Of a stretch of 64,000 nucleotides of DNA, positions 1-64,000 are shown piece after piece. The position numbers were made by a program, and so were the translations under genes. Position 1 is the first letter of the stretch. Every line of letters starts with the position of its first letter. The notes beneath the pieces are model-generated. The model was not told where the DNA came from. It did no database searches and saw only the letters and a list, made by a program, of their open reading frames with translations. This DNA comes from Thalassotalea hakodatensis (GTDB taxonomy: Bacteria > Pseudomonadota > Gammaproteobacteria > Enterobacterales > Alteromonadaceae), in assembly GCF_030295995.1 (NCBI RefSeq), contig NZ_AP027365.1, forward strand, positions 1,240,001-1,304,000, given 5' to 3'.

Positions 1-858
1 CTCAATTTGCATCCTTTTACTGTACAACTTAATTACTTGATCACTAGTGAGTGTATTATCTGATGTTGCGAGTAACCATGGCTCATGAGCATGCCGTCGA
101 TACATGCGAGTATCTTTAGTAAAACGGCTATTCCCTTTTCGTCCTTTGTATTTTCCTTTGTACAAATGGAGAAATGCATCACATGCTGTTGGACTGTGTT
201 GAGTAACCCTCGCTTTGCCAAGTCGAGTTGGTTGACAGCTCGCTCCCTGATGAAAGGCAGGGAGTTTTTCCCAAGTATTTTTACCTTCTAACTTACATGT
301 CATCGTGCCTCTGAGACGGCCAATAAAGTGCCATCCTAATGAACGGACTTTAGTATACCAAGGAGTAAGAAAACCACCATCTGACAAAATATAAACGGAC
401 CGGTGTTCACCAATAACTTGAAGGAGGTTGTCTAAAAATCTGGCATTGGTTTCTGGCGTATCAAAATCTTTTAATTCAACAACCATGTTGTAAAGCACTA
501 AAGAACGGCCGTCAACGAGTAAACTCGCTCTAAGCAGGTGGTAATCTGAACGACAACAACCACTCCAGTCCACTGCAATGGCTAAATAAGGCAAGTTGCT
601 AATGATTGGTTTGGCCAACGAAGCGTATATTTCAACTTGTTGGTTAAACAAATGCTCGTTATTAAGAAAACGAGCAACCCTTTTTATTTTATGCTTAATG
701 TTCGCACGCCCAGCTAAGTAACGCCCCAAACTTGTTAAGGTTAATCTATCAGACGCTATAAGTGCTTCAGAGCATGCTTTAAGTGTCTTCATTCTCGCTT
801 GATTGAAATTCGATAAGGACTTATCAAAGAAGTTATGGCAAAGTAAGGATTCAGGCAT
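1..858 (-). CDS. IS4-family transposase, C-terminal end cut by the window edge
   Basis: The minus strand is open from ATG at 858 through 286 codons to base 1, so the gene continues outside the window. It is a DDE transposase: the first Asp lies in AVDWSG (about residue 99), the second in ILSDGGF (about residue 163), and the last residues read YSKRMQIE, matching the IS4-family Y-(2)-R-(3)-E signature that supplies the catalytic Glu. A hydrophilic N-terminal region of about 90 residues precedes the catalytic fold. No frameshift or internal stop was seen, so the copy may be intact. The left end of the element is outside the window, so terminal repeats and target duplication cannot be checked. 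Family assignment is firm; the exact IS name is unknown. Confidence 0.85.
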   Translation of the reverse strand, partial: MPESLLCHNFFDKSLSNFNQARMKTLKACSEALIASDRLTLTSLGRYLAGRANIKHKIKRVARFLNNEHLFNQQVEIYASLAKPIISNLPYLAIAVDWSGCCRSDYHLLRASLLVDGRSLVLYNMVVELKDFDTPETNARFLDNLLQVIGEHRSVYILSDGGFLTPWYTKVRSLGWHFIGRLRGTMTCKLEGKNTWEKLPAFHQGASCQPTRLGKARVTQHSPTACDAFLHLYKGKYKGRKGNSRFTKDTRMYRRHAHEPWLLATSDNTLTSDQVIKLYSKRMQIE

Positions 859-976
859 AGCATTTTACTCTTATTTTTGTTTTGGCGAACTAATAAGATC
901 ATAAAATGTTGTGCCTGTCATTTTTTGGGGATTCGTCAGCCCAAAGGGCAGCGTTTTTTGTCATTTATACGTCGTT
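859..976. other. Upstream end of the IS4-type element
   Basis: Noncoding DNA upstream of the transposase start. It includes a short GCCC/GGGC dyad near 940-951 and a T-run that could belong to the IS terminus. The boundary between IS and chromosome cannot be fixed because the opposite terminal repeat is not in the window. Confidence 0.35.
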
Positions 977-1016
977 ATTGCTTTTTCATGTGGAATAACC
1001 ACACATTAATCGCAAT
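977..1016. repeat. Nested inverted repeat between the IS and the M2 peptidase gene
   Basis: An outer arm ATTGC/GCAAT encloses an inner arm ATGTGG/CCACAT around an AATAA loop. It is not followed by a T-run in either direction, so it does not look like a terminator. It could be a dispersed intergenic hairpin (REP or MITE relic), but only one copy was noticed here. Confidence 0.35.
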
Positions 1017-1105
1017 GCCTTGTCTAAATACCAATAAACTGCTGCAAAAATAAACACTAAAGATCAACAGACCCTAGGCGCCTTCCTAGAAACTAATGTT
1101 ATCGG

Positions 1106-2920
1106 TTATATACCGCAGCTTTTACCTTGGTTTTTCTTCTTCAACCATTTATGTAATGGCGCAAAGTAATCTAAGATTGCTGTAGCATCCATTTGTTCGC
1201 TACCGGTTAGCACCTTATAAGCTTGCTGCCATGGTTTACTTTGTCCCATTTCTAACACTTCATTCAGTGCCTTTCCAGCCTCTTTATTATTATAAATAGA
1301 GCATCGATGAATGGGATCTGTGTTACCCGCAATTTCACATAACGCTTTATGAAATTCAAATTGCTGGATATGTGCTAAGAAATAGCGAGAATATGGCACA
1401 CCACCTGGCACATGATATTTTGCACCTGGATCAAACGCGTTATCTGGACGGGCTACAGGAGCCGCAATACCTTGATATTTTTCACGAAGTTCCCACCATG
1501 CCGTATTGTAATTTTCAGGCGTAATTTCACCCGAGTATACTTTCCAACGCCATTGATCAACTAATAAGCCAAAAGGAATAAACGCCACTTTATCAAGTGC
1601 CATTTTCATTAATAATCCAATGTCTTTTGATTCATCTGGAATTGAATCAATTAGGCCAATTTCTTTAAGGTATTTAGGCGTAACAGAGAGTGCGATAGTA
1701 TCGCCAATTGCTTCATGAAAGCCATCATTCGCACTTCCTTGATATAGCGTAGGTTGGTTTTTGTAGGCGCGTTGATAAAAGTTATGTCCTAATTCATGAT
1801 GAATTACGTTAAATTCTTCCCCGGTTTTTTGAATACACATTTTAATACGAATATCATCTTTAGCATCTAAATTCCATGCTGATGCATGACATACTACGTC
1901 ACGATCTTTTGGTTTAGTAAATAAAGAACGCTCCCAAAATGTTTCGGGTAGTGGTTCAAAGCCTAGAGAGGTAAAAAAATGCTCGGCGCCTTTTACCATT
2001 TTAATTTCATCGTATTGGTGCGCGGCAAGCTGTTTAGTAACATCATAACCAGGGTCGGCATTTTCAGGTGCGACTACATCATAAATATTGCCCCAGGTTT
2101 GCGCCCACATATTGCCAAGCAAATGTGCCGGTATCGGCTGGTCGCTTGGTACCTTATCTTCACCGTATTGCTCAGCTAGCTTATCTTTAACGTAGCAGTG
2201 TAAGTCTTCATATAATGGCTTCACCTGTAACCATAAACGATCTAGCTCTTTGGCGAATTCATCGGCTGGCATATCATAATTTGATCGCCACATTGTACCT
2301 AAATCGCGGTAACCTAAACCTTTAGCACCTTCATTAGCTAGTGCTGATTGTTCGGTAAATAAGGGCTTCATTTCTGGGCTGACTTCTCGCCAACCTTGCC
2401 ACATTTCTAATAGTTCGTCATAGTCTCTTGAGGTTGCCATTGTCGATGTCATGTCACCTAGACTTAGCGTTTCACCAGAGTTGGTAGTATAGCTACCTCG
2501 TCCATACATGCTATTAAGTTGTGAACCTAGCGTCGCGAGTCTAGCTGATTTTTCAGCATTTTGCGGTGCAGGCATGACTAAGCTTTGTTTTAGAATATTC
2601 AGCTTTCTACGTTGATCTTCTGTTACATCAACATTATCAAATTTTGCCGCTTCCATAGCAAAACGTACACCGGCTTCTGTTGATTTCTGATCTGCATTTG
2701 CTGCAAGTGCATTTGTATCGTGAGTAATAAAATTAGCATTTATCCATGCCGCTCGAGCGCCGGCTAAATTCAATGCTATCAACTCTTGTTCTACATTATT
2801 GAGGAATTGCTCTGCATCTTGTTGAGTAAGCGAAGTTGTTGTTGCGGGTGTCGTGTTACAGCCAACAATGGTTGCTGCGATACATAGGGCTATGAAAGAT
2901 TTTTTTAATTGTTTTTTCAT
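1106..2920 (-). CDS. M2-family peptidyl-dipeptidase (ACE-like) lipoprotein
   Basis: A 604-residue zinc metallopeptidase of the angiotensin-converting-enzyme family, expected to release C-terminal dipeptides from peptides in the periplasm. The zinc motif HHELGH sits near residue 375, and the downstream GFHEAIGD segment supplies the third zinc ligand (Glu) in the way typical of M2. The first 21 residues form a lipoprotein signal with lipobox IVGC, so the mature protein should be anchored through that Cys. Length matches bacterial ACE homologues, which are usually about 600 residues. The gene stands alone, with 643 bp or more upstream before the divergent TetR gene. The physiological substrate cannot be told from sequence; peptide nutrition is likely. 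Confidence 0.93.
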   Translation of the reverse strand: MKKQLKKSFIALCIAATIVGCNTTPATTTSLTQQDAEQFLNNVEQELIALNLAGARAAWINANFITHDTNALAANADQKSTEAGVRFAMEAAKFDNVDVTEDQRRKLNILKQSLVMPAPQNAEKSARLATLGSQLNSMYGRGSYTTNSGETLSLGDMTSTMATSRDYDELLEMWQGWREVSPEMKPLFTEQSALANEGAKGLGYRDLGTMWRSNYDMPADEFAKELDRLWLQVKPLYEDLHCYVKDKLAEQYGEDKVPSDQPIPAHLLGNMWAQTWGNIYDVVAPENADPGYDVTKQLAAHQYDEIKMVKGAEHFFTSLGFEPLPETFWERSLFTKPKDRDVVCHASAWNLDAKDDIRIKMCIQKTGEEFNVIHHELGHNFYQRAYKNQPTLYQGSANDGFHEAIGDTIALSVTPKYLKEIGLIDSIPDESKDIGLLMKMALDKVAFIPFGLLVDQWRWKVYSGEITPENYNTAWWELREKYQGIAAPVARPDNAFDPGAKYHVPGGVPYSRYFLAHIQQFEFHKALCEIAGNTDPIHRCSIYNNKEAGKALNEVLEMGQSKPWQQAYKVLTGSEQMDATAILDYFAPLHKWLKKKNQGKSCGI

Positions 2921-3080
2921 GATGCTATTTGTAAACCTATTGTAAATTTAATGTCAGTATAAAAGAATATATTGATGTTTAATAGTTCATTAAAAAAGTA
3001 ATAGTGATAATCCAAAAGTGCAATGTTCTCTGCTTATTTTTATAAAAATGCAGGTAGATAGAAAAACTTAATACATTGAC

Positions 3081-3107
3081 AAAAAAAGCCCGACTGAATG
3101 CCGGGCT
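3081..3107 (-). terminator. Intrinsic terminator (minus strand)
   Basis: Stem AGCCCG/CGGGCT with an 8-9-base loop, followed on the minus strand by seven T residues. The plus-strand side lacks a T-run, so it ends a leftward transcript. No coding gene lies directly upstream on that strand. Confidence 0.8.
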
Positions 3108-3190
3108 ATTAAAATTCATGAAACTTAGAAAACTCTTACGGCCAACACATTCCCAGTATTGAACAATACATTCACAAGAGTTGATTAAAT
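3081..3190 (-). ncRNA. Candidate small RNA upstream of the M2 peptidase gene
   Basis: Read on the minus strand, AACTCTT (3176-3182) pairs with AAGAGTT (3131-3137), enclosing a second hairpin GTATTG/CAATAC (3156-3169). About 25 bases further on comes the strong terminator at 3081-3107. No protein gene is open across this stretch; only an 11-codon ORF (3136-3171, minus, MYCSILGMCWP) lies inside the outer hairpin, without a Shine-Dalgarno. Structured RNA followed by an intrinsic terminator suggests an sRNA of about 100 nt or a leader. No known Rfam family was recognised. Confidence 0.45.
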
Positions 3191-3575
3191 AATAACCTAA
3201 ATATAAGTTAGGATCTTTAGCTATTTTAAAAAAAATTGTAATTGCTTATTTATTAAGTAAATTTGATGTATTTCCTGCGTATAAATTAGGAAAAATTACA
3301 GATTATAAATTGAGATATTTGTCATACTGTTTGTTTTTATACAGTCATTGAAGAGCACAATAACCTACGCGATATTTACTCACTTTTAAAAGGATTAGCT
3401 TTATAAAAACGTATCATTGGAGGTTTTATTGTCAGTATAAAAACGGTTAATTTTGAACTCCACTGTTTTAGTGTTTCAGGTATCAATATTCATAGCTTGA
3501 ACTTTCGTTTATTGCGTTATTTAAAACGCTTGTTTAAACTGTGGGGTAATTGTGCAGTAAAATGTGGTGATTCCC

Positions 3576-4205
3576 ATGGATACTAAAAATAAAATACTTG
3601 ATGCCGCTGAAACATTATTTGCTGATAAGGGCTTTAATGGCACTTCGTTACGCGAGATCACAAGTTTAGCTGATGTAAATCTAGCTGCGGTTAACTATCA
3701 CTTTGGGTCAAAAAAAGAATTAATTAAAGCAGTTATGTCTCGTTACATGAATGAATTAGCGCCGCGTTTAGAAGACTCCTTAGTCTTGGTTTGTCAACAA
3801 GAGCAGCAGCCTTCGTTACTTGAAGTATTCTCTGCGTTTATCGAGCCATTATTATCGTTAAATGTTTTTCGTGACAATGGCACAAGCAATTTCTTACAGC
3901 TTTTAGGGCGAGGTTATACTGATAGCCAAGGTTTTTTACGTTGGTTTTTAACCACTCAATACCCAGGTGTGATCACAAATTTTGTTGAAGCAGTTCAGCG
4001 AGCCTTTCCAGAATTAACCGCAGAAGATATTTTTTGGCGATTACATTTTACCATGGGGACTGTTGTATTCACCATGTCCTCAAGTGATGCATTAATTGAT
4101 ATCGCTGAAAATGATTTTGATCAGTCATTAGATATTGGTGATGTTATACGTAAAGTTATTCCGTTTGTGTCTGCCGGTGTTGGCGCACCACTACAAGCCA
4201 GCTAG
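3576..4205 (+). CDS. TetR/AcrR-family regulator, PsrA-like
   Basis: A DNA-binding repressor of 209 residues. The N-terminal TetR helix-turn-helix is clear: ILDAAETLFADKGF, then SLREITSLADVNLAAVNYHF with the conserved NYHFGSK turn. The C-terminal half (GRGYTDSQGF, QYPGVITNFVEAV, FTMGTVVFTMSS) resembles the PsrA group, which in Pseudomonas senses long-chain fatty acids and controls beta-oxidation and rpoS. A GTG at 3564 in the same frame would add four residues; ATG at 3576 is preferred because TetR proteins start just before this helix, though neither start has a strong ribosome site. nagZ follows 81 bp downstream on the same strand. The ligand is an inference from family resemblance. Confidence 0.8.
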   Translation: MDTKNKILDAAETLFADKGFNGTSLREITSLADVNLAAVNYHFGSKKELIKAVMSRYMNELAPRLEDSLVLVCQQEQQPSLLEVFSAFIEPLLSLNVFRDNGTSNFLQLLGRGYTDSQGFLRWFLTTQYPGVITNFVEAVQRAFPELTAEDIFWRLHFTMGTVVFTMSSSDALIDIAENDFDQSLDIGDVIRKVIPFVSAGVGAPLQAS

Positions 4206-4286
4206 GGCGTTACCGAGTAATTTAACTTTTGCAATGTCACAATATTAGGTACAGTAAGCCGATTATTGTTTAGATATTTTACAGTT

Positions 4287-5309
4287 ATGGGTCCAATCAT
4301 GATGGACGTGCATGGCACGTCGTTAACAGAGCAAGACAAAGAGCTTGTTCAACACCCGCTTGTTGGTGGATTAATTCTCTTTTCTCGAAATTTTGAGTCT
4401 GTTCAACAAATACGTGAATTAATTTCTCACATCAGACATACAGCCAATAAACCTTTATTGATCGGTGTAGATCATGAAGGAGGGCGTGTGCAACGATTTA
4501 GAGAGGGGTTTTCACAAATTCCTGCCATGGGGCGCTTTATTGAACACGCGAATAATAATATAGCACAAGCCCAGCAATATGCGGCCAACGCAGGTGCTTT
4601 AATGGCTATGGAAGTACAAGGTGTTGGTATTGATATCAGTTTTTCGCCTGTCCTAGATATTAACGGGGTGAGTGACGTTATTGGTCAGCGTGCCTTTTCA
4701 CAAAACATTGAACAAATTGCACCGTTAGCTAAAGCTTTTATTCAGGGGATGAAGTCTGCTGGCATGAAATGTACGGCAAAGCATTTTCCAGGTCATGGAA
4801 GTGTAAAAGCAGATTCACATATTGCTATGCCGATTGATACGCGTTCGTTTGCCGATATCTCTCATCATGATTTACAGCCGTTTCGCCAGTTAATTAATGA
4901 GAACATGATAGATGCGGTAATGCCTGCACATGTTATTTTTCCAGATGTTGATGATAAATCGGTGGGCTTTTCAACCAAATGGCTTAAGCAAGTATTACGT
5001 AAATCGTTAGGTTTTTCTGGGGCCATATTTAGTGATGACCTGTCGATGCATGGTGCGTCTTCCATTGGTGGGTATATAGAACGAGCAGAAGCGGCACAAG
5101 AAGCCGGATGCGATATGCTGTTATTATGTAATAATCGAGAAGCATGTATTGATGTGATTGATAATGCAAATATTTCGATTCACCAAGAAAGTAAATTGCG
5201 ATTAAGTGCAATGCTAGCAACAAAGCCAATGAATTGGCAACAAATGCAAGCAAGCCAAGTGTGGCAACAGTTAACCCAATTGAATAACCTATTTCTAGAA
5301 AATACCTAA
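4287..5309 (+). CDS. nagZ: Beta-N-acetylhexosaminidase NagZ
   Basis: A cytoplasmic GH3 enzyme that removes N-acetylglucosamine from anhydro-muropeptides in peptidoglycan recycling. Family marks are HPLVGGLILFSRN, DHEGGRVQRFREGF, KHFPGHG, the catalytic Asp-His dyad in VKADSHIAMP, and the nucleophile Asp in the SDDLSM segment. The start ATG at 4287 gives MGPIMMDVHG, which aligns with the E. coli NagZ start; an in-frame TTG at 4266 would add seven residues not found in the family. The protein is 340 residues, the normal size. The only terminator-like hairpin behind it has its T-run on the opposite strand. Confidence 0.97.
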   Translation: MGPIMMDVHGTSLTEQDKELVQHPLVGGLILFSRNFESVQQIRELISHIRHTANKPLLIGVDHEGGRVQRFREGFSQIPAMGRFIEHANNNIAQAQQYAANAGALMAMEVQGVGIDISFSPVLDINGVSDVIGQRAFSQNIEQIAPLAKAFIQGMKSAGMKCTAKHFPGHGSVKADSHIAMPIDTRSFADISHHDLQPFRQLINENMIDAVMPAHVIFPDVDDKSVGFSTKWLKQVLRKSLGFSGAIFSDDLSMHGASSIGGYIERAEAAQEAGCDMLLLCNNREACIDVIDNANISIHQESKLRLSAMLATKPMNWQQMQASQVWQQLTQLNNLFLENT

Positions 5310-5315
5310 GTTTCT

Positions 5316-5344
5316 AAAAAAAAGCCTTGGCTAATAGCCAAGGC
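5316..5344 (-). terminator. Intrinsic terminator (minus strand)
   Basis: A perfect 8-bp stem GCCTTGGC/GCCAAGGC with a 5-base loop, followed on the minus strand by eight T residues. The plus side reads into AGGAAC with no T-run, so it is poorly suited to ending nagZ transcription. Confidence 0.8.
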
Positions 5345-5435
5345 AGGAACAATGCAAACTAACGTGTTTGTTTACTAGAGAGAGCACTTAACAGCGAGCG
5401 TCGCTGATTAAGTAACGCTATATTATCGTGAGTTT
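5316..5435 (-). ncRNA. Candidate small RNA between nagZ and the kinase gene
   Basis: On the minus strand the stretch shows a hairpin AGCGA/TCGCT with a 3-base loop (about 5393-5405), then CAAAC/GTTTG around ACGTTA (about 5357-5372), then the terminator at 5316-5344. Both flanking genes are on the plus strand, so the terminator has no coding gene to serve. A TAATAT box at about 5420 on the minus strand could be a -10 element. Identity is unknown; the extent of the transcript is inferred. Confidence 0.4.
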
Positions 5436-5507
5436 ATGACAGAAAAATGACGAACTTGCATGGGTGCGAATATTAAATCGTGATCGTTAAAACTAAGCGA
5501 GTATTTT

Positions 5508-7355
5508 GTGGCTGAGAAGAAATTACAACATTTTTATATTGCTGAAGAACAGTCAATCTACTTACTTAGCCATAAAGACGCGACCAAGCTAAAACAGTGG
5601 GTCGAACTTTGTGAGCGGCAACTTTTATTGTTGGGCTATGAAGATATTGAGTTAATTGGTAAAGGCGCTTATGGCTTTGTATTTGGTGGTAGAAATGAAG
5701 CAGGCGTTGAACAAGTTTTTAAATTTTCTCGGATTAATCTTTCGCAACATGTACAAGACAGGCTAGCCGAGGAAGCTGAAATACAGCGTGAATTGACACA
5801 CGAGCGTATTCCTCAAATAATTGAGTATTATAAAATTAAGCGGCAATCTATTGTGCATATGGAACGGGCTCCAGGCATTGATTTAGAACGTTTTTCGCAT
5901 CAAGTTGGGCCGTTAGCGCCTGAATTAATTGTTAATATCGCATTGCAATTGGCAGATATTTTATTGTATTTACGAACCGTAAAATACCATAGTAAGGGGA
6001 AGCCGTACGTTCATGGGGATATTAAACCGTCTAACCTTGTGTACCATCAAGAAAAGAACAAATTATACTTGGTAGACTGGGGTTCTGCAGTCTCTGCTCA
6101 ACTTGATATTAACGGCCAAACCACCGCAAATAATATCATGGATCTAATGAGTAGTGATTTGCAAAATTCTAATGCTCGGCTTGGTGATGTCTATTTTATC
6201 GGTCCGGAGCAAATTAATGGTGAAATGTCTTCTCCACGCTTTGATGAACAGGGCATGGCAGCAACATTATACGCGCTAGCATCTGGTCAATCATGTCGTT
6301 ATGGGCATGAAGTGATAAAGCCAACTTCTCTTGGTTTACCAAAAATGTTGGCGAACGTGATTGAAGCGATGTTAAGCGATGATAGAAAAACACGTGAGCA
6401 AGCCGGAGATTACTTTTTTAAACATCTGTCATTATTACGCAATACTGTGTTGGCCGAAACCCCAACTTGGCCAGAGATAAAGCCACTTATTCCGGTGTGG
6501 TGCAAACCCCGCACACGAGAAATTGATACCGTAGTTTATGGATCTCGTAAATCATTTTTACGTGAAGAAAGCGATGAAGCATCTTTAGCAAATATCAATG
6601 ATGCGCAGTTAGAAAAATATTATAAAAATTATTTAATGGGCATGGGCGATACCGAAAAAGCGTTTATTGCTGCGGTGAGCCGCTTAGGTAACTTTCCTGT
6701 GGTGGGCGGATTGGCGATCCGCTGGGAAAAAGAAGGGGTTTATATTGATTCAAATTTAACGTTGTTTGATCAAGCGTTAAAAACATCGTTCCAAAGTGCA
6801 GTAAATAATATGATTTATTTAGCGCAAGGCATCTTTCGAACAGGTGTATTTAAAAGTTGTTTGTTCAATGCACGTAATACGTTACATGTTGAACGGGATA
6901 CTGTTGAACAGCCTTTTATTGCACAACTAGAGCAAGTGATACCGTTTGATATTAGTGATGTTCCTGATCAAGATGATGAATCAAAACTGCATTCGTATTT
7001 TGAAGACGGTAAAGATCCAGATGAATATCTTTATTTGCCCGACGAAATGATGGAAGTCTTGTCGCGATTGAACTTAATTCACCATACGGGGTGTATTATT
7101 TTTGAAGTACTTGAAACACATTTAAAAATTCATAGCTATTTAATGTTATTAAATCATGAGCAAGAAGCAGAATTTTCAAGTTTATTAGCTAAACTTTTGG
7201 TATTACTTCCTACAATAACGGGACTGGGAATTTCTGGTTTTATGAAACTTCCTTATAAAGACACACGGTTTTTTGAGCATATTAATCGGTTGCCGGAGAA
7301 ATATTATCCGATAAACCCTAAATCACGTGAACAGCAAATAACAGAAGGTAAATAA
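5508..7355 (+). CDS. Hanks-type protein kinase homologue with a large C-terminal domain
   Basis: A 615-residue cytoplasmic protein with a eukaryotic-like kinase fold in the first ~310 residues: glycine-rich loop IGKGAYGFVFG (about 49), VFKFSR with the candidate catalytic Lys, an MERAPG hinge, catalytic loop HGDIKPSN (about 167) and metal loop VDWGS (about 188). HRD is replaced by HGD and DFG by DWG, both seen in active bacterial kinases, so activity is likely but not certain. Residues ~330-615 match no family I recognise and lack membrane segments. The start is GTG at 5508. The VOC gene begins 1 bp after the stop, so the two are almost certainly co-transcribed. The substrate is unknown. Confidence 0.78.
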   Translation: MAEKKLQHFYIAEEQSIYLLSHKDATKLKQWVELCERQLLLLGYEDIELIGKGAYGFVFGGRNEAGVEQVFKFSRINLSQHVQDRLAEEAEIQRELTHERIPQIIEYYKIKRQSIVHMERAPGIDLERFSHQVGPLAPELIVNIALQLADILLYLRTVKYHSKGKPYVHGDIKPSNLVYHQEKNKLYLVDWGSAVSAQLDINGQTTANNIMDLMSSDLQNSNARLGDVYFIGPEQINGEMSSPRFDEQGMAATLYALASGQSCRYGHEVIKPTSLGLPKMLANVIEAMLSDDRKTREQAGDYFFKHLSLLRNTVLAETPTWPEIKPLIPVWCKPRTREIDTVVYGSRKSFLREESDEASLANINDAQLEKYYKNYLMGMGDTEKAFIAAVSRLGNFPVVGGLAIRWEKEGVYIDSNLTLFDQALKTSFQSAVNNMIYLAQGIFRTGVFKSCLFNARNTLHVERDTVEQPFIAQLEQVIPFDISDVPDQDDESKLHSYFEDGKDPDEYLYLPDEMMEVLSRLNLIHHTGCIIFEVLETHLKIHSYLMLLNHEQEAEFSSLLAKLLVLLPTITGLGISGFMKLPYKDTRFFEHINRLPEKYYPINPKSREQQITEGK

Positions 7356-7356
7356 T

Positions 7357-7737
7357 ATGAAAGAAGCAATTGGTGAAATGGCATGGCTAGATTTATCGGT
7401 GCAAAACGCTACTGAGGTGAAAGATTTTTATCAGAACGTGATTGGTTGGCAAACCAGCGAGGTGTCAATGGGCGACTATCAAGATTATGCCATGCTTACA
7501 CCTGGCAGTGGTGATGCTGTCGCAGGTATTTGTCATGCTAAAGGTTGTAATATTGATTTACCAGCTGCTTGGTTACCTTATTTTTTAGTGGAGGATATCG
7601 AGCAAGCTGTTACTGCTACGAAAGAAAAAGGCGGAGAGTTGATCACTGACATTAAATCGATGGGACAAGATAAATACGCCGTGATAAAAGATCCTGCTGG
7701 CGCAGTTTGTGCGATTTACCAAAAAGCGACATCGTGA
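7357..7737 (+). CDS. VOC-family (glyoxalase/bleomycin-resistance fold) protein
   Basis: A 126-residue protein of the vicinal-oxygen-chelate superfamily. It shows the usual beta-alpha-beta-beta-beta pattern: MAWLDLSVQNATEVKDFY, then GWQTSEV, then a second half AAWLPYFLVEDIEQAV with KEKGGELI, ending KDPAGAVCAIY. Single-domain members act as metal-dependent enzymes or binding proteins; no specific reaction can be assigned. It starts 1 bp after the kinase stop, so it is probably translationally linked to that gene. Confidence 0.85.
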   Translation: MKEAIGEMAWLDLSVQNATEVKDFYQNVIGWQTSEVSMGDYQDYAMLTPGSGDAVAGICHAKGCNIDLPAAWLPYFLVEDIEQAVTATKEKGGELITDIKSMGQDKYAVIKDPAGAVCAIYQKATS

Positions 7738-7777
7738 ACTCGGCAAAGTAATGAACTTGTTATGTCTGAACGACTGT

Positions 7778-8548
7778 TTATTTTTTGCCAGCTAGAGCAT
7801 TGATAAGGCATTGTTTTATTTGATTGAAGGTGATGTGATCATGATGCGTTATCGCCATGTTATTGTTAAGTGCTTTTAATTGTTCTTCTAGGTGAATTAA
7901 TGCCTGCGTTACAAAGGTTTGATAGTTTGTTGTGATAGGTTGTAACGTTTGTTGCATATATTCATTGGCAGAATGATCAAATAACAGCACAACAATCGTA
8001 TTGGTATGCTGTGCTGTCGCCTTGTTGCTGAACGTTAACAAGGTCGAGATTTCGTTCGTTAACTGGTTGATATAAAACCGTCTTTTTTTCAATAAACGCT
8101 TAAGTGATAAAGGAGCATTATTTTTTGCACTTGTATCGTTATTGCTTTGTGTTACCAGCATTATTTGTTCATTGAGAAAACAGTCTACATAACAGTGAGA
8201 TTTTGCTGAAATGTATCGTTGAATATTTAGTACCGTTAAGTGTTTTTTTATCTGATGAATTAACCTCAATTTATCGTAATCAATAATGGGGTCAATAGGG
8301 AAATTTATCCAAGTATCGTCCACTCGCTGAATATAGCGCTTGGTCATTGTAATTGAAGCGTTGTCTTGTTGTATATGCTCTTCGACAGGCTCAGTCATTT
8401 GGTTTAATAGTGACAACTGAAGAAGTAATTTTCGACGAAAGTTATCGTTATTTTTTACGACTTTTTGAAAAGGTGTTGCCAGTGATAACATGCTCACTGG
8501 CAATTGAGTTCGATAAAAAAGAGTGAGGAGCAGATTTCTCATCAACAA
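7778..8548 (-). CDS. Protein of unknown function (256 aa)
   Basis: I do not recognise this protein. It has a mildly hydrophobic N-terminus (residues 1-25, including two Leu-rich runs), a basic middle (LKRLLKKRRFYINQL, about 150) and otherwise predicted helix with no Cys cluster or known motif. It is the last gene of a minus-strand group: 21 bp separate its start from the stop of the secreted Cys protein at 8570, so it is probably part of that operon and may work with the two secreted proteins. An alternative start at the third codon is possible. Confidence 0.55.
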   Translation of the reverse strand: MLMRNLLLTLFYRTQLPVSMLSLATPFQKVVKNNDNFRRKLLLQLSLLNQMTEPVEEHIQQDNASITMTKRYIQRVDDTWINFPIDPIIDYDKLRLIHQIKKHLTVLNIQRYISAKSHCYVDCFLNEQIMLVTQSNNDTSAKNNAPLSLKRLLKKRRFYINQLTNEISTLLTFSNKATAQHTNTIVVLLFDHSANEYMQQTLQPITTNYQTFVTQALIHLEEQLKALNNNMAITHHDHITFNQIKQCLINALAGKK

Positions 8549-8569
8549 TCTTTTAAAAGCTAGTCATGG

Positions 8570-10141
8570 TTAGCGACTAAACTGACGGTTATAATTATGT
8601 CGATGCTGTTGATAAGCTAACATTTGTTTTTCCAGCTTTTCGATCACACCACTATCACAACGATGTTTCTCCATCGCTTCACTAAGCCCCATGGTGACTT
8701 CAAACAAATTAATTCTAGGGTACTTGTTTATTGCGCCTGATAACATATCGGCTATTTGCACTTGTGCTTGTGTATCTTTATTGATATCAGCGAAGTTAAC
8801 ATGTGGATAAAGTCGACGCGGTATATAAATCGTATCAGATTTACTTGGTAGCCTTTCGGTACGAATTAATGTGCCAAAACCATTACGATACTCTTTTTGT
8901 CTTTCTGTTGTTAAAGTAATTACTGCTGGATTTTTACCTAAACAGGTAGGGTAGTAATGTTGATAGTAAGTTGCATAGGTGCCGAGTAGTCGGCCAACAA
9001 AATGGTAAGCTTTCCATGAATTCGTTAAATCTTGGTTCAGTTGCTCTTCACTGCCGTACAGATCACCAAACATTCGCGCCATTTCCGCGTTTGCTTCACC
9101 CATCCAGCCGAGTCGGTATGGAGCGCTAGATTGATATTCAATGTCCATTGCTAAGGTAAAATCGTTGTCATATACAGCGGTTAAATAACTGCAACCGCTA
9201 TAGCCGCTAAATGGGCTATCAGAACGACACTTACGTAGTTTTTCCACTGCTTGTTCAAAGCGTTTTTGTTTTTCTGCTTTTGCCGCTGTTAATGCTATTT
9301 GTTGCTGACGTTTAGCTTCATCTCTCGCTCGTTTTTCAGCGACTAGTTGTTTTTGGTAAACAATATTGACCTGATCATTCACTGATTTTGTAATCTGTTG
9401 TAATGATACAATTGAGCTTGCTGGGTTTCGACTGTAATGTTTGGCGCAAGATTTAGATTTTTGTAGCAACTTTGTCGATTGGTCTTTTAATGCTGATACC
9501 CACGGAGTCATTTTATCTGCGCCTTTGAGGCTAGCTAATGACCCTTTTGCTATTAATTGGCTAAACTGTTGGGTGTCATTATCTAAAGCACAACTTTTTA
9601 CACAGCTGTCTTTAAATAAAGAATTATGGCAAACATTACCTAACGCTGATAGTGAAGGCACCAGTGAATTAAGTACTTGTGCATATTGGCTTGGGGCACT
9701 GACCGTATTGACCTTTGGCTTGCCTGGCGCTGGTAACTTACCTTCATGCAAACTTTTTAACAACAGTGCAAAAGGTTTAAATTCGGCAGGGAAGTTATTG
9801 CGCCATTGTTGGTTACAGCTAATAGTGTCACGAGCTAACTGTTTAACACTGTTCTTGATTGACGGCTTGTTTGCCTGCCTATTTATTTGAGCCGAAAGCG
9901 TTTGAACTCTTCTGTATAAACCACCACAAGTGGATTTACATTGAAAAGCTTGTGCTGGGTTTTTAAACCGTGAGGTACATATTTGTTCAAGTTTTCCTGC
10001 TAGTATTTGTGCATTACCAACATCTAACTGATTACTAGCGGTTAACACGGGGAATTGATCCGCACTCGTCTTATTTACGAAAAGTAAAATATTAGCGACA
10101 AGCAAGCCTTGGATAATCTTGTATGTGCATGTTTTAAACAT
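8570..10141 (-). CDS. Secreted Cys-rich protein of unknown function (523 aa)
   Basis: Function unknown. The N-terminus (MFKTCTYKIIQGLLVANILL) is a signal peptide, so the protein should reach the periplasm or beyond. Paired cysteines recur (CKSTCGG near 70, CHNSLFKDSCVKSC near 180) and suggest disulfides. A Lys/Arg/Gln-rich coiled-coil stretch spans about residues 265-300. The start at 10141 is chosen over the ATG at 10150 because AGGA then lies 8 bases ahead. The first gene of the pair ends only a few bases upstream, so they are co-translated. Its N-terminal half shares CKSxC and AKGSL motifs with the upstream protein, suggesting duplication. Confidence 0.6.
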   Translation of the reverse strand: MFKTCTYKIIQGLLVANILLFVNKTSADQFPVLTASNQLDVGNAQILAGKLEQICTSRFKNPAQAFQCKSTCGGLYRRVQTLSAQINRQANKPSIKNSVKQLARDTISCNQQWRNNFPAEFKPFALLLKSLHEGKLPAPGKPKVNTVSAPSQYAQVLNSLVPSLSALGNVCHNSLFKDSCVKSCALDNDTQQFSQLIAKGSLASLKGADKMTPWVSALKDQSTKLLQKSKSCAKHYSRNPASSIVSLQQITKSVNDQVNIVYQKQLVAEKRARDEAKRQQQIALTAAKAEKQKRFEQAVEKLRKCRSDSPFSGYSGCSYLTAVYDNDFTLAMDIEYQSSAPYRLGWMGEANAEMARMFGDLYGSEEQLNQDLTNSWKAYHFVGRLLGTYATYYQHYYPTCLGKNPAVITLTTERQKEYRNGFGTLIRTERLPSKSDTIYIPRRLYPHVNFADINKDTQAQVQIADMLSGAINKYPRINLFEVTMGLSEAMEKHRCDSGVIEKLEKQMLAYQQHRHNYNRQFSR

Positions 10142-10153
10142 TGTTAACATCCT

Positions 10154-12814
10154 TTATGAGCAACTTTTTGTTGCAGTTTGTCTTGCTTGGCTTTGTTGAC
10201 GACTATTGGGATACCCTGATTTTTTGATCATATTAGCTATTGTGTTGCCGTATGATGTTGCATAACACCCGCAGTTTACGCCGCTAAATGCTCCTGATTT
10301 TTGCATAGACGTACATTGATTAAGTTGTAGGTCTGCAATAGCTTTCTCATCGGCACATTGACGGAAAGGTTCACTCTTTGCGAATTTATACTCCGTTATA
10401 TTAGGTGTTTTTTCTCTCTGTTTTTCGTATGCGTTTGCGGCACATTCACAATTGTATGTATTCGCGGTGCCATTACGCATGCAACGTCCTAAATAATCTA
10501 ACCGGTATGCGTTGCTTGAAACTTTACGTGGTTTTATTATGTTTTGTTGCTCTGCATGTTGAGCTGGATTACCAAGGCGTAATGCTAATTTGCGTTCTTT
10601 TTCAGCTTGTGCCCGTTTAGCTAATAGTGATTGCATCGCAGCTTTATTGTCAAAGTCAATATTCGTCAATGTGTTAAATGCCTGCTTAGTTAATGCGATA
10701 AAGTGCTCGTTAATCGTGTTATCACTTAATTTGTGGTTGTTGCGTTCATTTTTTAGCATATGCATAACGCGTTGCATGCCATATAGGTCTAGATAATCAA
10801 AACCTAAAAACTGTATATAATCATTGTAAATGGCACCTTGGGTGCTAAGCGTTAGATTGCCTTGTTTTATCACTTTTTCAACAACGCTTTTTCCCATTGT
10901 TTTCGCAGTATCTAAATCCTCAAAGTTAGTTTTTGCTATGACTGGAAATAAATCTGCGCATCTGTTTATTGCAACGGTTGCTTTCAATAATGTTTGGTAG
11001 CTTGTGTTAGCTGGCGCGTCAAACAATTCACTTGCTAAAGAAGCACCTTGCTCACAACTTACGATATTTTTAAGTAAAATTGCTTGGTAAAATTTAGGTT
11101 TTCCTGTTCTTTGATCGTTACCTGTAATTCCTACTTGTTGTATAAAGCCATATAAATTGCCAGGTGGTTGATGAATATTACTTTCAATTAACTTATCAGG
11201 AAATTTCCCCATCATTTCTTGTTGTAATTTACTGCTTTTTTCTGCAGCACTTAACACTTTTAACGCCCCATTTATTTCTTGTTGGTGCTGCTTTATCCAT
11301 GGTGATAATGTTTGCTCGACAAACGTTAAATATTTCGTTTGTTTTTCGTTGCTTTTAGCTACTTGATTGAATTTATTCTGCTTGTTTTTGGCGTATGCTG
11401 ACCAGTTAGGTAACCATTGCTCTGCTGTCATTACTCTGTCTGGTGGGCAATCTCGGCAAGTAGCACGACCACTTAACGGTGCTTGGGATACGTTGTTTTG
11501 CTGCCATTCATTGAATTGATTAGCAGAAGTAAATGTTGATACGTTGCGAGTAACATTGTTGTGTAATTCGTTAAAACACAAACGATGTAAATACGCAGGT
11601 TTTAACTGATAATTAAGAGCGAATGACTTTTGGTTGTTGGGAATCAGCCAAGGTGAGTCTTGGTTAAATTGTGTTAAATAGTTTGTATCACATGACTGCG
11701 TTAATGCTGCAACCAGTTCAGCTTGGCTGCCATATTCACTAAATTGCAGTGCTTTTTTCTTCCAGGTGTTTGAATCAACTTTACTTTTTAATTTTTCCAG
11801 TTTTTCCATCGAGGCTTTAATTTGGTCAAGTTTAAAACCGTTTTTGTTGACACTTGATTGAATTTTTTTAAATTCATCTGTATTAGTAAAAAGGTTTTGT
11901 GCCTCAGAAAATGTAAGGTTTTCAATCGCATTAACTGCAACCACTTGCTTAACTTTATCACTAATGGTGATTTCTTTTTCTACGAGTAGTTCATCTAAGT
12001 TTAAACTTGGTGCTTCTTTAACTGGCCACTTACCCGCTTTTATTTCTTGTCCAGCAGCTATTAATGTGGTGACAATTTGGGGAGTGGTTTTTGACTTATC
12101 TAAATAAGCGTTGAAATAGTGAATACAACCGCCTGTTTGCCCAGTTAGTTTCTGCTCCAAGCCCATTGTTAATGCACGCAAACTACCTTTTGCTGAAATC
12201 TGTTTTATACCTGTTGCAGTCTTGGCTTTTTGCTGCGCGGCAGGAATATTGTCAAAATTTCTTGAGAGTTGTTTAGATGTATTTTCACATTGTGACTTAC
12301 ATAACTTTACTACACCGGCGCTATTCATATATGACTGACAATATGCAGATAAATGACTGTATAACGCTTTTACTTTATTAGGAGCAAGATTACCTGATTG
12401 GTCATGAATGGTAAGATCTACATTGGGTAGAGGAGCTGTTTTAGCCGCTTGTTGACTGCTGGCTGATGTTTGTTCAGCGTTAACAATCAAATTAAGGTTA
12501 CTATCAACCATCATCAAGCTCATATAAACACTAGAGTGCGTGGCAGAGTTTTTCGAGCTATCGTTTGCAAAAGCGTCGCGACATGCTTTTACTCCCTGTT
12601 TAATTGTTGGAATTTTGCCGCTTAAGCTAGCCATATTCTTTAATATTTTAGCTTGAGTTGCGCATGTTTTTTGACAGCTTCCTTGGCAAATATTACTTGC
12701 TTGTTCTAAAGCATTTATTACGTCTTGCCGGCTTTTTGGAATGTTTATTGCGTTTGCTGTAATGCTTATTAATAAGGCTGAAATTAACCAACCCATAATG
12801 AGAAAACGTATCAT
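10154..12814 (-). CDS. Large secreted Cys-rich protein of unknown function (886 aa)
   Basis: Function unknown. A signal peptide covers about residues 1-22 (cleavage near ANA-IN). Cys motifs recur: NICQGSCQKTC (about 42), LCKSQC (about 171), TCRDCPPD (about 455), and two related C-terminal repeats YNCECAANAY and VNCGCYATSY (about 785 and 860), which look like a tandem Cys motif. The rest is predicted mostly helical. It leads a three-gene minus-strand operon with the 523-aa and 256-aa proteins. The membrane-bound HTH-TPR gene just upstream on the same strand could be its regulator, which is only positional inference. Confidence 0.6.
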   Translation of the reverse strand: MIRFLIMGWLISALLISITANAINIPKSRQDVINALEQASNICQGSCQKTCATQAKILKNMASLSGKIPTIKQGVKACRDAFANDSSKNSATHSSVYMSLMMVDSNLNLIVNAEQTSASSQQAAKTAPLPNVDLTIHDQSGNLAPNKVKALYSHLSAYCQSYMNSAGVVKLCKSQCENTSKQLSRNFDNIPAAQQKAKTATGIKQISAKGSLRALTMGLEQKLTGQTGGCIHYFNAYLDKSKTTPQIVTTLIAAGQEIKAGKWPVKEAPSLNLDELLVEKEITISDKVKQVVAVNAIENLTFSEAQNLFTNTDEFKKIQSSVNKNGFKLDQIKASMEKLEKLKSKVDSNTWKKKALQFSEYGSQAELVAALTQSCDTNYLTQFNQDSPWLIPNNQKSFALNYQLKPAYLHRLCFNELHNNVTRNVSTFTSANQFNEWQQNNVSQAPLSGRATCRDCPPDRVMTAEQWLPNWSAYAKNKQNKFNQVAKSNEKQTKYLTFVEQTLSPWIKQHQQEINGALKVLSAAEKSSKLQQEMMGKFPDKLIESNIHQPPGNLYGFIQQVGITGNDQRTGKPKFYQAILLKNIVSCEQGASLASELFDAPANTSYQTLLKATVAINRCADLFPVIAKTNFEDLDTAKTMGKSVVEKVIKQGNLTLSTQGAIYNDYIQFLGFDYLDLYGMQRVMHMLKNERNNHKLSDNTINEHFIALTKQAFNTLTNIDFDNKAAMQSLLAKRAQAEKERKLALRLGNPAQHAEQQNIIKPRKVSSNAYRLDYLGRCMRNGTANTYNCECAANAYEKQREKTPNITEYKFAKSEPFRQCADEKAIADLQLNQCTSMQKSGAFSGVNCGCYATSYGNTIANMIKKSGYPNSRQQSQARQTATKSCS

Positions 12815-13007
12815 GTTTATCGTCCTTTAAACTGTTATATGTTTTGATTATTACAGGTAAAAATATAATTGGAATAAGCACTCTAGCTTAACTGCCGTTA
12901 ACTACAGTTAAATGACGTTAGTGATTTTTTAGCAATAGAGAAGGTAAAGCAATGCAAATTTTGAGCGTTAAAAAATTTTCAACTGCATTAAACGTTTTTT
13001 ATAAAAT

Positions 13008-13045
13008 AGATCTATGGACAATACTTTAGTATTACTCATAGATCT
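13008..13045 (-). terminator. Hairpin terminator after the HTH-TPR gene
   Basis: AGATCTATG pairs with CATAGATCT (9 bp), enclosing an inner stem AATACT/AGTATT. It begins 8 bp beyond the stop of the HTH-TPR gene and is followed on the minus strand by the T-rich ATTTTAT, so it plausibly ends that transcript. Confidence 0.6.
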
Positions 13046-13052
13046 GTAGTGA

Positions 13053-15095
13053 TTAACTAGCGAGCGGGGCTAAAATTGGATCTTTAACAAAACCAGGACA
13101 CATGCCCACTATTTGTTTGTAGATTGGTCGTGCAGGTTCAAACTCTCCGAGCATGACATAAGCGAGCATTAAGCGAACTAATGCGTTTGGTATTGTTGCC
13201 TTGCTTGCTACTTCATTAAGTTCATTTAACAATTGTTGTTTCGTTGGCTGCTCGATACTTTGTTCATCAATATAGGCATCAGCAACTTTGATATACACGA
13301 GTTGTACTTCGGTATTACCTGGGGCTTTGCCTGCAATACGTAACCGTTCAGCAATTTGTAACGCTTTAGCAAAACTTTCATGTGCCACTTGTTTATTGCC
13401 ATCAGCCTGATAAGCAAGTGCTTTGGTGATCCAAGGATCAAAATGACCGTCTACTTTTTCTGTTGTTAAAAGTGCCATGCCGCGTTCGGCATATTCAACC
13501 GCTTTGTTCGTTTCACCTAAAAACTGAAATAAAGACGCAAGTTGGTGTTCAATTATCCAGCTAGGATCTCGTTCGAGTTTGTTAACTTTTAGAAAAGCTT
13601 GTTTTGCTTGCTCCATGTCTCCTTGGCAAAAGTGCATGGTTCCTAAGTTATTTAAATTATTGAAATTTTCATCTTTTTCTACGCTTTTTTGAAGCGTTGT
13701 TATCGCTTCAATGGGTTTACCTATACGATATAATAAATGTGACTTTAAAAAATATGCTCGCCAGCTTTCAGGCTCTTGAGCAATAGCGTTATCAATAATG
13801 TTTATCGCATCAGAATATAACGCAGGTTGCTTTTGCTGTGCCGCTTGCTTTTGAACGACTTTAAATTGACCATACAAAGCATCAGTATAGCCAGGATTCA
13901 TTGCTAAAATATCTTGGTAATAAGCCATTGAGTCTTCAAGCTTCCCTTTGGCGCGTGTGAAATTTGCCATTCCTTGCAAAGACTCTTCTACAGGTGCTAT
14001 TTTCAATGCTTGTGTGCAAGTATCTTCGGTTTCACCAATCATTTTAACATCACTAGATAAGCTAGCTTTACGTAATAGGGTAGTGCAAAGTGCACCTTGC
14101 GCGCGCGCAAAGTTAGCGTCAATACGAATTGCTCGTTGTAAGCGTGCTTCTGCACGAGATAAGTTAGCTAAAGTATTTTCTTGATTTAAGTATTGCATGG
14201 CGAGCATGAATTGCTCTACAGCTTCATTTTGTAAGGTGAGTCCATCTATGCTCAGCACACTGCCTGTTTGTATAAAAGTGGTGAACGTTTGTGCTATTCG
14301 ATTAGTCAATAGGCCAAGTTGTTTATTTAAAGAGACAGTTAACAGCGCATCGTTGTACAGCATAATACGTTGATGTTGATCTAATAGATAAACTGTTAGA
14401 TGACTGAAGCGTTCAAGATTGGTGATTTTCCATGTAATGACATAGTCAGCCTCTACTGATTTACTCCAATCTAGTTGATCTAGTTGCATCACAGATTTTG
14501 GCCAATGCTTTACGAGTTTTACGGTTGGCGATAATTGCTGTGAAAGCCTATTTGTTATAGCTTCGTTGATAGTATCATCTGAATTTATGATACCAAGTTT
14601 TACTATTTCGATACTCGCAGGCGGGCGAACTTTGTTACTATTTTCTGTGTTGGTTGGGGGAAAGAAAAATTGATAGCTTGTGATCAATATGGCGAGTAAA
14701 AAAACAAAAATAAAGGCAGGACTTTGCCATCTCTTTTTATTTTCAATGATGTCATCATGCACTTTATCCGTTGAACTTTGTTTTGAATCAACAGGTTGAG
14801 GTGTTGTTTTTATAACAGGAGCTTCCGTATCTTCACTGGTTAAATACAATTGGTAAGCTGGTACACAAAGGGCTTCGGCAATACGTTCTAATGATATAGG
14901 CTCTACGGGAAGTTGCCGAAATGCTCTATTAACCATGTCTTTCGGTGGGGTTGCTAGGCCTTCTTGTTCGGCAATTTTTTTAGCTAAAGCGGTTTGTGTT
15001 TTTAGCCCTACCGCTAGCATGGCTGCATCGAGCTTTTGTCGTGATGCTTTAATGCCACGCTTACGTGATTGGTTATTGTCTTTTTTTATTACCAT
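13053..15095 (-). CDS. Membrane-bound HTH protein with TPR repeats
   Basis: A 680-residue protein with three parts. Residues ~15-90 look like an XRE-type DNA-binding domain (LKTQTALAKKIAEQEG, then SLERIAEALCVPAYQLYL). A single membrane helix follows at about 128-147 (FIFVFLLAILITSYQFFF). The rest should be periplasmic: a domain of about 140 residues, then TPR-type helical repeats from about 300 to the end. The layout resembles ToxR/CadC-like one-component regulators, though the DNA-binding domain type differs. The terminator behind it and 127 bp upstream suggest a single-gene unit. Targets are unknown; the neighbouring secreted-protein operon is a candidate. Confidence 0.72.
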   Translation of the reverse strand: MVIKKDNNQSRKRGIKASRQKLDAAMLAVGLKTQTALAKKIAEQEGLATPPKDMVNRAFRQLPVEPISLERIAEALCVPAYQLYLTSEDTEAPVIKTTPQPVDSKQSSTDKVHDDIIENKKRWQSPAFIFVFLLAILITSYQFFFPPTNTENSNKVRPPASIEIVKLGIINSDDTINEAITNRLSQQLSPTVKLVKHWPKSVMQLDQLDWSKSVEADYVITWKITNLERFSHLTVYLLDQHQRIMLYNDALLTVSLNKQLGLLTNRIAQTFTTFIQTGSVLSIDGLTLQNEAVEQFMLAMQYLNQENTLANLSRAEARLQRAIRIDANFARAQGALCTTLLRKASLSSDVKMIGETEDTCTQALKIAPVEESLQGMANFTRAKGKLEDSMAYYQDILAMNPGYTDALYGQFKVVQKQAAQQKQPALYSDAINIIDNAIAQEPESWRAYFLKSHLLYRIGKPIEAITTLQKSVEKDENFNNLNNLGTMHFCQGDMEQAKQAFLKVNKLERDPSWIIEHQLASLFQFLGETNKAVEYAERGMALLTTEKVDGHFDPWITKALAYQADGNKQVAHESFAKALQIAERLRIAGKAPGNTEVQLVYIKVADAYIDEQSIEQPTKQQLLNELNEVASKATIPNALVRLMLAYVMLGEFEPARPIYKQIVGMCPGFVKDPILAPLAS

Positions 15096-15222
15096 CGACG
15101 TTCAGTTAGTATGCTTTTTAATTATCATGCACAGTGGTTAAAATTAAGTCAATGATAATATGTGGTTAAGTAGTTCTTTATTCATCTAAAGGCACGTCGA
15201 TTTATTCGCGATTCTTTTCTGT

Positions 15223-16269
15223 TTAAAGAGGTACAATTTTATTTATGTCGGGGGTACGAATAAACTGTGCAAAACTTTCAGCAAGTTGCTCTGAATGCGA
15301 CAATACGGTTTGCCAATACGCAACTCTTTCTTGCGGTTCCATGGTGGTAAAGTCTTTACGATCCGGAATCTTTTTAAAAGGTAAGCTGTTGATAAATTTA
15401 GTTGAAGGACAAAGCATGACAACATTTTCATAATGTTTTATGGAGACTTGACGTTTTGAGGTTTTATCGAACCAACCTGGCTTAGGTTGATTATTAAAAT
15501 GAGGATATAAAATTAACCCTTTATTGTCGGGTAAGTTAACGTCAAAGTGGTAATCTATGAGTCCGCCATCACGATACATACCTGTAGGGGCTTGCTCGAT
15601 AAACTTTACTCCCTGCATCACCAATGGGATAGAGCCAGACGCCAGTAAAGCTTGCTTATAATTCACCGAGTTTAAACTGATATATTGATTATTGAAGCGG
15701 TATTGATCTGAAACTTTTAACGGGCTATTAGGCGCATGGAAGACAAAACGTTGATATTGCTTTGCTAATAAACCACGATTCACGCGGTTTAGTAATATGC
15801 TGCCAATTAAGCCAAATATTTGCGGGATTTTGTGATCGTAGCTAGTTAATCCACGACATTTAGCCACGATAAAATGTGGTTTAAATACAGGGTGATTAAG
15901 TGATTCTTCGATACCTTGTTCAGAAAAAACTGCATCGAGTAACGCTTTTGCTTTATCTGTCACCTCAACTGCATCAGCGTTTTTAGAATAAACCGTTTCA
16001 CTATAAATTTCTGCTAATGCTGTTATAGCAGTTACCGGATCATGTTGACTTAATGCAGCAAAGCGGAAAGCGCCAGCAGATGAGCCAACTAAATTGATTG
16101 TTTGTGTAGTGTTTTTAAAAAATTCACCAAAGATAAATTTATCTAATCCAAATAACGTAAACCACTTAGGGCCACCACTTGCCCCGTACATTGCACTGAA
16201 TAACCCTGGTGTAAAACCATTTTCATTTATTTGTTTTAAGGCATTTTTGCCAGCGTAAATCGTTAACAT
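15223..16269 (-). CDS. Patatin-like phospholipase
   Basis: A 348-residue patatin-family lipid acyl hydrolase using a Ser-Asp dyad. The oxyanion region GASGGPKW lies near residue 30, the nucleophile elbow GSSAG near 63, and the catalytic Asp in the RDGG segment near 233. There is no signal peptide, so it is probably cytoplasmic or membrane-associated. It starts 3 bp after the stop of the dGTPase gene, so the two formed an operon. Because that dGTPase gene is now interrupted about 1 kb upstream, the native promoter of this gene has probably been separated from it. Confidence 0.88.
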   Translation of the reverse strand: MLTIYAGKNALKQINENGFTPGLFSAMYGASGGPKWFTLFGLDKFIFGEFFKNTTQTINLVGSSAGAFRFAALSQHDPVTAITALAEIYSETVYSKNADAVEVTDKAKALLDAVFSEQGIEESLNHPVFKPHFIVAKCRGLTSYDHKIPQIFGLIGSILLNRVNRGLLAKQYQRFVFHAPNSPLKVSDQYRFNNQYISLNSVNYKQALLASGSIPLVMQGVKFIEQAPTGMYRDGGLIDYHFDVNLPDNKGLILYPHFNNQPKPGWFDKTSKRQVSIKHYENVVMLCPSTKFINSLPFKKIPDRKDFTTMEPQERVAYWQTVLSHSEQLAESFAQFIRTPDINKIVPL

Positions 16270-16272
16270 GCT

Positions 16273-17298
16273 TTAATTATTTGACCATGAAAGGGGGGTG
16301 TGATCTTGAGGAATAAACAATGATTGATAAAGCTTGGTGGCAAAATCATCAGTCATACTAGCAACGTAATCAGCAATCACGCGATGTGGATTTTCTTCCT
16401 CACGTAATGCTTTTAGGTATTGTACTTTAGCTTGATTAGGCAGTAAACGCTCAGGATCAGAAGACAATGCTTCAAATAATTCCATGACAATCTGTTGTCC
16501 GCGATATTCAACTTGCTGTATTGCAGGTTGCTTAATAACAAATTGATATACGAACCCTTTAAAAATGTCTAGCACTTGTTCCGCTATTTTCGGATGTTTA
16601 GCGTTGTAACGTAACAATGGCTCAGTAAATGTAGTGTTTTGATCTGTATTTAAATCAACGAGTTCTATCGCAGTAATTAAGTAATTTACTAATGAGCCAA
16701 TGGCTTCTTTTTGTAAGTGATGCTGCGTACTAAAAAGTTGTTCGGTTAATTGAATGCTGATTTGTTGCAACCATTGATCATCTAATTGTTGTAGTTTTTG
16801 AACGACATGTTTCTCAAAATCATTTGCTTGCACGACACCTGTGGCTATTGCATCTTCTAAATCGTGTATTCCGTAGGCGATATCATCGGCAAGTTCCATC
16901 ATTGAACAATCTAACGATTTATAATGTGTTTTGAGATGTTTATTTGCCGATGGCTCAGAACTTGATTGAAATAATTCTCTGTCTTGTGACGATAGTGGTG
17001 CTAATAACCAATTGATAGAAGATGTGTCATCGTTATATAGCCCTTTCGGCGGATGCCAGTCGCTTGCTTTTAACTGACGAAATCGTTGCGGTGCCTCAGG
17101 TGATTTTTTTGCGGTTAAGAGATCTAACGTTTGTGGATATTTAACCAATCCTAATAAGGTTCGCCGAGCTAAATTCATACCATAACCTTCACTGAATGGC
17201 TCTAAACGTGAAACAATACGAAAGGTTTGACCGTTACCTTCAAATCCGCCATGGTCTCGCATCATAAAGTGTAAGGCAACTTCACCGCCGTGACCGAA
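16273..17298 (-). pseudogene. 3' part of an interrupted dGTPase gene
   Basis: Codons from 17298 leftward encode about 341 residues of a dGTP triphosphohydrolase of the ~440-residue subfamily: FGHGGEVALHFM, then FEGNGQTFRIVSRLEPF, GYGMNLARRTLLGLVKYP and MMELADDIAYGIHDLEDA. Upstream of the Phe codon the family match stops abruptly where PP(F) and the HD pair (HDIGN) should be. About 100 N-terminal residues, including the metal-binding H..HD residues, are therefore missing. The frame happens to stay open to 17517 in foreign DNA, giving a false 414-aa ORF. The break is exactly where the recombinase operon begins. The product cannot be an active dGTPase. Confidence 0.9.
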
Positions 17299-17387
17299 AG
17301 AAAACAGACACCCACTAATAAATATAAAAATGTATCCATTGTTTGAAAGATAAATTAGTATGTAATTAGACGTGGTGTGAGAAATAG

Positions 17388-18662
17388 ATGATGTATAACT
17401 TTCAAAGTGAAAAATATAAAACAAAGATGATGTGTGACTCTGATGGTATTCCATTGTTGCTACCCAACTTATATTTACATTCGCTTTATAAAAATAGACA
17501 AGTATACAAATTAACATGGATCGATGGGTCTGGAAAGCGCCGAATTAAAGACGCTGAGCTAAATAAAGTAACGTTATCAAAGAAAAAAATTACCGAATTC
17601 TTTTATGAGTTGAGAAAGTTTCTTTTATGGCTTGAAAGTTATTCAGAAAACTCATCTACAATTTCGCTAACTACACACCACAACTTACCTGAAGAAGTAA
17701 TCAATTATTACATAAATAATGTATTGATTTTAGATCGTAATACCAGCGAGAAAATGATCGAAAAAGCTGTCTCAGGCTTAATATATTACTACAACTATTT
17801 AGCTTTCAATGGATTTACCAACATTAAAGAGATCAGTGTCAAAAGTGAAAACAAATCTATTGCAAGGGATAATACTAAAAGGAGAAATGTTATTAAGTAT
17901 TTGTCTCCACGCATGCGAGCTGAACTTTATGCAAATGCTAAAAGCCTGCGAGTCGAATGTATTTTGCGTGCAGGTGGAGAATGCGGCCTTCGTACAAAGG
18001 AAAATATGGGATTATTACTAAGCGATTTTAAAGTTGGTGGCCGATCATATTCAGGAATAAAATCGTTTTGCAAGGAAATAGATATTGAAACAAAACTCAA
18101 TAAGCCCTTTAACAAACAAAAGCAAGAGTTCAAATATTGGCTTCAAGGTAAATATACTAAAGGCCGCAGAGGTGGTGTTGGCGGCATTTCTAGATGGATT
18201 TATATTCCACGTGATGTCATGTTGCGATTTAAACTTTATTACGAGACTGAAAGACCCGAATGTGCTGAGGATAGCTTGTTGTTAACAGATCCTAAAAGTG
18301 GTGTTGTACATGGGATAAAGGAATACCAAGGCTCTAGAGATTTTAGTGAGACGCAGGGCTTAGTAATTGATAAACAACAGCAAGGACTATTACCAGATTA
18401 TCTTCATATGCTGGACGATAAACATTCATACCACATTCTCAGGCATTCTTATGGTACAGATAAGTTCCATGATGCTATTGAGGAAGATGGGCTTGAGCTT
18501 GAAAGTGTTACGCATTTATCTAGGCCATATTTGCTAGTAGCAGAATTATTGGGTCATGAAGCTCAGGGCAAAGATGCTCCAATAACAACAAGAAAATACA
18601 TAAGGTCTGCTAAGGAAAAGCGTGATCAAGAAAAATCATACTTGGAGTGCTCATATGGATAA
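17388..18662 (+). CDS. Tyrosine recombinase, first of a trio (TnpA-like)
   Basis: A 424-residue site-specific recombinase with the expected catalytic residues: box I Arg in CGLRTKENMGL (about 199), HILRH of box II (about 347), LLGHEAQG (about 387) and the nucleophile Tyr in TTRKYI (about 403). An N-terminal core-binding domain of about 170 residues precedes it. It should cleave and rejoin DNA through a 3'-phosphotyrosine bond. The ORF begins with two consecutive ATG codons at 17388 and 17391, only 90 bp inside the element. Its end overlaps the start of the next gene by 8 bp (ATGGATAA), showing translational coupling. Confidence 0.92.
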   Translation: MMYNFQSEKYKTKMMCDSDGIPLLLPNLYLHSLYKNRQVYKLTWIDGSGKRRIKDAELNKVTLSKKKITEFFYELRKFLLWLESYSENSSTISLTTHHNLPEEVINYYINNVLILDRNTSEKMIEKAVSGLIYYYNYLAFNGFTNIKEISVKSENKSIARDNTKRRNVIKYLSPRMRAELYANAKSLRVECILRAGGECGLRTKENMGLLLSDFKVGGRSYSGIKSFCKEIDIETKLNKPFNKQKQEFKYWLQGKYTKGRRGGVGGISRWIYIPRDVMLRFKLYYETERPECAEDSLLLTDPKSGVVHGIKEYQGSRDFSETQGLVIDKQQQGLLPDYLHMLDDKHSYHILRHSYGTDKFHDAIEEDGLELESVTHLSRPYLLVAELLGHEAQGKDAPITTRKYIRSAKEKRDQEKSYLECSYG

Positions 18663-20949
18663 CGTTGAAGCTAGCTTATTAAAGCAACAAGCTGAGATGC
18701 TGGCCGAATTTTCGAGCAAAAAAACAGTTAGAGCAGTTGATTTTGAGCCATTTGATGTGGATAGATTTATTGTTCCCGAATATCAGGGGGCAAAGTCGCA
18801 AATCATAATTCTCAAAGATGGAGAATCACAAGAGAAGCGATTGATATTTGCGGCTTTATACGCTGCAAATTATATAACATTTGTTCTTGATGAGGGGACT
18901 GAAGGCTATCGTAAAACATTATCTCATATAGTTCCGAAGTTTATGATTTATTTAAATGTACTAAAAATAGATCAATTTAATCGTGTAAATATCTTAAAGT
19001 GTTTTGAATCTTATCGGGTTGAAAACGATGGAGTAAAGACTCAAAGCACAGGAATGATCGAATTAATACGGTTGATTAACAAAGCGCTCAATTATGTTCC
19101 TTTTGGTAACGAGTTACTTGCAACCAATGATTATAGATACTTAGATTTACTATCAAAAAGCAAACCCGCAGTAAGTGATGGTAGTGTGCAAACTACACTC
19201 ACTGATTACTTTGGCTTTCACTCTTGGTTAAGAAGAGATGATATCGGTGTTGGTGCGCAACTATATAAAAGAGCTGAATCACCAAAATTATTGATGTGGT
19301 CATTCCAAATTACAATTAGCAGCGCATTAATTGAAATTAATAAGGCAAAACACGCGCTTATTGATCTGTTTAATAAGAAGAGGGTTCAACCAAAATATTT
19401 TCCCGCGAAATTGATTCGTCCTCATTTAGATAATTATAAAGGCGGACGCGAAAGTAAGCAGTTTCGAGTAGATGAAGCAGCATTTAAAGTTGCTACTTTA
19501 ACTAATAAAAGAGATTTTTTTGAGAAACTTAGAAATGTTCTTACTGGTATCGAAGCCGATAGCATAATCAATACAGCTTTAGAGTCTCTAATATATTCTC
19601 AATGCGTGGAAGAGGCACAACAGTATGCTAAAGACGAATTTTGGAATACAGGAAAAATAGCAACCCAAACAACAAAGATATCTAATAAAAGAGTCACAGT
19701 TTTTCGTCAGGTAACTGAAAGCTCACTTTTATTTACACCGGATTTTATTCAAGAGCTAGTTGAATATTCGCAAGCAAAAAAAAGAAAGATCCCAATTTCT
19801 AAAGGGGAAAATTACTTATTTGCGCTATTAATGTCATATCAAACGGTACCATATAATGATTTGTTTAAAATAAAATTGAGTGATTTTAGATTTTCTAAAA
19901 GACAAACAGGAGAAGTTACTCAAATAGAATCAGACTATTTCAAGTCTCGCGCAAAAAGCTATCATGAAATAGAAGCAGTTGAAGGAAATTCGGTACTAGG
20001 TACTTCAATAATTGCTTTTCTAAATGACCGTACTGACAGCCTTAAAGTCAACAACAAATTAATTGATAACGATGGTTCGTTACAATCCAAAATGGGAATA
20101 ACAACAAGCATCTCGCTGTTTTTCAAGTTTTTAGGGAAATCTCATATTCGTGACGTGCTAAATACCCAGTTATTAAAAGAAAAGGTTTCACCCGTATTCA
20201 TCGAATGTGTTGTGGCTATATGTGAGAAAGGTATTCGAAAAGAGGCTTATGAGAGAAAAAATACTAACTGGCTTTTAAACTGCGAAACACCAACGGTGAC
20301 TCGTATCTTTAGTTCGGAAGCAGTTAAGAACTCAAAGGTACACTCTCAATCAGATAACTTTGACCCAACTCGAATTACTAATTACAACTCTCATACGAAT
20401 GAAACAGAGCGCACTAATTATCGTACCGAAGACAATCAAACTTGGATAGATAACTGCGGAAAAATTACTCGCACTGTAATGAATGATATTTCCTTAAATG
20501 TCTTAAGGCCTAGTAAGTCAGAAGTTTCTGAATATAACACAACAATAAAAAGTGCATTACAAACCCTAAAATTAAAGGCAGATAATACCTTGGCACTATT
20601 AAAAGTTGTTACTGGCAAAAGTGATGGCAAGGTCAATGACCTTGGTTTCTTGGTATCAAATAAACACAGTGAAGATAGTTTGCCTGATAACATTTATCTT
20701 GTTGATTCACCGGAAACTGTTCTTAAGTTTTTACACTACTTAGGGGAAATAGAACGCTGTCATCAAAAAATCTTTGAACGAGCACCAGAGTACTTGTTTC
20801 TAGAGGCGTTACCCACGGCAGAATGGATAGAAGCAGTTTTATCTAACAGATTGTTTAGCAATGAAACGGTTGCAGAAGGTCAGAAGTTATATAAAAAGTA
20901 TAAAAAAGATCTACCACCCATTTTTACCGCATTTACTGGGAGTTACTAA
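18655..20949 (+). CDS. Large recombinase-like protein, second of the trio, catalytic residues apparently degenerate
   Basis: A 764-residue protein starting at ATG 18655, with GGAG 7 bases ahead; an earlier ATG at 18622 lies inside the first recombinase gene and is less likely. The position and helical pattern fit a tyrosine-recombinase fold in residues ~400-640: LMSYQTVPYNDLFKIKLSDF aligns with box I, but its Arg is absent; a TPTVTRIF segment stands where HxxR is expected; and SHTNETERTNY could carry LGH and Tyr. It may be a non-catalytic subunit of a synaptic complex, or a divergent enzyme. The next gene starts immediately after its TAA, with GGAG ahead. Confidence 0.65.
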   Translation: MDNVEASLLKQQAEMLAEFSSKKTVRAVDFEPFDVDRFIVPEYQGAKSQIIILKDGESQEKRLIFAALYAANYITFVLDEGTEGYRKTLSHIVPKFMIYLNVLKIDQFNRVNILKCFESYRVENDGVKTQSTGMIELIRLINKALNYVPFGNELLATNDYRYLDLLSKSKPAVSDGSVQTTLTDYFGFHSWLRRDDIGVGAQLYKRAESPKLLMWSFQITISSALIEINKAKHALIDLFNKKRVQPKYFPAKLIRPHLDNYKGGRESKQFRVDEAAFKVATLTNKRDFFEKLRNVLTGIEADSIINTALESLIYSQCVEEAQQYAKDEFWNTGKIATQTTKISNKRVTVFRQVTESSLLFTPDFIQELVEYSQAKKRKIPISKGENYLFALLMSYQTVPYNDLFKIKLSDFRFSKRQTGEVTQIESDYFKSRAKSYHEIEAVEGNSVLGTSIIAFLNDRTDSLKVNNKLIDNDGSLQSKMGITTSISLFFKFLGKSHIRDVLNTQLLKEKVSPVFIECVVAICEKGIRKEAYERKNTNWLLNCETPTVTRIFSSEAVKNSKVHSQSDNFDPTRITNYNSHTNETERTNYRTEDNQTWIDNCGKITRTVMNDISLNVLRPSKSEVSEYNTTIKSALQTLKLKADNTLALLKVVTGKSDGKVNDLGFLVSNKHSEDSLPDNIYLVDSPETVLKFLHYLGEIERCHQKIFERAPEYLFLEALPTAEWIEAVLSNRLFSNETVAEGQKLYKKYKKDLPPIFTAFTGSY

Positions 20950-23637
20950 GTGAAAAATTTAGTTAGTTCAGTTAGCTACATTAATAATTCTAAATCTAGG
21001 TTCTTAGAGCATTGTAATGACATGCTCCGTTTAATTGATCCTAACGGACATGCTTCCTTTGAAAGTCATAAATGGGTAATTCCTTTTTCTTCAAATAATA
21101 CAAAAGTGGAAAATTGGTATGCAACGTTATATTTTGAAGACTTCAATAATGAAACTTTAAATTTCAAATCAAGTATTAGAATTGAGTTTGAAGTTGAAGA
21201 GTTCATTAATTTGAAGATTATCGACTTTGCCAAGTGGCTTTTTTTACAACAAAGACATAATAACTCGTTGGATTATGCAGGTGTTTGGTATTTACAAATG
21301 TTAAAAGTGCTTTTTGCATTTCTGCGGGAAAATAACATCGACTCGTTAGATGAAACTAAGATAGAGGACTTTTTTAGTTTGGCTCTTACTCACGATTTTA
21401 TTGACGGGACCTTTGTTAGACGCCTGTCATCTCCAGCTTATGCTTCACGATTTAAAATGTTTAACTTATTGAGTATTACAAGAACTTTGCGCCTTCACGG
21501 CGTAGAAGGCGTTGTTCCTAATATCCAAGAGGATGATATAAACAAAGCGTTTAATACAGCGTGCTTAGCGCAAATAGATATGACTTTGGCAGATTATAAA
21601 AAAGGCGGAACATTTGACTTTTTAACTTTGGATGTGGGTAAACATTATGTTGATTATTGTGCAAGCTTCTTTGAGCAACATATTGTTTTTGCTACAGCTC
21701 TTCGTAGTGCTGTTATTGAACTAGGATTCGATTTAGTAGAGAACGGAAATCAATACAAGTGGGATGCCTTATTTAGTGAAAATAAAGAGCAACTCTGCAA
21801 TTTAATTGCTAATAAATATAACCAAATAGTAGTTAAGTATCATGCGTTTAACATATATAAACTTAATCAAATAATATCAGAGTTAAAACTGGACGAAACT
21901 CGTTTTGACTCTTATGAATTCGTGAGATCACTGATGTATGCTCGCTTTTATGATGGTCAGCTTAAAAAAAGAGAGCATATACTGTCAGAATACGCTGCGT
22001 GTATTAATAGTGATAACGCAGGCTTCAGGATCGACTTTACATTACAAGATTTCGATGATTATTGTGACGATGCTTTAAGCGAACAAATTTTAAATTTAGA
22101 GAAAACGAAAGTACTTCTGGACGAATACTTAGATCTATTTCGTGATAGAACTAATGCCAAAATGGGGAGTTTTTTCAGGGATGTTGAAGCTGCTGGTGTA
22201 ACGGCTCTGGTAGCTTATACGGGCTGGCGAGCAAGTGAATACGGGTTTCCTGAATCATCGTTAAAATCTACTGTTAATAAAGATATTTCAGATGCCGTTT
22301 ATTCACCGTTTCGATTTTACATTAAATGGATTTCGCCAAAGACAAATGGTGAAACATTACTGGAAAGAGAGATAACGTTATCCACTGCAATTCTTATTAG
22401 GCAATTGTCTGTTTTTACAGAGGAAAATGACAATGGTTTTGCGTTGACTTCAGCTAAATTTGGAGACACTACGCTAATTGGGAGTCATGTTCGCGGTATG
22501 GTAGCGAGGCATTGGGTAAGATTTCCTGAAAAATACGAAACATTTTTGGATTTAGATGAGCTTGAATTACTAACTGTTAAAGATACCGATGGCAATTTAG
22601 TAGAATTAAAAAGAAGGCAGTATTTGACAGATAAATATGATTTGAATAGTCCTGTAGTCGAGGGACTTATAGAGCTTAGAGACAAACTCAGAAAAGATAA
22701 TCAGGTCTTACAGCTAATTGCTCGCAGTTATAAAATCGGTCAGAAACACTTACGTGTTGCCGAAACTATTAGACTTTATGCCAATGGTGAACTTGATGAG
22801 ATTGCAGTTGAAATTTTAGAAAGCCGCTTATCTCAAGAAACTTTGGAATACATTAAAATAAATCATGTCAATATCAGCGATTCGGATACAAGAGCAATAA
22901 TAGACGAGATTAAAGAAGGTATATTTAATGCAACCCCACATGCATTAAGACATGTATGGGCAGAAGCAGTATTAAGACGATATAAAGGCGATATAGGCAA
23001 GTTTATCCGAGCAAACTTCAAGCACATTGATGACCGATTTTTTATGGCCTATCTGAAGGGTAAGGAAGCTAAGGCTATAATGCAGGTAGCTAAGAGAACA
23101 ACAATAAATCACATTGTGCGATCTAGAATCCAAAGCATTAATGAGGAAAGAAGACATTATGCTGGTATGTTTGATCGGTTCATAAATAAAGCTGTTGCTA
23201 TTACCAAGGTTAATACATTAGAAGAGTATGAAAAATTAGCAAACATGGTTTCGAATAACAGAATAATTGATATTAAAGTTAATCCTTGGAATACGTGCGT
23301 GTTGCGAAAAGGTACGTTTGCCAACGCTAAGTGCTCAGAGGGTGGTATACCTCAGCGGCATAAAGCTGAACCTAAGTTTTGCTTAGGTTGTATCAATGGT
23401 GATTTTGAAGAAGGAAACTACAACGGCACTGTTGTTTATGTCAAACCAGATGTTGAAGCTTGTAGAAACCCCAACCTTCCAATGTTTATCAAAAGATCAC
23501 ATTTAGTGACTGTTAGATTAGCTCTAAAACGTATACAAGAGCTAGGTAAAAATTACGATGAATCACCTTATCAGAAATATATTGATTTTTTAAATGAAAC
23601 AATAGAAATGGCGGTCAGCTCTGAGGAGGTGTCGTAA
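20950..23637 (+). CDS. Large tyrosine recombinase with C-terminal Cys/His cluster, third of the trio
   Basis: An 895-residue recombinase with GTG start at 20950 (GGAG 8 bases ahead, directly after the previous stop). Catalytic marks are TGWRASEYGF (about 425), PHALRHVWAEAV (about 663), FKHIDDRF and MAYL with the likely nucleophile Tyr (about 690-700). After the catalytic domain, residues ~783-815 hold a C-x(10)-C...H...C-x2-C cluster that could bind zinc. Such size (over twice a simple integrase) matches TnpB-type recombinases of Tn554-like elements. The stop overlaps the next start (TAATG), so the four genes form one translational unit. Confidence 0.88.
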   Translation: MKNLVSSVSYINNSKSRFLEHCNDMLRLIDPNGHASFESHKWVIPFSSNNTKVENWYATLYFEDFNNETLNFKSSIRIEFEVEEFINLKIIDFAKWLFLQQRHNNSLDYAGVWYLQMLKVLFAFLRENNIDSLDETKIEDFFSLALTHDFIDGTFVRRLSSPAYASRFKMFNLLSITRTLRLHGVEGVVPNIQEDDINKAFNTACLAQIDMTLADYKKGGTFDFLTLDVGKHYVDYCASFFEQHIVFATALRSAVIELGFDLVENGNQYKWDALFSENKEQLCNLIANKYNQIVVKYHAFNIYKLNQIISELKLDETRFDSYEFVRSLMYARFYDGQLKKREHILSEYAACINSDNAGFRIDFTLQDFDDYCDDALSEQILNLEKTKVLLDEYLDLFRDRTNAKMGSFFRDVEAAGVTALVAYTGWRASEYGFPESSLKSTVNKDISDAVYSPFRFYIKWISPKTNGETLLEREITLSTAILIRQLSVFTEENDNGFALTSAKFGDTTLIGSHVRGMVARHWVRFPEKYETFLDLDELELLTVKDTDGNLVELKRRQYLTDKYDLNSPVVEGLIELRDKLRKDNQVLQLIARSYKIGQKHLRVAETIRLYANGELDEIAVEILESRLSQETLEYIKINHVNISDSDTRAIIDEIKEGIFNATPHALRHVWAEAVLRRYKGDIGKFIRANFKHIDDRFFMAYLKGKEAKAIMQVAKRTTINHIVRSRIQSINEERRHYAGMFDRFINKAVAITKVNTLEEYEKLANMVSNNRIIDIKVNPWNTCVLRKGTFANAKCSEGGIPQRHKAEPKFCLGCINGDFEEGNYNGTVVYVKPDVEACRNPNLPMFIKRSHLVTVRLALKRIQELGKNYDESPYQKYIDFLNETIEMAVSSEEVS

Positions 23638-24158
23638 TGAGTATAAATTACTACGATGACTTTTTACTGGAAGAAGAAAGGATTCAAGAGCCTAAGGGTA
23701 TAGAAGTTGATAAAGATTTAACATGGATTTTGCTTCATCCAACTGCCAAAGAAGCTTACACAGCAATAAACAATCTTAAAATGGAAAAGTTACGCTTCAT
23801 TAGTGGTCATCCGGATAAAGGTAGTTATAAATATAAAAAGTATTGGACTATTTCAAAAGTAGAAGTCGCTAGAAGAGTTGGAAAAAAACCTCAGCCATTG
23901 TTCAACAGCAATACATACTCAGCAGGGTTAATAACTTACTTTAATGGCGTAAACAGTAAACTTCATAAAGCGAAATATGACCGAATCAATAAGCCTAACA
24001 AGGGGTATCAGCACAAAACTAAGGAAGAGTTGAAAGCAAGTACGGTTAAATTAACAAAAGAAAATAAAAAATTACTTCAGAATACTTGTGAAGAGCTGTA
24101 TGGAAGGATGTTGAATGACATACCCCTTGATGTAAAAAGAAAGCTAGGTTTAAATTAA
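23637..24158 (+). CDS. Small basic accessory protein of the recombinase operon (TnpC-like by position)
   Basis: A 173-residue Lys-rich protein. A possible helix-turn-helix sits at about 82-105 (TISKVEVARRVGKKPQPLF) and a predicted coiled coil at about 133-160 (KEELKASTVKLTKENKKLL). It overlaps the third recombinase by one base (TAATG) and has a very strong ribosome site (GAGGAGG). In Tn554 the third gene, tnpC, encodes a small protein that influences recombination frequency and orientation; a similar role is inferred here from position and size only. Confidence 0.6.
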   Translation: MSINYYDDFLLEEERIQEPKGIEVDKDLTWILLHPTAKEAYTAINNLKMEKLRFISGHPDKGSYKYKKYWTISKVEVARRVGKKPQPLFNSNTYSAGLITYFNGVNSKLHKAKYDRINKPNKGYQHKTKEELKASTVKLTKENKKLLQNTCEELYGRMLNDIPLDVKRKLGLN

Positions 24159-24187
24159 CAACATTTGCCCAACAGATATAGGTATTG

Positions 24188-24210
24188 AACAAACATTCCT
24201 AATGTTTGTT
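24188..24210. promoter_or_regulatory. Perfect palindrome upstream of dgt
   Basis: AACAAACATT and AATGTTTGTT form perfect 10-bp arms around CCT, 53 bp before the dgt start. No T-run follows on either strand, so an operator is more likely than a terminator. The binding protein is unknown. Confidence 0.55.
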
Positions 24211-24263
24211 GGAATTGTAAATTTATAATTATTGAATAATAACAATATTAAGGGAACAGCAGT

Positions 24264-25742
24264 ATGGATTATAACGAAAAGCTAAAACATGAACGCTTTC
24301 GTGCATCAACAGCTCCGAAAAAAACATTCGATGAGGAAATGGAATCAGACCGGGGCCGTTCAATCAACTCTGCTGCGGTAAGAAGGCTTCAACAAAAAAC
24401 TCAAGTGTTTCCTTTAGAATCGAATGCGGCAGTAAGAAGTCGTTTAACTCACTCGTTAGAAGTACAACAAGTTGGTAGGTATATAGCTAAGCTTGTATTA
24501 AAAAAACTTGATAATGATGGTAAGTTAAGAGAATTAGGGTTAGAAGATAAAAAAGACGGATTTACCAGCGCAATAGAAATAGCATGTTTACTTCATGATG
24601 TTGGAAACCCAGCCTTTGGGCATTTTGGTGAAGAAGCTATCAACATGTGGTCAGGAACGTCATTGTTAAATATCTTTACAGAAAAATTCGGGGATAAAGT
24701 TAAGGATAGTAAACTACTAAAAGACTTACTTTGCTTTGAAGGTAATGCCCAAGCCATTCGAATTTTACATAGCTTGCAGGACTTGAACTTGTCATTTACT
24801 CAAGTAGCTTGTTTAATTAAATATACTAGACCTGCCTATGAGCAGAGGCCGACAGGAAAAACTGAATCGTATAAATATAGAAAGAAAAAACCCGGCTATT
24901 ATTATTCTGAAGAAGAATACGTTAATAAACTACAAAGTAGTTTAGGCATTGAATCAGGAAATAGATTTCCACTTACTTACATAATGGAAGCAGCGGATGA
25001 CATATCATACTGTATTGCGGATTTAGACGATGCTTTGGATAAAGGTATTTTGGACGTAGACCAACTTCATCAAGCTATCGTTAGTATTTGGGAATCTTAC
25101 TTAGATGATGATGAAGTAGATAACGAGGTAGTTGAAAAACGTTATCTTCCTAACCTTGCGCAAAAGGCATATGCAAGATATGAATCGGAATCTCATAATA
25201 AGAACCATTCTTATATACTTACTTTAAGAACTAACTTAGTAAATGATCTAGCCAATTATGCTTCTGAACGATACATTTCCAATCATGAATCAGTTTTCAA
25301 TGGAACACTTGATGAATCTTTATTAGATGGTAATGACGAATATAATTTGGCAACAGAAGTGTTAAAGGGTGTTGCTTTTAAGTATGTGTTTTCTGCCAAG
25401 GAGGTAGAAAGATCAGAATTGCAAGGACATGCTATCATATCAGGGTTACTTGATATATATACACCACTTCTCAAATTAGATTATGAAAACTTTAAATCTC
25501 TTTCAAAAAGCGAATCTTTAAAATCTTTTCCTATAGAGACTAGGTTGTACCATTTATTATCTAATAAACATAAGCGCTATTATTGTGATAGCGTAAAAAG
25601 GCTACACGATGCAGCAGTCGTAACTGATGAAGATAAAATTATAGAAATGTATTACAGATCGCGCCTACTGATTGACTACGTTAGCGGAATGACTGATAGG
25701 TTTTCATTTGAGGAGTATAGAAGTCTATTAGCTATTGATTAG
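24264..25742 (+). CDS. dgt: dGTP triphosphohydrolase, E. coli Dgt type
   Basis: A complete 492-residue dGTPase, which splits dGTP to deoxyguanosine and tripolyphosphate. It aligns along its length with E. coli Dgt: ESDRGRSINSAAVRRLQQKT, RLTHSLEVQQVGRYIA with metal-binding His63, LLHDVGNPAFGHFGEEA with His111-Asp112, LCFEGNAQAIRILH, IMEAADDISYCIADLDDA and the C-terminal DYVSGMTDRFSFEEYR. All HD-domain ligands are present. It follows the recombinase operon by 105 bp with its own ribosome site (AAGGGAAC). It belongs to a different dGTPase subfamily from the broken host gene at 16273-17298, so it did not arise by simple duplication. It could replace the lost activity or act as an anti-phage dGTP-depleting enzyme. 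Confidence 0.95.
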   Translation: MDYNEKLKHERFRASTAPKKTFDEEMESDRGRSINSAAVRRLQQKTQVFPLESNAAVRSRLTHSLEVQQVGRYIAKLVLKKLDNDGKLRELGLEDKKDGFTSAIEIACLLHDVGNPAFGHFGEEAINMWSGTSLLNIFTEKFGDKVKDSKLLKDLLCFEGNAQAIRILHSLQDLNLSFTQVACLIKYTRPAYEQRPTGKTESYKYRKKKPGYYYSEEEYVNKLQSSLGIESGNRFPLTYIMEAADDISYCIADLDDALDKGILDVDQLHQAIVSIWESYLDDDEVDNEVVEKRYLPNLAQKAYARYESESHNKNHSYILTLRTNLVNDLANYASERYISNHESVFNGTLDESLLDGNDEYNLATEVLKGVAFKYVFSAKEVERSELQGHAIISGLLDIYTPLLKLDYENFKSLSKSESLKSFPIETRLYHLLSNKHKRYYCDSVKRLHDAAVVTDEDKIIEMYYRSRLLIDYVSGMTDRFSFEEYRSLLAID

Positions 25743-25871
25743 ATATATGATTTGGAAGTATGAGTTTAATTCAGTACGAATTGAAGCGTTTTAGTACCAA
25801 TTCGTTGCAAGTTTGCATTTTAGCTTCTAAAAATGAAGCATGTATTTAAAAACTATTTGAACAGGCAAATA

Positions 25872-26102
25872 ATGAGCAAAGTAGATACTCATCAATCAGA
25901 ACAAAATATACAGTTATGTAATGATCAATTATCACTTAATCAGCGCATCATGATCAAAAATGTCCGAGAGGCTATTGCTAACAATCGTATTGACGGCCTA
26001 TCAATAAATCCTATTCTGATAGAGAGAGTAATTGCAGCATGTAAAGATAATCAGAAACTAGATGCTGAACAATTGATCAGAGAGTTTGTAACTCAAAATT
26101 AG
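25872..26102 (+). CDS. Small protein resembling VbhA-type antitoxins
   Basis: A 76-residue protein starting at ATG 25872 (AGG about 9 bases ahead); an upstream ATG at 25833 would add 13 residues. The segment KNVREAIANNRIDGLSI followed by LDAEQLIREF resembles VbhA-like antitoxins, small helical proteins that block Fic AMP-transferases. No Fic gene (HPFxxGNG motif) is nearby, so if the match is right this is an orphan or acts on another partner. It converges on the 118-aa gene with stop codons directly abutting. Confidence 0.45.
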   Translation: MSKVDTHQSEQNIQLCNDQLSLNQRIMIKNVREAIANNRIDGLSINPILIERVIAACKDNQKLDAEQLIREFVTQN

Positions 26103-26459
26103 TCAACTAGCGTTATTTTTAAAAATAGAACTCACAACTTCAACGGTTCCCTTCAGATCATTCAAAGCTACTTTTTTAAATACGGCTGAGGCTGGTTTTA
26201 ATTTTTTTTCACAAATAGAACCGAATTTACTGCCTGTCAGACCAGAAGATTTTTGCTTTCTTCTATATTTTTTAAGTTGACGTGCGTTCAGTTTTTGCAA
26301 TCGATCAACTTTTTGGTGATAATACCTTTGTCCCATTTCCTTTACTTTAGCGATAGTATCAAAAGTAACGATTGGGCTATTAGCGATGGAATATTTATCT
26401 TTCTGCTTGAACAGTATGGATAAGCGTTTCTTCTGTAGGCGTATTAATTTTCTTTTCAT
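26103..26459 (-). CDS. Small very basic protein of unknown function (118 aa)
   Basis: Not recognised. About a fifth of the residues are Lys, with two Lys/Arg-rich clusters near the N-terminus (MKRKLIRLQKKRLSI) and at about 60-75. This could suit nucleic-acid binding. It has no signal peptide. It is convergent with the VbhA-like gene, stop codons touching, which argues against a classical toxin-antitoxin operon. It may be a spurious ORF in an accessory region, but it is the only reading frame in this stretch. Confidence 0.35.
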   Translation of the reverse strand: MKRKLIRLQKKRLSILFKQKDKYSIANSPIVTFDTIAKVKEMGQRYYHQKVDRLQKLNARQLKKYRRKQKSSGLTGSKFGSICEKKLKPASAVFKKVALNDLKGTVEVVSSIFKNNAS

Positions 26460-26714
26460 TTTTAATCATTGTTTTTGATATAGAAGATAAGTTGTTATCA
26501 ACATTAAGTAAAAATCATGGTTCTACCAAAAGTCATTTAATTAAAGCTTCATTGATACTTTTAAATTTACTAATCCTAATGGAACCAGTAATTATTTTTC
26601 AAGGCAGGGTTTGTGTTCCCCCCTAAATCAAATAAGCAATACACATGGAGCTAATGTCTAAGATGTAACAGCGTCAATTCGTAGTGTTGTTGTCAGATTC
26701 AACTACTAACACTG

Positions 26715-28694
26715 TCATTCTTGTTTATTGTCTTCTAGTTTAAACCAGCCTTTTTCGTAGGCCAAACTTCCCCACAAAACATGTGCTAAAGCTATCTCTG
26801 ATAGCTTAGGGTTATCATCGCTAGAAGTTAATGCGTTATGGGCATAATTATAAGTGAAACTCAAAGGGGCCTTACTCGGTTGTAGAATAACAACTTTATC
26901 ATTAGCCATGTATGCGAAATTTTCTGCATATTGCATCATTGCGCGATTTGAAGCGTCTGGATTAGTAAGGTCATGTCCCAACATGGGAGATTGATTTTCT
27001 ACTCCCATTAATGAGAGTAAGGTCGGACCTAAGTCTATCTGACTTACAACGCGTTCATCTAATTTAGGGGATATTCCAGAATTTAAAATAACACCGGGAA
27101 TATGAAAGTTGTTTATTGGGACTAAATCACTTCCCATCGCCCTTGCATCATGATCCGCAACAACAAGAAAAATGGTGTTTTCCCAATATGGTTGTGTTTT
27201 AGCTTTAGCAATAAAGTTTCCTAACGCATAGTCAGCATATTGAATAGCCTTATGTCTAAGTAATTCCTTTGCGTCATACTTTTGTAACTGGTTGTCGGTA
27301 TATTCAATCGGTGTAATAACTCCTTCTGGGATTTCAAAAGGGTCATGATTACTAGAAGTGAATATAAAACTAAAAAATGGTTGTTTACGATTGTGAAGTT
27401 CGGTTAATTCAATATCTGCTTGATTAAATAAGTCTTCATCACTGGCTCCCCATGAAGCAACAAATTGAGGGTTTTCAATATCGTCAAAATCGACAATATC
27501 AGTGAAACCATTGCCTAAGAAAAAGCTTTTCATGTTATCAAAGTGACTTTCTCCACCATAAATAAATTGGGTTTCATAACCTTTATTATTAAGCAGAGAA
27601 GCAATTGTGAAGAAGTCTTTTTGAGATTTATCAAGCTTAACTACAGCTCTTGATGGAGTGGGCGTAAATCCCGTTATTACTGCTTCAATACCTCTTACAG
27701 AGCGAGTTCCAGTCGCATATAGCCTTTTAAAAGCCCAGCCTTCGGCATTCAATTTATCTATTTCTGGTGTCAGTGGTATACCACCAAGTGACGACACAAA
27801 TTGAGCGCCCAAGCTTTCCTCTAAAATAATGACTAGATTTTTAGGTTGTCCTTGATAAACAGGTGCACGTTTAGATAATGATGGCAATTTAGTGTTAACG
27901 AAACTATTTGGCGAAATGTTTGTTTCTTGTTTTACTAATTCTATGACTCTTTTTTCGTCCATTTTTCCATATAGCTTAGCTGCATTTTTCTCATCGCCAA
28001 ACTGTTTGAATGCATAGGCCACACTATAAATGGAGTTTAATGTTAGCGAGTTTATCAGTGGGTCAGTTGAAAAATAGACCAAAGCGGGGTTAATAGGACG
28101 ATGGCCTAATGTGCCTCTGGCACAAAGCAGTATTGTTAAGAAGAGAATTAAAAAAGCCAGAGTAGAACTTTTCATATTTACTGATGTAAATGATGACTTA
28201 ACGATCAGTATTCTGCCAAGGGCCTTCCAAATGAATATACTAGAAATGAATAGCAGTATTAATACTATTAGTAAGGTCGCTAAATGACCATTTATAAGCA
28301 TTTTTGTCACTTCATCTGGATACGCTAGATACTCAATAAATAATCGATTAGGTCTAAATCCGTATTCGTTAATAAAGGCAGGAGTCGCTAATTCAAAAAA
28401 TATGACTGAGATTGCAGCGATGGAAAACCATAGTTTTAGTAATACTAACCACCATTGCTTAAATTTTGTGACAAATAACCAAGGATGTAATAAAGCAGGT
28501 ATGGCGCATAGGTAACCAATGGTACTTAAATCGATTCTAAAGCCATTGATTAAAAGCGTTGAAACGCTACTAATGTCGCTAAATCGATCTAACTGCCAAA
28601 ATGTCAATCCTAGTCTTGATAATAAAAGGACTAGGATAGTTACAATAGAATAAATTAAAAAAGGTCTTAAAGTACAATATACAGCAGTAAACAT
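26715..28694 (-). CDS. LtaS-like sulfatase-fold phosphoglycerol transferase
   Basis: A 659-residue inner-membrane protein: five N-terminal membrane segments (about 12-195) and a periplasmic alkaline-phosphatase-fold domain (about 265-610). The metal site and nucleophile marks of the LTA synthase family are present: IILEESLGAQ, ATGTRSVRGIEA with the likely Thr nucleophile, YGGESHFDNM, WGASDEDLF, SSNHDPFEIP and VVADHDAR. These enzymes move phosphoglycerol from phosphatidylglycerol onto envelope glycans or lipids and leave diacylglycerol. A gene for DgkA, which recycles diacylglycerol, lies just upstream. CTTAAG boxes precede it at 28744-28771, so it probably has its own regulated promoter. Confidence 0.85.
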   Translation of the reverse strand: MFTAVYCTLRPFLIYSIVTILVLLLSRLGLTFWQLDRFSDISSVSTLLINGFRIDLSTIGYLCAIPALLHPWLFVTKFKQWWLVLLKLWFSIAAISVIFFELATPAFINEYGFRPNRLFIEYLAYPDEVTKMLINGHLATLLIVLILLFISSIFIWKALGRILIVKSSFTSVNMKSSTLAFLILFLTILLCARGTLGHRPINPALVYFSTDPLINSLTLNSIYSVAYAFKQFGDEKNAAKLYGKMDEKRVIELVKQETNISPNSFVNTKLPSLSKRAPVYQGQPKNLVIILEESLGAQFVSSLGGIPLTPEIDKLNAEGWAFKRLYATGTRSVRGIEAVITGFTPTPSRAVVKLDKSQKDFFTIASLLNNKGYETQFIYGGESHFDNMKSFFLGNGFTDIVDFDDIENPQFVASWGASDEDLFNQADIELTELHNRKQPFFSFIFTSSNHDPFEIPEGVITPIEYTDNQLQKYDAKELLRHKAIQYADYALGNFIAKAKTQPYWENTIFLVVADHDARAMGSDLVPINNFHIPGVILNSGISPKLDERVVSQIDLGPTLLSLMGVENQSPMLGHDLTNPDASNRAMMQYAENFAYMANDKVVILQPSKAPLSFTYNYAHNALTSSDDNPKLSEIALAHVLWGSLAYEKGWFKLEDNKQE

Positions 28695-28743
28695 CGCCAG
28701 AGTATCTCGATTATGGACAAGAAGCTCACGCTACCTTATGAAA

Positions 28744-28771
28744 CTTAAGAAATGCTTAGGATAAACTTAAA
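28744..28771 (-). promoter_or_regulatory. 11-bp-periodic CTTAAG boxes upstream of the LtaS-like gene
   Basis: CTTAAG (28744), CTTAGG (28755) and CTTAAA (28766) start exactly 11 bp apart, 50-78 bp before the LtaS-like start. PmrA/CarR-type regulators bind direct repeats of this kind. The same pattern is found before the Omp85 gene and the response-regulator gene. Confidence 0.65.
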
Positions 28772-28787
28772 GTACTTAACCCAAAGA

Positions 28788-28967
28788 CTAATGTTGCTTT
28801 TCTGCCGGACGTTTGAGAATTGTGCCTGTTAAATAACCCAAGTTCATAGACATAGATATTGCATTACCACCCGTTTCTCCGAGTGTTGTTGCTAGCACTT
28901 TTATTGTCCAAAAAACTAATGTGCTCTGAGGAACCTTTATTAAATTTTCATTGATATTAGTATTCAA
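28788..28967 (-). pseudogene. Truncated DUF347/COG4705-type membrane protein
   Basis: A 59-codon frame from TTG 28967 (AGAGAG about 6 bases ahead) reads VPQSTLVFWTIKVLATTLGETGG, then SMSMNLGY, the first repeat of the COG4705 predicted membrane proteins (DUF347), which normally run to about 250 residues. After LTGTI the family pattern ends in an unrelated tail and a stop. It is therefore probably the 5' remnant of a lost gene, although a translated 59-aa peptide is possible. It lies between dgkA and the LtaS-like gene, on the same strand. Confidence 0.6.
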
Positions 28968-29016
28968 ATACTTTCTCTCTAAATTTCTGATATGTGACGT
29001 TGGATGTAAGCTGCGT

Positions 29017-29382
29017 TTACCATAAAATTGCTAACCAAGTTAAGACCGCTATTACTAGACTAATAAATACCGCAGCAGAACCTAAGTCTTTCGCTAAACC
29101 TGATAGAGGGTGAATTTCTAAGCCAACTCTATCAACAATGGCTTCAATAGCAGTGTTGAGTATTTCAGTAAACAGAATGAATAATATCGCTATAATTAAT
29201 ATAAGTTGTTCATTTACCGTTATCTCAAATAAAAAAGTAATTGGAATCGCTATAACTAAAAGTAGAAGTTCCTGTCTGAAGGCAGCCTCGTTTTTGATAA
29301 GCCATTTAAATGCTCTAGCAGAGTTCAATGTGGCAAGATAAACTCGTTTCAAACCTTTAGGCTTATTTTCATTATTAAACAT
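29017..29382 (-). CDS. dgkA: Diacylglycerol kinase DgkA
   Basis: A 121-residue three-helix inner-membrane kinase that turns diacylglycerol into phosphatidic acid. The family signature is seen in NEAAFRQELLLL (about 31) and FTEILNTAIEAIVDRVG (about 76-92), with catalytic Glu in the first helix region. The start codon directly follows the eptA stop (TAAATG), so the two are translationally coupled. EptA strips phosphoethanolamine from phosphatidylethanolamine and leaves diacylglycerol, so linking DgkA removes the by-product. Vibrio and Shewanella polymyxin-resistance loci have the same pairing. Confidence 0.96.
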   Translation of the reverse strand: MFNNENKPKGLKRVYLATLNSARAFKWLIKNEAAFRQELLLLVIAIPITFLFEITVNEQLILIIAILFILFTEILNTAIEAIVDRVGLEIHPLSGLAKDLGSAAVFISLVIAVLTWLAILW

Positions 29383-31068
29383 TTATCGATTAGCTCCATT
29401 CTTAGTATTTTGGTGTACTGTTTGTGCGATAGCACCCGCTGTTTTGCATTGATTTAGAGGGTTGTTTTGCTTAATAAAAGTCTTTGAGTCCACCGACATT
29501 TCACTTAGTAAAATATCAAATACATTATCGTGGGATATATTTTTGTCACTCATTTTACTTACGCAACTGACTCTTTCATTCTGATGTAATGAATCTGCCC
29601 AATAAATTAAAGGTACATGAGTTTGTTCTTTGGGGGCAAAAGCATAGGGTAATCCATGCAGAAATACGCCACTCTCACCTAACGATTCTCCGTGATCTGA
29701 TATATAAATCATAGATGTTTCTATATCTTGTGATTGACTTAACATATTTAGCTCGCTTATAACTTTAGAGAGAACGTAATCGGTGTAGGCTATTGTATTG
29801 TCGTAAGTATTGGCTAATTCTTCTGTGCTGCAATTTTGAATATCACTTCGTTGGCAGTCAGGGATAAAGATACGATTCTTATCTGGATAACGCTTATAGT
29901 AAGTGGGGCCATGAGAACCGATCATATGGAGTACAATTAAGGTGTCTTCATGTGTTAGCGATGCAAGTTTTTGCTTTAATGGTCTAAGCAGAACTTCATC
30001 AACGCAATATTTACCATCACACAACGGGTCAGTATTTGTTGTGTCGATCTGCAAGGTTTTTACTCTATTACAAACACCTTTGCAGCTACCATTGTTGTTA
30101 CTAACCCAAAGTACATCTGCTCCAGCAAGGTGGATAATATCTAGCGCATTTTGCTGAGCAATTGCCAGACGTTTATCGTAATTTTCTTTGTCTAACCTAG
30201 AAAACATGCAGGGCACGGATACCGCAGTAGCTGTTCCGCAAGAACTGACATTTTTAAATGAGACGACACCTAACTTTTCAGTAAATTGATTGGTTGGTTT
30301 GTGATAGCCATTTAAAGAAAAACTTTGAGCACGAGCTGTTTCGCCCAATACTAATACCGTTACATGTTTAGTGTGCTTTTCATTCACAATTACCGGGTTT
30401 GTATCTAATAGGGTAAATTTTAAAGGAGGGTATAAGTAATTTCTCTGAAGATACTTTACGGTTGAATCAATTAATGCGTATGGGGTTAAGTAGCCAACTA
30501 AGTCACGATTATTTCTACCGATAGAGGCGTAACTTGAGTAAAAAACGAGAACGATAAGAACCACTATTCCAAAACTTACTCCCATTAATTTTGTTCGATC
30601 AAATAACTCCCCTAAAAATGACTTATAAGTTAGTCGTATTTTTGCAATCAATATTGAGGGCAATATGCCAAATGTAAATAGGAATATAAATGCTGAAAAA
30701 TTGACGTATGAAAGGGCTTCTGCCGTGTCTGTCTCAACCGTGTTTTGTATCATGCCATAGTCGAAAACAATGCCATAAGTAATGCTGCTGTAAAAAACAA
30801 CCGAAGAAACCATTACTAATAGTATAAGCAGAGGCTTCGTAATCCATCTAAATGCAAAAAAGCATTGTAGAAACACTGAAAGACATAGTAATAAAACTGG
30901 AATAGAAATTAAGAAGAACTGGTTGAACTCATCAAGTCTAGTGATTGCTGCTGTTGTTTTTATAAAGAAAGGGATATTGAGTAAAAAAATCACGTAGCTA
31001 CAAGTAAACAAGACCAGTTTATTTGTAGAAAACGTAAATGAATTGAACAAGTTTGTTACTTTATTCAT
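29383..31068 (-). CDS. eptA: Lipid A phosphoethanolamine transferase EptA
   Basis: A 561-residue inner-membrane enzyme that adds phosphoethanolamine to lipid A and lowers binding of polymyxin and other cationic peptides; mobile MCR enzymes belong to the same family. Five membrane helices occupy about residues 16-180. The periplasmic domain shows LGETARAQSFSLNGY with zinc ligand Glu243, SCGTATAVSVPCMFS with the Thr nucleophile (279 or 281), HMIGSHGPTYYKRYP and ISDHGESLGE. Cys pairs for the usual disulfides are present. It starts 9 bp after the Omp85 gene, in the same operon. Co-regulation by the adjacent two-component system is inferred from the shared promoter boxes. Confidence 0.96.
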   Translation of the reverse strand: MNKVTNLFNSFTFSTNKLVLFTCSYVIFLLNIPFFIKTTAAITRLDEFNQFFLISIPVLLLCLSVFLQCFFAFRWITKPLLILLVMVSSVVFYSSITYGIVFDYGMIQNTVETDTAEALSYVNFSAFIFLFTFGILPSILIAKIRLTYKSFLGELFDRTKLMGVSFGIVVLIVLVFYSSYASIGRNNRDLVGYLTPYALIDSTVKYLQRNYLYPPLKFTLLDTNPVIVNEKHTKHVTVLVLGETARAQSFSLNGYHKPTNQFTEKLGVVSFKNVSSCGTATAVSVPCMFSRLDKENYDKRLAIAQQNALDIIHLAGADVLWVSNNNGSCKGVCNRVKTLQIDTTNTDPLCDGKYCVDEVLLRPLKQKLASLTHEDTLIVLHMIGSHGPTYYKRYPDKNRIFIPDCQRSDIQNCSTEELANTYDNTIAYTDYVLSKVISELNMLSQSQDIETSMIYISDHGESLGESGVFLHGLPYAFAPKEQTHVPLIYWADSLHQNERVSCVSKMSDKNISHDNVFDILLSEMSVDSKTFIKQNNPLNQCKTAGAIAQTVHQNTKNGANR

Positions 31069-31077
31069 TTATAAACC

Positions 31078-32673
31078 TTAAAAAGAGTGCTTAGTAGTTA
31101 TGCGAAACTCAACACCATTGACATTTTCACCATTGGTCATAGGCTTGATAATATCGATATGAATGACACGTGCTTCGCTGGTTTGAGTGGAGTAGAACCG
31201 AGCACCTATACCGATAGAAGTCATCCAAGACTCTTGGTTAAATTCGCTTTCGCTTTGACTAAAAACCTTGCCCGTATCGATAAATGCAGCACCGCCAACT
31301 TCAAGCAATTTATAAATATTGATATGTGGGTAATAGCGAGCTTCTAGTGTAAATTGCGTACTGTGATCACCTTGCTGGTATTGGAGTGGATAGCCTCGTA
31401 AACCCGACTCACCTCCTAACGCAATTGGAAGGTCTTTGTATTGATTTTTACTGATCTGACTTACATTCTTAAAATATGCTCCCCAATTTTCATTTATCTT
31501 TTGGAAATATTCATTACTAATGCTAAGCGATATTCTATTTTCGTTTTCTGCTGAGCTGTAAATCTCACCGTCAAATGACGTAGTTAGTAGCCAATAGGCA
31601 TCTTTAAAAACATTAGCGCCTTTGGATAGGTTTGAACGCCAAATTATGGTAGGAGATGTATTAGTTTTACCAAGGTCAGAGCCAATATCAGAGGTGATGT
31701 GCCAACCAAGATTAAAATCTTCAATATGATTAATTAAATTAAGGTTTGTCAGTTTACGAAAGTCTTTTTGTAAATATTCGACACTTAAAAATGGGTAACT
31801 AAATTCGCGATTTTTAGGGAGAGCTGAATTAGGTTGTTCGCTCAAGCTAAAGAATTGATGTTGCTCATTGGTATAGCCAATACCAAAGCGCAAAGTATCT
31901 TCATTTGTATCATTATCAAGCCATTGCCAACTTGCGGTTGAATACCTTTGATTATGCTGAAATTGATTGGAAACTTGACCATTATTATATTGAGTATCGA
32001 GTTGTTTAAAATTATTAAAACCGATATTGAATGCGTTCGGTGTATCGAAGCTAACAAAGTTCTTCTGTAGAAATATAGCTTCAGAAGTGCCGTCATCATT
32101 ACTTGTAAGTCGAATACTTGCTTCAATATTATTATTTAAATACAGGGGGAAACTGGTTTTGAATTTATATCCGCTGCGCTGATCATTAGTGAATGACTCA
32201 ATTTCAGCATCAATGCCTAGGCCTAAAAAATTTCTGTCTTTAATTCCAATAGCATATTTATTTTTACCTCCCTTCCTAGAGAAGTCGATAGTGGGCATCA
32301 ATGACCAATTATCCCAAGTTTCTATGCTAATTTGATTTGTTTCCTCCTGAATCGATACTTTGGCATCTTTAATGTATTTTTTGCTTCTGAGGTGGCGCTC
32401 TAGTTCTGCAATATCTTGAACATCAATGTCACATTTTTTTATAAAAAAAGCGGCTTCGTTATACAGTGCTTTTTCTTTTGTTTTTATATGAAGTAAGTTG
32501 GCCCAGCGATGTAGGAATATTGTATCTGGATCAGATAGATCGAAAATATCTTGGGTAGACAGAATTACGCGTTCTTTTTGATTACAACGATCCGTATTTT
32601 CTGTTGCGTTAAGTTCGGCTGTAACGAATGAAAATAGTATTAATGTAACGTTGTAAACAGATATGAGCTTCAT
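31078..32673 (-). CDS. Omp85-superfamily outer-membrane protein
   Basis: A 531-residue protein with a signal peptide (about 1-23), one or two POTRA-like segments (about 35-125, ending in EERHLR-type LERHLRSKKYIKDAKVSI) and a 16-strand-type barrel. The diagnostic L6 motif is present as GGESGLRGYPL (about 438). The family includes translocation and lipid-transport proteins such as BamA, TamA and surface-antigen barrels. With short N-terminal domains and placement before eptA, a role in envelope remodelling is plausible but unproven. CTTAAG boxes lie in the 119-bp gap upstream. Confidence 0.82.
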   Translation of the reverse strand: MKLISVYNVTLILFSFVTAELNATENTDRCNQKERVILSTQDIFDLSDPDTIFLHRWANLLHIKTKEKALYNEAAFFIKKCDIDVQDIAELERHLRSKKYIKDAKVSIQEETNQISIETWDNWSLMPTIDFSRKGGKNKYAIGIKDRNFLGLGIDAEIESFTNDQRSGYKFKTSFPLYLNNNIEASIRLTSNDDGTSEAIFLQKNFVSFDTPNAFNIGFNNFKQLDTQYNNGQVSNQFQHNQRYSTASWQWLDNDTNEDTLRFGIGYTNEQHQFFSLSEQPNSALPKNREFSYPFLSVEYLQKDFRKLTNLNLINHIEDFNLGWHITSDIGSDLGKTNTSPTIIWRSNLSKGANVFKDAYWLLTTSFDGEIYSSAENENRISLSISNEYFQKINENWGAYFKNVSQISKNQYKDLPIALGGESGLRGYPLQYQQGDHSTQFTLEARYYPHINIYKLLEVGGAAFIDTGKVFSQSESEFNQESWMTSIGIGARFYSTQTSEARVIHIDIIKPMTNGENVNGVEFRITTKHSF

Positions 32674-32716
32674 TTAGCCACCTCTTTTGAGTGTGGCTTC
32701 ATGTTATGCATCGAAG

Positions 32717-32744
32717 CTTAAGATTGGCTTATCTGAAACTGATT
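32717..32744 (-). promoter_or_regulatory. 11-bp-periodic CTTAAG boxes upstream of the Omp85-eptA-dgkA operon
   Basis: CTTAAG (32717), CTTATC (32728) and CTGATT (32739) start 11 bp apart, 44-72 bp before the Omp85 start. The first box sits in CTTAAGATTGGCT, an exact 13-bp match to the site before the response regulator. Confidence 0.65.
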
Positions 32745-32792
32745 ATCCTATCTATATAGACTTAAATTTGGGGAGTAAATGTATTGTTTAGA

Positions 32793-35003
32793 CTAAAAAT
32801 GATATCTAACCTTGGCAAAAATATTATGTGGATCTTTTGATTTAAAAGCTTCCTTGTATAGGTTTACTTTTCCAAATTTGGCTATGTCATTTTCATATTC
32901 ACCGCCAAACCCATAACTTAAGTAAAATGCAGTAAGTTTACTCATGGAGAATTTATAGCGAAATTGCAAGGCATTCTCAGAAAATGAAAAGTCTTCAAGT
33001 TCAGTTAGTGTAACTGTGCTTCCTTCAAAATTAGCTTCATATTGATTCAAATGTTTCGCTTTACCTATAAAGGATTCGAACTTGATTCTTAATTCATGAT
33101 TATCGGTAATATGGTAGTTTAAGCTGAGTGCTACACCTTGTTCGGTAAAATTGTATTCATCAATAATATTATTCTCATTCCAATCAATCCAGCTATCACT
33201 ATTATATTGCGACAATGTTAACCCAATATGGATGTTGTCATTGAACTGCTGTTCAATGAGGGCTTCAATATTATAAAAGTTGCCAGAAAAGCCTTCTTTT
33301 CCGGCCTCTACTTGAATCCCATATTTGCCCCAATAATACTCTGGAGAGCTAATATCGAGTTCAACATTGTCAAATGCAGGGAGTAATAGAGAATTGTTTC
33401 CACGAGTGATTAGATCATCATAACCAGAACTGCCATGTTCATACGATAGTTGATACTCAAATTCACCATCAGTTACCATTTCTATACCTGTACCCAATAT
33501 CAGCGGTAATTCTTCATCTTGAAAATTTGTCTTAGCTTCTAATTCAAATACCAATACAAGGTCTCTTACCGACATATTGTTGAAGTTTGGGATTTTATAT
33601 TGGTATTCGTATTCAAACTGTTTTCTGTTCACTCTTTTTACATAACCAACATCATTAAGTTGTAGATCTTCACCATAGGTAAACAAACTAAATTCATGGC
33701 TATGGCGTTCATTAATCTCTGAACTTCCCATTAGCCACCACCCTAAATCACTAACAGAACTCAAACCTTGATCAATATTTGAATTTACTATGCCCAAAGT
33801 TATTTCAGTATCTTCAGTTATTGCGTATTGCAGATCCGTGGAAATAATTGTCGATTTTCGACTGATACTGGGAGTGTCTACTTGGTTGATTAAAACTCCT
33901 AGTTTACTTGCATCTAGAGAATATTGGCCCCGCAAAACCCAGAAGTCTCTACCTAGGTTGTTGCTATCAGCTTCAAGTGCTGACATGAAACCTAAATCAA
34001 GGTGATTGTGACTAAAGGTATATTTAAGTGCTAAATCTAGTTCACCAGCATAATCATCGTCATAATATGATTCCCCGCCAATTCTTGGCGTATGTACTAG
34101 TCTGAGTGTCTCTGGTCCTGATACATCAAAAATACTTTGATTTTCATTGAAAAAAGGGCGCTTTTCAGAGAAAAAACTTTCTATTGCCGAAAAATTTACG
34201 ACTAGTTCATCCGATTCAACTTGACCAAAGTCCGGGTTGATTGTCGCGCTAATTAGTTGATTTTTGGTAGGCTTCCAAAATAACTCAGCGCCCAATACAG
34301 AAGAATTATCATTGCTGTCAATATCTCTGTTTAATGCGATGTAGGGATATAAATCAAAGCTAGCTTTACTATTAATGACGACACTTTCTTTAGAAAAACT
34401 TTGCAGAAAACTATTCATTTTCAAGTTAGCAGGGGTAGAAGAATAAGTCGCATTAGTTGCTTCATCAAATCGATTAACAGACATTCCGAATATATTCTGT
34501 TTTTGGATATTAAATGACATGGTATCCCAAGGTATGAAAATCTCAGCGACCCAAAATTCGTCATCATCTTTGGTTTTAAATTCCCAATTACCATCCCAAT
34601 CTGCATCGAGTTCTTTATTCGTTTTATAAATCCCATCAAAATAACTTCCTTGATGGTTTACGGAAAAGACATAACTTTCTTGTTCTGAATTATCCATATC
34701 CAGCATGATCTGGATGTTGTCATTCGAAAAAAGCGTATCGTTTTCTTGTGTCCTTACTCTGAGATCATTTTGTTTAAAAGAGGTTATGCCAACGTATATT
34801 CCATTTTCCGATGCTACATATTGGCAATAAAAATTACCTTCAAATTTTAAAAGTGTTTGAGGAATAACCTGATAGTTGGATTTGAATCTAATGGACTCGC
34901 TCCATATCTCGTCATCAAGTTTTCCATCTATGAGGACTTCGTTTGCTTCGATAGCGCTGACAGAGGCTACACACAACAATACGATATAGATAAATCTGTT
35001 CAT
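32793..35003 (-). CDS. CBM9-like/DUF5916 outer-membrane protein
   Basis: A 736-residue protein with signal peptide (about 1-20), an N-terminal CBM9/DOMON-like domain (IDGKLDDEIW near 26 to EFWVAEIFIPWDTMSF near 170) and a long C-terminal region of alternating aromatic strands ending in KVRYHF, typical of an outer-membrane barrel closing on Phe. The family (DUF5916) has no firm biochemical role; some members sit beside glycan or lipid processing genes. Its ATG overlaps the sensor-kinase stop (TAATG), so it is co-translated with the two-component system, which is unusual for an outer-membrane protein. Confidence 0.8.
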   Translation of the reverse strand: MNRFIYIVLLCVASVSAIEANEVLIDGKLDDEIWSESIRFKSNYQVIPQTLLKFEGNFYCQYVASENGIYVGITSFKQNDLRVRTQENDTLFSNDNIQIMLDMDNSEQESYVFSVNHQGSYFDGIYKTNKELDADWDGNWEFKTKDDDEFWVAEIFIPWDTMSFNIQKQNIFGMSVNRFDEATNATYSSTPANLKMNSFLQSFSKESVVINSKASFDLYPYIALNRDIDSNDNSSVLGAELFWKPTKNQLISATINPDFGQVESDELVVNFSAIESFFSEKRPFFNENQSIFDVSGPETLRLVHTPRIGGESYYDDDYAGELDLALKYTFSHNHLDLGFMSALEADSNNLGRDFWVLRGQYSLDASKLGVLINQVDTPSISRKSTIISTDLQYAITEDTEITLGIVNSNIDQGLSSVSDLGWWLMGSSEINERHSHEFSLFTYGEDLQLNDVGYVKRVNRKQFEYEYQYKIPNFNNMSVRDLVLVFELEAKTNFQDEELPLILGTGIEMVTDGEFEYQLSYEHGSSGYDDLITRGNNSLLLPAFDNVELDISSPEYYWGKYGIQVEAGKEGFSGNFYNIEALIEQQFNDNIHIGLTLSQYNSDSWIDWNENNIIDEYNFTEQGVALSLNYHITDNHELRIKFESFIGKAKHLNQYEANFEGSTVTLTELEDFSFSENALQFRYKFSMSKLTAFYLSYGFGGEYENDIAKFGKVNLYKEAFKSKDPHNIFAKVRYHF

Positions 35004-36424
35004 TACACAATAATGGTGAATGTAATCTTATCATCAGTACAAAGTGCTACTGAGATGTCAGCGTTAATTTTTTCACAATATGATTTTACGATAGCTAAAC
35101 CTAAGCCATAGCGCTGTGTTGAAGTTCGAGATGAGTCTTTTTGCCATAGAGGTTCAAAAATCTGATTTAAATCACTTTCTTTAAGTGCCTGTTCATAGTT
35201 ATTTGTAATTTCGATCAATACTTTATTATCGGGTGCACATTTCATGTCAATGCTAATAGGAGAGTTCGCTGGGCTGTAAAATAAAGCATTGTTTACCAAG
35301 TTAGACAATATGGTTTCTAGTGCTATGTCATTAGTGATAACAAGTGGGAGAGCTTCTGGTGATGAAACTAGTATTTTTCTGCCGTCTTTATTTTCACGGC
35401 TTATGATTTCTTCAAAAAGCGTGAAAATATTAATATCTGTTTTTTCTAATGCTGCATTATTACTACTTTTTTGCAAAAGCAGAATCCCATTAACGATATT
35501 TTTCAATCGTGTTGATATGTCTTGGACATCATTCGTAAAATTATCTGTAATTTGTTTTTCGTGAGGGAACTTTAACGCTACCTCGCTTAAACTAAGAAGT
35601 TCTGCAATCGGGGTCTTTAGTTCATGAGCGATATCAGATGTCACTCTTTTTTCACGTGTATATAGCGCCTGATTTTCTTCAATAAACTGGTTTACTCCTT
35701 TCGCAATTGGTATTAACTCTAAGGGCAATTCGTCAGTAGCGATTTCTCGTTTTTCAGAATTAAGATTTACTTGGCTAAGTTCAGTATTAAATTTAACAAT
35801 GGGTTGAAGGGTTCTCTCTACTACGTTAAAGACTATTTTTTTCACTGCAAACACAGCGGTGATCGAGGTAATTACAAAAATAATGTCAACAAACCAAAGT
35901 ATATGATTTAGTTCTTCTTTACTCAGCGCATAAGCAAACTCCATTGGTTTTTGTGTTTTCGCAAACTCTTCTCTACTAATACTTAGCTCTTCTCTTAAAT
36001 CAGAATCGATTTGCGGTAAAAATTTTGTGAATAACACTCTCCCGGCACGCCCATCGGGGAGTGTAATATCTTTAAAGACGAATTCGTTTAATTTTACTGA
36101 ATATTTAGGAAGGTCTTTTACCTCAAAAAATTCTAGCGTATCGGAACGTTCAAACACTTTATTGTTATACCAAAGCTGGAAATACTCAGGGTTTTCTTTG
36201 CCTTCAAACTCAGGCATGAATTCACCAGCAAACTCAAAGTCAACTTCTGTTTCATCTTCTTCAACTAAAGTTTCAAGTAGTCCGACTTTATTCTTCATTG
36301 CGCGGTCAAACTCGCTGCTAATCCAAGTGTCAACGCTGATGTCGGTAGCAAGTAAAATAGCTACTAGGAGAAGCGAAATTGAGAGTGATAAATATAGACT
36401 GAGCTTTTTCTTGATTGAATTCAC
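35003..36424 (-). CDS. Sensor histidine kinase of a PmrB/CarS-like two-component system
   Basis: A 473-residue inner-membrane kinase. Membrane helices at about 9-27 and 175-195 flank a periplasmic domain whose residues 55-80 are very rich in Glu/Asp (EEDETEVDFEF, then EFMPEFEGKENPE). Phospho-acceptor His267 lies in SDIAHELKTP. The N box LSNLVNNALFYSP and G box YGLGLAIVKSY complete the ATPase. Acidic periplasmic patches in PhoQ and PmrB respond to divalent cations, Fe(III) or cationic peptides; a like role is inferred. Start is GTG overlapping the regulator stop (TAGTG). It should phosphorylate the regulator encoded upstream. Confidence 0.92.
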   Translation of the reverse strand: MNSIKKKLSLYLSLSISLLLVAILLATDISVDTWISSEFDRAMKNKVGLLETLVEEDETEVDFEFAGEFMPEFEGKENPEYFQLWYNNKVFERSDTLEFFEVKDLPKYSVKLNEFVFKDITLPDGRAGRVLFTKFLPQIDSDLREELSISREEFAKTQKPMEFAYALSKEELNHILWFVDIIFVITSITAVFAVKKIVFNVVERTLQPIVKFNTELSQVNLNSEKREIATDELPLELIPIAKGVNQFIEENQALYTREKRVTSDIAHELKTPIAELLSLSEVALKFPHEKQITDNFTNDVQDISTRLKNIVNGILLLQKSSNNAALEKTDINIFTLFEEIISRENKDGRKILVSSPEALPLVITNDIALETILSNLVNNALFYSPANSPISIDMKCAPDNKVLIEITNNYEQALKESDLNQIFEPLWQKDSSRTSTQRYGLGLAIVKSYCEKINADISVALCTDDKITFTIIV

Positions 36425-37110
36425 TAATTGTTCTCTACAAAATATCCAAAACCACGTTTTGTTTTAATTGGCAGGTCATAACCTAGGGCCTTTACTTTTT
36501 TTCTAGCAGTTGATAGATGTGCTTCAATGGAATTTTTAGCAACAGCATCATATTGACCTGCCAAGTACTCACTTAACTTTTCAGATGAAAGAACCTTTCC
36601 TTGGTTTGAAAATAAGCACTCAACAATTTTATATTCGTTTGGTGTTAGATTCGCGTCTATGCCTGCACATTGTAGTTGCTTTAAATGAAGATCTAATGAA
36701 AGTGGGCCTAAATTAATTTTACTATCATTGATATTTAGGCTTCCTCTGCGCATTAAACACAATAAGCGAACATGAAGTTCATCAAATGAAAAAGGTTTAG
36801 TCAGGTAATCATCTGCACCATTGAGTAGTCCTTCAACTTTATCCTCTGTTAAATCTCGTGCAGATAAAATAAGAACTCGAATGTCTTTTTTGGCTTGCCT
36901 TACGGCTTTTAGAATTGAGGTGCCATCAACAGACGGTAGCATTAAGTCTAACACCAATAGTGAATAATCACCTGAAAGAGCCATGCTTAAGCCTTCAGAG
37001 CCATCACCTGTATCATCAACGGTAAAGCCAAGATTGGATAAACCCACTCTTAAGCTTCGTCTTAATGATGTTGAGTCTTCTATGATTAGAACTTTCAAAG
37101 CAGTAGGCAC
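36424..37110 (-). CDS. OmpR-family response regulator (PmrA/CarR-like)
   Basis: A 228-residue regulator with receiver domain (acidic pair IIEDS, phospho-acceptor Asp near 55 in LVLDLMLPS, Lys near 105 in LTKPFSFDEL) and OmpR-type winged helix (LTPNEYKIVECLF ... KKVKALGYDLPIKTKRGFGYF). The GTG at 37110 gives MPTALKVLII; a TTG four codons later would give the classical MKVLIIED start with AGGTG 9 bases ahead, so the true start may be 37098. It leads an operon with the kinase and the DUF5916 gene. Three CTTAAG-like boxes in its own promoter suggest autoregulation. Confidence 0.92.
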   Translation of the reverse strand: MPTALKVLIIEDSTSLRRSLRVGLSNLGFTVDDTGDGSEGLSMALSGDYSLLVLDLMLPSVDGTSILKAVRQAKKDIRVLILSARDLTEDKVEGLLNGADDYLTKPFSFDELHVRLLCLMRRGSLNINDSKINLGPLSLDLHLKQLQCAGIDANLTPNEYKIVECLFSNQGKVLSSEKLSEYLAGQYDAVAKNSIEAHLSTARKKVKALGYDLPIKTKRGFGYFVENN

Positions 37111-37148
37111 CTAATAATGAAAAATACAAAGTATATTATCCTCCCAAT

Positions 37149-37187
37149 CTTAAGATTGGCTGAATTTACACTTAAGTTACCTTGATT
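37149..37187 (-). promoter_or_regulatory. 11-bp-periodic CTTAAG boxes in the response-regulator promoter
   Basis: CTTAAG (37149), CTGAAT (37160), CTTAAG (37171) and a weaker TTGATT (37182) start 11 bp apart, 34-78 bp upstream of the regulator. The first lies inside the palindrome CCAATCTTAAGATTGG. A TAATAT -10-like box lies between the boxes and the gene on the minus strand. Confidence 0.7.
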
Positions 37188-37454
37188 TCCTCCTCATGAT
37201 AGACAAAAGAGATTTGAAATTCACTGCGTAATCTCTCAAGGGGGCTTTTGAATAATTTCTAAACAATGTTCAATTTAGTTGCATTTTGATATTAATTAAT
37301 AGAAATCAGTATTAGAGACTATATAATAGCACCATTAGCAGCGGCGAGCTGCTTGTGATCATCTGAACAAAGTGGATTCACTCGTCATAATATTCTCCTT
37401 ATTTGTGTAAAGTAGAACAGCGTGGTGAGCTGTCATACTGCTAGCGGTATCAGT
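37188..37454. other. Divergent intergenic region
   Basis: Noncoding stretch between the two-component operon and the 119-aa plus-strand gene. It holds a TATAAT hexamer at 37322-37327, a GCAGC/GCTGC hairpin at about 37339-37353, and a 13-bp sequence at 37368-37380 that recurs ahead of the next gene. No further gene is seen. Confidence 0.4.
37368..37380 (+). repeat. 13-bp direct repeat, copy 1
   Basis: CAAAGTGGATTCA lies 75 bp before the 119-aa gene start; an identical copy at 37904-37916 lies 87 bp before the 382-aa gene. The similar placement suggests either a shared operator or a duplicated leader. Confidence 0.45.
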
Positions 37455-37814
37455 ATGTCATTCGAAAATGAACACCATCAATCTTTGGATAATATTAAGC
37501 GACAGGCTAAAAGGCTTGCTAAAACTATAGATATTCCTCTTACCGAAGCCCAATTTTTGCTTGCAAAATACATCTATCTTGAAAACTCTTTTGGCGATAT
37601 TAAAACGAAAATTAAGTGTGATGAGTCAACCGGAAGAATGTTTTTGACGAATGTATCGCCAAAATCAAATGAAGAAGTTCAATCTACATTTATAAATGAA
37701 TTTGGTGACTTATTAGTATCTATCCAAAATAGCCCTATGGTTACTCTTTATAACGGCTCTGCAAGAGAGTTATTAGTGAAGGTTTTTGGTGTTTCTGCTG
37801 ATAGTAAAATCTAA
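37455..37814 (+). CDS. Protein of unknown function sharing an N-terminal domain with the next gene
   Basis: A 119-residue protein starting at ATG 37455 (MSFENEHH); an in-frame upstream start at 37422 is less likely. Residues ~8-48 (IKRQAKRLAKTIDIPLTEAQFLLAKYIY) match a helical motif found at the start of the following protein and in various small accessory-genome proteins, where it precedes a GYxxW-like helix. The function of that domain is unknown. The rest shows no known motif. The gene lies in the accessory region to the right of the recombinase element. Confidence 0.55.
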   Translation: MSFENEHHQSLDNIKRQAKRLAKTIDIPLTEAQFLLAKYIYLENSFGDIKTKIKCDESTGRMFLTNVSPKSNEEVQSTFINEFGDLLVSIQNSPMVTLYNGSARELLVKVFGVSADSKI

Positions 37815-37903
37815 TACTTCCATTTTTAAAAATTGTTTATTAGGATAGACACTGGTTGACTGGACAGCCTGCATCTGCCAAATGCATTAATTGCATTTTA
37901 GGG

Positions 37904-37916
37904 CAAAGTGGATTCA
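37904..37916 (+). repeat. 13-bp direct repeat, copy 2
   Basis: Identical to 37368-37380 (CAAAGTGGATTCA) and similarly placed relative to its downstream gene. Confidence 0.45.
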
Positions 37917-38002
37917 TTCAGAAAATTTGTATTTACGTTAGTAGAACGAGCCTCGGCAGGTGTTCGTTTAACAACCTTTCTAACAGTGAGAGTAACGTGA
38001 GT

Positions 38003-39151
38003 ATGCCGAACAATAATTCAACTAAAAATATCTTTCTTCAAGCGAAAAGAGCATCAAAACTTCTCGACATTCCTTTAACAAAGGCAAAAGATCTAATCGC
38101 TAATTCTATCTACCAGTGCCACAACTACGAAGATTTATTAAACAAGCTTGCTAATAATAGTCTCAAAGCTTCTGTGTATCCATTTTGTAAAGTGCATCCA
38201 AATTCTGGAATTGATGCTCAAAGTCACATTGAAAAAAACTTAGATACGATAGCTAAACGCTTTAAAAAATTCTTGAATGTATCCGTCGAGAAGATTCCTT
38301 TATTTACTCTAATTTGGAGGATATTTGGTCTCCAAAACCAATCTAGCATTAATCAAGTATTCCCACACATTTCATTAGAAAATTGGCAACTTTATCCACC
38401 GTTGTCTTCTGAAGAAAACCCTACTTCATATTATGACATCAAAATTAATAATGTCCCCTTTAGGATCTTAGCAACGAGAATTATCACGTCTTGCATGTTC
38501 ACTGATAACAGCCTAAATGAACTATTGACATTAAAAAGTGAATTTTCAAAATTCAAATTCCCTCCAATAATGTGGAGTGATTGGAAACATTGGCAAGATA
38601 AAGCTTTGTTGTCTTTTAACTCTATTGGTCTAGGAAATGGACCACAACAGCCCATATTTGAAAAATTAGCAGAACCAAAATGTGATTTTCAAAAGACATT
38701 TCAAGATAGGCTTTATGAATCAATTTCTGCATTATCTGAAGAATTCGTTGGAACGAATATCCGGTATTGTGAATTTGATCAGCACATGTTTTATATCATT
38801 GGTTTTCCAATAAATAACGAAAGTAGTACGTTGGATTATCTTGATATATATCTTACAAATGAACACGTCAAAAATGGAAAATGCTTATTTAACTTTGAAG
38901 ATAATCTGCTCGCGTTAGAGTTATTTGAAATCAATAAAGACGGCGAGTTTGTGGGTGATGATGATGACTATTACAAAGCCCTTTCAAGTTCTTTACAACA
39001 GTTTGAAGAAGCGATGACAAAAAATATTGTAATTGACGGGAAACAATACGAGGCGTACATGCGGCCTTGTACACTTGCTGAATATGCAATATATAAAACC
39101 TCTGCAATAACATTAATTGATGACTTACATGATGAACAAAAAGCCGGATAG
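38003..39151 (+). CDS. Protein of unknown function (382 aa), paralogous N-terminus to the preceding gene
   Basis: I prefer ATG 38003 (MPNNNSTKN); a GTG two codons earlier (37997) and a far upstream TTG are alternatives. Residues ~6-45 (IFLQAKRASKLLDIPLTKAKDLIANSIY) repeat the motif of the 119-aa neighbour. The remaining ~330 residues are soluble, acidic near the C-terminus (a run of five Asp) and match nothing I know. Tandem placement, shared N-terminal domain and shared upstream repeat suggest duplication followed by divergence. Not recognised as a defence or toxin gene. Confidence 0.6.
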   Translation: MPNNNSTKNIFLQAKRASKLLDIPLTKAKDLIANSIYQCHNYEDLLNKLANNSLKASVYPFCKVHPNSGIDAQSHIEKNLDTIAKRFKKFLNVSVEKIPLFTLIWRIFGLQNQSSINQVFPHISLENWQLYPPLSSEENPTSYYDIKINNVPFRILATRIITSCMFTDNSLNELLTLKSEFSKFKFPPIMWSDWKHWQDKALLSFNSIGLGNGPQQPIFEKLAEPKCDFQKTFQDRLYESISALSEEFVGTNIRYCEFDQHMFYIIGFPINNESSTLDYLDIYLTNEHVKNGKCLFNFEDNLLALELFEINKDGEFVGDDDDYYKALSSSLQQFEEAMTKNIVIDGKQYEAYMRPCTLAEYAIYKTSAITLIDDLHDEQKAG

Positions 39152-39250
39152 GTTAAGATTTGGTTTCAATAGGAATTTAAGGCTAGCTTTTAATTTAAAC
39201 CAGCCGTTTAATAACTAAATTTCCTTGAAAATATTTTCGCCAAGTGATGC

Positions 39251-40162
39251 TTAAACTTTATTAATTTCGACGGTTAGGTGTGAAATTTCAGTGTTACTTT
39301 TAATGATTTTTTTGAAGTCGTCAGGGTCTTTATTTGATGACGTGGCGACAGAAATGATGGCGCTAAGGTGTTTACTTGATAGCTTCCAAATGTGTAAGTC
39401 TGTGACAACGGTTTTGCCATCATCTTCTATGCTGGCTACAATCTTGTTTTTAACTGATTCATTAGCTGATTTATCAAGAAGAATGTCACTACTTTCAGTT
39501 AGCAAGTTATACGCCCATTTCATTATGATTATTGCTCCTATTATACCCATCATCGCATCAGCCCATAACCAGTTAAAATATTTGCCAGAGAAGAGCGCTA
39601 CGATAGCAAAAAGAGACGTTAGAGTATCGGCAAGGACGTGAAAATAGGCTGCTTTCAAATTGTGATCATGATGATGAGTATGGTCATCATGCCCGTGATG
39701 ATGGTGGTGATTATCATGGAGGAGAAACGCCGAGACTACATTCACCAGAAGTCCAATAATTGCAACCGCGATGGCTTCATCGAAACGAATTGTTTGCGGT
39801 GAAAAAAGCCGCCCGACTGATTCAATTATCATCATCAAGGCTACCGCACCTAAAGCTACAGCACTTGCGAACCCGCCTAAAGTATTAACTTTACCCACAC
39901 CAAAAGAATACGCGCTGTTATTTTTGTGTTTTCTTGAGTACCAGTAAACAAAAATTGAAACAGCAAAAGCGGCGGAGTGAGTAAACATATGCCATCCGTC
40001 GGCTAGGAGCGCCATCGAGCCAAACCATACTCCAGCAACGATTTCTAGAATCATAGTTAGTGTCGTGATTGCAAAGACGATCGTCACTTTCTTTTCAGAA
40101 TGTTCAGCGTTAAATGCAAAATTATGTGAATGCGCCCACTTTTCGGTTGCTTGCTCTCGCAT
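39251..40162 (-). CDS. dmeF: CDF-family Co(II)/Ni(II) efflux transporter, DmeF type
   Basis: A 303-residue cation diffusion facilitator with six membrane helices and a C-terminal cytoplasmic domain. Metal-site helices show ALLADGWHMFTH (helix 2) and HVLADTLTSLFA (helix 5). Between helices 4 and 5 is a strongly His-rich loop (HHHHHGHDDHTHHHDH), typical of DmeF. The ATG at 40162 has GAGG about 9 bases ahead; a TTG at 40177 would add five residues. It is transcribed away from an RcnR/FrmR-type repressor gene across a shared operator, as in known dmeRF loci, and should export Co(II) or Ni(II) from the cytoplasm using protons. Confidence 0.9.
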   Translation of the reverse strand: MREQATEKWAHSHNFAFNAEHSEKKVTIVFAITTLTMILEIVAGVWFGSMALLADGWHMFTHSAAFAVSIFVYWYSRKHKNNSAYSFGVGKVNTLGGFASAVALGAVALMMIIESVGRLFSPQTIRFDEAIAVAIIGLLVNVVSAFLLHDNHHHHHGHDDHTHHHDHNLKAAYFHVLADTLTSLFAIVALFSGKYFNWLWADAMMGIIGAIIIMKWAYNLLTESSDILLDKSANESVKNKIVASIEDDGKTVVTDLHIWKLSSKHLSAIISVATSSNKDPDDFKKIIKSNTEISHLTVEINKV

Positions 40163-40190
40163 TGATGTGTTCCTCAATAAATATCGTGTT

Positions 40191-40212
40191 ATACTATACT
40201 CCCCTATAGTAT
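40191..40212. promoter_or_regulatory. Operator between dmeF and its repressor gene
   Basis: Perfect 8-bp arms ATACTATA and TATAGTAT surround CTCCCC, giving a C/G tract flanked by an inverted repeat, as in RcnR/DmeR-type sites. It lies 29 bp from the dmeF start and 19 bp from the repressor start, so one site could control both genes. Confidence 0.85.
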
Positions 40213-40230
40213 TTGAGGCAATTGGAAATT

Positions 40231-40506
40231 ATGGCGCACATACACGACGATAAAAATGCAATACTGGTTCGAATAAAGAAAATTCGTGGTCAAACTAATG
40301 CTATCGAGAAGGCTTTAGAAGACGGCTCTGATTGTGTTGCAGTCTTGCAGCAAGTAGCCGCAATTCGCGGTGCTGTTAACGGTTTGATGAATAAAGTACT
40401 AGAAGACCATATTAGACAGCATATAGGTCAGATTGACTTGACTAAAGAAGAGCGAGAAAGTGAAGTCGAGGCTCTGATTTCAATACTAAGCTCTTATTTA
40501 AAATAA
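40231..40506 (+). CDS. Metal-responsive repressor of the RcnR/FrmR (DUF156) family
   Basis: A 91-residue four-helix repressor starting at ATG 40231 (MAHIHDDKN); an upstream in-frame ATG at 40213 lies immediately beside the operator and is less likely. Family marks are RIKKIRGQTNAIEKAL, the metal-binding Cys in SDCVAVLQQVAAIRGAVNGL and EDHIRQHI with the His ligand. The N-terminal His residues (positions 3 and 5) fit a Ni/Co sensor rather than formaldehyde-sensing FrmR or CsoR. It should repress dmeF and itself and release DNA when metal binds. Confidence 0.9.
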   Translation: MAHIHDDKNAILVRIKKIRGQTNAIEKALEDGSDCVAVLQQVAAIRGAVNGLMNKVLEDHIRQHIGQIDLTKEERESEVEALISILSSYLK

Positions 40507-40601
40507 GTATATTTATCAGAATAAATGCTCTTTGATAAAATTCCTTTTACCAAAAATATGTGTGAGTCAGATAAGTTACTATTCAAAATATGGGTCTCTG
40601 T

Positions 40602-40629
40602 AAAAAAAACCGATTGCCAATCGGTTTTT
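40602..40629 (+). terminator. Intrinsic terminator before the BlaI-like gene
   Basis: ACCGATT/AATCGGT stem with GCC loop, A-run before and five T after, so it can work in both directions. A near-identical 26-bp sequence recurs inside czcC at 42081-42107. Confidence 0.8.
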
Positions 40630-40670
40630 GTTGTGTCACCATGCTGCTAATGAAAATAAGAGTATGATTT

Positions 40671-41054
40671 ATGCAGTTAGGTGAGTTAGAAAAGTTAGTT
40701 CTTCAGTATTTGTGGAACAAAAAAGAAGCTGATGCGAAACAAGTTCATAGTGTACTTGGCGTTACGCGCGGTATCTCGCTAAATACCATTCAAAGTACAC
40801 TAGATAGATTGTTTAAGAAGGAGTTACTTAGTCGTAGTAAGCAAGGTCATGCTTATTGTTATCGCGCTAAAGTAGATCGTGAAAGCCTAATCGCGCAATT
40901 AATTGCGAATGTTACCAGTGATTTTGTTGAAGATGGTGAGAATAGTTTAATCGCAGCCTTTAGTTCTGCATCATCACAATTAGATGATAATCAACTCGAT
41001 AAACTTGAAAGCCTAATCGAAGAACAAAGAAAACTTAGAAAGGGTCAACAATAA
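40671..41054 (+). CDS. BlaI/MecI/CopY-family repressor
   Basis: A 127-residue winged-helix repressor: LGELEKLVLQYLWNKKEADAKQVH, then ISLNTIQSTLDRLFKKELLSR, with a C-terminal dimerisation helix. Relatives control beta-lactamase genes or copper pumps and are inactivated by proteolysis or by metal. The M56 protease gene starts 2 bp after its stop and czcCBA follows, so here the pair most likely controls heavy-metal efflux. No BlaI-type TACA-N-TGTA operator was noticed nearby. Confidence 0.88.
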   Translation: MQLGELEKLVLQYLWNKKEADAKQVHSVLGVTRGISLNTIQSTLDRLFKKELLSRSKQGHAYCYRAKVDRESLIAQLIANVTSDFVEDGENSLIAAFSSASSQLDDNQLDKLESLIEEQRKLRKGQQ

Positions 41055-41056
41055 CA

Positions 41057-42037
41057 ATGATCATTGGAGATTTAGCAATTGCATTAAACTTAATGAGTGT
41101 CGCTGTGTTGGCATTTATTATTTGTATTGTATTTATCAGTGCTATCGCTAAGTTATTTATTTCGAACCTAGACAACATAACATTTACTGTGCGTAAATTA
41201 TCTTTATGGCTTTTAATTACCGCCCCGTGGTGGGTTGCTACGTTATGCACTGCTTTGTTCTGGCCTCGCCAAAGTAATGGCGTTTATTTATCATGGTTAG
41301 AAGAATTTGCCCATTGGCACCATATCGATATTTTTAATTTTTTCAGTTGGCATGCAATCACGTTAATGTTTGCATCTATTTTCGTCGTTAAGATATGTAC
41401 TTCGGTCATTTATCGAAAGAAAAAACAGTCTGCCTCTTTGTCTAATCTTCTCGACTTTGCACAAGACAAAAAAATACAGGGGCAAGATTGCAGCGACTAT
41501 TTTACATTGTCAGTATCAACTCCTATCGCATTTACTTCAGGTTTTTTATCGCCCAAAATATACATCTCAACGGGGTTACAAGAACAAGTTAGCGAACAAG
41601 AATTAGCAATTATCTTAGAACATGAGGCTGCTCATGTGACCGCACGAGACCCTCTTTTTAAGGTGATTTTTTCGGTGTTTACTGGTTTCTTCCCGTCAAA
41701 CATAAAGCGTCAACTACTAGAGAAATATACCTTATTAACTGAACAACTTGCCGACAGTAAAGTCGCCAGTCAATACGACAACCTAGATGTTGCGCAAGCC
41801 TTATTAAACGTTGCTCGTATGCAACGAAATATAACAAATCATCCTATCGGTGCGAGCATAAGCCATTTTGGCTACGATCAGACTCACACTCGTGTACAAA
41901 GCCTTATTGAGCCAATAACTTCGACTCCACGTGTTCTTCTGCTGACAACAGTAGTACTTACTATTTTTATGCCACTGCTTACCGCCTCATCCGTCGATAG
42001 CTTCCATCATTTCATTGAAACTATATTCAATCACTAA
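41057..42037 (+). CDS. M56-family (BlaR1-like) membrane metallopeptidase
   Basis: A 326-residue membrane protein with helices at about 5-37, 48-70, 95-115 and 296-316. The zinc motif HEAAH (about 188, in IILEHEAAHVTARD) places it in peptidase family M56. BlaR1 cleaves the repressor BlaI after binding a beta-lactam through a C-terminal sensor domain; that domain is absent here because the protein ends after the last helix. It may instead sense metal or envelope stress and cleave the adjacent repressor. It is followed 13 bp later by czcC. Confidence 0.85.
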   Translation: MIIGDLAIALNLMSVAVLAFIICIVFISAIAKLFISNLDNITFTVRKLSLWLLITAPWWVATLCTALFWPRQSNGVYLSWLEEFAHWHHIDIFNFFSWHAITLMFASIFVVKICTSVIYRKKKQSASLSNLLDFAQDKKIQGQDCSDYFTLSVSTPIAFTSGFLSPKIYISTGLQEQVSEQELAIILEHEAAHVTARDPLFKVIFSVFTGFFPSNIKRQLLEKYTLLTEQLADSKVASQYDNLDVAQALLNVARMQRNITNHPIGASISHFGYDQTHTRVQSLIEPITSTPRVLLLTTVVLTIFMPLLTASSVDSFHHFIETIFNH

Positions 42038-42050
42038 TTAAGGACTAGAA

Positions 42051-43331
42051 ATGAAATTTATGCCTCGGAAAAACACAAAGAAAAAACCGATTGCCAATCG
42101 GTTTTTTGTGGTGTTTTTACTGTTTAATTCTGTGTTGCCAGCCTTTGCTGAAGAGACGCAAGTTTCTCTTGTAACAATGGAAAATGCGGTGTCTATGACA
42201 CTTGAAAATCATCCTGAACTAAAAGCGCTCTTAGCGAAAGAAGGTATATGGCAAGGTAATATAGCTCAAGCTGCTATTGGTAAACGACCTCAAATTGGTT
42301 TGATGATTGAAGACGCGATGGGGACTGGTGATCATAGCGCTTTAAAAAGTATGCAATCAACGCTTACCTACTCTTGGTTTCTTCAACAAGATCAAATAAA
42401 CAGCAGAGTAAATACAGCAAAAAGCCAAGCGAGCGCAGTAAAAATAGAACAAAAAATAAAAGCATTGGACTTATCAGCGATAGTAGCCAAGCAGTTTGTT
42501 GAAATATTGGTAAAACAAGAGCGTTTGAAACTCAGCAAAATGGCAGTTACTCAAGCAAAAGAAGTCTTAGATGCTATTGCTAAAAGAGTCAAAGCTGGCA
42601 AAAGCTCCAATGTAGAGATGCAATTGGCCCAAGCTGAGCTTATTCGAAGAAATCTAGCAGTAGAAGATTTACATCATGAACTAAAAGCTAGTCATTATCA
42701 GCTTTCTTCTTACTGGGGAAAGCCAACAGCAGAGCTTAAGCTGGCTGGAGATTTATTAATTAAACCTGCCATCCCATCAGTGGAAAGCCAATTAGCCAAG
42801 CTTAAGCAAATCCCACAAATACAACAATTTATGACAGAGCAACGTATCGCTCAATCGCAAATTGAGCTTGCAAGAATCGAAGCTAAACCTCAGTGGGAAT
42901 TTACTGCTGGCTTAAGAAGGTACGAAGCGAGCGATGACTTTGGGTTAGTGGCAGGAGTATCTATTCCTTGGGGCAGCGAGAATAGTAATGCGGGGACTAT
43001 AGCGTCTTTGGGAGCAAAAAAAGATGTGTTGGCTAGCCAGCAAGAAGCATTAGTGCAAAAGCTTGATGCCCAGCTCTATGTACTATTGCAAGAAATGGCT
43101 CATTCCCACCATGTTATTGAAACAGTTCAATTGGAAATAATTCCAGTACTAGAAGCGGCACTAGCTGAAGCTGGGCAGGCATTTGATATTGGAAAACTTA
43201 GCTATAACCAATGGAGTGACATACGTAGAGAATTGTTAAGTGCGCAAAACCAATTACTTGATGCTTACCAGTCATTGCACCTACAACATATTGAAATTCA
43301 ACGTCTAACTGGCGTTTCCCTAATTCAGTGA
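42051..43331 (+). CDS. czcC: TolC-family outer-membrane channel, CzcC-like
   Basis: A 426-residue outer-membrane factor for the RND pump encoded downstream. The signal peptide (residues ~1-34) has an unusually long basic start (MKFMPRKNTKKKPIANRF). Repeated outer-membrane-efflux helices follow, with motifs AMTLENHPELKAL, AKQFVEILVKQERL, AAKRVKAGKSS-type AKRVKAGKSSNVEMQLAQAEL and GKLSYNQWSDIRRELL. ATG 42051 has AAGGA about 9 bases ahead. A terminator-like hairpin is embedded in codons 11-19. The stop overlaps the region of the next start. Confidence 0.9.
   Translation: MKFMPRKNTKKKPIANRFFVVFLLFNSVLPAFAEETQVSLVTMENAVSMTLENHPELKALLAKEGIWQGNIAQAAIGKRPQIGLMIEDAMGTGDHSALKSMQSTLTYSWFLQQDQINSRVNTAKSQASAVKIEQKIKALDLSAIVAKQFVEILVKQERLKLSKMAVTQAKEVLDAIAKRVKAGKSSNVEMQLAQAELIRRNLAVEDLHHELKASHYQLSSYWGKPTAELKLAGDLLIKPAIPSVESQLAKLKQIPQIQQFMTEQRIAQSQIELARIEAKPQWEFTAGLRRYEASDDFGLVAGVSIPWGSENSNAGTIASLGAKKDVLASQQEALVQKLDAQLYVLLQEMAHSHHVIETVQLEIIPVLEAALAEAGQAFDIGKLSYNQWSDIRRELLSAQNQLLDAYQSLHLQHIEIQRLTGVSLIQ
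42081..42107 (+). terminator. Terminator-like hairpin inside the czcC coding sequence
   Basis: The stem ACCGATT/AATCGGT with GCC loop, six A before and six T after, lies in codons 11-19 of czcC. Twenty-six bases are identical to the terminator at 40602-40629. It could act as an attenuator between the regulators and the pump genes. Confidence 0.6.
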
Positions 43332-43339
43332 GAGTATCT

Positions 43340-44572
43340 ATGAAAAATAACAACATCCTGTCGTCATTGAGTTTGGCGATTATTATCTCATTAACTGGCG
43401 CTGGTTCGCCTAATGCCGTTGCAGCTTCAACTCCAGCCGCTGAACAAGCGGAGCCAGAAAAAGGGCCTCATCGTGGTCGCATGTTACGAGAAGGCGATTT
43501 TGCGATTGAGCTATCTATTTTTGAAACAGGCGTCCCACCAGAATTCCGCGTTTGGGCTACGAATAATGGGCAAGCTATTGACCCTAAAAAAGTTAATTTA
43601 AACGTTAAATTAATCCGTCTAGGCGATGGCACTGATGATATTAACTTCAAAGCTCAAGGTGATTTCCTTCGTGGGGATATGGTTATTTACGAACCTCACT
43701 CATTTGTTGTAGCCATTGAAGCTTCGTATCAAGGTAAGCAATATAATTGGCAATATGACAACTTTGAGGGCCGAACAACCATAGAAAAAGCAGTAGCAAA
43801 TGCAATGGAAATTAAAACTGAAATAGCAGGGCCTGCCACTATTCATCAAACGATTCCAGCTTATGGAAAATTAAGTTTGCCTGTGGGTGCTCACAGGAGT
43901 ATCTCAGCTCGATTTGATGGTGAAATTACTAAATTGCATGTCAGTTTCGGTGACACGGTTAAAAAAGGTCAAACATTGTTTACCGTAGAAAGTAATGAAA
44001 GCCTTAAACCCTATACCATCAAAGCGCCTACAAATGGTTTTGTTAGTGAGCTTTTCGCCAATGCTGGTGAACAAACCAATGGCCGTACTTTACTGACAAT
44101 ATCAGACTTAAGTCGCCATATTGCGAAATTGGCGGTTTACCCGTCAGATTATTCCAAAGTTAATTTAGGCACACCAGTAACCCTAAATGTTGAAGGTAAT
44201 ACGGGATCAATCACTGGCAAAATTTCATTTATTGAGCCTGTCGTTAGAGATGATCAAGCGAAAATAGTTTGGGTTGAACTAGCTGATGGAAATCTTGCTG
44301 AAGGAAGCTTTGTTAAAGCAACGATTGAGATTTCGACAATAGATGTACCACTAGCAGTTAAGCGGGTTGGCTTGCAAGGATTTCGAGATTTCACGGTTGT
44401 CTACGCAAAAGTTGGTGAGCAATATGAAGTACGTATGCTGGAGCTAGGCAGAGCTGGAGGTGAATGGATTGAAGTTCTCGGTGGGTTGAAAACGGGAACG
44501 GAATACGTGACAGACAATAGCTATATCTTAAAAGCCGACATTGAAAAGTCTGGCGCATCACATGACCACTAG
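43340..44572 (+). CDS. czcB: RND efflux periplasmic adaptor, CzcB-like
   Basis: A 410-residue membrane-fusion protein linking the RND pump with the outer-membrane channel. ATG 43340 (GAGAG upstream) is preferred over GTG 43328. A signal peptide covers about 1-28. An extra N-terminal domain rich in Pro/His (HRGRMLREGDFAIELSI) is typical of CzcB rather than CusB. The lipoyl halves are ISARFDGEITKLHVSFGDTVKKGQ and IKAPTNGFVSELFANAGE, and beta-barrel and membrane-proximal domains follow. The C-terminus ends with HDH. czcA starts 10 bp downstream. Confidence 0.92.
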   Translation: MKNNNILSSLSLAIIISLTGAGSPNAVAASTPAAEQAEPEKGPHRGRMLREGDFAIELSIFETGVPPEFRVWATNNGQAIDPKKVNLNVKLIRLGDGTDDINFKAQGDFLRGDMVIYEPHSFVVAIEASYQGKQYNWQYDNFEGRTTIEKAVANAMEIKTEIAGPATIHQTIPAYGKLSLPVGAHRSISARFDGEITKLHVSFGDTVKKGQTLFTVESNESLKPYTIKAPTNGFVSELFANAGEQTNGRTLLTISDLSRHIAKLAVYPSDYSKVNLGTPVTLNVEGNTGSITGKISFIEPVVRDDQAKIVWVELADGNLAEGSFVKATIEISTIDVPLAVKRVGLQGFRDFTVVYAKVGEQYEVRMLELGRAGGEWIEVLGGLKTGTEYVTDNSYILKADIEKSGASHDH

Positions 44573-44582
44573 GAGCGTTTAA

Positions 44583-47500
44583 ATGTTGGAATCAATTTTA
44601 CGCTTTTCAATAAAAAGCAAATTCCTTGTGATGGTAATGGTATTGGCAGTATCTGGGCTTGGTGTATGGAGTTTTACGAAGTTACCGATTGACGCTGTAC
44701 CTGATATCACCAATGTACAAGTGATGATCAATACTGAAGCGGCTGGTTTTACGCCTTTAGAAGTTGAGCAAAGGGTAACCTTTCCGTTAGAAACGGCATT
44801 GTCAGGTTTACCGGGCTTAACCTATACCCGTTCAGTTTCTCGATATGGTCTTTCACAAGTCGTGGCAATATTCAGTGATGATACCGATGTCTATTTTGCT
44901 CGTCAGCTTGTCAATGAGCGTTTGTCTGCGGCTCGTGCCGAATTACCGCAGGGTTTAGAACCTCAGCTTGGACCTATTGCGACAGGTCTCGGTGAAATTT
45001 TTATGTTCACTGTTGATGCTAAACCTGAAGCTACTCATGCGGATGGTTCGCCCATTACGCCAATGGATTTGAGAACCGTTCATGACTGGACAATTAGACC
45101 GCAATTGATGCGAGTTCCCGGTGTGGTAGAAGTAAACCCAATCGGTGGTTTTGAGCGTGAAATACTGGTCGCCTTTAAACCTGAGAAGCTACTTGCTTTT
45201 GGGCTTTCACAAGCCGATGTGGTTGATGCTATAGCGCAAAACAATCAAAACCAAGGCGCAGGCTTTATAGAACAAAATGGAGCGCAATGGCTGCTGAGAT
45301 TACCCGGTCAAGTTGCGGATATGGAAGCTATTGGCAATATACCTCTCAAATCGTTTGATGGTTCATCTATATATATTAAGGATGTGGCTGATATAGAGAA
45401 CGGTAAAGGGTTAAGAACGGGCGCAGCTACACAAAATGGTCGTGAAGTTGTCATGAGTACTGTCTTCATGCTGATTGGTGAGAACAGTCGAACAGTCGCT
45501 TTCGCGGTTGGTGAAAAGCTAAAAGAAATAAATGCCACGCTTCCAGAAGGTATGGTTGCAAAGGCTGTCTATGATCGCACCAAATTAGTTGATAAAACCT
45601 TAGAAACTGTACAGTTAAACCTTGCTGAAGGGGCTATTTTAGTCATTGTCGTACTCTTTGTTCTATTGGGTAATTTCAGAGCTGCATTTTTAACCGCGTT
45701 AGTGATCCCTTTTTCCATGTTAATGACTGTTACAGGAATGGTGCAAACAAAGGTTAGTGCGAATCTAATGAGCTTAGGTGCGCTGGATTTTGGCTTATTA
45801 GTTGATGGGGCCATTATTATTGTCGAAAACTGTCTTCGTAGGTTGAGCCAAGCAGGTAACACTCCATTACCATTAAAAGTGCGTATGGAGTTAGTTTATG
45901 ACGCGACAAAGGAAGTAATACGTCCAGCATTATTTGGTGTGTTTATTATCACCGCAGTATATCTGCCAATTTTCGCTCTTGAGGGTGTTGAAGGTAAAAT
46001 GTTCCACCCGATGGCTATCACTGTAGTTATCGCACTACTTAGTGCAATGGTGTTGTCTGTCACCTTCGTACCAGCAATGATTGCCTTGTTATTTATAAAG
46101 CCTGTGAAAGAAAAGCACAGTCCTGTCATCCGTGGTGCTGTTGTACTTTATAAACCCGCATTAAAATGGGTGTTACAGGCACGATGGTTTGTGGTCATTG
46201 TCGCGACATTATTGGTAGGTTTATCTGGATATCAAGCTACTAAGTTAGGTAGTGAATTTGCGCCCAACTTAGATGAAGGCGACATTGCCATGCATGCGTT
46301 GCGTATACCCGGAACCTCTCTAACACAGGCAATCGCGCTTCAAGAATCCTTAGAAGATAAAATTAAGCAAATGCCAGAGGTTGAGCGTGTCTTTACCAAG
46401 ATAGGCACGGCTGATGTCGCAACAGACGCGGTTCCGCCAAGTGTTGCTGATAATTTTATTATCCTCAAACCTCGTGAGTTATGGCCTGACCCTAATAAAC
46501 CCAAAGCACAAATCGTTGAAGAGTTAGCTGCTCTTGTTGAAGTTATTCCGGGCAACCGCTATGAATTCTTACAACCTATACAAATGCGCTTTAATGAACT
46601 ATTAGCAGGAGTTCGAGCTGAGCTAGCCATTAAGGTATTTGGCGATGATTTCGAGACGTTAAACACGCTAGGTGATGAAATAGGTGCCGTTATCACTCAA
46701 GTCGATGGTGCAGCAGATATACAAATAGAGCAAACGACTGGTTTGCCTATGCTTAGCCTCGTGCCAATTCGTGAAAAACTGATGCAACTTGGTATTAGTA
46801 TTGGGCAAGTACAATCTCAAGTGGCTACCGCTATGGGAGGCACAGTTGCTGGTAAGTTTTATCAAGGAGATATGCGTTCCGATATTGTAGTTCGCCTAGC
46901 GGAATCAAAGCGTAATAATATTGATGAACTTGCTTATTTACCTATTACTTTGCCTGACGGACATTCAGTGCCATTACAAGAGTTAGTTCAAATTGAATTG
47001 GTTACTGGTGCTAATCAAATTAACCGTGAAAACGGAAAACGTAGAATTGTAGTAACAGCCAATGTTCGAGGTAGAGATCTGGGGAGTTTTGTTTCCGATA
47101 TTCAATCTGTGATTGACGAAAACATTGAAATCCCTACTGGTTATTGGGTGGAATACGGTGGCACTTATCAGAAGCTGCAATCTGCATCTAAGCGACTAAG
47201 TATCGTGGTGCCTGTCACATTAATCATGATCATTGGATTACTGATACTCGCTCTTAGCTCGTTTAAAGATGCAATGATTATATTCACAGGTGTCCCTTTA
47301 GCACTTACAGGGGGGATCGCTGCCCTGTTATTACGTGATATTCCATTTTCAATCTCGGCTGCGGTTGGTTTTATAGCCTTATCAGGTATCGCGATCTTAA
47401 ACGGTTTAGTTATGGTTTCTTTCATCAGAGAGTTACGCAAAGGTGGGATACCGCTAGATGAAGCGATATTTGATGGTGCGCTGACTCGTCTTCGTCCTGT

Positions 47501-47741
47501 ATTAACAACGGCATTGGTAGCATCATTAGGTTTCATTCCTATGGCGCTAAACACAGGAATTGGCTCAGAAGTGCAGCGCCCATTAGCAACAGTGGTGATT
47601 GGCGGAATAATTTCGTCAACGTTATTAACCTTGTTTGTTATTCCTGCCTTATATCGCATAGCACATAAGAATAAGCCACATAAAGAAAAGGAGTCACTTT
47701 TGACTGACGTTGAGGTTTTGGAGTCAAAAGATGCCAAATAA
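44583..47741 (+). CDS. czcA: Heavy-metal RND pump, CzcA type
   Basis: A 1052-residue inner-membrane proton antiporter. The helix-4 motif DFGLLVDGAIIIVEN (about 402-416) matches the HME1 group, known for Zn(II), Co(II) and Cd(II) export. The N-terminal [12 protein letters not shown] and the duplicated 6-helix halves are standard; length is normal. It expels metal from cytoplasm or periplasm through CzcB and CzcC. Ribosome site AGGAG is 8 bases ahead of ATG 44583. Its last codons overlap the HupE-like start by 11 bp. Confidence 0.94.
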   Translation: MLESILRFSIKSKFLVMVMVLAVSGLGVWSFTKLPIDAVPDITNVQVMINTEAAGFTPLEVEQRVTFPLETALSGLPGLTYTRSVSRYGLSQVVAIFSDDTDVYFARQLVNERLSAARAELPQGLEPQLGPIATGLGEIFMFTVDAKPEATHADGSPITPMDLRTVHDWTIRPQLMRVPGVVEVNPIGGFEREILVAFKPEKLLAFGLSQADVVDAIAQNNQNQGAGFIEQNGAQWLLRLPGQVADMEAIGNIPLKSFDGSSIYIKDVADIENGKGLRTGAATQNGREVVMSTVFMLIGENSRTVAFAVGEKLKEINATLPEGMVAKAVYDRTKLVDKTLETVQLNLAEGAILVIVVLFVLLGNFRAAFLTALVIPFSMLMTVTGMVQTKVSANLMSLGALDFGLLVDGAIIIVENCLRRLSQAGNTPLPLKVRMELVYDATKEVIRPALFGVFIITAVYLPIFALEGVEGKMFHPMAITVVIALLSAMVLSVTFVPAMIALLFIKPVKEKHSPVIRGAVVLYKPALKWVLQARWFVVIVATLLVGLSGYQATKLGSEFAPNLDEGDIAMHALRIPGTSLTQAIALQESLEDKIKQMPEVERVFTKIGTADVATDAVPPSVADNFIILKPRELWPDPNKPKAQIVEELAALVEVIPGNRYEFLQPIQMRFNELLAGVRAELAIKVFGDDFETLNTLGDEIGAVITQVDGAADIQIEQTTGLPMLSLVPIREKLMQLGISIGQVQSQVATAMGGTVAGKFYQGDMRSDIVVRLAESKRNNIDELAYLPITLPDGHSVPLQELVQIELVTGANQINRENGKRRIVVTANVRGRDLGSFVSDIQSVIDENIEIPTGYWVEYGGTYQKLQSASKRLSIVVPVTLIMIIGLLILALSSFKDAMIIFTGVPLALTGGIAALLLRDIPFSISAAVGFIALSGIAILNGLVMVSFIRELRKGGIPLDEAIFDGALTRLRPVLTTALVASLGFIPMALNTGIGSEVQRPLATVVIGGIISSTLLTLFVIPALYRIAHKNKPHKEKESLLTDVEVLESKDAK

Positions 47742-48426
47742 CATGATTAAAATATTAACTTATTTGACTATTACACTATTAGCACTTGTTAGCATCGAAG
47801 CTTTTGCTCATGGTGTTGACGATAAAACTAGAGTGTTTTTAGAGCAGAATACAGGTGTGCAGTTTATCCCATTTTTATACATAGGCGCTAAGCATATGAT
47901 TACGGGGTACGATCACCTGCTATTTCTAGTAGGCGTGATTTTCTTTTTATATCGCAGCCGTGACGTACTCTCGTACGTCACCATGTTTACTATTGGACAC
48001 AGTGCAACCTTATTATTTGGTGTGCTGAGTGACATACAAGTTAATGCTTATTTAATTGACGCAATTATCGGTTTCTCGGTGATATATAAGGGGTTCGATA
48101 ATTTAGGCGGCTTTAAACGTTGTTTTAATTGGCAACCCAGTACTCAATGGGCTGTGTTGATTTTTGGACTGTTTCATGGATTTGGTTTGGCAACAAAATT
48201 ACAAGAGTTCCAATTACCAGAAGATGGTCTTATTACCAACTTAATTGCCTTTAATTTGGGGGTTGAGTTAGGCCAGTTTTGTGCTCTAGCTATTATCCTG
48301 ATCGTTATAAATGCATGGCGAAAGCTACCATCATTCCAACGCTTTTCAACATTGACTAACACTGCATTAATGAGCGCTGGTGTTATGTTGATGGGACTGC
48401 AATTAACAGGTTATTTCACCATTTAA
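47731..48426 (+). CDS. HupE/UreJ-like membrane protein
   Basis: A 231-residue membrane protein with an N-terminal signal or first helix, then AHGVDDKTRVF, GAKHMITGYDHLLFLVGVIFF, TMFTIGHSATLLFG and GLFHGFGLATKLQEF. The His-containing helices (GxDH, GHS, FHGFGLA) are the marks of HupE/UreJ proteins, secondary transporters of Ni(II), Co(II) or Cu. ATG 47731 overlaps the end of czcA; a TTG at 47710 is less likely. Membership of the efflux operon suggests a role in metal balance, although HupE proteins are usually importers. Confidence 0.82.
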   Translation: MPNNMIKILTYLTITLLALVSIEAFAHGVDDKTRVFLEQNTGVQFIPFLYIGAKHMITGYDHLLFLVGVIFFLYRSRDVLSYVTMFTIGHSATLLFGVLSDIQVNAYLIDAIIGFSVIYKGFDNLGGFKRCFNWQPSTQWAVLIFGLFHGFGLATKLQEFQLPEDGLITNLIAFNLGVELGQFCALAIILIVINAWRKLPSFQRFSTLTNTALMSAGVMLMGLQLTGYFTI

Positions 48427-48451
48427 TAAATTAAAAAGATAAGAGAAATAT

Positions 48452-48979
48452 ATGCAACATACAGTAAGTAGTAAGACATTGATTAAAGCGAGTGTATCAG
48501 CAGTTTTCGTTGCGGCTATCGCTATAGTCACGCTCATATTGCCAGCCGAATATAATATTGACCCAACAGGTGTTGGTGAAAAGCTTGGATTAACTATTTT
48601 AGCGACAGCAGGTGATGAACAACAATCAGTAGCTGATCCAATTGCCAATAAAGGGAGTGATGAGTTCCAAGCAATTGAAGTAACTGTACCTGCGGGACGC
48701 GGCATTGAATACAAGTTTTTCATGAAGCAACATGAAAAAATGACCTATGAGTGGTTAACAGACGGTGAGCCTTTGTACTTTGACCTACATGGTGAGCCTG
48801 AAGGAGACACAACTGGCTACTTTGAAAGCTATACCATTGCTACTAGTAATGAAATGAAGGGCAGCTATACAACGCCTTTCACTGGCTCACATGGTTGGTA
48901 TTGGAAAAATAAGACCGATAACGCTATCGGTATACAGCTTATGGTAAAAGGCCAATACGAAGTGATTGGTCTGAAATAA
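48452..48979 (+). CDS. Single-pass membrane-anchored protein of the metal-resistance operon
   Basis: A 175-residue protein with one N-terminal helix (about 11-32, SVSAVFVAAIAIVTLILPA) and a periplasmic domain: AIEVTVPAGRGIEYKFFM, EKMTYEWLTDGEPLYFDLHGE and GSHGWYWKNKTD. The aromatic, His-bearing beta-rich domain is seen in proteins annotated only as transmembrane anchor proteins beside czc-type pumps. Function unknown; it lies 26 bp after the HupE-like gene in the same operon. Confidence 0.7.
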   Translation: MQHTVSSKTLIKASVSAVFVAAIAIVTLILPAEYNIDPTGVGEKLGLTILATAGDEQQSVADPIANKGSDEFQAIEVTVPAGRGIEYKFFMKQHEKMTYEWLTDGEPLYFDLHGEPEGDTTGYFESYTIATSNEMKGSYTTPFTGSHGWYWKNKTDNAIGIQLMVKGQYEVIGLK

Positions 48980-49016
48980 TAATTATTTCTTATTTATATA
49001 AACTCTGGAGAATGAA

Positions 49017-49349
49017 ATGAACAAAATAATATCGATTATTGCACTATGTACGGCTTTACTAAGCTTAAATGTATATGCACACAGCGATCATGGAGTGATC
49101 AGTGGCCAAAAAGCGCTAGTTATTGCAGCAACAGCGATAAACAAAATGACCTTTAAAGATGTTGGTTTTTCCATTGGTAAGCTTGATGATACATGGAAGA
49201 GCTTAGAAAAATCGCAGTTTACAATTTCGAGTGTTGAAGATAGCTATTATGTGGTTAGTGCTAATAATCCTAAAAGTGATAAGAAAATCTATTTTAAAAT
49301 AGCCAAGAATGGTGAAGTATTGGCAGCAAATAACCACAACAATTTCTAA
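49017..49349 (+). CDS. Small secreted protein, DUF6488-like
   Basis: A 110-residue protein with signal peptide (about 1-21, ending NVYA-HS). The mature form begins with a His motif (HSDHGVISGQKA) and has a compact alpha-beta body (PepSY-like pattern, SYYVVSANN and KIYFKIAKNGEVLAANNHNNF). Such proteins accompany czc clusters and may bind metal in the periplasm; the exact role is unknown. It ends the czc operon, as a strong terminator follows. Confidence 0.65.
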   Translation: MNKIISIIALCTALLSLNVYAHSDHGVISGQKALVIAATAINKMTFKDVGFSIGKLDDTWKSLEKSQFTISSVEDSYYVVSANNPKSDKKIYFKIAKNGEVLAANNHNNF

Positions 49350-49374
49350 TCAAATTTGCTACTGTAGCAAGGTG

Positions 49375-49435
49375 GAAGTTTCCAAAAAAGGTTCCTTAGT
49401 TAATTTGGAAACTTCACAAATTTTTAAGCTATTAA
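49375..49435 (+). terminator. Terminator of the first czc operon
   Basis: GAAGTTTCCAAA pairs with TTTGGAAACTTC (12 bp) around a 17-base loop, with TTTTT shortly after. It lies 26 bp beyond the DUF6488-like stop. Confidence 0.75.
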
Positions 49436-49441
49436 CAGTAT

Positions 49442-49704
49442 AATTCTGCTACTTTCTTCTCAGAGAACCACTCATATAAAACAAGTAATATAAATAACGT
49501 TTACAGTGTTATCGTTATCAAATCACCAACAATAACACTGGCAAGCTGTCGCTGACTTTCAGCGCCAACATTGTTAGATATTAAACCTTGAAAATAAACC
49601 TAGCGTAAAAGTTATTACGGTCATTAATACTGGCCTCAATCTAGAGGTTGCGTCCTCAAAAATTGCACTAGATGAGTCAAAACTATCTATGAAATGTTGG
49701 TTAA
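49442..49704 (-). pseudogene. Decayed 3' end of a heavy-metal RND pump gene
   Basis: The sequence can be aligned with the C-terminal coding end of the pump gene at 50495-53695, in the same orientation: matching stretches include CAATAACACT, CATTAATAC, TCAATCTAGAGGTTGCG and the region coding for the last membrane helices. Many substitutions and small indels break the frame, so no ORF remains. It lies just left of mntP. This is the remnant of an additional RND pump, probably left after duplication and deletion. Confidence 0.8.
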
Positions 49705-49818
49705 TACCTTTGGGGGAATGGAGCTGTAAATGCCCTCCTATTCGAGAAGGGCAAGTTATTGCTTTAGCAAATAAACGATTTAAATTCTTATGTGTAGTGT
49801 CAAGTAAAAATACCGGGA
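49705..49818. other. Short noncoding stretch between the RND remnant and mntP
   Basis: No gene seen. A weak dyad (GCCCT/AGGGC) lies at about 49733-49751. It may be further decayed sequence of the lost pump locus. Confidence 0.3.
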
Positions 49819-50355
49819 TTACAGTAACACCTTAAAAGCAATAAGTATTAGTACAATGCCACCTAGTAGCTCTGCCTTACTTTCAAGTAAGGTTCCACTT
49901 TTAGAGCCAATATATATACCCAGCCAACTTAAAGCAAAGGTGGTAAAACCGATAGTCAAACAAGCGGTCAGAACATTAACGTCCATTAAGGTTATTACGT
50001 AACCTGCGGCCATCGCATCAATGCTTGTTGCAATAGCCAATGTGAGTAAAACGCGGTGAGTGATTTGAGATATGTCTTCTTCAATACCTTCTGCAAATGA
50101 TTCATAAATCATTTTACCACCGACGCAGAATAACAGTATAAATGCTATCCAAGGCGCATAATCGTCTACCCATGAAGATACGCCTTTGCCACTAAAATAA
50201 CCAAATAATGGCATGACACATTGAAAAAAGCCAAAGTAAAATGCAGCTTTTAAAGCTAGTTTATTTAAATTAGTTGGTTGTTTAGCACCTAAGCCAACAG
50301 ACACAGCGAAGGCATCCATACTTAAGGCTAGAGCAAGAATTAAAACGTCAAGCAC
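49819..50355 (-). CDS. mntP: Manganese efflux pump MntP
   Basis: A 178-residue six-helix membrane protein exporting Mn(II). Family marks are [18 protein letters not shown] near the start, GGKMIYES in helix 3, [10 protein letters not shown] in helix 4 and [14 protein letters not shown] at the end; the Asp residues in helices 1 and 4 form the metal path. The start is GTG 50355, with GAGG 8 bases ahead. I looked for a yybP-ykoY manganese riboswitch in the 139-bp gap upstream and saw no convincing one. It extends the metal-export theme of the region. Confidence 0.95.
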
Positions 50356-50494
50356 TTAGTTTTCCTCAAATCTTTACTATCGTCTTTCAAGTTAATATGT
50401 TGTGGTTTAGTGATTTTGGCCACTACAGTTAAGATTGTAATCCCACACAAAACGTCACTTAAGTGTGAGATATTCGTTCATTATAAAAATTTTT

Positions 50495-53400
50495 CTATCT
50501 AGATAATTCTTTTATTTTCTTCCTAGAAAACCAACTGTATAAAACAGGCAGCACAAATAATGTTAATAAGGTTGCCGTAATTAATCCTCCGACAATAACA
50601 CTTGCTAAAGGACGTTGTATTTCAGCACCAACACCGCTAGACATTAACATTGGGATTAAGCCCAATGCTGAAGTGATAGCCGTCATTAATACGGGTCTTA
50701 ATCTAGAGGTTGCGCCATCAAAAACGGCTTTGGAGGTTTCTAACCCACCTTTAATACGTTGATTGATGCTTTCTACCATCACCACACCATTTAAAACTGC
50801 AACGCCGAATAAGGTAATGAACCCCACTGAGCTAGGCACTGATAAGTATTGGTTTGATAAATACAGAGAAAATACACCACCAATCACAGCAAGAGGTACA
50901 TTAACTAGTATCAACATAGCCTGACCAACGGAACCAAAGGCAAAGTAAAGCAATAGTGCTATTAACCCTAATGATAAAGGAACCACTATGGCTAACCTTT
51001 TTTGTGCACGCTGCTGGCTTTCAAATTGTCCACCAATAGAAATAGAATAACCGGAGGGCAAATCAACCTTTTTAGCTATTATCTGTTTGATATCAGCTAC
51101 AACACTACCCATATCTCGATTTTGGACGTTTGCTTGAATAACCACTCGCCTTTGTACGTCATCGCGCCTGACTTGCGGTGGACCAGACTCAAATGAAACG
51201 GATGCAACATCACCTAAGCGCACCCAAGCCCCAGTTGGTGATTGAAGTCGAATATCTGAGATAGATTCTTTGTTTCGACGATATTCTTCTTCCAAACGTA
51301 CATAAATATCGTAGCGTTCATTGCCGTTAATAACTTGCCCTGCCTCGACGCCACCAATGCCGTCGCGCACAACCTCCATTACGTCGATAACGGACAGGCC
51401 AAATCGTGACAATTCTTGTCTATTAGGCTTGATCACTAATTGAGCTTCACCAGCAATTTGTTCTAAAGCGACATCTCTAGCACCTTCAACTTCTTTAATT
51501 GCAGCTTCAATTTCCTGACCTTTATTGGCTAACACATCAAGCTCTGGTCCAAATAGCTTGATTGCTAATTGCGCTTTTACACCTGATAATAATTCATCAA
51601 CACGAGTGGCAATGGGCTGAGAAAAGTTAAGTAGCAACCCCGGAAACTCTTCCAGTGACCTTTCCATTTTAGCTTGAAGTTCATATCGATTAGAAGCGCT
51701 TGTCCACTCAGAAACTGGTTTTAATCCTATATAAATTTCTATGTTGTTCACAGGCTCTGGATCTCCACCTATTTCAGCTCGTCCAATTCTGCTCAGGGCA
51801 TAAGTTACTTCAGGAAAGGTCATTAATTTTTCTTCTAGAATTGGAGCAACAGTAAGTGCTGTATCTAAACTAGAAGAAGGAGCGAGGGTTGCTCTTAAAT
51901 TAATCGTCCCTTCCTCTAGCTCAGGAACAAATTCAGTGCCAATAAATGGCACTAATGCAAATGCAGAGATAACTAAAATAAGTGAAGCTGAAATGACTAA
52001 CTTCGTGCGTTTTAGTGCGAAAGTAAGCCCTTTTCTGTAAAGTTTGTCTAAAGGTTTTAGTACGAAACTTTCTTTTTCTTTTACACCAGTTTTAAACAGA
52101 TAAGTAGCCAGAGCAGGCACAACAAACAAGGCCACCATGATGGCAGATACGACCGCTAAGATGATACTGATTGCCATAGGTTGAAAGAGTTTTGCTTCTA
52201 CCCCTTCGAAGCTAAATAATGGCGTAAATACCACTAAGATAATAGACGCTGCAAAAAATACCGGACGAGCGACTTCTTTGCCTGCTTCCTTGAGACGCAA
52301 TTCAATACCGTGATCATCATGCTCAACATCGTGTGGGTCTGTATCAGAGGCAGGAACGCTAGCGTGAACACTGTCTGAGTGAGTTGAATCTGGCTTATTT
52401 AAATGTTTAAACATGTTTTCAACCATCACCACCGAACCATCGACCAACATACCAATAGCCACAGCAATTCCACCCAGTGACATAAGGTTGGCAGAAATTC
52501 CCCACCACGCCATGATCATCAAAGCAATGCCAATTGAGATAGGAATTGAAATTAAAACCAAAAAGGTTGCCCGTAGGTTCATTAAGAAAAGCGCCAGTAC
52601 AATACAGATGAAAACAAAAGCTAATGCTAGTGCTTCAACGACGGTATTAACTGCTTTCTCAATTAAATCAGCTTGATCATAGAAGGGTTCAAAGCGAACG
52701 CCTTTTGGAAGCGCTTGATTAATGAGTGGTATTCTTGCATTGATTCCATCAATGGTGGCCTTAGTGTTTGACCCCATCCGCTTCAATACAATACCTGAAA
52801 CCACTTCACCTAGATCCTCGACTTTGCCCTCTGCTGTTTTGCGAGTCATGGTAACAGCGCCTTGTCGAATTTCGCTGCCCATTCCAACTTTTGCTATGTC
52901 AGATACAGTTATTACTGTCCCATCGAAGGTTTTTACTGGTACTTGCTTGATATTACCGATGCCAGCATCTCCACTTTCAAACCACCCCGTACCTCGAATG
53001 ACCAGTTGTTCTTGGCCTCGATTCATATACCAGCCGCCAACATTGGCATTATTGCTATCTAGGGCAGTGACGACATCTTCTTGGGTTAGGTCGTATTCAA
53101 GAAGTTTTGAAGGATCAATGTTTACTTGGTATTGCCTAACGTTGCCTCCAAAAGACAGAACGTCAGTAACACCATCGACGGGCATGATAAGTAGTTTGAC
53201 AATCCAATCATTGAGACTTCTAAGTGCCATCGCGTCAAAACCAGCGTCTTTATCTGATATCAATAAATATTGAAATACTTGACCTAACCCAGAGGTGTTC
53301 GGTCCCATATTCGGTGTACCAACACCTTCTGGGATCAATTCTTTTGCCGCTTGAAGTCGTTCAAAGACAAGTTGCCTAGCAAAGTAAATATCGGTGCCTT

Positions 53401-53695
53401 CTTTAAAAACGACAGTGACACCAGATAAACCTGTTTTAGAAATCGAACGTACTTGCTCAACATCAGGCAAGGCATACATCACAGCTTCTATCGGATAAGT
53501 AATAAGTTGTTCAACTTCTTCCGCTGCCAATCCGGGCGCTTCAGTATTCACGGCAACCTGAACGTTAGTGACATCAGGGAAGGCATCCAAATTTAACTTT
53601 GGAATAACCATTATTGCACCAACAATAGAGGCAAAAAGAGCGATTAAGATAAGGAGTCGGTTGTTTACGGACCAATCAATAATTTTATTAAACAT
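50495..53695 (-). CDS. Heavy-metal RND pump (CusA/CzcA family), second system
   Basis: A 1066-residue inner-membrane pump. The helix-4 motif AIGMLVDGSVVMVEN (about 408-422) differs from the CzcA-type DFG...DGA motif of the other two pumps, placing it nearer HME3/HME5-like groups with uncertain metal preference. A long loop after helix 4 (about 430-460) is rich in His, Asp and Ser (SDTDPHDVEHDDHG) and may bind metal. The gene is last of a minus-strand operon with its adaptor (11 bp upstream) and TolC partner. A decayed copy of a similar gene end lies at 49442-49704. Confidence 0.92.
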   Translation of the reverse strand: MFNKIIDWSVNNRLLILIALFASIVGAIMVIPKLNLDAFPDVTNVQVAVNTEAPGLAAEEVEQLITYPIEAVMYALPDVEQVRSISKTGLSGVTVVFKEGTDIYFARQLVFERLQAAKELIPEGVGTPNMGPNTSGLGQVFQYLLISDKDAGFDAMALRSLNDWIVKLLIMPVDGVTDVLSFGGNVRQYQVNIDPSKLLEYDLTQEDVVTALDSNNANVGGWYMNRGQEQLVIRGTGWFESGDAGIGNIKQVPVKTFDGTVITVSDIAKVGMGSEIRQGAVTMTRKTAEGKVEDLGEVVSGIVLKRMGSNTKATIDGINARIPLINQALPKGVRFEPFYDQADLIEKAVNTVVEALALAFVFICIVLALFLMNLRATFLVLISIPISIGIALMIMAWWGISANLMSLGGIAVAIGMLVDGSVVMVENMFKHLNKPDSTHSDSVHASVPASDTDPHDVEHDDHGIELRLKEAGKEVARPVFFAASIILVVFTPLFSFEGVEAKLFQPMAISIILAVVSAIMVALFVVPALATYLFKTGVKEKESFVLKPLDKLYRKGLTFALKRTKLVISASLILVISAFALVPFIGTEFVPELEEGTINLRATLAPSSSLDTALTVAPILEEKLMTFPEVTYALSRIGRAEIGGDPEPVNNIEIYIGLKPVSEWTSASNRYELQAKMERSLEEFPGLLLNFSQPIATRVDELLSGVKAQLAIKLFGPELDVLANKGQEIEAAIKEVEGARDVALEQIAGEAQLVIKPNRQELSRFGLSVIDVMEVVRDGIGGVEAGQVINGNERYDIYVRLEEEYRRNKESISDIRLQSPTGAWVRLGDVASVSFESGPPQVRRDDVQRRVVIQANVQNRDMGSVVADIKQIIAKKVDLPSGYSISIGGQFESQQRAQKRLAIVVPLSLGLIALLLYFAFGSVGQAMLILVNVPLAVIGGVFSLYLSNQYLSVPSSVGFITLFGVAVLNGVVMVESINQRIKGGLETSKAVFDGATSRLRPVLMTAITSALGLIPMLMSSGVGAEIQRPLASVIVGGLITATLLTLFVLPVLYSWFSRKKIKELSR

Positions 53696-53706
53696 TGTAT
53701 TTCTCC

Positions 53707-55002
53707 TTAGTGGTTGTGCGGATCAAATCCGCCTTTTGCAATTTCAGAAGCAACAAAGAAAGCGCCTTTGGTGACAATTCGTGTTCCACTTTCAACGCCG
53801 ATTATTTCCCTAAAATCACCTAAGGCTCGCCCTAATTCAATTTCTACAGCTTTAAATTCTCCGGGGTGGTCTTCAACGAATATGGTCCAATCACCATCAG
53901 CACCGCGGACCAAGGCTTCTTCCGGCACAGCCATTACTTTCTCTTGGGTTGAAAATTGAAAATAGACTTTCACAAACATACCTGAATGTAGGTTGTCGTC
54001 TTTGTTTTCGACTGACAGACGAACTATCCTCGTTCTCGTTAACGGATCGATGGTGTGCGCTTCTTGAATGACTTTTGCGTTGTAACTTTGCCCTTCTAAT
54101 TTGACTATACCCGGCGAGTTTTTGGACAAATCTAGCTTTTTATTAGGCGATACTTTTGCTTCTACCCATAGTTGCTTTTCGTCTGCTAGCAACATCACTG
54201 TATCACCAGCATTAACGCGTTGCCCTTGGATAAAATCATCTTGAAGCACTACGCCTTCACGCTGTGCTGTTAATGTATATTGCCCAAATGCTTTAATGTC
54301 TTTATTGGAAATACTCTGAATTGCTTTTTCAGTTAACCCTAAAGCAATGAGTTTTCCATAAGAAGCGTTGTAAGTTGTTTCAGCTTGTAACAATCGACTT
54401 TCACTCACCGCTTTGTTACCCAGCTTTTTCACTCGTTGCCATTCGGTTGAAGCGATTAAATAGTCAGCCTGTGCTTGTGCCATCGCCTCACTAAACAATG
54501 TGACTAACTTTTGGCCTATTTCTACGTGTTCTCCAAGAGCTGCGTGACGGCTAATAATGACCGACTCAGTACGAGGTGAAACCACGTAGCTTTTATAACC
54601 ATTGGCTTTTATTTCGCCGGGTGCGTATATCGAACTGTATTGATATTCTGGAACAATGCTTTCCACTTTTATGTTAGCAAGTGACATCTTTTTCGGGCTA
54701 AGAGTTATACCTTCTTCATGCTCTTCCTCTTTACTTCCACCTCCATGTCCGTGCTCGTCATGGTCACCTTTATCTTCTTCATGTCCCTTTTCGTGCTCGT
54801 CATGGTCACCTTTATCTTCTTCATGTCCCTTTTCGTGATCGTCATGATCATCTTTATGTTCTTTTACATCTTGCTGTGAAATCTTTGCGGTAGAATCTGT
54901 AACACCTGACGATTGACCAAAAGCAATGTGACTCGTAGTAAGCCCAACTAAAAGGCTGCTCATTACTACGGCTAATAATTTTTTACTAAATATTGTATTC
55001 AT
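53707..55002 (-). CDS. RND periplasmic adaptor with a duplicated His-rich segment
   Basis: A 431-residue membrane-fusion protein. After the signal peptide (about 1-29) comes a strongly acidic, His-rich stretch (about 46-100) in which a 14-residue unit (KGHEEDKGDHDEHE) occurs twice, encoded by an exact 42-bp tandem repeat. The adaptor body follows: YAPGEIKANGYKSYVVSPR, a coiled-coil hairpin (about 200-240), YTLTAQREGVVLQDDFIQGQ and a C-terminal membrane-proximal domain ending DPHNH. The His-rich part may pick up metal and hand it to the pump. Confidence 0.9.
   Translation of the reverse strand: MNTIFSKKLLAVVMSSLLVGLTTSHIAFGQSSGVTDSTAKISQQDVKEHKDDHDDHEKGHEEDKGDHDEHEKGHEEDKGDHDEHGHGGGSKEEEHEEGITLSPKKMSLANIKVESIVPEYQYSSIYAPGEIKANGYKSYVVSPRTESVIISRHAALGEHVEIGQKLVTLFSEAMAQAQADYLIASTEWQRVKKLGNKAVSESRLLQAETTYNASYGKLIALGLTEKAIQSISNKDIKAFGQYTLTAQREGVVLQDDFIQGQRVNAGDTVMLLADEKQLWVEAKVSPNKKLDLSKNSPGIVKLEGQSYNAKVIQEAHTIDPLTRTRIVRLSVENKDDNLHSGMFVKVYFQFSTQEKVMAVPEEALVRGADGDWTIFVEDHPGEFKAVEIELGRALGDFREIIGVESGTRIVTKGAFFVASEIAKGGFDPHNH
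54750..54833. repeat. Two tandem copies of a 42-bp unit in the adaptor gene
   Basis: Bases 54750-54791 and 54792-54833 are identical in sequence as read and encode the duplicated His/Glu/Asp segment. In-frame units of this kind can expand or contract by slippage, changing the number of metal-binding residues. Confidence 0.85.
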
Positions 55003-55057
55003 TTTTATAACCTATATTTTATAAATTTGAGATTTCGCTTGTTTAAAATTGGAGCGG

Positions 55058-56275
55058 TTAAATCTCAAATTTGGATAACTGACCCATACTTGAAATGAAG
55101 GAAATCTCGGCAACTTTGAATTGCTTTTCCAATTGAATTCCTGTGTGAAGTCCTTCTGCCCGTTGATTTAAAGCAAATAAATAATCAGAAGTATTTATGT
55201 CACCTGCTTCCCAGCGTTTGTTTAGTAATTTTTCGCTGTTATTCAACCTGCCGTGGGTAAGTATTAACCACTGTTCGTAATATTTTTTACTAACCAAAAG
55301 TGATTCATAGTTAGCTTTTGCCTTAAAAGACTGCTTGCGAAAAACCGACTGAAATTTGGCTTCTGCGGCAATAGATTTTGAGTAGGCAAATTTAATAGTA
55401 TCGGAGTAGTTATTCCTGATATTTAAAGGCATTGAAAATGTAAGTCCAACTGTACTTTCATTGCCACTTTCGCCTGCGCTAATCCCAATGGTGGGATTAG
55501 CTTTAGCTTCTATTGTGCTAAGTTGAGCCTTTGCTTGTTGCTCATGCCAATACGCTTTAGCAAGCTTTACTTTAGGGTGTTGTTTAACCCATTCTGTATT
55601 GAAGGAATAATTTGTTGTCTTAAACTCAAACTTCTGTCCTTTGGCTATATCAGGAGTCCAATCCGGCAGTAATTCTTGAACCTGAACTTCCGCATGCTTT
55701 AACGCAATTTGATATTCGGAAATTTCACTAAAGGCTTGTGCTAGGTTTAGATACACTAATTCAGCATCAATAGGGTCCAGTAGTCCCACTTTTTGCTTTT
55801 CATCAACAATGCTAACCAGAGTTCGCAGTTGTTCTTCTTTTTCAATTAACAATTTTGCTGCATCTTTGGCAGCCTGCCAATTAACAAGCGCGATTAGTGC
55901 TTCGGCTTTCTTTGATTCAAGTAAACCTAATAATTGCTGTTGATTCATGTAAAAAACAATTTCACCAATGTTTTTGTTGGATGACTGTTTATCCCATAAA
56001 TCAATAGTTTGACTCAGACCAACTGAAAAGTTTTTAAAATCACCTTCCTTTTCATAACTAGCCTCAAACTCAGGGTTATAGATAGCTTTAGTCAAGCTTT
56101 TTGCCTGAAATTGACTAGCTTTGAGTAACTCTCTTGCCTCAATAATTTCAGGATCTTTATTTATTTGGTTTTCTAACCATGAAGTACTTTTTTCTTTGCC
56201 ATAAGCATTAATTGAAAAGCTTATAGCAAGACACATAGACAGGCATACACCTGCATTTTTTAAATATATATACAT
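55058..56275 (-). CDS. TolC-family outer-membrane channel of the second RND system
   Basis: A 405-residue outer-membrane factor with signal peptide (about 1-26). It has the two outer-membrane-efflux repeats (DPEIIEARELLKASQFQAKSL; VGLLDPIDAELVYLNLAQAF; SKSIAAEAKFQSVF; RWEAGDINTSDYLFALNQRAE). It starts the pump genes of the minus-strand operon, 55 bp before the adaptor gene. It should pair with that adaptor and the pump at 50495 to span both membranes. Confidence 0.88.
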   Translation of the reverse strand: MYIYLKNAGVCLSMCLAISFSINAYGKEKSTSWLENQINKDPEIIEARELLKASQFQAKSLTKAIYNPEFEASYEKEGDFKNFSVGLSQTIDLWDKQSSNKNIGEIVFYMNQQQLLGLLESKKAEALIALVNWQAAKDAAKLLIEKEEQLRTLVSIVDEKQKVGLLDPIDAELVYLNLAQAFSEISEYQIALKHAEVQVQELLPDWTPDIAKGQKFEFKTTNYSFNTEWVKQHPKVKLAKAYWHEQQAKAQLSTIEAKANPTIGISAGESGNESTVGLTFSMPLNIRNNYSDTIKFAYSKSIAAEAKFQSVFRKQSFKAKANYESLLVSKKYYEQWLILTHGRLNNSEKLLNKRWEAGDINTSDYLFALNQRAEGLHTGIQLEKQFKVAEISFISSMGQLSKFEI

Positions 56276-56358
56276 AAAAGTTCTTAATTTTAAAATTAAT
56301 AAACACGAACCCTTTATCCATTGTTAAAGAATAAATAGGTCATTAAAAATTAATCTAA

Positions 56359-56709
56359 TTAAGAAATAGGTGGGCGATGTATCGCTTCTAGGAAGGCTTT
56401 TGTCTGGTCAAATTGATAAGGAGTTTTATTGATAATATTTAGCTTACCATCGACATTTGAATTACTGACTAAAATCCAAGATAAGTGGCTGCCACTGCAA
56501 TGACCACAGTGATGACAATCCTTTACATCGTGCTGTTCATCATCTGTATTATCATTTAAAACATTTCGATCATCGTCATGATCATGTTGAGTTTGAAGGT
56601 GCTCTATATCTATCTGGTGATTCTCAGATGTTGCGGATACAACAGCAGTTAACGATTGCAAAACAATAGAAACGACTAATAGTATTTTTAGCACAACATT
56701 AAGGTTCAA
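56359..56709 (-). CDS. Small His/Cys-rich periplasmic protein, CzcI-like
   Basis: A 116-residue protein with signal peptide (about 1-26), a His/Asp-rich stretch (HLQTQHDHDDD), a Cys/His cluster DCHHCGHCSGSH and a C-terminus IHRPPIS. CzcI-type proteins ahead of czcC in other bacteria share the signal peptide, His/Cys cluster and an RPP-like tail, and are thought to modulate expression or bind metal. It leads the second RND operon, 83 bp before the TolC gene. A similar protein leads the third operon, supporting the call. Confidence 0.55.
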   Translation of the reverse strand: MNLNVVLKILLVVSIVLQSLTAVVSATSENHQIDIEHLQTQHDHDDDRNVLNDNTDDEQHDVKDCHHCGHCSGSHLSWILVSNSNVDGKLNIINKTPYQFDQTKAFLEAIHRPPIS

Positions 56710-56728
56710 AGTTATTACCTGTTAAATA

Positions 56729-56745
56729 TAGTATTTAAAATACTA
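56729..56745. promoter_or_regulatory. Palindrome in the promoter region of the second RND operon
   Basis: TAGTATTT and AAATACTA flank a single base, 20 bp upstream of the CzcI-like start. It overlaps where a -10 box would lie and may be an operator. The binding protein is unknown. Confidence 0.4.
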
Positions 56746-56815
56746 GCAGAAACTATTTACTTAAACTAGCCAATTTAGTTACTTCCCAATCTTTTCAAAT
56801 TAAATAACTTTTTAT

Positions 56816-56846
56816 TTGACTCTATAGCCACTATAGATTTTATACT
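56816..56846 (+). promoter_or_regulatory. MerR-family-type promoter with 19-bp spacer
   Basis: TTGACT (-35) and TATACT (-10) are separated by 19 bp, too long for normal RNA polymerase contact, and the spacer holds the dyad CTATAGCCACTATAG. This is the mark of promoters twisted into action by MerR-type activators such as CadR, PbrR and ZntR. It directs the HMA-CDF gene, whose start is 30 bp beyond the -10. No merR-type gene is found in the window, so regulation would be in trans. Confidence 0.8.
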
Positions 56847-56875
56847 TATTTTAATATTGTTTCGGAATGTTAAAT

Positions 56876-57775
56876 ATGTCAGAAAAATGTAGTGGTAAGT
56901 GTCAATCATCTCCTACCAACGAAGACGTAAAAATTGATACACAATTAGATAACTATAGTGGCGCGTTTGTCAGTACATATAAAGTGCCTCAAATGGACTG
57001 TCCTTCAGAAGAGAGATTGATCAGATTAGCACTTGACTCAATTCAGCCTTCAGTTGGATTGCAGTTTGATATTCCTAATCGCTTAGTCAAAGTTTTTCAT
57101 GATGAAAATTTAGATGAGATAACAAAAAAGTTACAACAACTTAAACTCGGTGCAGAGTTAGAGTCAACTAAACAAAGTTGCAGTACAGAAGCTGCAAAAG
57201 CAAAAGACTTAGCCCAAAAAAATGAGATGAAAGAAGCATCAACCCTAAAATGGTTGTTAGCCATTAATGGAGTCATGTTTTTTATAGAAGTAATTGCTGG
57301 GATTATTGCACAGTCTGCTGGCCTAATTGCAGACTCATTAGATATGTTTGCTGATGCTGCTGTGTATGGTTTAGCTATTTATGCCGTAGGTAAAAGTATT
57401 AGCATGAAACTTAGAGCAGCACATATATCTGGTGTGCTTCAAGTTATTCTAGCGCTAGGTGCTTTGAGCGAAGTCGTAAGACGCTTTGTTTACGGTAGTG
57501 AACCGATCTCTTCTTTAATGATGATATTTGGTGGAATAGCACTAATCGCTAACGTTGCTTGTCTGTTTTTGATATTTGGCAACAAAGAAGACGGCGCTCA
57601 TATGAAAGCGAGTTGGATTTTTTCAGCAAATGACGTTATCGCAAACGTTGGTGTAATTTTAGCTGGCTTATTAGTTACAGCAACAAGCAGTCGTTATCCA
57701 GATTTAGTGATTGGTTTGATAATTGCTCTTGTCGTTTTAAACGGTGCTCGCCGCATCTTACAGCTAAAGTCTTAA
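56876..57775 (+). CDS. Cation transporter: HMA-like domain fused to a CDF-type membrane domain
   Basis: A 299-residue protein starting at ATG 56876 (GGA 9 bases ahead; an ATG at 56867 adds three residues). The N-terminus has a Cys motif (SEKCSGKCQ), then an HMA-like domain (about 30-95) with YKVPQMDCPSEERLI. Membrane helices follow from about 120 with GLIADSLDMFADAAVYGLA, the CDF metal-site helix 2, and ANDVIANVGVILAG, helix 5. Such fusions are usually paired with a Cd(II)/Pb(II)-sensing MerR regulator. Its promoter has the MerR-type layout at 56816-56846. It should export a soft divalent metal. Confidence 0.85.
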   Translation: MSEKCSGKCQSSPTNEDVKIDTQLDNYSGAFVSTYKVPQMDCPSEERLIRLALDSIQPSVGLQFDIPNRLVKVFHDENLDEITKKLQQLKLGAELESTKQSCSTEAAKAKDLAQKNEMKEASTLKWLLAINGVMFFIEVIAGIIAQSAGLIADSLDMFADAAVYGLAIYAVGKSISMKLRAAHISGVLQVILALGALSEVVRRFVYGSEPISSLMMIFGGIALIANVACLFLIFGNKEDGAHMKASWIFSANDVIANVGVILAGLLVTATSSRYPDLVIGLIIALVVLNGARRILQLKS

Positions 57776-57794
57776 GTAGAAAGTAGTTAAAAGA

Positions 57795-58157
57795 ATGCAC
57801 CCGTCATATTTTAAACCATATATATCATACGTGATAATGATTTTAATCGCGGTGCAATCTGTGTTTTTTTCGCTAGAAGAGCTTGAAGTAAACTTAATTG
57901 AAAGTTCTTTTAATACATCACTAACTGAGTCTATTACCCCGCTAAAATCTCCAGAAACCTCCAATATATTTGAGGTGAGTAATAGCAACACTTCAATTGA
58001 TAATTGTAATTTTTGTTGCTGTTGTCACTTATTTTTAAATGCAGATTATTCTTGTAACATTTTACAAACAATAGAATATTTCCTTACCTACGCCTTAGTT
58101 TCTCCTGAGCTAAAAGGCTATATCTCGGTGCCATTCCGCCCACCTAAATACGCCTAA
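57795..58157 (+). CDS. Small Cys-rich protein, CzcI-like by position
   Basis: A 120-residue protein with an N-terminal signal or anchor (about 9-27, YISYVIMILIAVQSVFF), a tight Cys/His cluster NCNFCCCCHLF (about 70) and the C-terminus PFRPPKYA. The RPP tail and Cys/His cluster match the arrangement of the 116-aa protein leading the other RND operon, and both lie directly before a TolC gene. A CzcI-like regulatory or metal-binding role is inferred. It starts 19 bp after the CDF-fusion stop. Confidence 0.5.
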   Translation: MHPSYFKPYISYVIMILIAVQSVFFSLEELEVNLIESSFNTSLTESITPLKSPETSNIFEVSNSNTSIDNCNFCCCCHLFLNADYSCNILQTIEYFLTYALVSPELKGYISVPFRPPKYA

Positions 58158-58229
58158 ATTTTATAGAAAATTATGAAAGGTCAAATGTTAATGACCGAAA
58201 AAAACATATAAATTTATAGGAAAGTATAC

Positions 58230-59522
58230 ATGGCACTTAATACCTGTGTGCATCGCAAGATAGCAATTTTGAGGTGTGTAACACCTCGGCTTAAATATAT
58301 CGCGTTTCTCGCGTTGTCACTTTTTACATTTAATGTTTATGCCTTTGAAAAGCAGTTAAATCTTCAAGAGGCAATTCAGTGGACGCTTAAACAAAATCCT
58401 GAACTCAAAATATTTGATTTCAAACAAACCGCATTAACAGGACAAGAACAAACAGCAAGTTTAAATCCTGCTTATGAACTAGAAGTTGAAGCTGAGAACT
58501 TTGCAGGCTCAGGTGAATTTAATGCATTCGACAGTGCTGAATTAACAGTCGCTCTATCTTCGGTTATCGAAATGGGAGATAAACGCTCAGCGCGGATTGG
58601 ACTTGTTTCAAAATCAAGAGCACTACTCAATGCTGAGAAAGAAGTCTCTGCGCTTAATTTAATGGCTCAAGTCACTGAGAAGTACGTGGAAGTACTTGCA
58701 GCCCAACAAAGAGTTATATTGGCAGAAAATGCTTTGAGCTTAGCACAAGAAACGTTAGAGATTGTATCTCAGCGTAACCGCGCAGGTGCTACTCCTGAGG
58801 CTGAAGTGAAACGCTCAAAAGCAGTTATTGCTCAGGCTAACCTCACCCTTCAATCTGAACAAAAGCGCTTGGAATATCTAAAGCTTTCTTTATCAGCTTA
58901 CTGGGGAGAAACATCAGTGTCATTCTCTAGAGTAACTGGAGATCTGTTTCAGTTTGGCAATGATAGTGATTTTAGTAGTCTCTTTGCGAAATTAGAGAAA
59001 AACCCTGCTATTCAAGTTTATGCAAGTGAGCAGCGACTAAAAGAGGCCGAATTACAGTTGGCTAAAACAGAGTCAACGGCCAATATCAAATGGTCTGTTG
59101 GTGTTAGGCGCTCTCAAGAAGTCAATGATACGGTACTGGTCGCTGGCTTTAGCTTACCTTTGTTTGCTGAAAAGCGAAATTCTGGTGCAATCGCTAGTGC
59201 GCTAGCAGAGCGTGACCAAGTTGCCATAGAGAAAGAGGCGACTAAGTTGAGGTTTAGAAATCACTTACTACGAGCATACTCCAATAGAAAACAAGCCATA
59301 TTAACAGCTAATTCATTAAAGCAGTCGGTTATCCCAATGCTTGAAGATGCACTGGAAGATACTCAAGACGCCTATCAAAAAGGTCGATATGGATATCTTG
59401 ATTATGTATCGGCTAGACAAGAGCTGTTAAATGCTCGGCGAACCCTCATTGATGCGGCATCTGCTGCCCTAATTTATGGCGCAGAGATAGAAAAACTAAC
59501 AAACGAAGCGCTGTCACTCTAA
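58230..59522 (+). CDS. czcC: TolC-family outer-membrane channel of the third RND system
   Basis: A 430-residue outer-membrane factor. The signal peptide is extended (about 1-37, ending NVYA-FE). Motifs QEAIQWTLKQNPELKI, VTEKYVEVLAAQQRVIL, RNRAGATPEAEVKRSKAVI and QKGRYGYLDYVSARQELLNA place it with CzcC. ATG 58230 has AGGAAAG 8 bases ahead. It lies 72 bp after the CzcI-like gene and 70 bp before the adaptor gene, with a hairpin in the latter gap. Confidence 0.9.
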   Translation: MALNTCVHRKIAILRCVTPRLKYIAFLALSLFTFNVYAFEKQLNLQEAIQWTLKQNPELKIFDFKQTALTGQEQTASLNPAYELEVEAENFAGSGEFNAFDSAELTVALSSVIEMGDKRSARIGLVSKSRALLNAEKEVSALNLMAQVTEKYVEVLAAQQRVILAENALSLAQETLEIVSQRNRAGATPEAEVKRSKAVIAQANLTLQSEQKRLEYLKLSLSAYWGETSVSFSRVTGDLFQFGNDSDFSSLFAKLEKNPAIQVYASEQRLKEAELQLAKTESTANIKWSVGVRRSQEVNDTVLVAGFSLPLFAEKRNSGAIASALAERDQVAIEKEATKLRFRNHLLRAYSNRKQAILTANSLKQSVIPMLEDALEDTQDAYQKGRYGYLDYVSARQELLNARRTLIDAASAALIYGAEIEKLTNEALSL

Positions 59523-59556
59523 ATAAACATCACTTTAAGTTTAATAACAATTTATT

Positions 59557-59577
59557 GATTCAGTTATTAACTGAATC
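59557..59577 (+). other. Intercistronic hairpin between channel and adaptor genes
   Basis: GATTCAGTT and AACTGAATC pair around ATT. Only GTTT follows, so termination would be weak; it could stabilise mRNA or set the ratio of channel to adaptor. Confidence 0.4.
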
Positions 59578-59592
59578 GTTTAGGAATTCAAA

Positions 59593-63628
<4,036 letters not shown>

Positions 63629-63635
63629 AAACAAA

Positions 63636-63667
63636 AAAGCAGCTTAATTTATGTTTAAGCTGCTTTT
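63636..63667. terminator. Bidirectional terminator
   Basis: AAAGCAGCTTAA pairs with TTAAGCTGCTTT (12 bp), with T-runs on both strands. It serves the third czc operon and the convergent CDF gene. Confidence 0.85.
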
Positions 63668-63699
63668 ATATTTAATCTTTTTATTTTAATTTTTAAAGT

Positions 63700-64000
63700 T
63701 TAATTCGCATCATCTCGGCAAGTCTCTTTAGGAAACTCAAATTCAATGGTTGTATGAGACAAGCGATAGGCAGAAAGTCTCTTAGCCACTTGTTCCTTAA
63801 GTTTAATTAATTCATCAACGTCAATTTTTTCGACTAATTCTATGTGAGCGGTTAATACGTGACTTTCGCCATCTAACGACCAAAAATGCAGATGATGTAC
63901 GCCATTAACTTCTGGAAGGTTAGTTAGCGACTCTTTTATACTTTCTTGAGTTTCTTCATCTGGCGCGGCCTGAAGAAACAAGACAATTGTTGATTTCAGA
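63700..64000 (-). CDS. CDF-family cation transporter, C-terminal part (cut by window edge)
   Basis: The frame is open from the right edge to the stop at 63700; about 100 residues are visible. They form the cytoplasmic domain of a cation diffusion facilitator of the CzcD type: VNGVHHLHFWSLDGESHVLTAHIEL and a C-terminal HTTIEFEF strand. The visible reading frame continues upstream of the first TTG, so the true start is outside. It is likely another Zn/Cd/Co exporter, convergent with the third czc operon. Confidence 0.85.
   Translation of the reverse strand, partial: LKSTIVLFLQAAPDEETQESIKESLTNLPEVNGVHHLHFWSLDGESHVLTAHIELVEKIDVDELIKLKEQVAKRLSAYRLSHTTIEFEFPKETCRDDAN

Follow-up and report, generated by a model that had tools for sequence, protein, structure and literature searches.

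The window, a 64,000-nucleotide stretch of the Thalassotalea hakodatensis genome, contains a block of genes encoding a two-component system and envelope proteins. This block is located on a strain-specific segment of about 32 kb. The genes of the block are as follows:

36424..37110, minus strand: OmpR-family response regulator, the proposed activator (Pfam Response_reg and Trans_reg_C above cut-off)
35003..36424, minus strand: sensor histidine kinase, its sensor region acidic and conserved (Pfam HisKA/HATPase_c; sensor-region alignment)
32793..35003, minus strand: DUF5916/CBM9-like protein (Pfam; start overlaps the kinase stop)
31078..32673, minus strand: probable Omp85-type outer membrane protein (NCBIfam Omp85_fam, 31.5 bits against a cut-off of 200)
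29383..31068, minus strand: EptA, phosphoethanolamine--lipid A transferase (NCBIfam NF028537, 576.2 bits, above the cut-off of 500)
29017..29382, minus strand: DgkA, diacylglycerol kinase (Pfam DAGK_prokar)
26715..28694, minus strand: LtaS/OpgB-like membrane protein with a sulfatase fold, a possible phosphoglycerol transferase (Pfam Sulfatase)

The true start of the regulator may be the TTG at 37098, because in most relatives the alignment only starts at residues 3-5. The DUF5916/CBM9-like gene was assigned as the third gene of the regulator operon owing to its overlap with the kinase stop. The sequence-only reading described the regulon as PmrA/CarR-type. PmrA is indeed its closest NCBIfam model, but at 165.1 bits against a cut-off of 330 the protein is PmrA-like rather than PmrA. 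Two of the three base-reading residues of PmrA (N188, N196, and R210) are conserved: N193 and R219 of the linked regulator match PmrA base readers and are invariant in 29 homologs, and the position of PmrA N196 is occupied by T201.

A Pfam scan of the protein encoded at 31078..32673 gave no match. Omp85 proteins pair a POTRA-like domain with a barrel bearing an RG motif; in this protein, residues G424, R426, G427, and P429 are invariant in 16 homologs. Foldseek with its structure model found BamA, TamA, and CdiB as the best matches, with TM-scores of just 0.31-0.45; the model is of moderate confidence (pLDDT 61), and the structure was therefore taken as weak support. EptA scores under the cut-offs of NCBIfam's narrower equivalog and MCR models. 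In NCBIfam, the LtaS-like protein scored best against phosphoglycerol transferase I and LtaS, and it stayed well short of both cut-offs.

Three half-sites and a -10-like hexamer are found at each of three promoters in the block:

28766..28771, minus strand: site 1 (LtaS-like gene), outer half-site TTTAAG (sequence)
28755..28760, minus strand: site 1, middle half-site CCTAAG (sequence)
28744..28749, minus strand: site 1, proximal half-site CTTAAG (R1 match 28726-28771, 35.3 bits)
28728..28733, minus strand: site 1, -10-like hexamer TAGCGT (sequence; same position in relatives)
32739..32744, minus strand: site 2 (Omp-eptA-dgkA), outer half-site AATCAG (sequence)
32728..32733, minus strand: site 2, middle half-site GATAAG (sequence)
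32717..32722, minus strand: site 2, proximal half-site CTTAAG (R1 match 32698-32745, 26.6 bits)
32701..32706, minus strand: site 2, -10-like hexamer TAACAT (sequence; same position in relatives)
37171..37176, minus strand: site 3 (regulator operon), outer half-site CTTAAG (sequence; conserved in relatives)
37160..37165, minus strand: site 3, middle half-site ATTCAG (sequence; relatives)
37149..37154, minus strand: site 3, proximal half-site CTTAAG (R1 match 37132-37178, 34.7 bits)
37133..37138, minus strand: site 3, -10-like hexamer TAATAT (sequence; 10 bp after the proximal box)

On the plus strand, the boxes read CTTAAG, CTTAGG, and CTTAAA at 28744, 28755, and 28766 (site 1), CTTAAG, CTTATC, and CTGATT at 32717, 32728, and 32739 (site 2), and CTTAAG, CTGAAT, and CTTAAG at 37149, 37160, and 37171 (site 3). 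The sequence check confirmed that all nine boxes of the sequence-only reading lie exactly where it had placed them, in 11 bp steps. Its description of them as CTTAAG-like is true of most, but those at 32728, 32739, and 37160 match CTTAAG poorly. The pattern nnTnAG on the gene (minus) strand fits 9/9 boxes, and the family consensus is nYTMAG. The layout common to the three sites on this strand is (nnTnAG-N5)x2-CTTAAG-N10-TAnnnT, so the proximal box lies exactly 10 bp from the -10-like hexamer, whose TA and T are invariant or nearly so among 31 sites of relatives. The 13-bp sequence said to be common to two sites, CTTAAGATTGGCT, is exact at 32717 and 37149, and these are its only 2 occurrences in the whole genome of 4,275,310 bp.

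Simple counts give some room to a chance clustering of AT-rich CTTAAG words. Single CTTAAG words occur at chance level (22 in the window, about 21 expected by a hand estimate from base composition), and a loose search for three boxes, allowing 3 mismatches, finds many places in the genome (209 + 206 matches against 152 + 147 for the reversed-pattern control). Significance therefore rests on comparison with relatives, and since the loose scan gave too many genome matches, a model from relatives, R1, was used instead. R1 comprises 31 sites from 13 related loci and zero from the window. Candidate promoters scoring <14/16 were left out of training. The eptA promoters of L068, L069, L071, L073, and L080 (downstream of an Omp gene or what remains of one) were omitted, as were those of L075 and L078, whose sites sit further upstream and were found later; the LtaS site of L077 was moved 11 bp to match the register. 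In the whole-genome search (4.28 Mb; 150 of 4155 first-look candidates scored), the three block promoters ranked as the top three, with E-values of 4.6e-8, 6.4e-8, and 1.5e-4, followed by 0.07. With filters off, the three sites scored 35.3, 34.7, and 26.6 bits in the window and the fourth match scored 10.2. This search spoke against the same boxes occurring at random frequency elsewhere, the outcome that had been named as refuting the sequence-only reading.

Box conservation among sites found with R1 is partly circular, since the training sites were picked by their boxes; the counts in close loci and in loci chosen by the regulator protein are independent of R1. In the close loci, a site at spacing 11 precedes the regulator in 13/13 cases, LtaS in 10/10, and the Omp/eptA heads in 8/11, against 0/19 before internal genes, and nine other spacings give 0-1 per class. 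Among 14 further loci chosen by the regulator protein alone, sites were found before the regulator in 13/14, Omp in 6/6, LtaS in 7/7, and eptA in 5/12; thus, 26 of the 27 regulator, Omp, and LtaS promoters carry a site, and the nine other spacings yielded 0 sites. The distance to the -10 is also fixed across the sites of relatives. A chance origin is contradicted by genome rank under an external model, spacing specificity, the fixed -10 distance, and the restriction of the 13-mer CTTAAGATTGGCT to two sites, and it is hardly credible as an explanation. The proposal of one regulon under its own two-component system is strongly supported by these comparisons, in which the sites precede the regulator in nearly all close and further loci.

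In named genomes, 106 sites were mapped, and 89 of them lie before a regulator, LtaS, eptA, or Omp gene. The mapped set holds the 106 of 133 matches with E<=7.0e-4 (the other 27 are unmapped), and loci L230 and L231 (34% and 27% identity) were excluded from the search behind the 133 matches. Three of the 17 unnamed next genes were scanned with Pfam and NCBIfam; the others were judged from their length, location, and appearance. The matches at E<=1e-3 in 13 regulator-bearing genomes number 42, of which 38 lie beside a regulator and 4 on contigs that carry the remainder of the cluster. The sites precede the same envelope genes in relatives and strong sites in the home genome occur at these three promoters only, as expected of the proposed regulon spanning the whole envelope block, which looks closed in the home genome.

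Across 147 genomes, the regulator and the site co-occur (p 7.5e-13; p 5e-4 after removal of the own and training genomes). Eight of the 147 have the regulator with no R1 site at E<=1e-3, and seven of these eight carry a two-box version before the regulator. The two-box form also lies upstream in 15/16 distant regulator homologs; the third, outer half-site is mainly a close-clade feature. In G095, one of 20 genomes with both regulator and site, the only site precedes an unrelated-looking ORF. The ORFs downstream of G021:1216661 resemble a regulator and kinase by length, but their translation gave other proteins, and this site is probably due to chance. Four R1 matches at G130:20171-20889 (E 0.004-0.06), inside a repeated unit, were likewise treated as chance.

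In 7/147 genomes, sites are present and a close homolog of the regulator is absent, so other regulators may read them too. G021 keeps the site before LtaS though the linked regulator is absent, and in relatives lacking a close homolog of it 8/11 sites precede Omp, LtaS, eptA, or glycosyltransferase genes. The operators could accordingly be real and yet be read mainly by another chromosomal PmrA/QseB-like regulator, the linked one being an extra input or having lost its role. A candidate lies at genome position 2037934. It is closer to PmrA than the linked regulator (210.6 bits against 165.1, also below cut-off), and a related repeat, TTCAG-N6-TTCAG, precedes its own gene, so cross-talk is possible. 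Nevertheless, R1 gave no match near 2037934 at E<=10, and the same-species genome G066, from which the block is absent, has no strong site in the R1 search. Sites and linked regulator co-occur, and relatives have the site at the promoter of the linked regulator itself. Control mainly by another regulator is thus improbable, and the sensor-regulator pair of the block is the most likely reader of the three-part control site.

Known PmrA boxes have been described as CTTAAT-N5-CCTAAG in Klebsiella and CTTAAG-N5-XTTAAT in Salmonella in the accessible text of PMC3973317, and as TTTAAG-N5-TTTAAG in A. baumannii in that of PMC10927774. CTTAAG-N5-CTTAAT is present at the eptA and pmrR promoters of E. 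coli K-12. The suggestion that the sites have the PmrA form holds for the inner two boxes of all three sites, a near-CTTAAG pair 5 bp apart, but three half-sites are present here and in the close clade against two in the PmrA boxes these sources describe. The system also resembles PmrA/BasR in having eptA as a target, and differs in its regulator, which is below the NCBIfam PmrA cut-off, in its Omp85-type and LtaS-like targets, and in the grouping of strong sites in one block. R1 picks up the boxes of E. coli eptA (16.0 bits) and pmrR (10.9 bits) in antisense orientation to the gene. A repeat turned round relative to E. coli is not claimed, because CTTAAG is palindromic and the A. baumannii box, as given, reads like the gene strand here; half-site polarity is ambiguous.

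In Vibrio, CarRS/VprAB and RstAB, two-component systems beside eptA and dgkA, control polymyxin resistance according to the accessible text of PMC10433830 and PMC12064563. The present two-component system likewise lies beside eptA and dgkA, and the gene content differs. The V. vulnificus CarR motif is reported as GACAN6TACA (PMC10433830); it has 3 matches in the window (chance mean 2.0) and zero at the three promoters, so the CarR-type label of the sequence-only reading is unsupported for the box. CarR was compared by this reported motif and by gene content. The PhoB pho box consists of 11-nucleotide direct repeat units bound head-to-tail, whose number and organisation vary between Streptomyces promoters in the portion of PMC4415409 available. 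PhoB is likewise an OmpR-family regulator with 11-nucleotide direct repeat units; its targets and half-site sequence (CTGTCAT in E. coli) are different. A literature search found no paper on this system in Alteromonadales, a weak negative since subscription journals were thinly covered.

Taken together, these data make it very probable that the OmpR-family regulator of the block switches on its own operon plus two more, forming a closed PmrA-like regulon for lipid A and envelope modification. On signalling by the kinase, the phosphorylated regulator (36424-37110) would bind nYTMAG half-sites placed 11 bp apart on one helix face and activate three promoters without a consensus -35. The first unit, regulator-kinase-DUF5916, would be positively autoregulated; the second and third would be Omp85-type-eptA-dgkA and the LtaS-like gene. 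The inner two half-sites would replace the classical PmrA box; they lie in the region of the expected -35 and within the spacer, at a distance of 10 bp from the -10. The third, one turn upstream, may seat another protomer or raise affinity.

This placement could also suit repressor operators, or a regulator that represses instead of activating: the boxes overlap the -35-to-spacer region, and a protein bound at the proximal box, in the -35/-10 spacer, could block polymerase. However, this is also the position from which PmrA and PhoB activate, and the -35 of the Klebsiella pbgP promoter lies at half-site 1 in the accessible text of PMC4660055. No consensus sigma-70 pair was listed on the gene strand at the three promoters, which suits activation. 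Repression is therefore quite unlikely.

In the activation model, EptA would add phosphoethanolamine to lipid A, DgkA would recycle diacylglycerol, and the LtaS-like and Omp85-type proteins would bring further envelope changes. By analogy, the inducing signal may be cationic peptides or low divalent cations, and the gene block probably remodels the outer envelope against cationic antimicrobials.

EptA-based cationic-peptide resistance is mostly known from enteric bacteria or from mobile mcr genes that lack a regulator of their own. In this marine bacterium, a single strain-specific block combines regulator, kinase, enzymes, and putative operators. It can tentatively be hypothesized, with the balance slightly against it, that this regulon is portable and self-wired, its regulator belonging to a lineage separate from PmrA, patchy in Alteromonadales and some Aliivibrio, which moves with its kinase, envelope-modifying genes, and a dedicated three-half-site operator per promoter, the third half-site being derived and giving a sharper or more private switch. 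If so, a single step would give a recipient envelope remodelling that is regulated instead of constitutive, with no need to connect to core regulators. The operator code appears clean enough for targets to be predicted from sequence. The system lends itself to studies of how an entire regulon is passed on, of the contribution that a third half-site makes to a PmrA-type switch, and of the role that Omp85-type and LtaS-like proteins may have in a lipid A programme.

For three promoters of an envelope-gene block, with CTTAAG-like boxes at 11-bp intervals, the sequence-only reading proposed control by the linked two-component system as a PmrA/CarR-type regulon. All block genes lie on the - strand, so the three operator sites are best read on that strand:

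Site 1, before the LtaS-like gene, - strand: TTTAAG-N5-CCTAAG-N5-CTTAAG
Site 2, before the Omp85-type-eptA-dgkA unit, - strand: AATCAG-N5-GATAAG-N5-CTTAAG
Site 3, before the regulator operon, - strand: CTTAAG-N5-ATTCAG-N5-CTTAAG

The sequence check found the CTTAAG-like boxes, 11 bp apart, exactly where the sequence-only reading had placed them, and the 13-mer it reported as common to two sites has exactly two copies in the 4,275,310 bp genome. All three sites have a perfect CTTAAG as their promoter-proximal box, and exactly 10 bp past it stands TAGCGT (site 1), TAACAT (site 2), or TAATAT (site 3). Lone CTTAAG words occur in the window about as often as expected (22 versus ~21, the latter a hand estimate), and searching with a loose three-box pattern was uninformative.

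The first unit consists of three genes with end-to-start overlaps:

36424-37110, - strand: OmpR-family response regulator, first gene of the regulator-kinase-DUF5916 unit
35003-36424, - strand: kinase, second gene
32793-35003, - strand: DUF5916 protein, third gene

The second unit encodes an Omp85-type protein, EptA, and DgkA, and the third encodes the LtaS-like protein. EptA scores above the NCBIfam cut-off for phosphoethanolamine--lipid A transferase (576.2 vs 500 bits). The Omp85 identity is probable and draws on a sub-threshold NCBIfam match (31.5 vs 200 bits), a barrel predicted with moderate confidence (pLDDT 61), and top Foldseek matches to BamA, TamA, and CdiB, all at low TM scores. 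The sensor region of the kinase is acidic (33 acidic vs 19 basic among residues 31-178), and an EFxPEF...PEYFQ stretch is conserved there in most of 21 aligned kinases. By analogy with PmrB and PhoQ, one guess is that it senses cations or peptides.

R1, a sequence-only model of the three-box operator, was made from 31 sites of close loci, none from the window. A43 and T47 are invariant in its alignment and T42 is nearly so, although the -10 letters played no part in site choice. A scan of the whole home genome for such sites, suggested by the sequence-only reading, ranked the block's three promoters top when run with R1: they were the best three of 14 matches at E<=10 (4.6e-8, 6.4e-8, and 1.5e-4), and the next match had an E value of 0.07. 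Across the 13 close-locus genomes, R1 gave 42 matches at E<=1e-3, 38 of them near a regulator on the same contig and four on other contigs (G134:C9, G076:C81) with eptA/dgkA/LtaS genes absent from the regulator's contig. As the 42 consist mostly of training sites, the telling result is that the scan of these 13 regulator-bearing genomes turned up no strong site (E<=1e-3) elsewhere. Seven of their 15 weaker matches (E 0.001-0.1) were examined: one lies before another eptA (G134:C5), a second before a detached LtaS (G041), and a third before the divergent LtaS adjoining the second regulator of G033, while the remaining four are repeat copies in G130.

The spacing was examined in relatives. A protein search of 147 family genomes (E<=1e-50) found the regulator in 28; in 14 of these, the window's own included, identity was 86-100%. 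Twenty-nine loci were fetched, neighbour genes were placed by tblastn, and promoters up to 150 bp upstream passed when three YTMAG boxes matched in at least 14 of 15 positions. In 13 close loci, spacing 11 passed for the regulator in 13/13, LtaS in 10/10, and Omp/eptA operon heads in 8/11, and for internal gene starts in 0/19; spacings 7-10 and 12-16 gave 0 or 1 pass per class, and shuffled promoters of the same classes pass in about 0.1%. To avoid circular selection, the test was repeated on 14 other close loci picked by regulator protein only. Spacing 11 passed for the regulator in 13/14, Omp in 6/6, LtaS in 7/7, and eptA in 5/12, and nine other spacings gave 0 in all four classes. The regulator miss (L186) has an R1 site about 260 bp upstream; six of the seven eptA misses lie in loci where Omp was found, and the seventh (L192) has an R1 site about 200 bp upstream.

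The half-site core (T, then AG) was counted in 66 distinct non-training sites. It is present in 66/66 at the proximal position, 62/66 at -11, and 59/66 at -22, counts that are partly circular because the sites came from R1 and had the inner boxes and the -10 as anchors; the outer positions, serving as controls, gave 8/66 (-33), 7/66 (-44), 1/66 (+11), and 1/66 (+22). Among 16 more distant regulators (50-70% identity), the inner two boxes occur at spacing 11 in 15 and at other spacings in 1-7, with TAnnnT 10 bp on in 14 and a good third box in only four. The core is thus a PmrA-form box with two half-sites; the third, outer half-site mainly marks the close clade. The expected place of a -35 hexamer is between boxes 2 and 3, where a sigma-70 consensus scan of the gene strand listed no pair. 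The Klebsiella PmrA-DNA work likewise places the -35 at half-site 1 (PMC4660055). Therefore, class II type activation appears the likeliest mode.

A scan of named GTDB genomes yielded 58 loci from Colwellia, Pseudoalteromonas, Paraglaciecola, Psychrosphaera, Alteromonas, Idiomarina, Shewanella olleyana, Aliivibrio, and others. When 56 of the 58 were searched with R1, 133 matches (E<=0.05) resulted; nine of the 56 loci are contigs already represented among the training loci. The next gene after the 106 mapped matches (E<=7.0e-4) was the regulator in 41, LtaS in 21, eptA in 15, and Omp in 12. Of the other 17, six lie before a PAP2-phosphatase type of gene (282-284 aa), eight before a single type of glycosyltransferase gene (95-265 aa), and one before a glycosyltransferase gene of 343 aa, while two have no ORF inside the distance limit; one representative each of the PAP2-phosphatase and two glycosyltransferase types was checked. 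In relatives, genes for PAP2-phosphatases and ArnC/PgfS-like glycosyltransferases thus also stand behind the same operator (L185:14339, L197:4500, L214:7222), indicating that regulon membership varies by lineage.

Co-occurrence was scored in the 147 genomes with sites at E<=1e-3 (stricter filters, 40 candidates per genome) and the regulator at E<=1e-50. Both were present in 20 genomes, the regulator only in 8, sites only in 7, and neither in 112 (Fisher p 7.5e-13); leaving out the home and 13 training genomes gave 6/8/7/112 (p 5e-4). In one genome with both (G095), the sole site precedes an unrelated-looking ORF. A two-box version precedes the regulator in 7/8 regulator-only genomes. In the seven sites-only genomes, 8/11 sites precede Omp (3), LtaS (2), eptA (1), or glycosyltransferase-like genes (2, by look). 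Such boxes thus serve this set of genes as a broader operator language, some of it probably read by other regulators. Within the genus, the regulator was found in one of five genomes, the home genome, and in none of the other four at E<=1e-50; their best R1 E values were 0.067, 0.0024, 0.164, and 0.086. In G021, the match at 0.0024 lies before an LtaS homolog, which shows that a site can be present there in the absence of this regulator. G140, a sites-only genome that lacks a close regulator homolog, has a kinase remnant beside operator sites (L235:4212-4448), perhaps a recent loss of the regulator. At its own promoter, a QseB/PmrA-like regulator (L002, upstream of genome position 2037934) has TTCAG-N6-TTCAG, which repeats a half-site of the operator's type at 11 bp.

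In the same-species genome G066, matching stretches cover window 940-17300 (99%), about 50490-63980 (87%), and 49730-50370 (83%); another of its contigs matches 44520-48940 at 68%. Window 22500-42400 gave nothing at E<=1e-10 in a search that left out 19900-22500 and 42400-44100. The block therefore sits in a roughly 32-kb segment for which G066 has no close match, window 17300-49700, between the flanks at 99% and 87%. A tRNA search of the window found none, and neither segment ends nor a mobilising gene were found. Window 13053-25742, which encodes a TPR protein, a patatin-like protein, two HD-domain proteins, and large ORFs lacking a Pfam match (17388-23637), could be a defence-type cluster. 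A short dispersed repeat (936-1077), with over 20 similar copies in G066, is perhaps a MITE. An M2 (angiotensin-converting enzyme) family peptidase lies at 1106-2920 (750 bits), and three RND-type efflux pumps (Pfam ACR_tran; 44583-47741, 50495-53695, 60500-63628) lie near the block in window 41057-63628.

The best NCBIfam match of the regulator is PmrA, below the cut-off (165.1 vs 330); another regulator of the home genome reaches 210.6, also below it. In the PmrA-DNA structure, N188, N196, and R210 are reported as base-reading residues (PMC4660055). Two of the three correspond to N193 and R219 of the regulator, invariant among 29 homologs; N196 corresponds to T201. The regulator looks built to work like PmrA, yet is not to be filed as PmrA. 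What is predicted is a regulon that is both conserved and closed, its PmrA-form operator lengthened to three half-sites.
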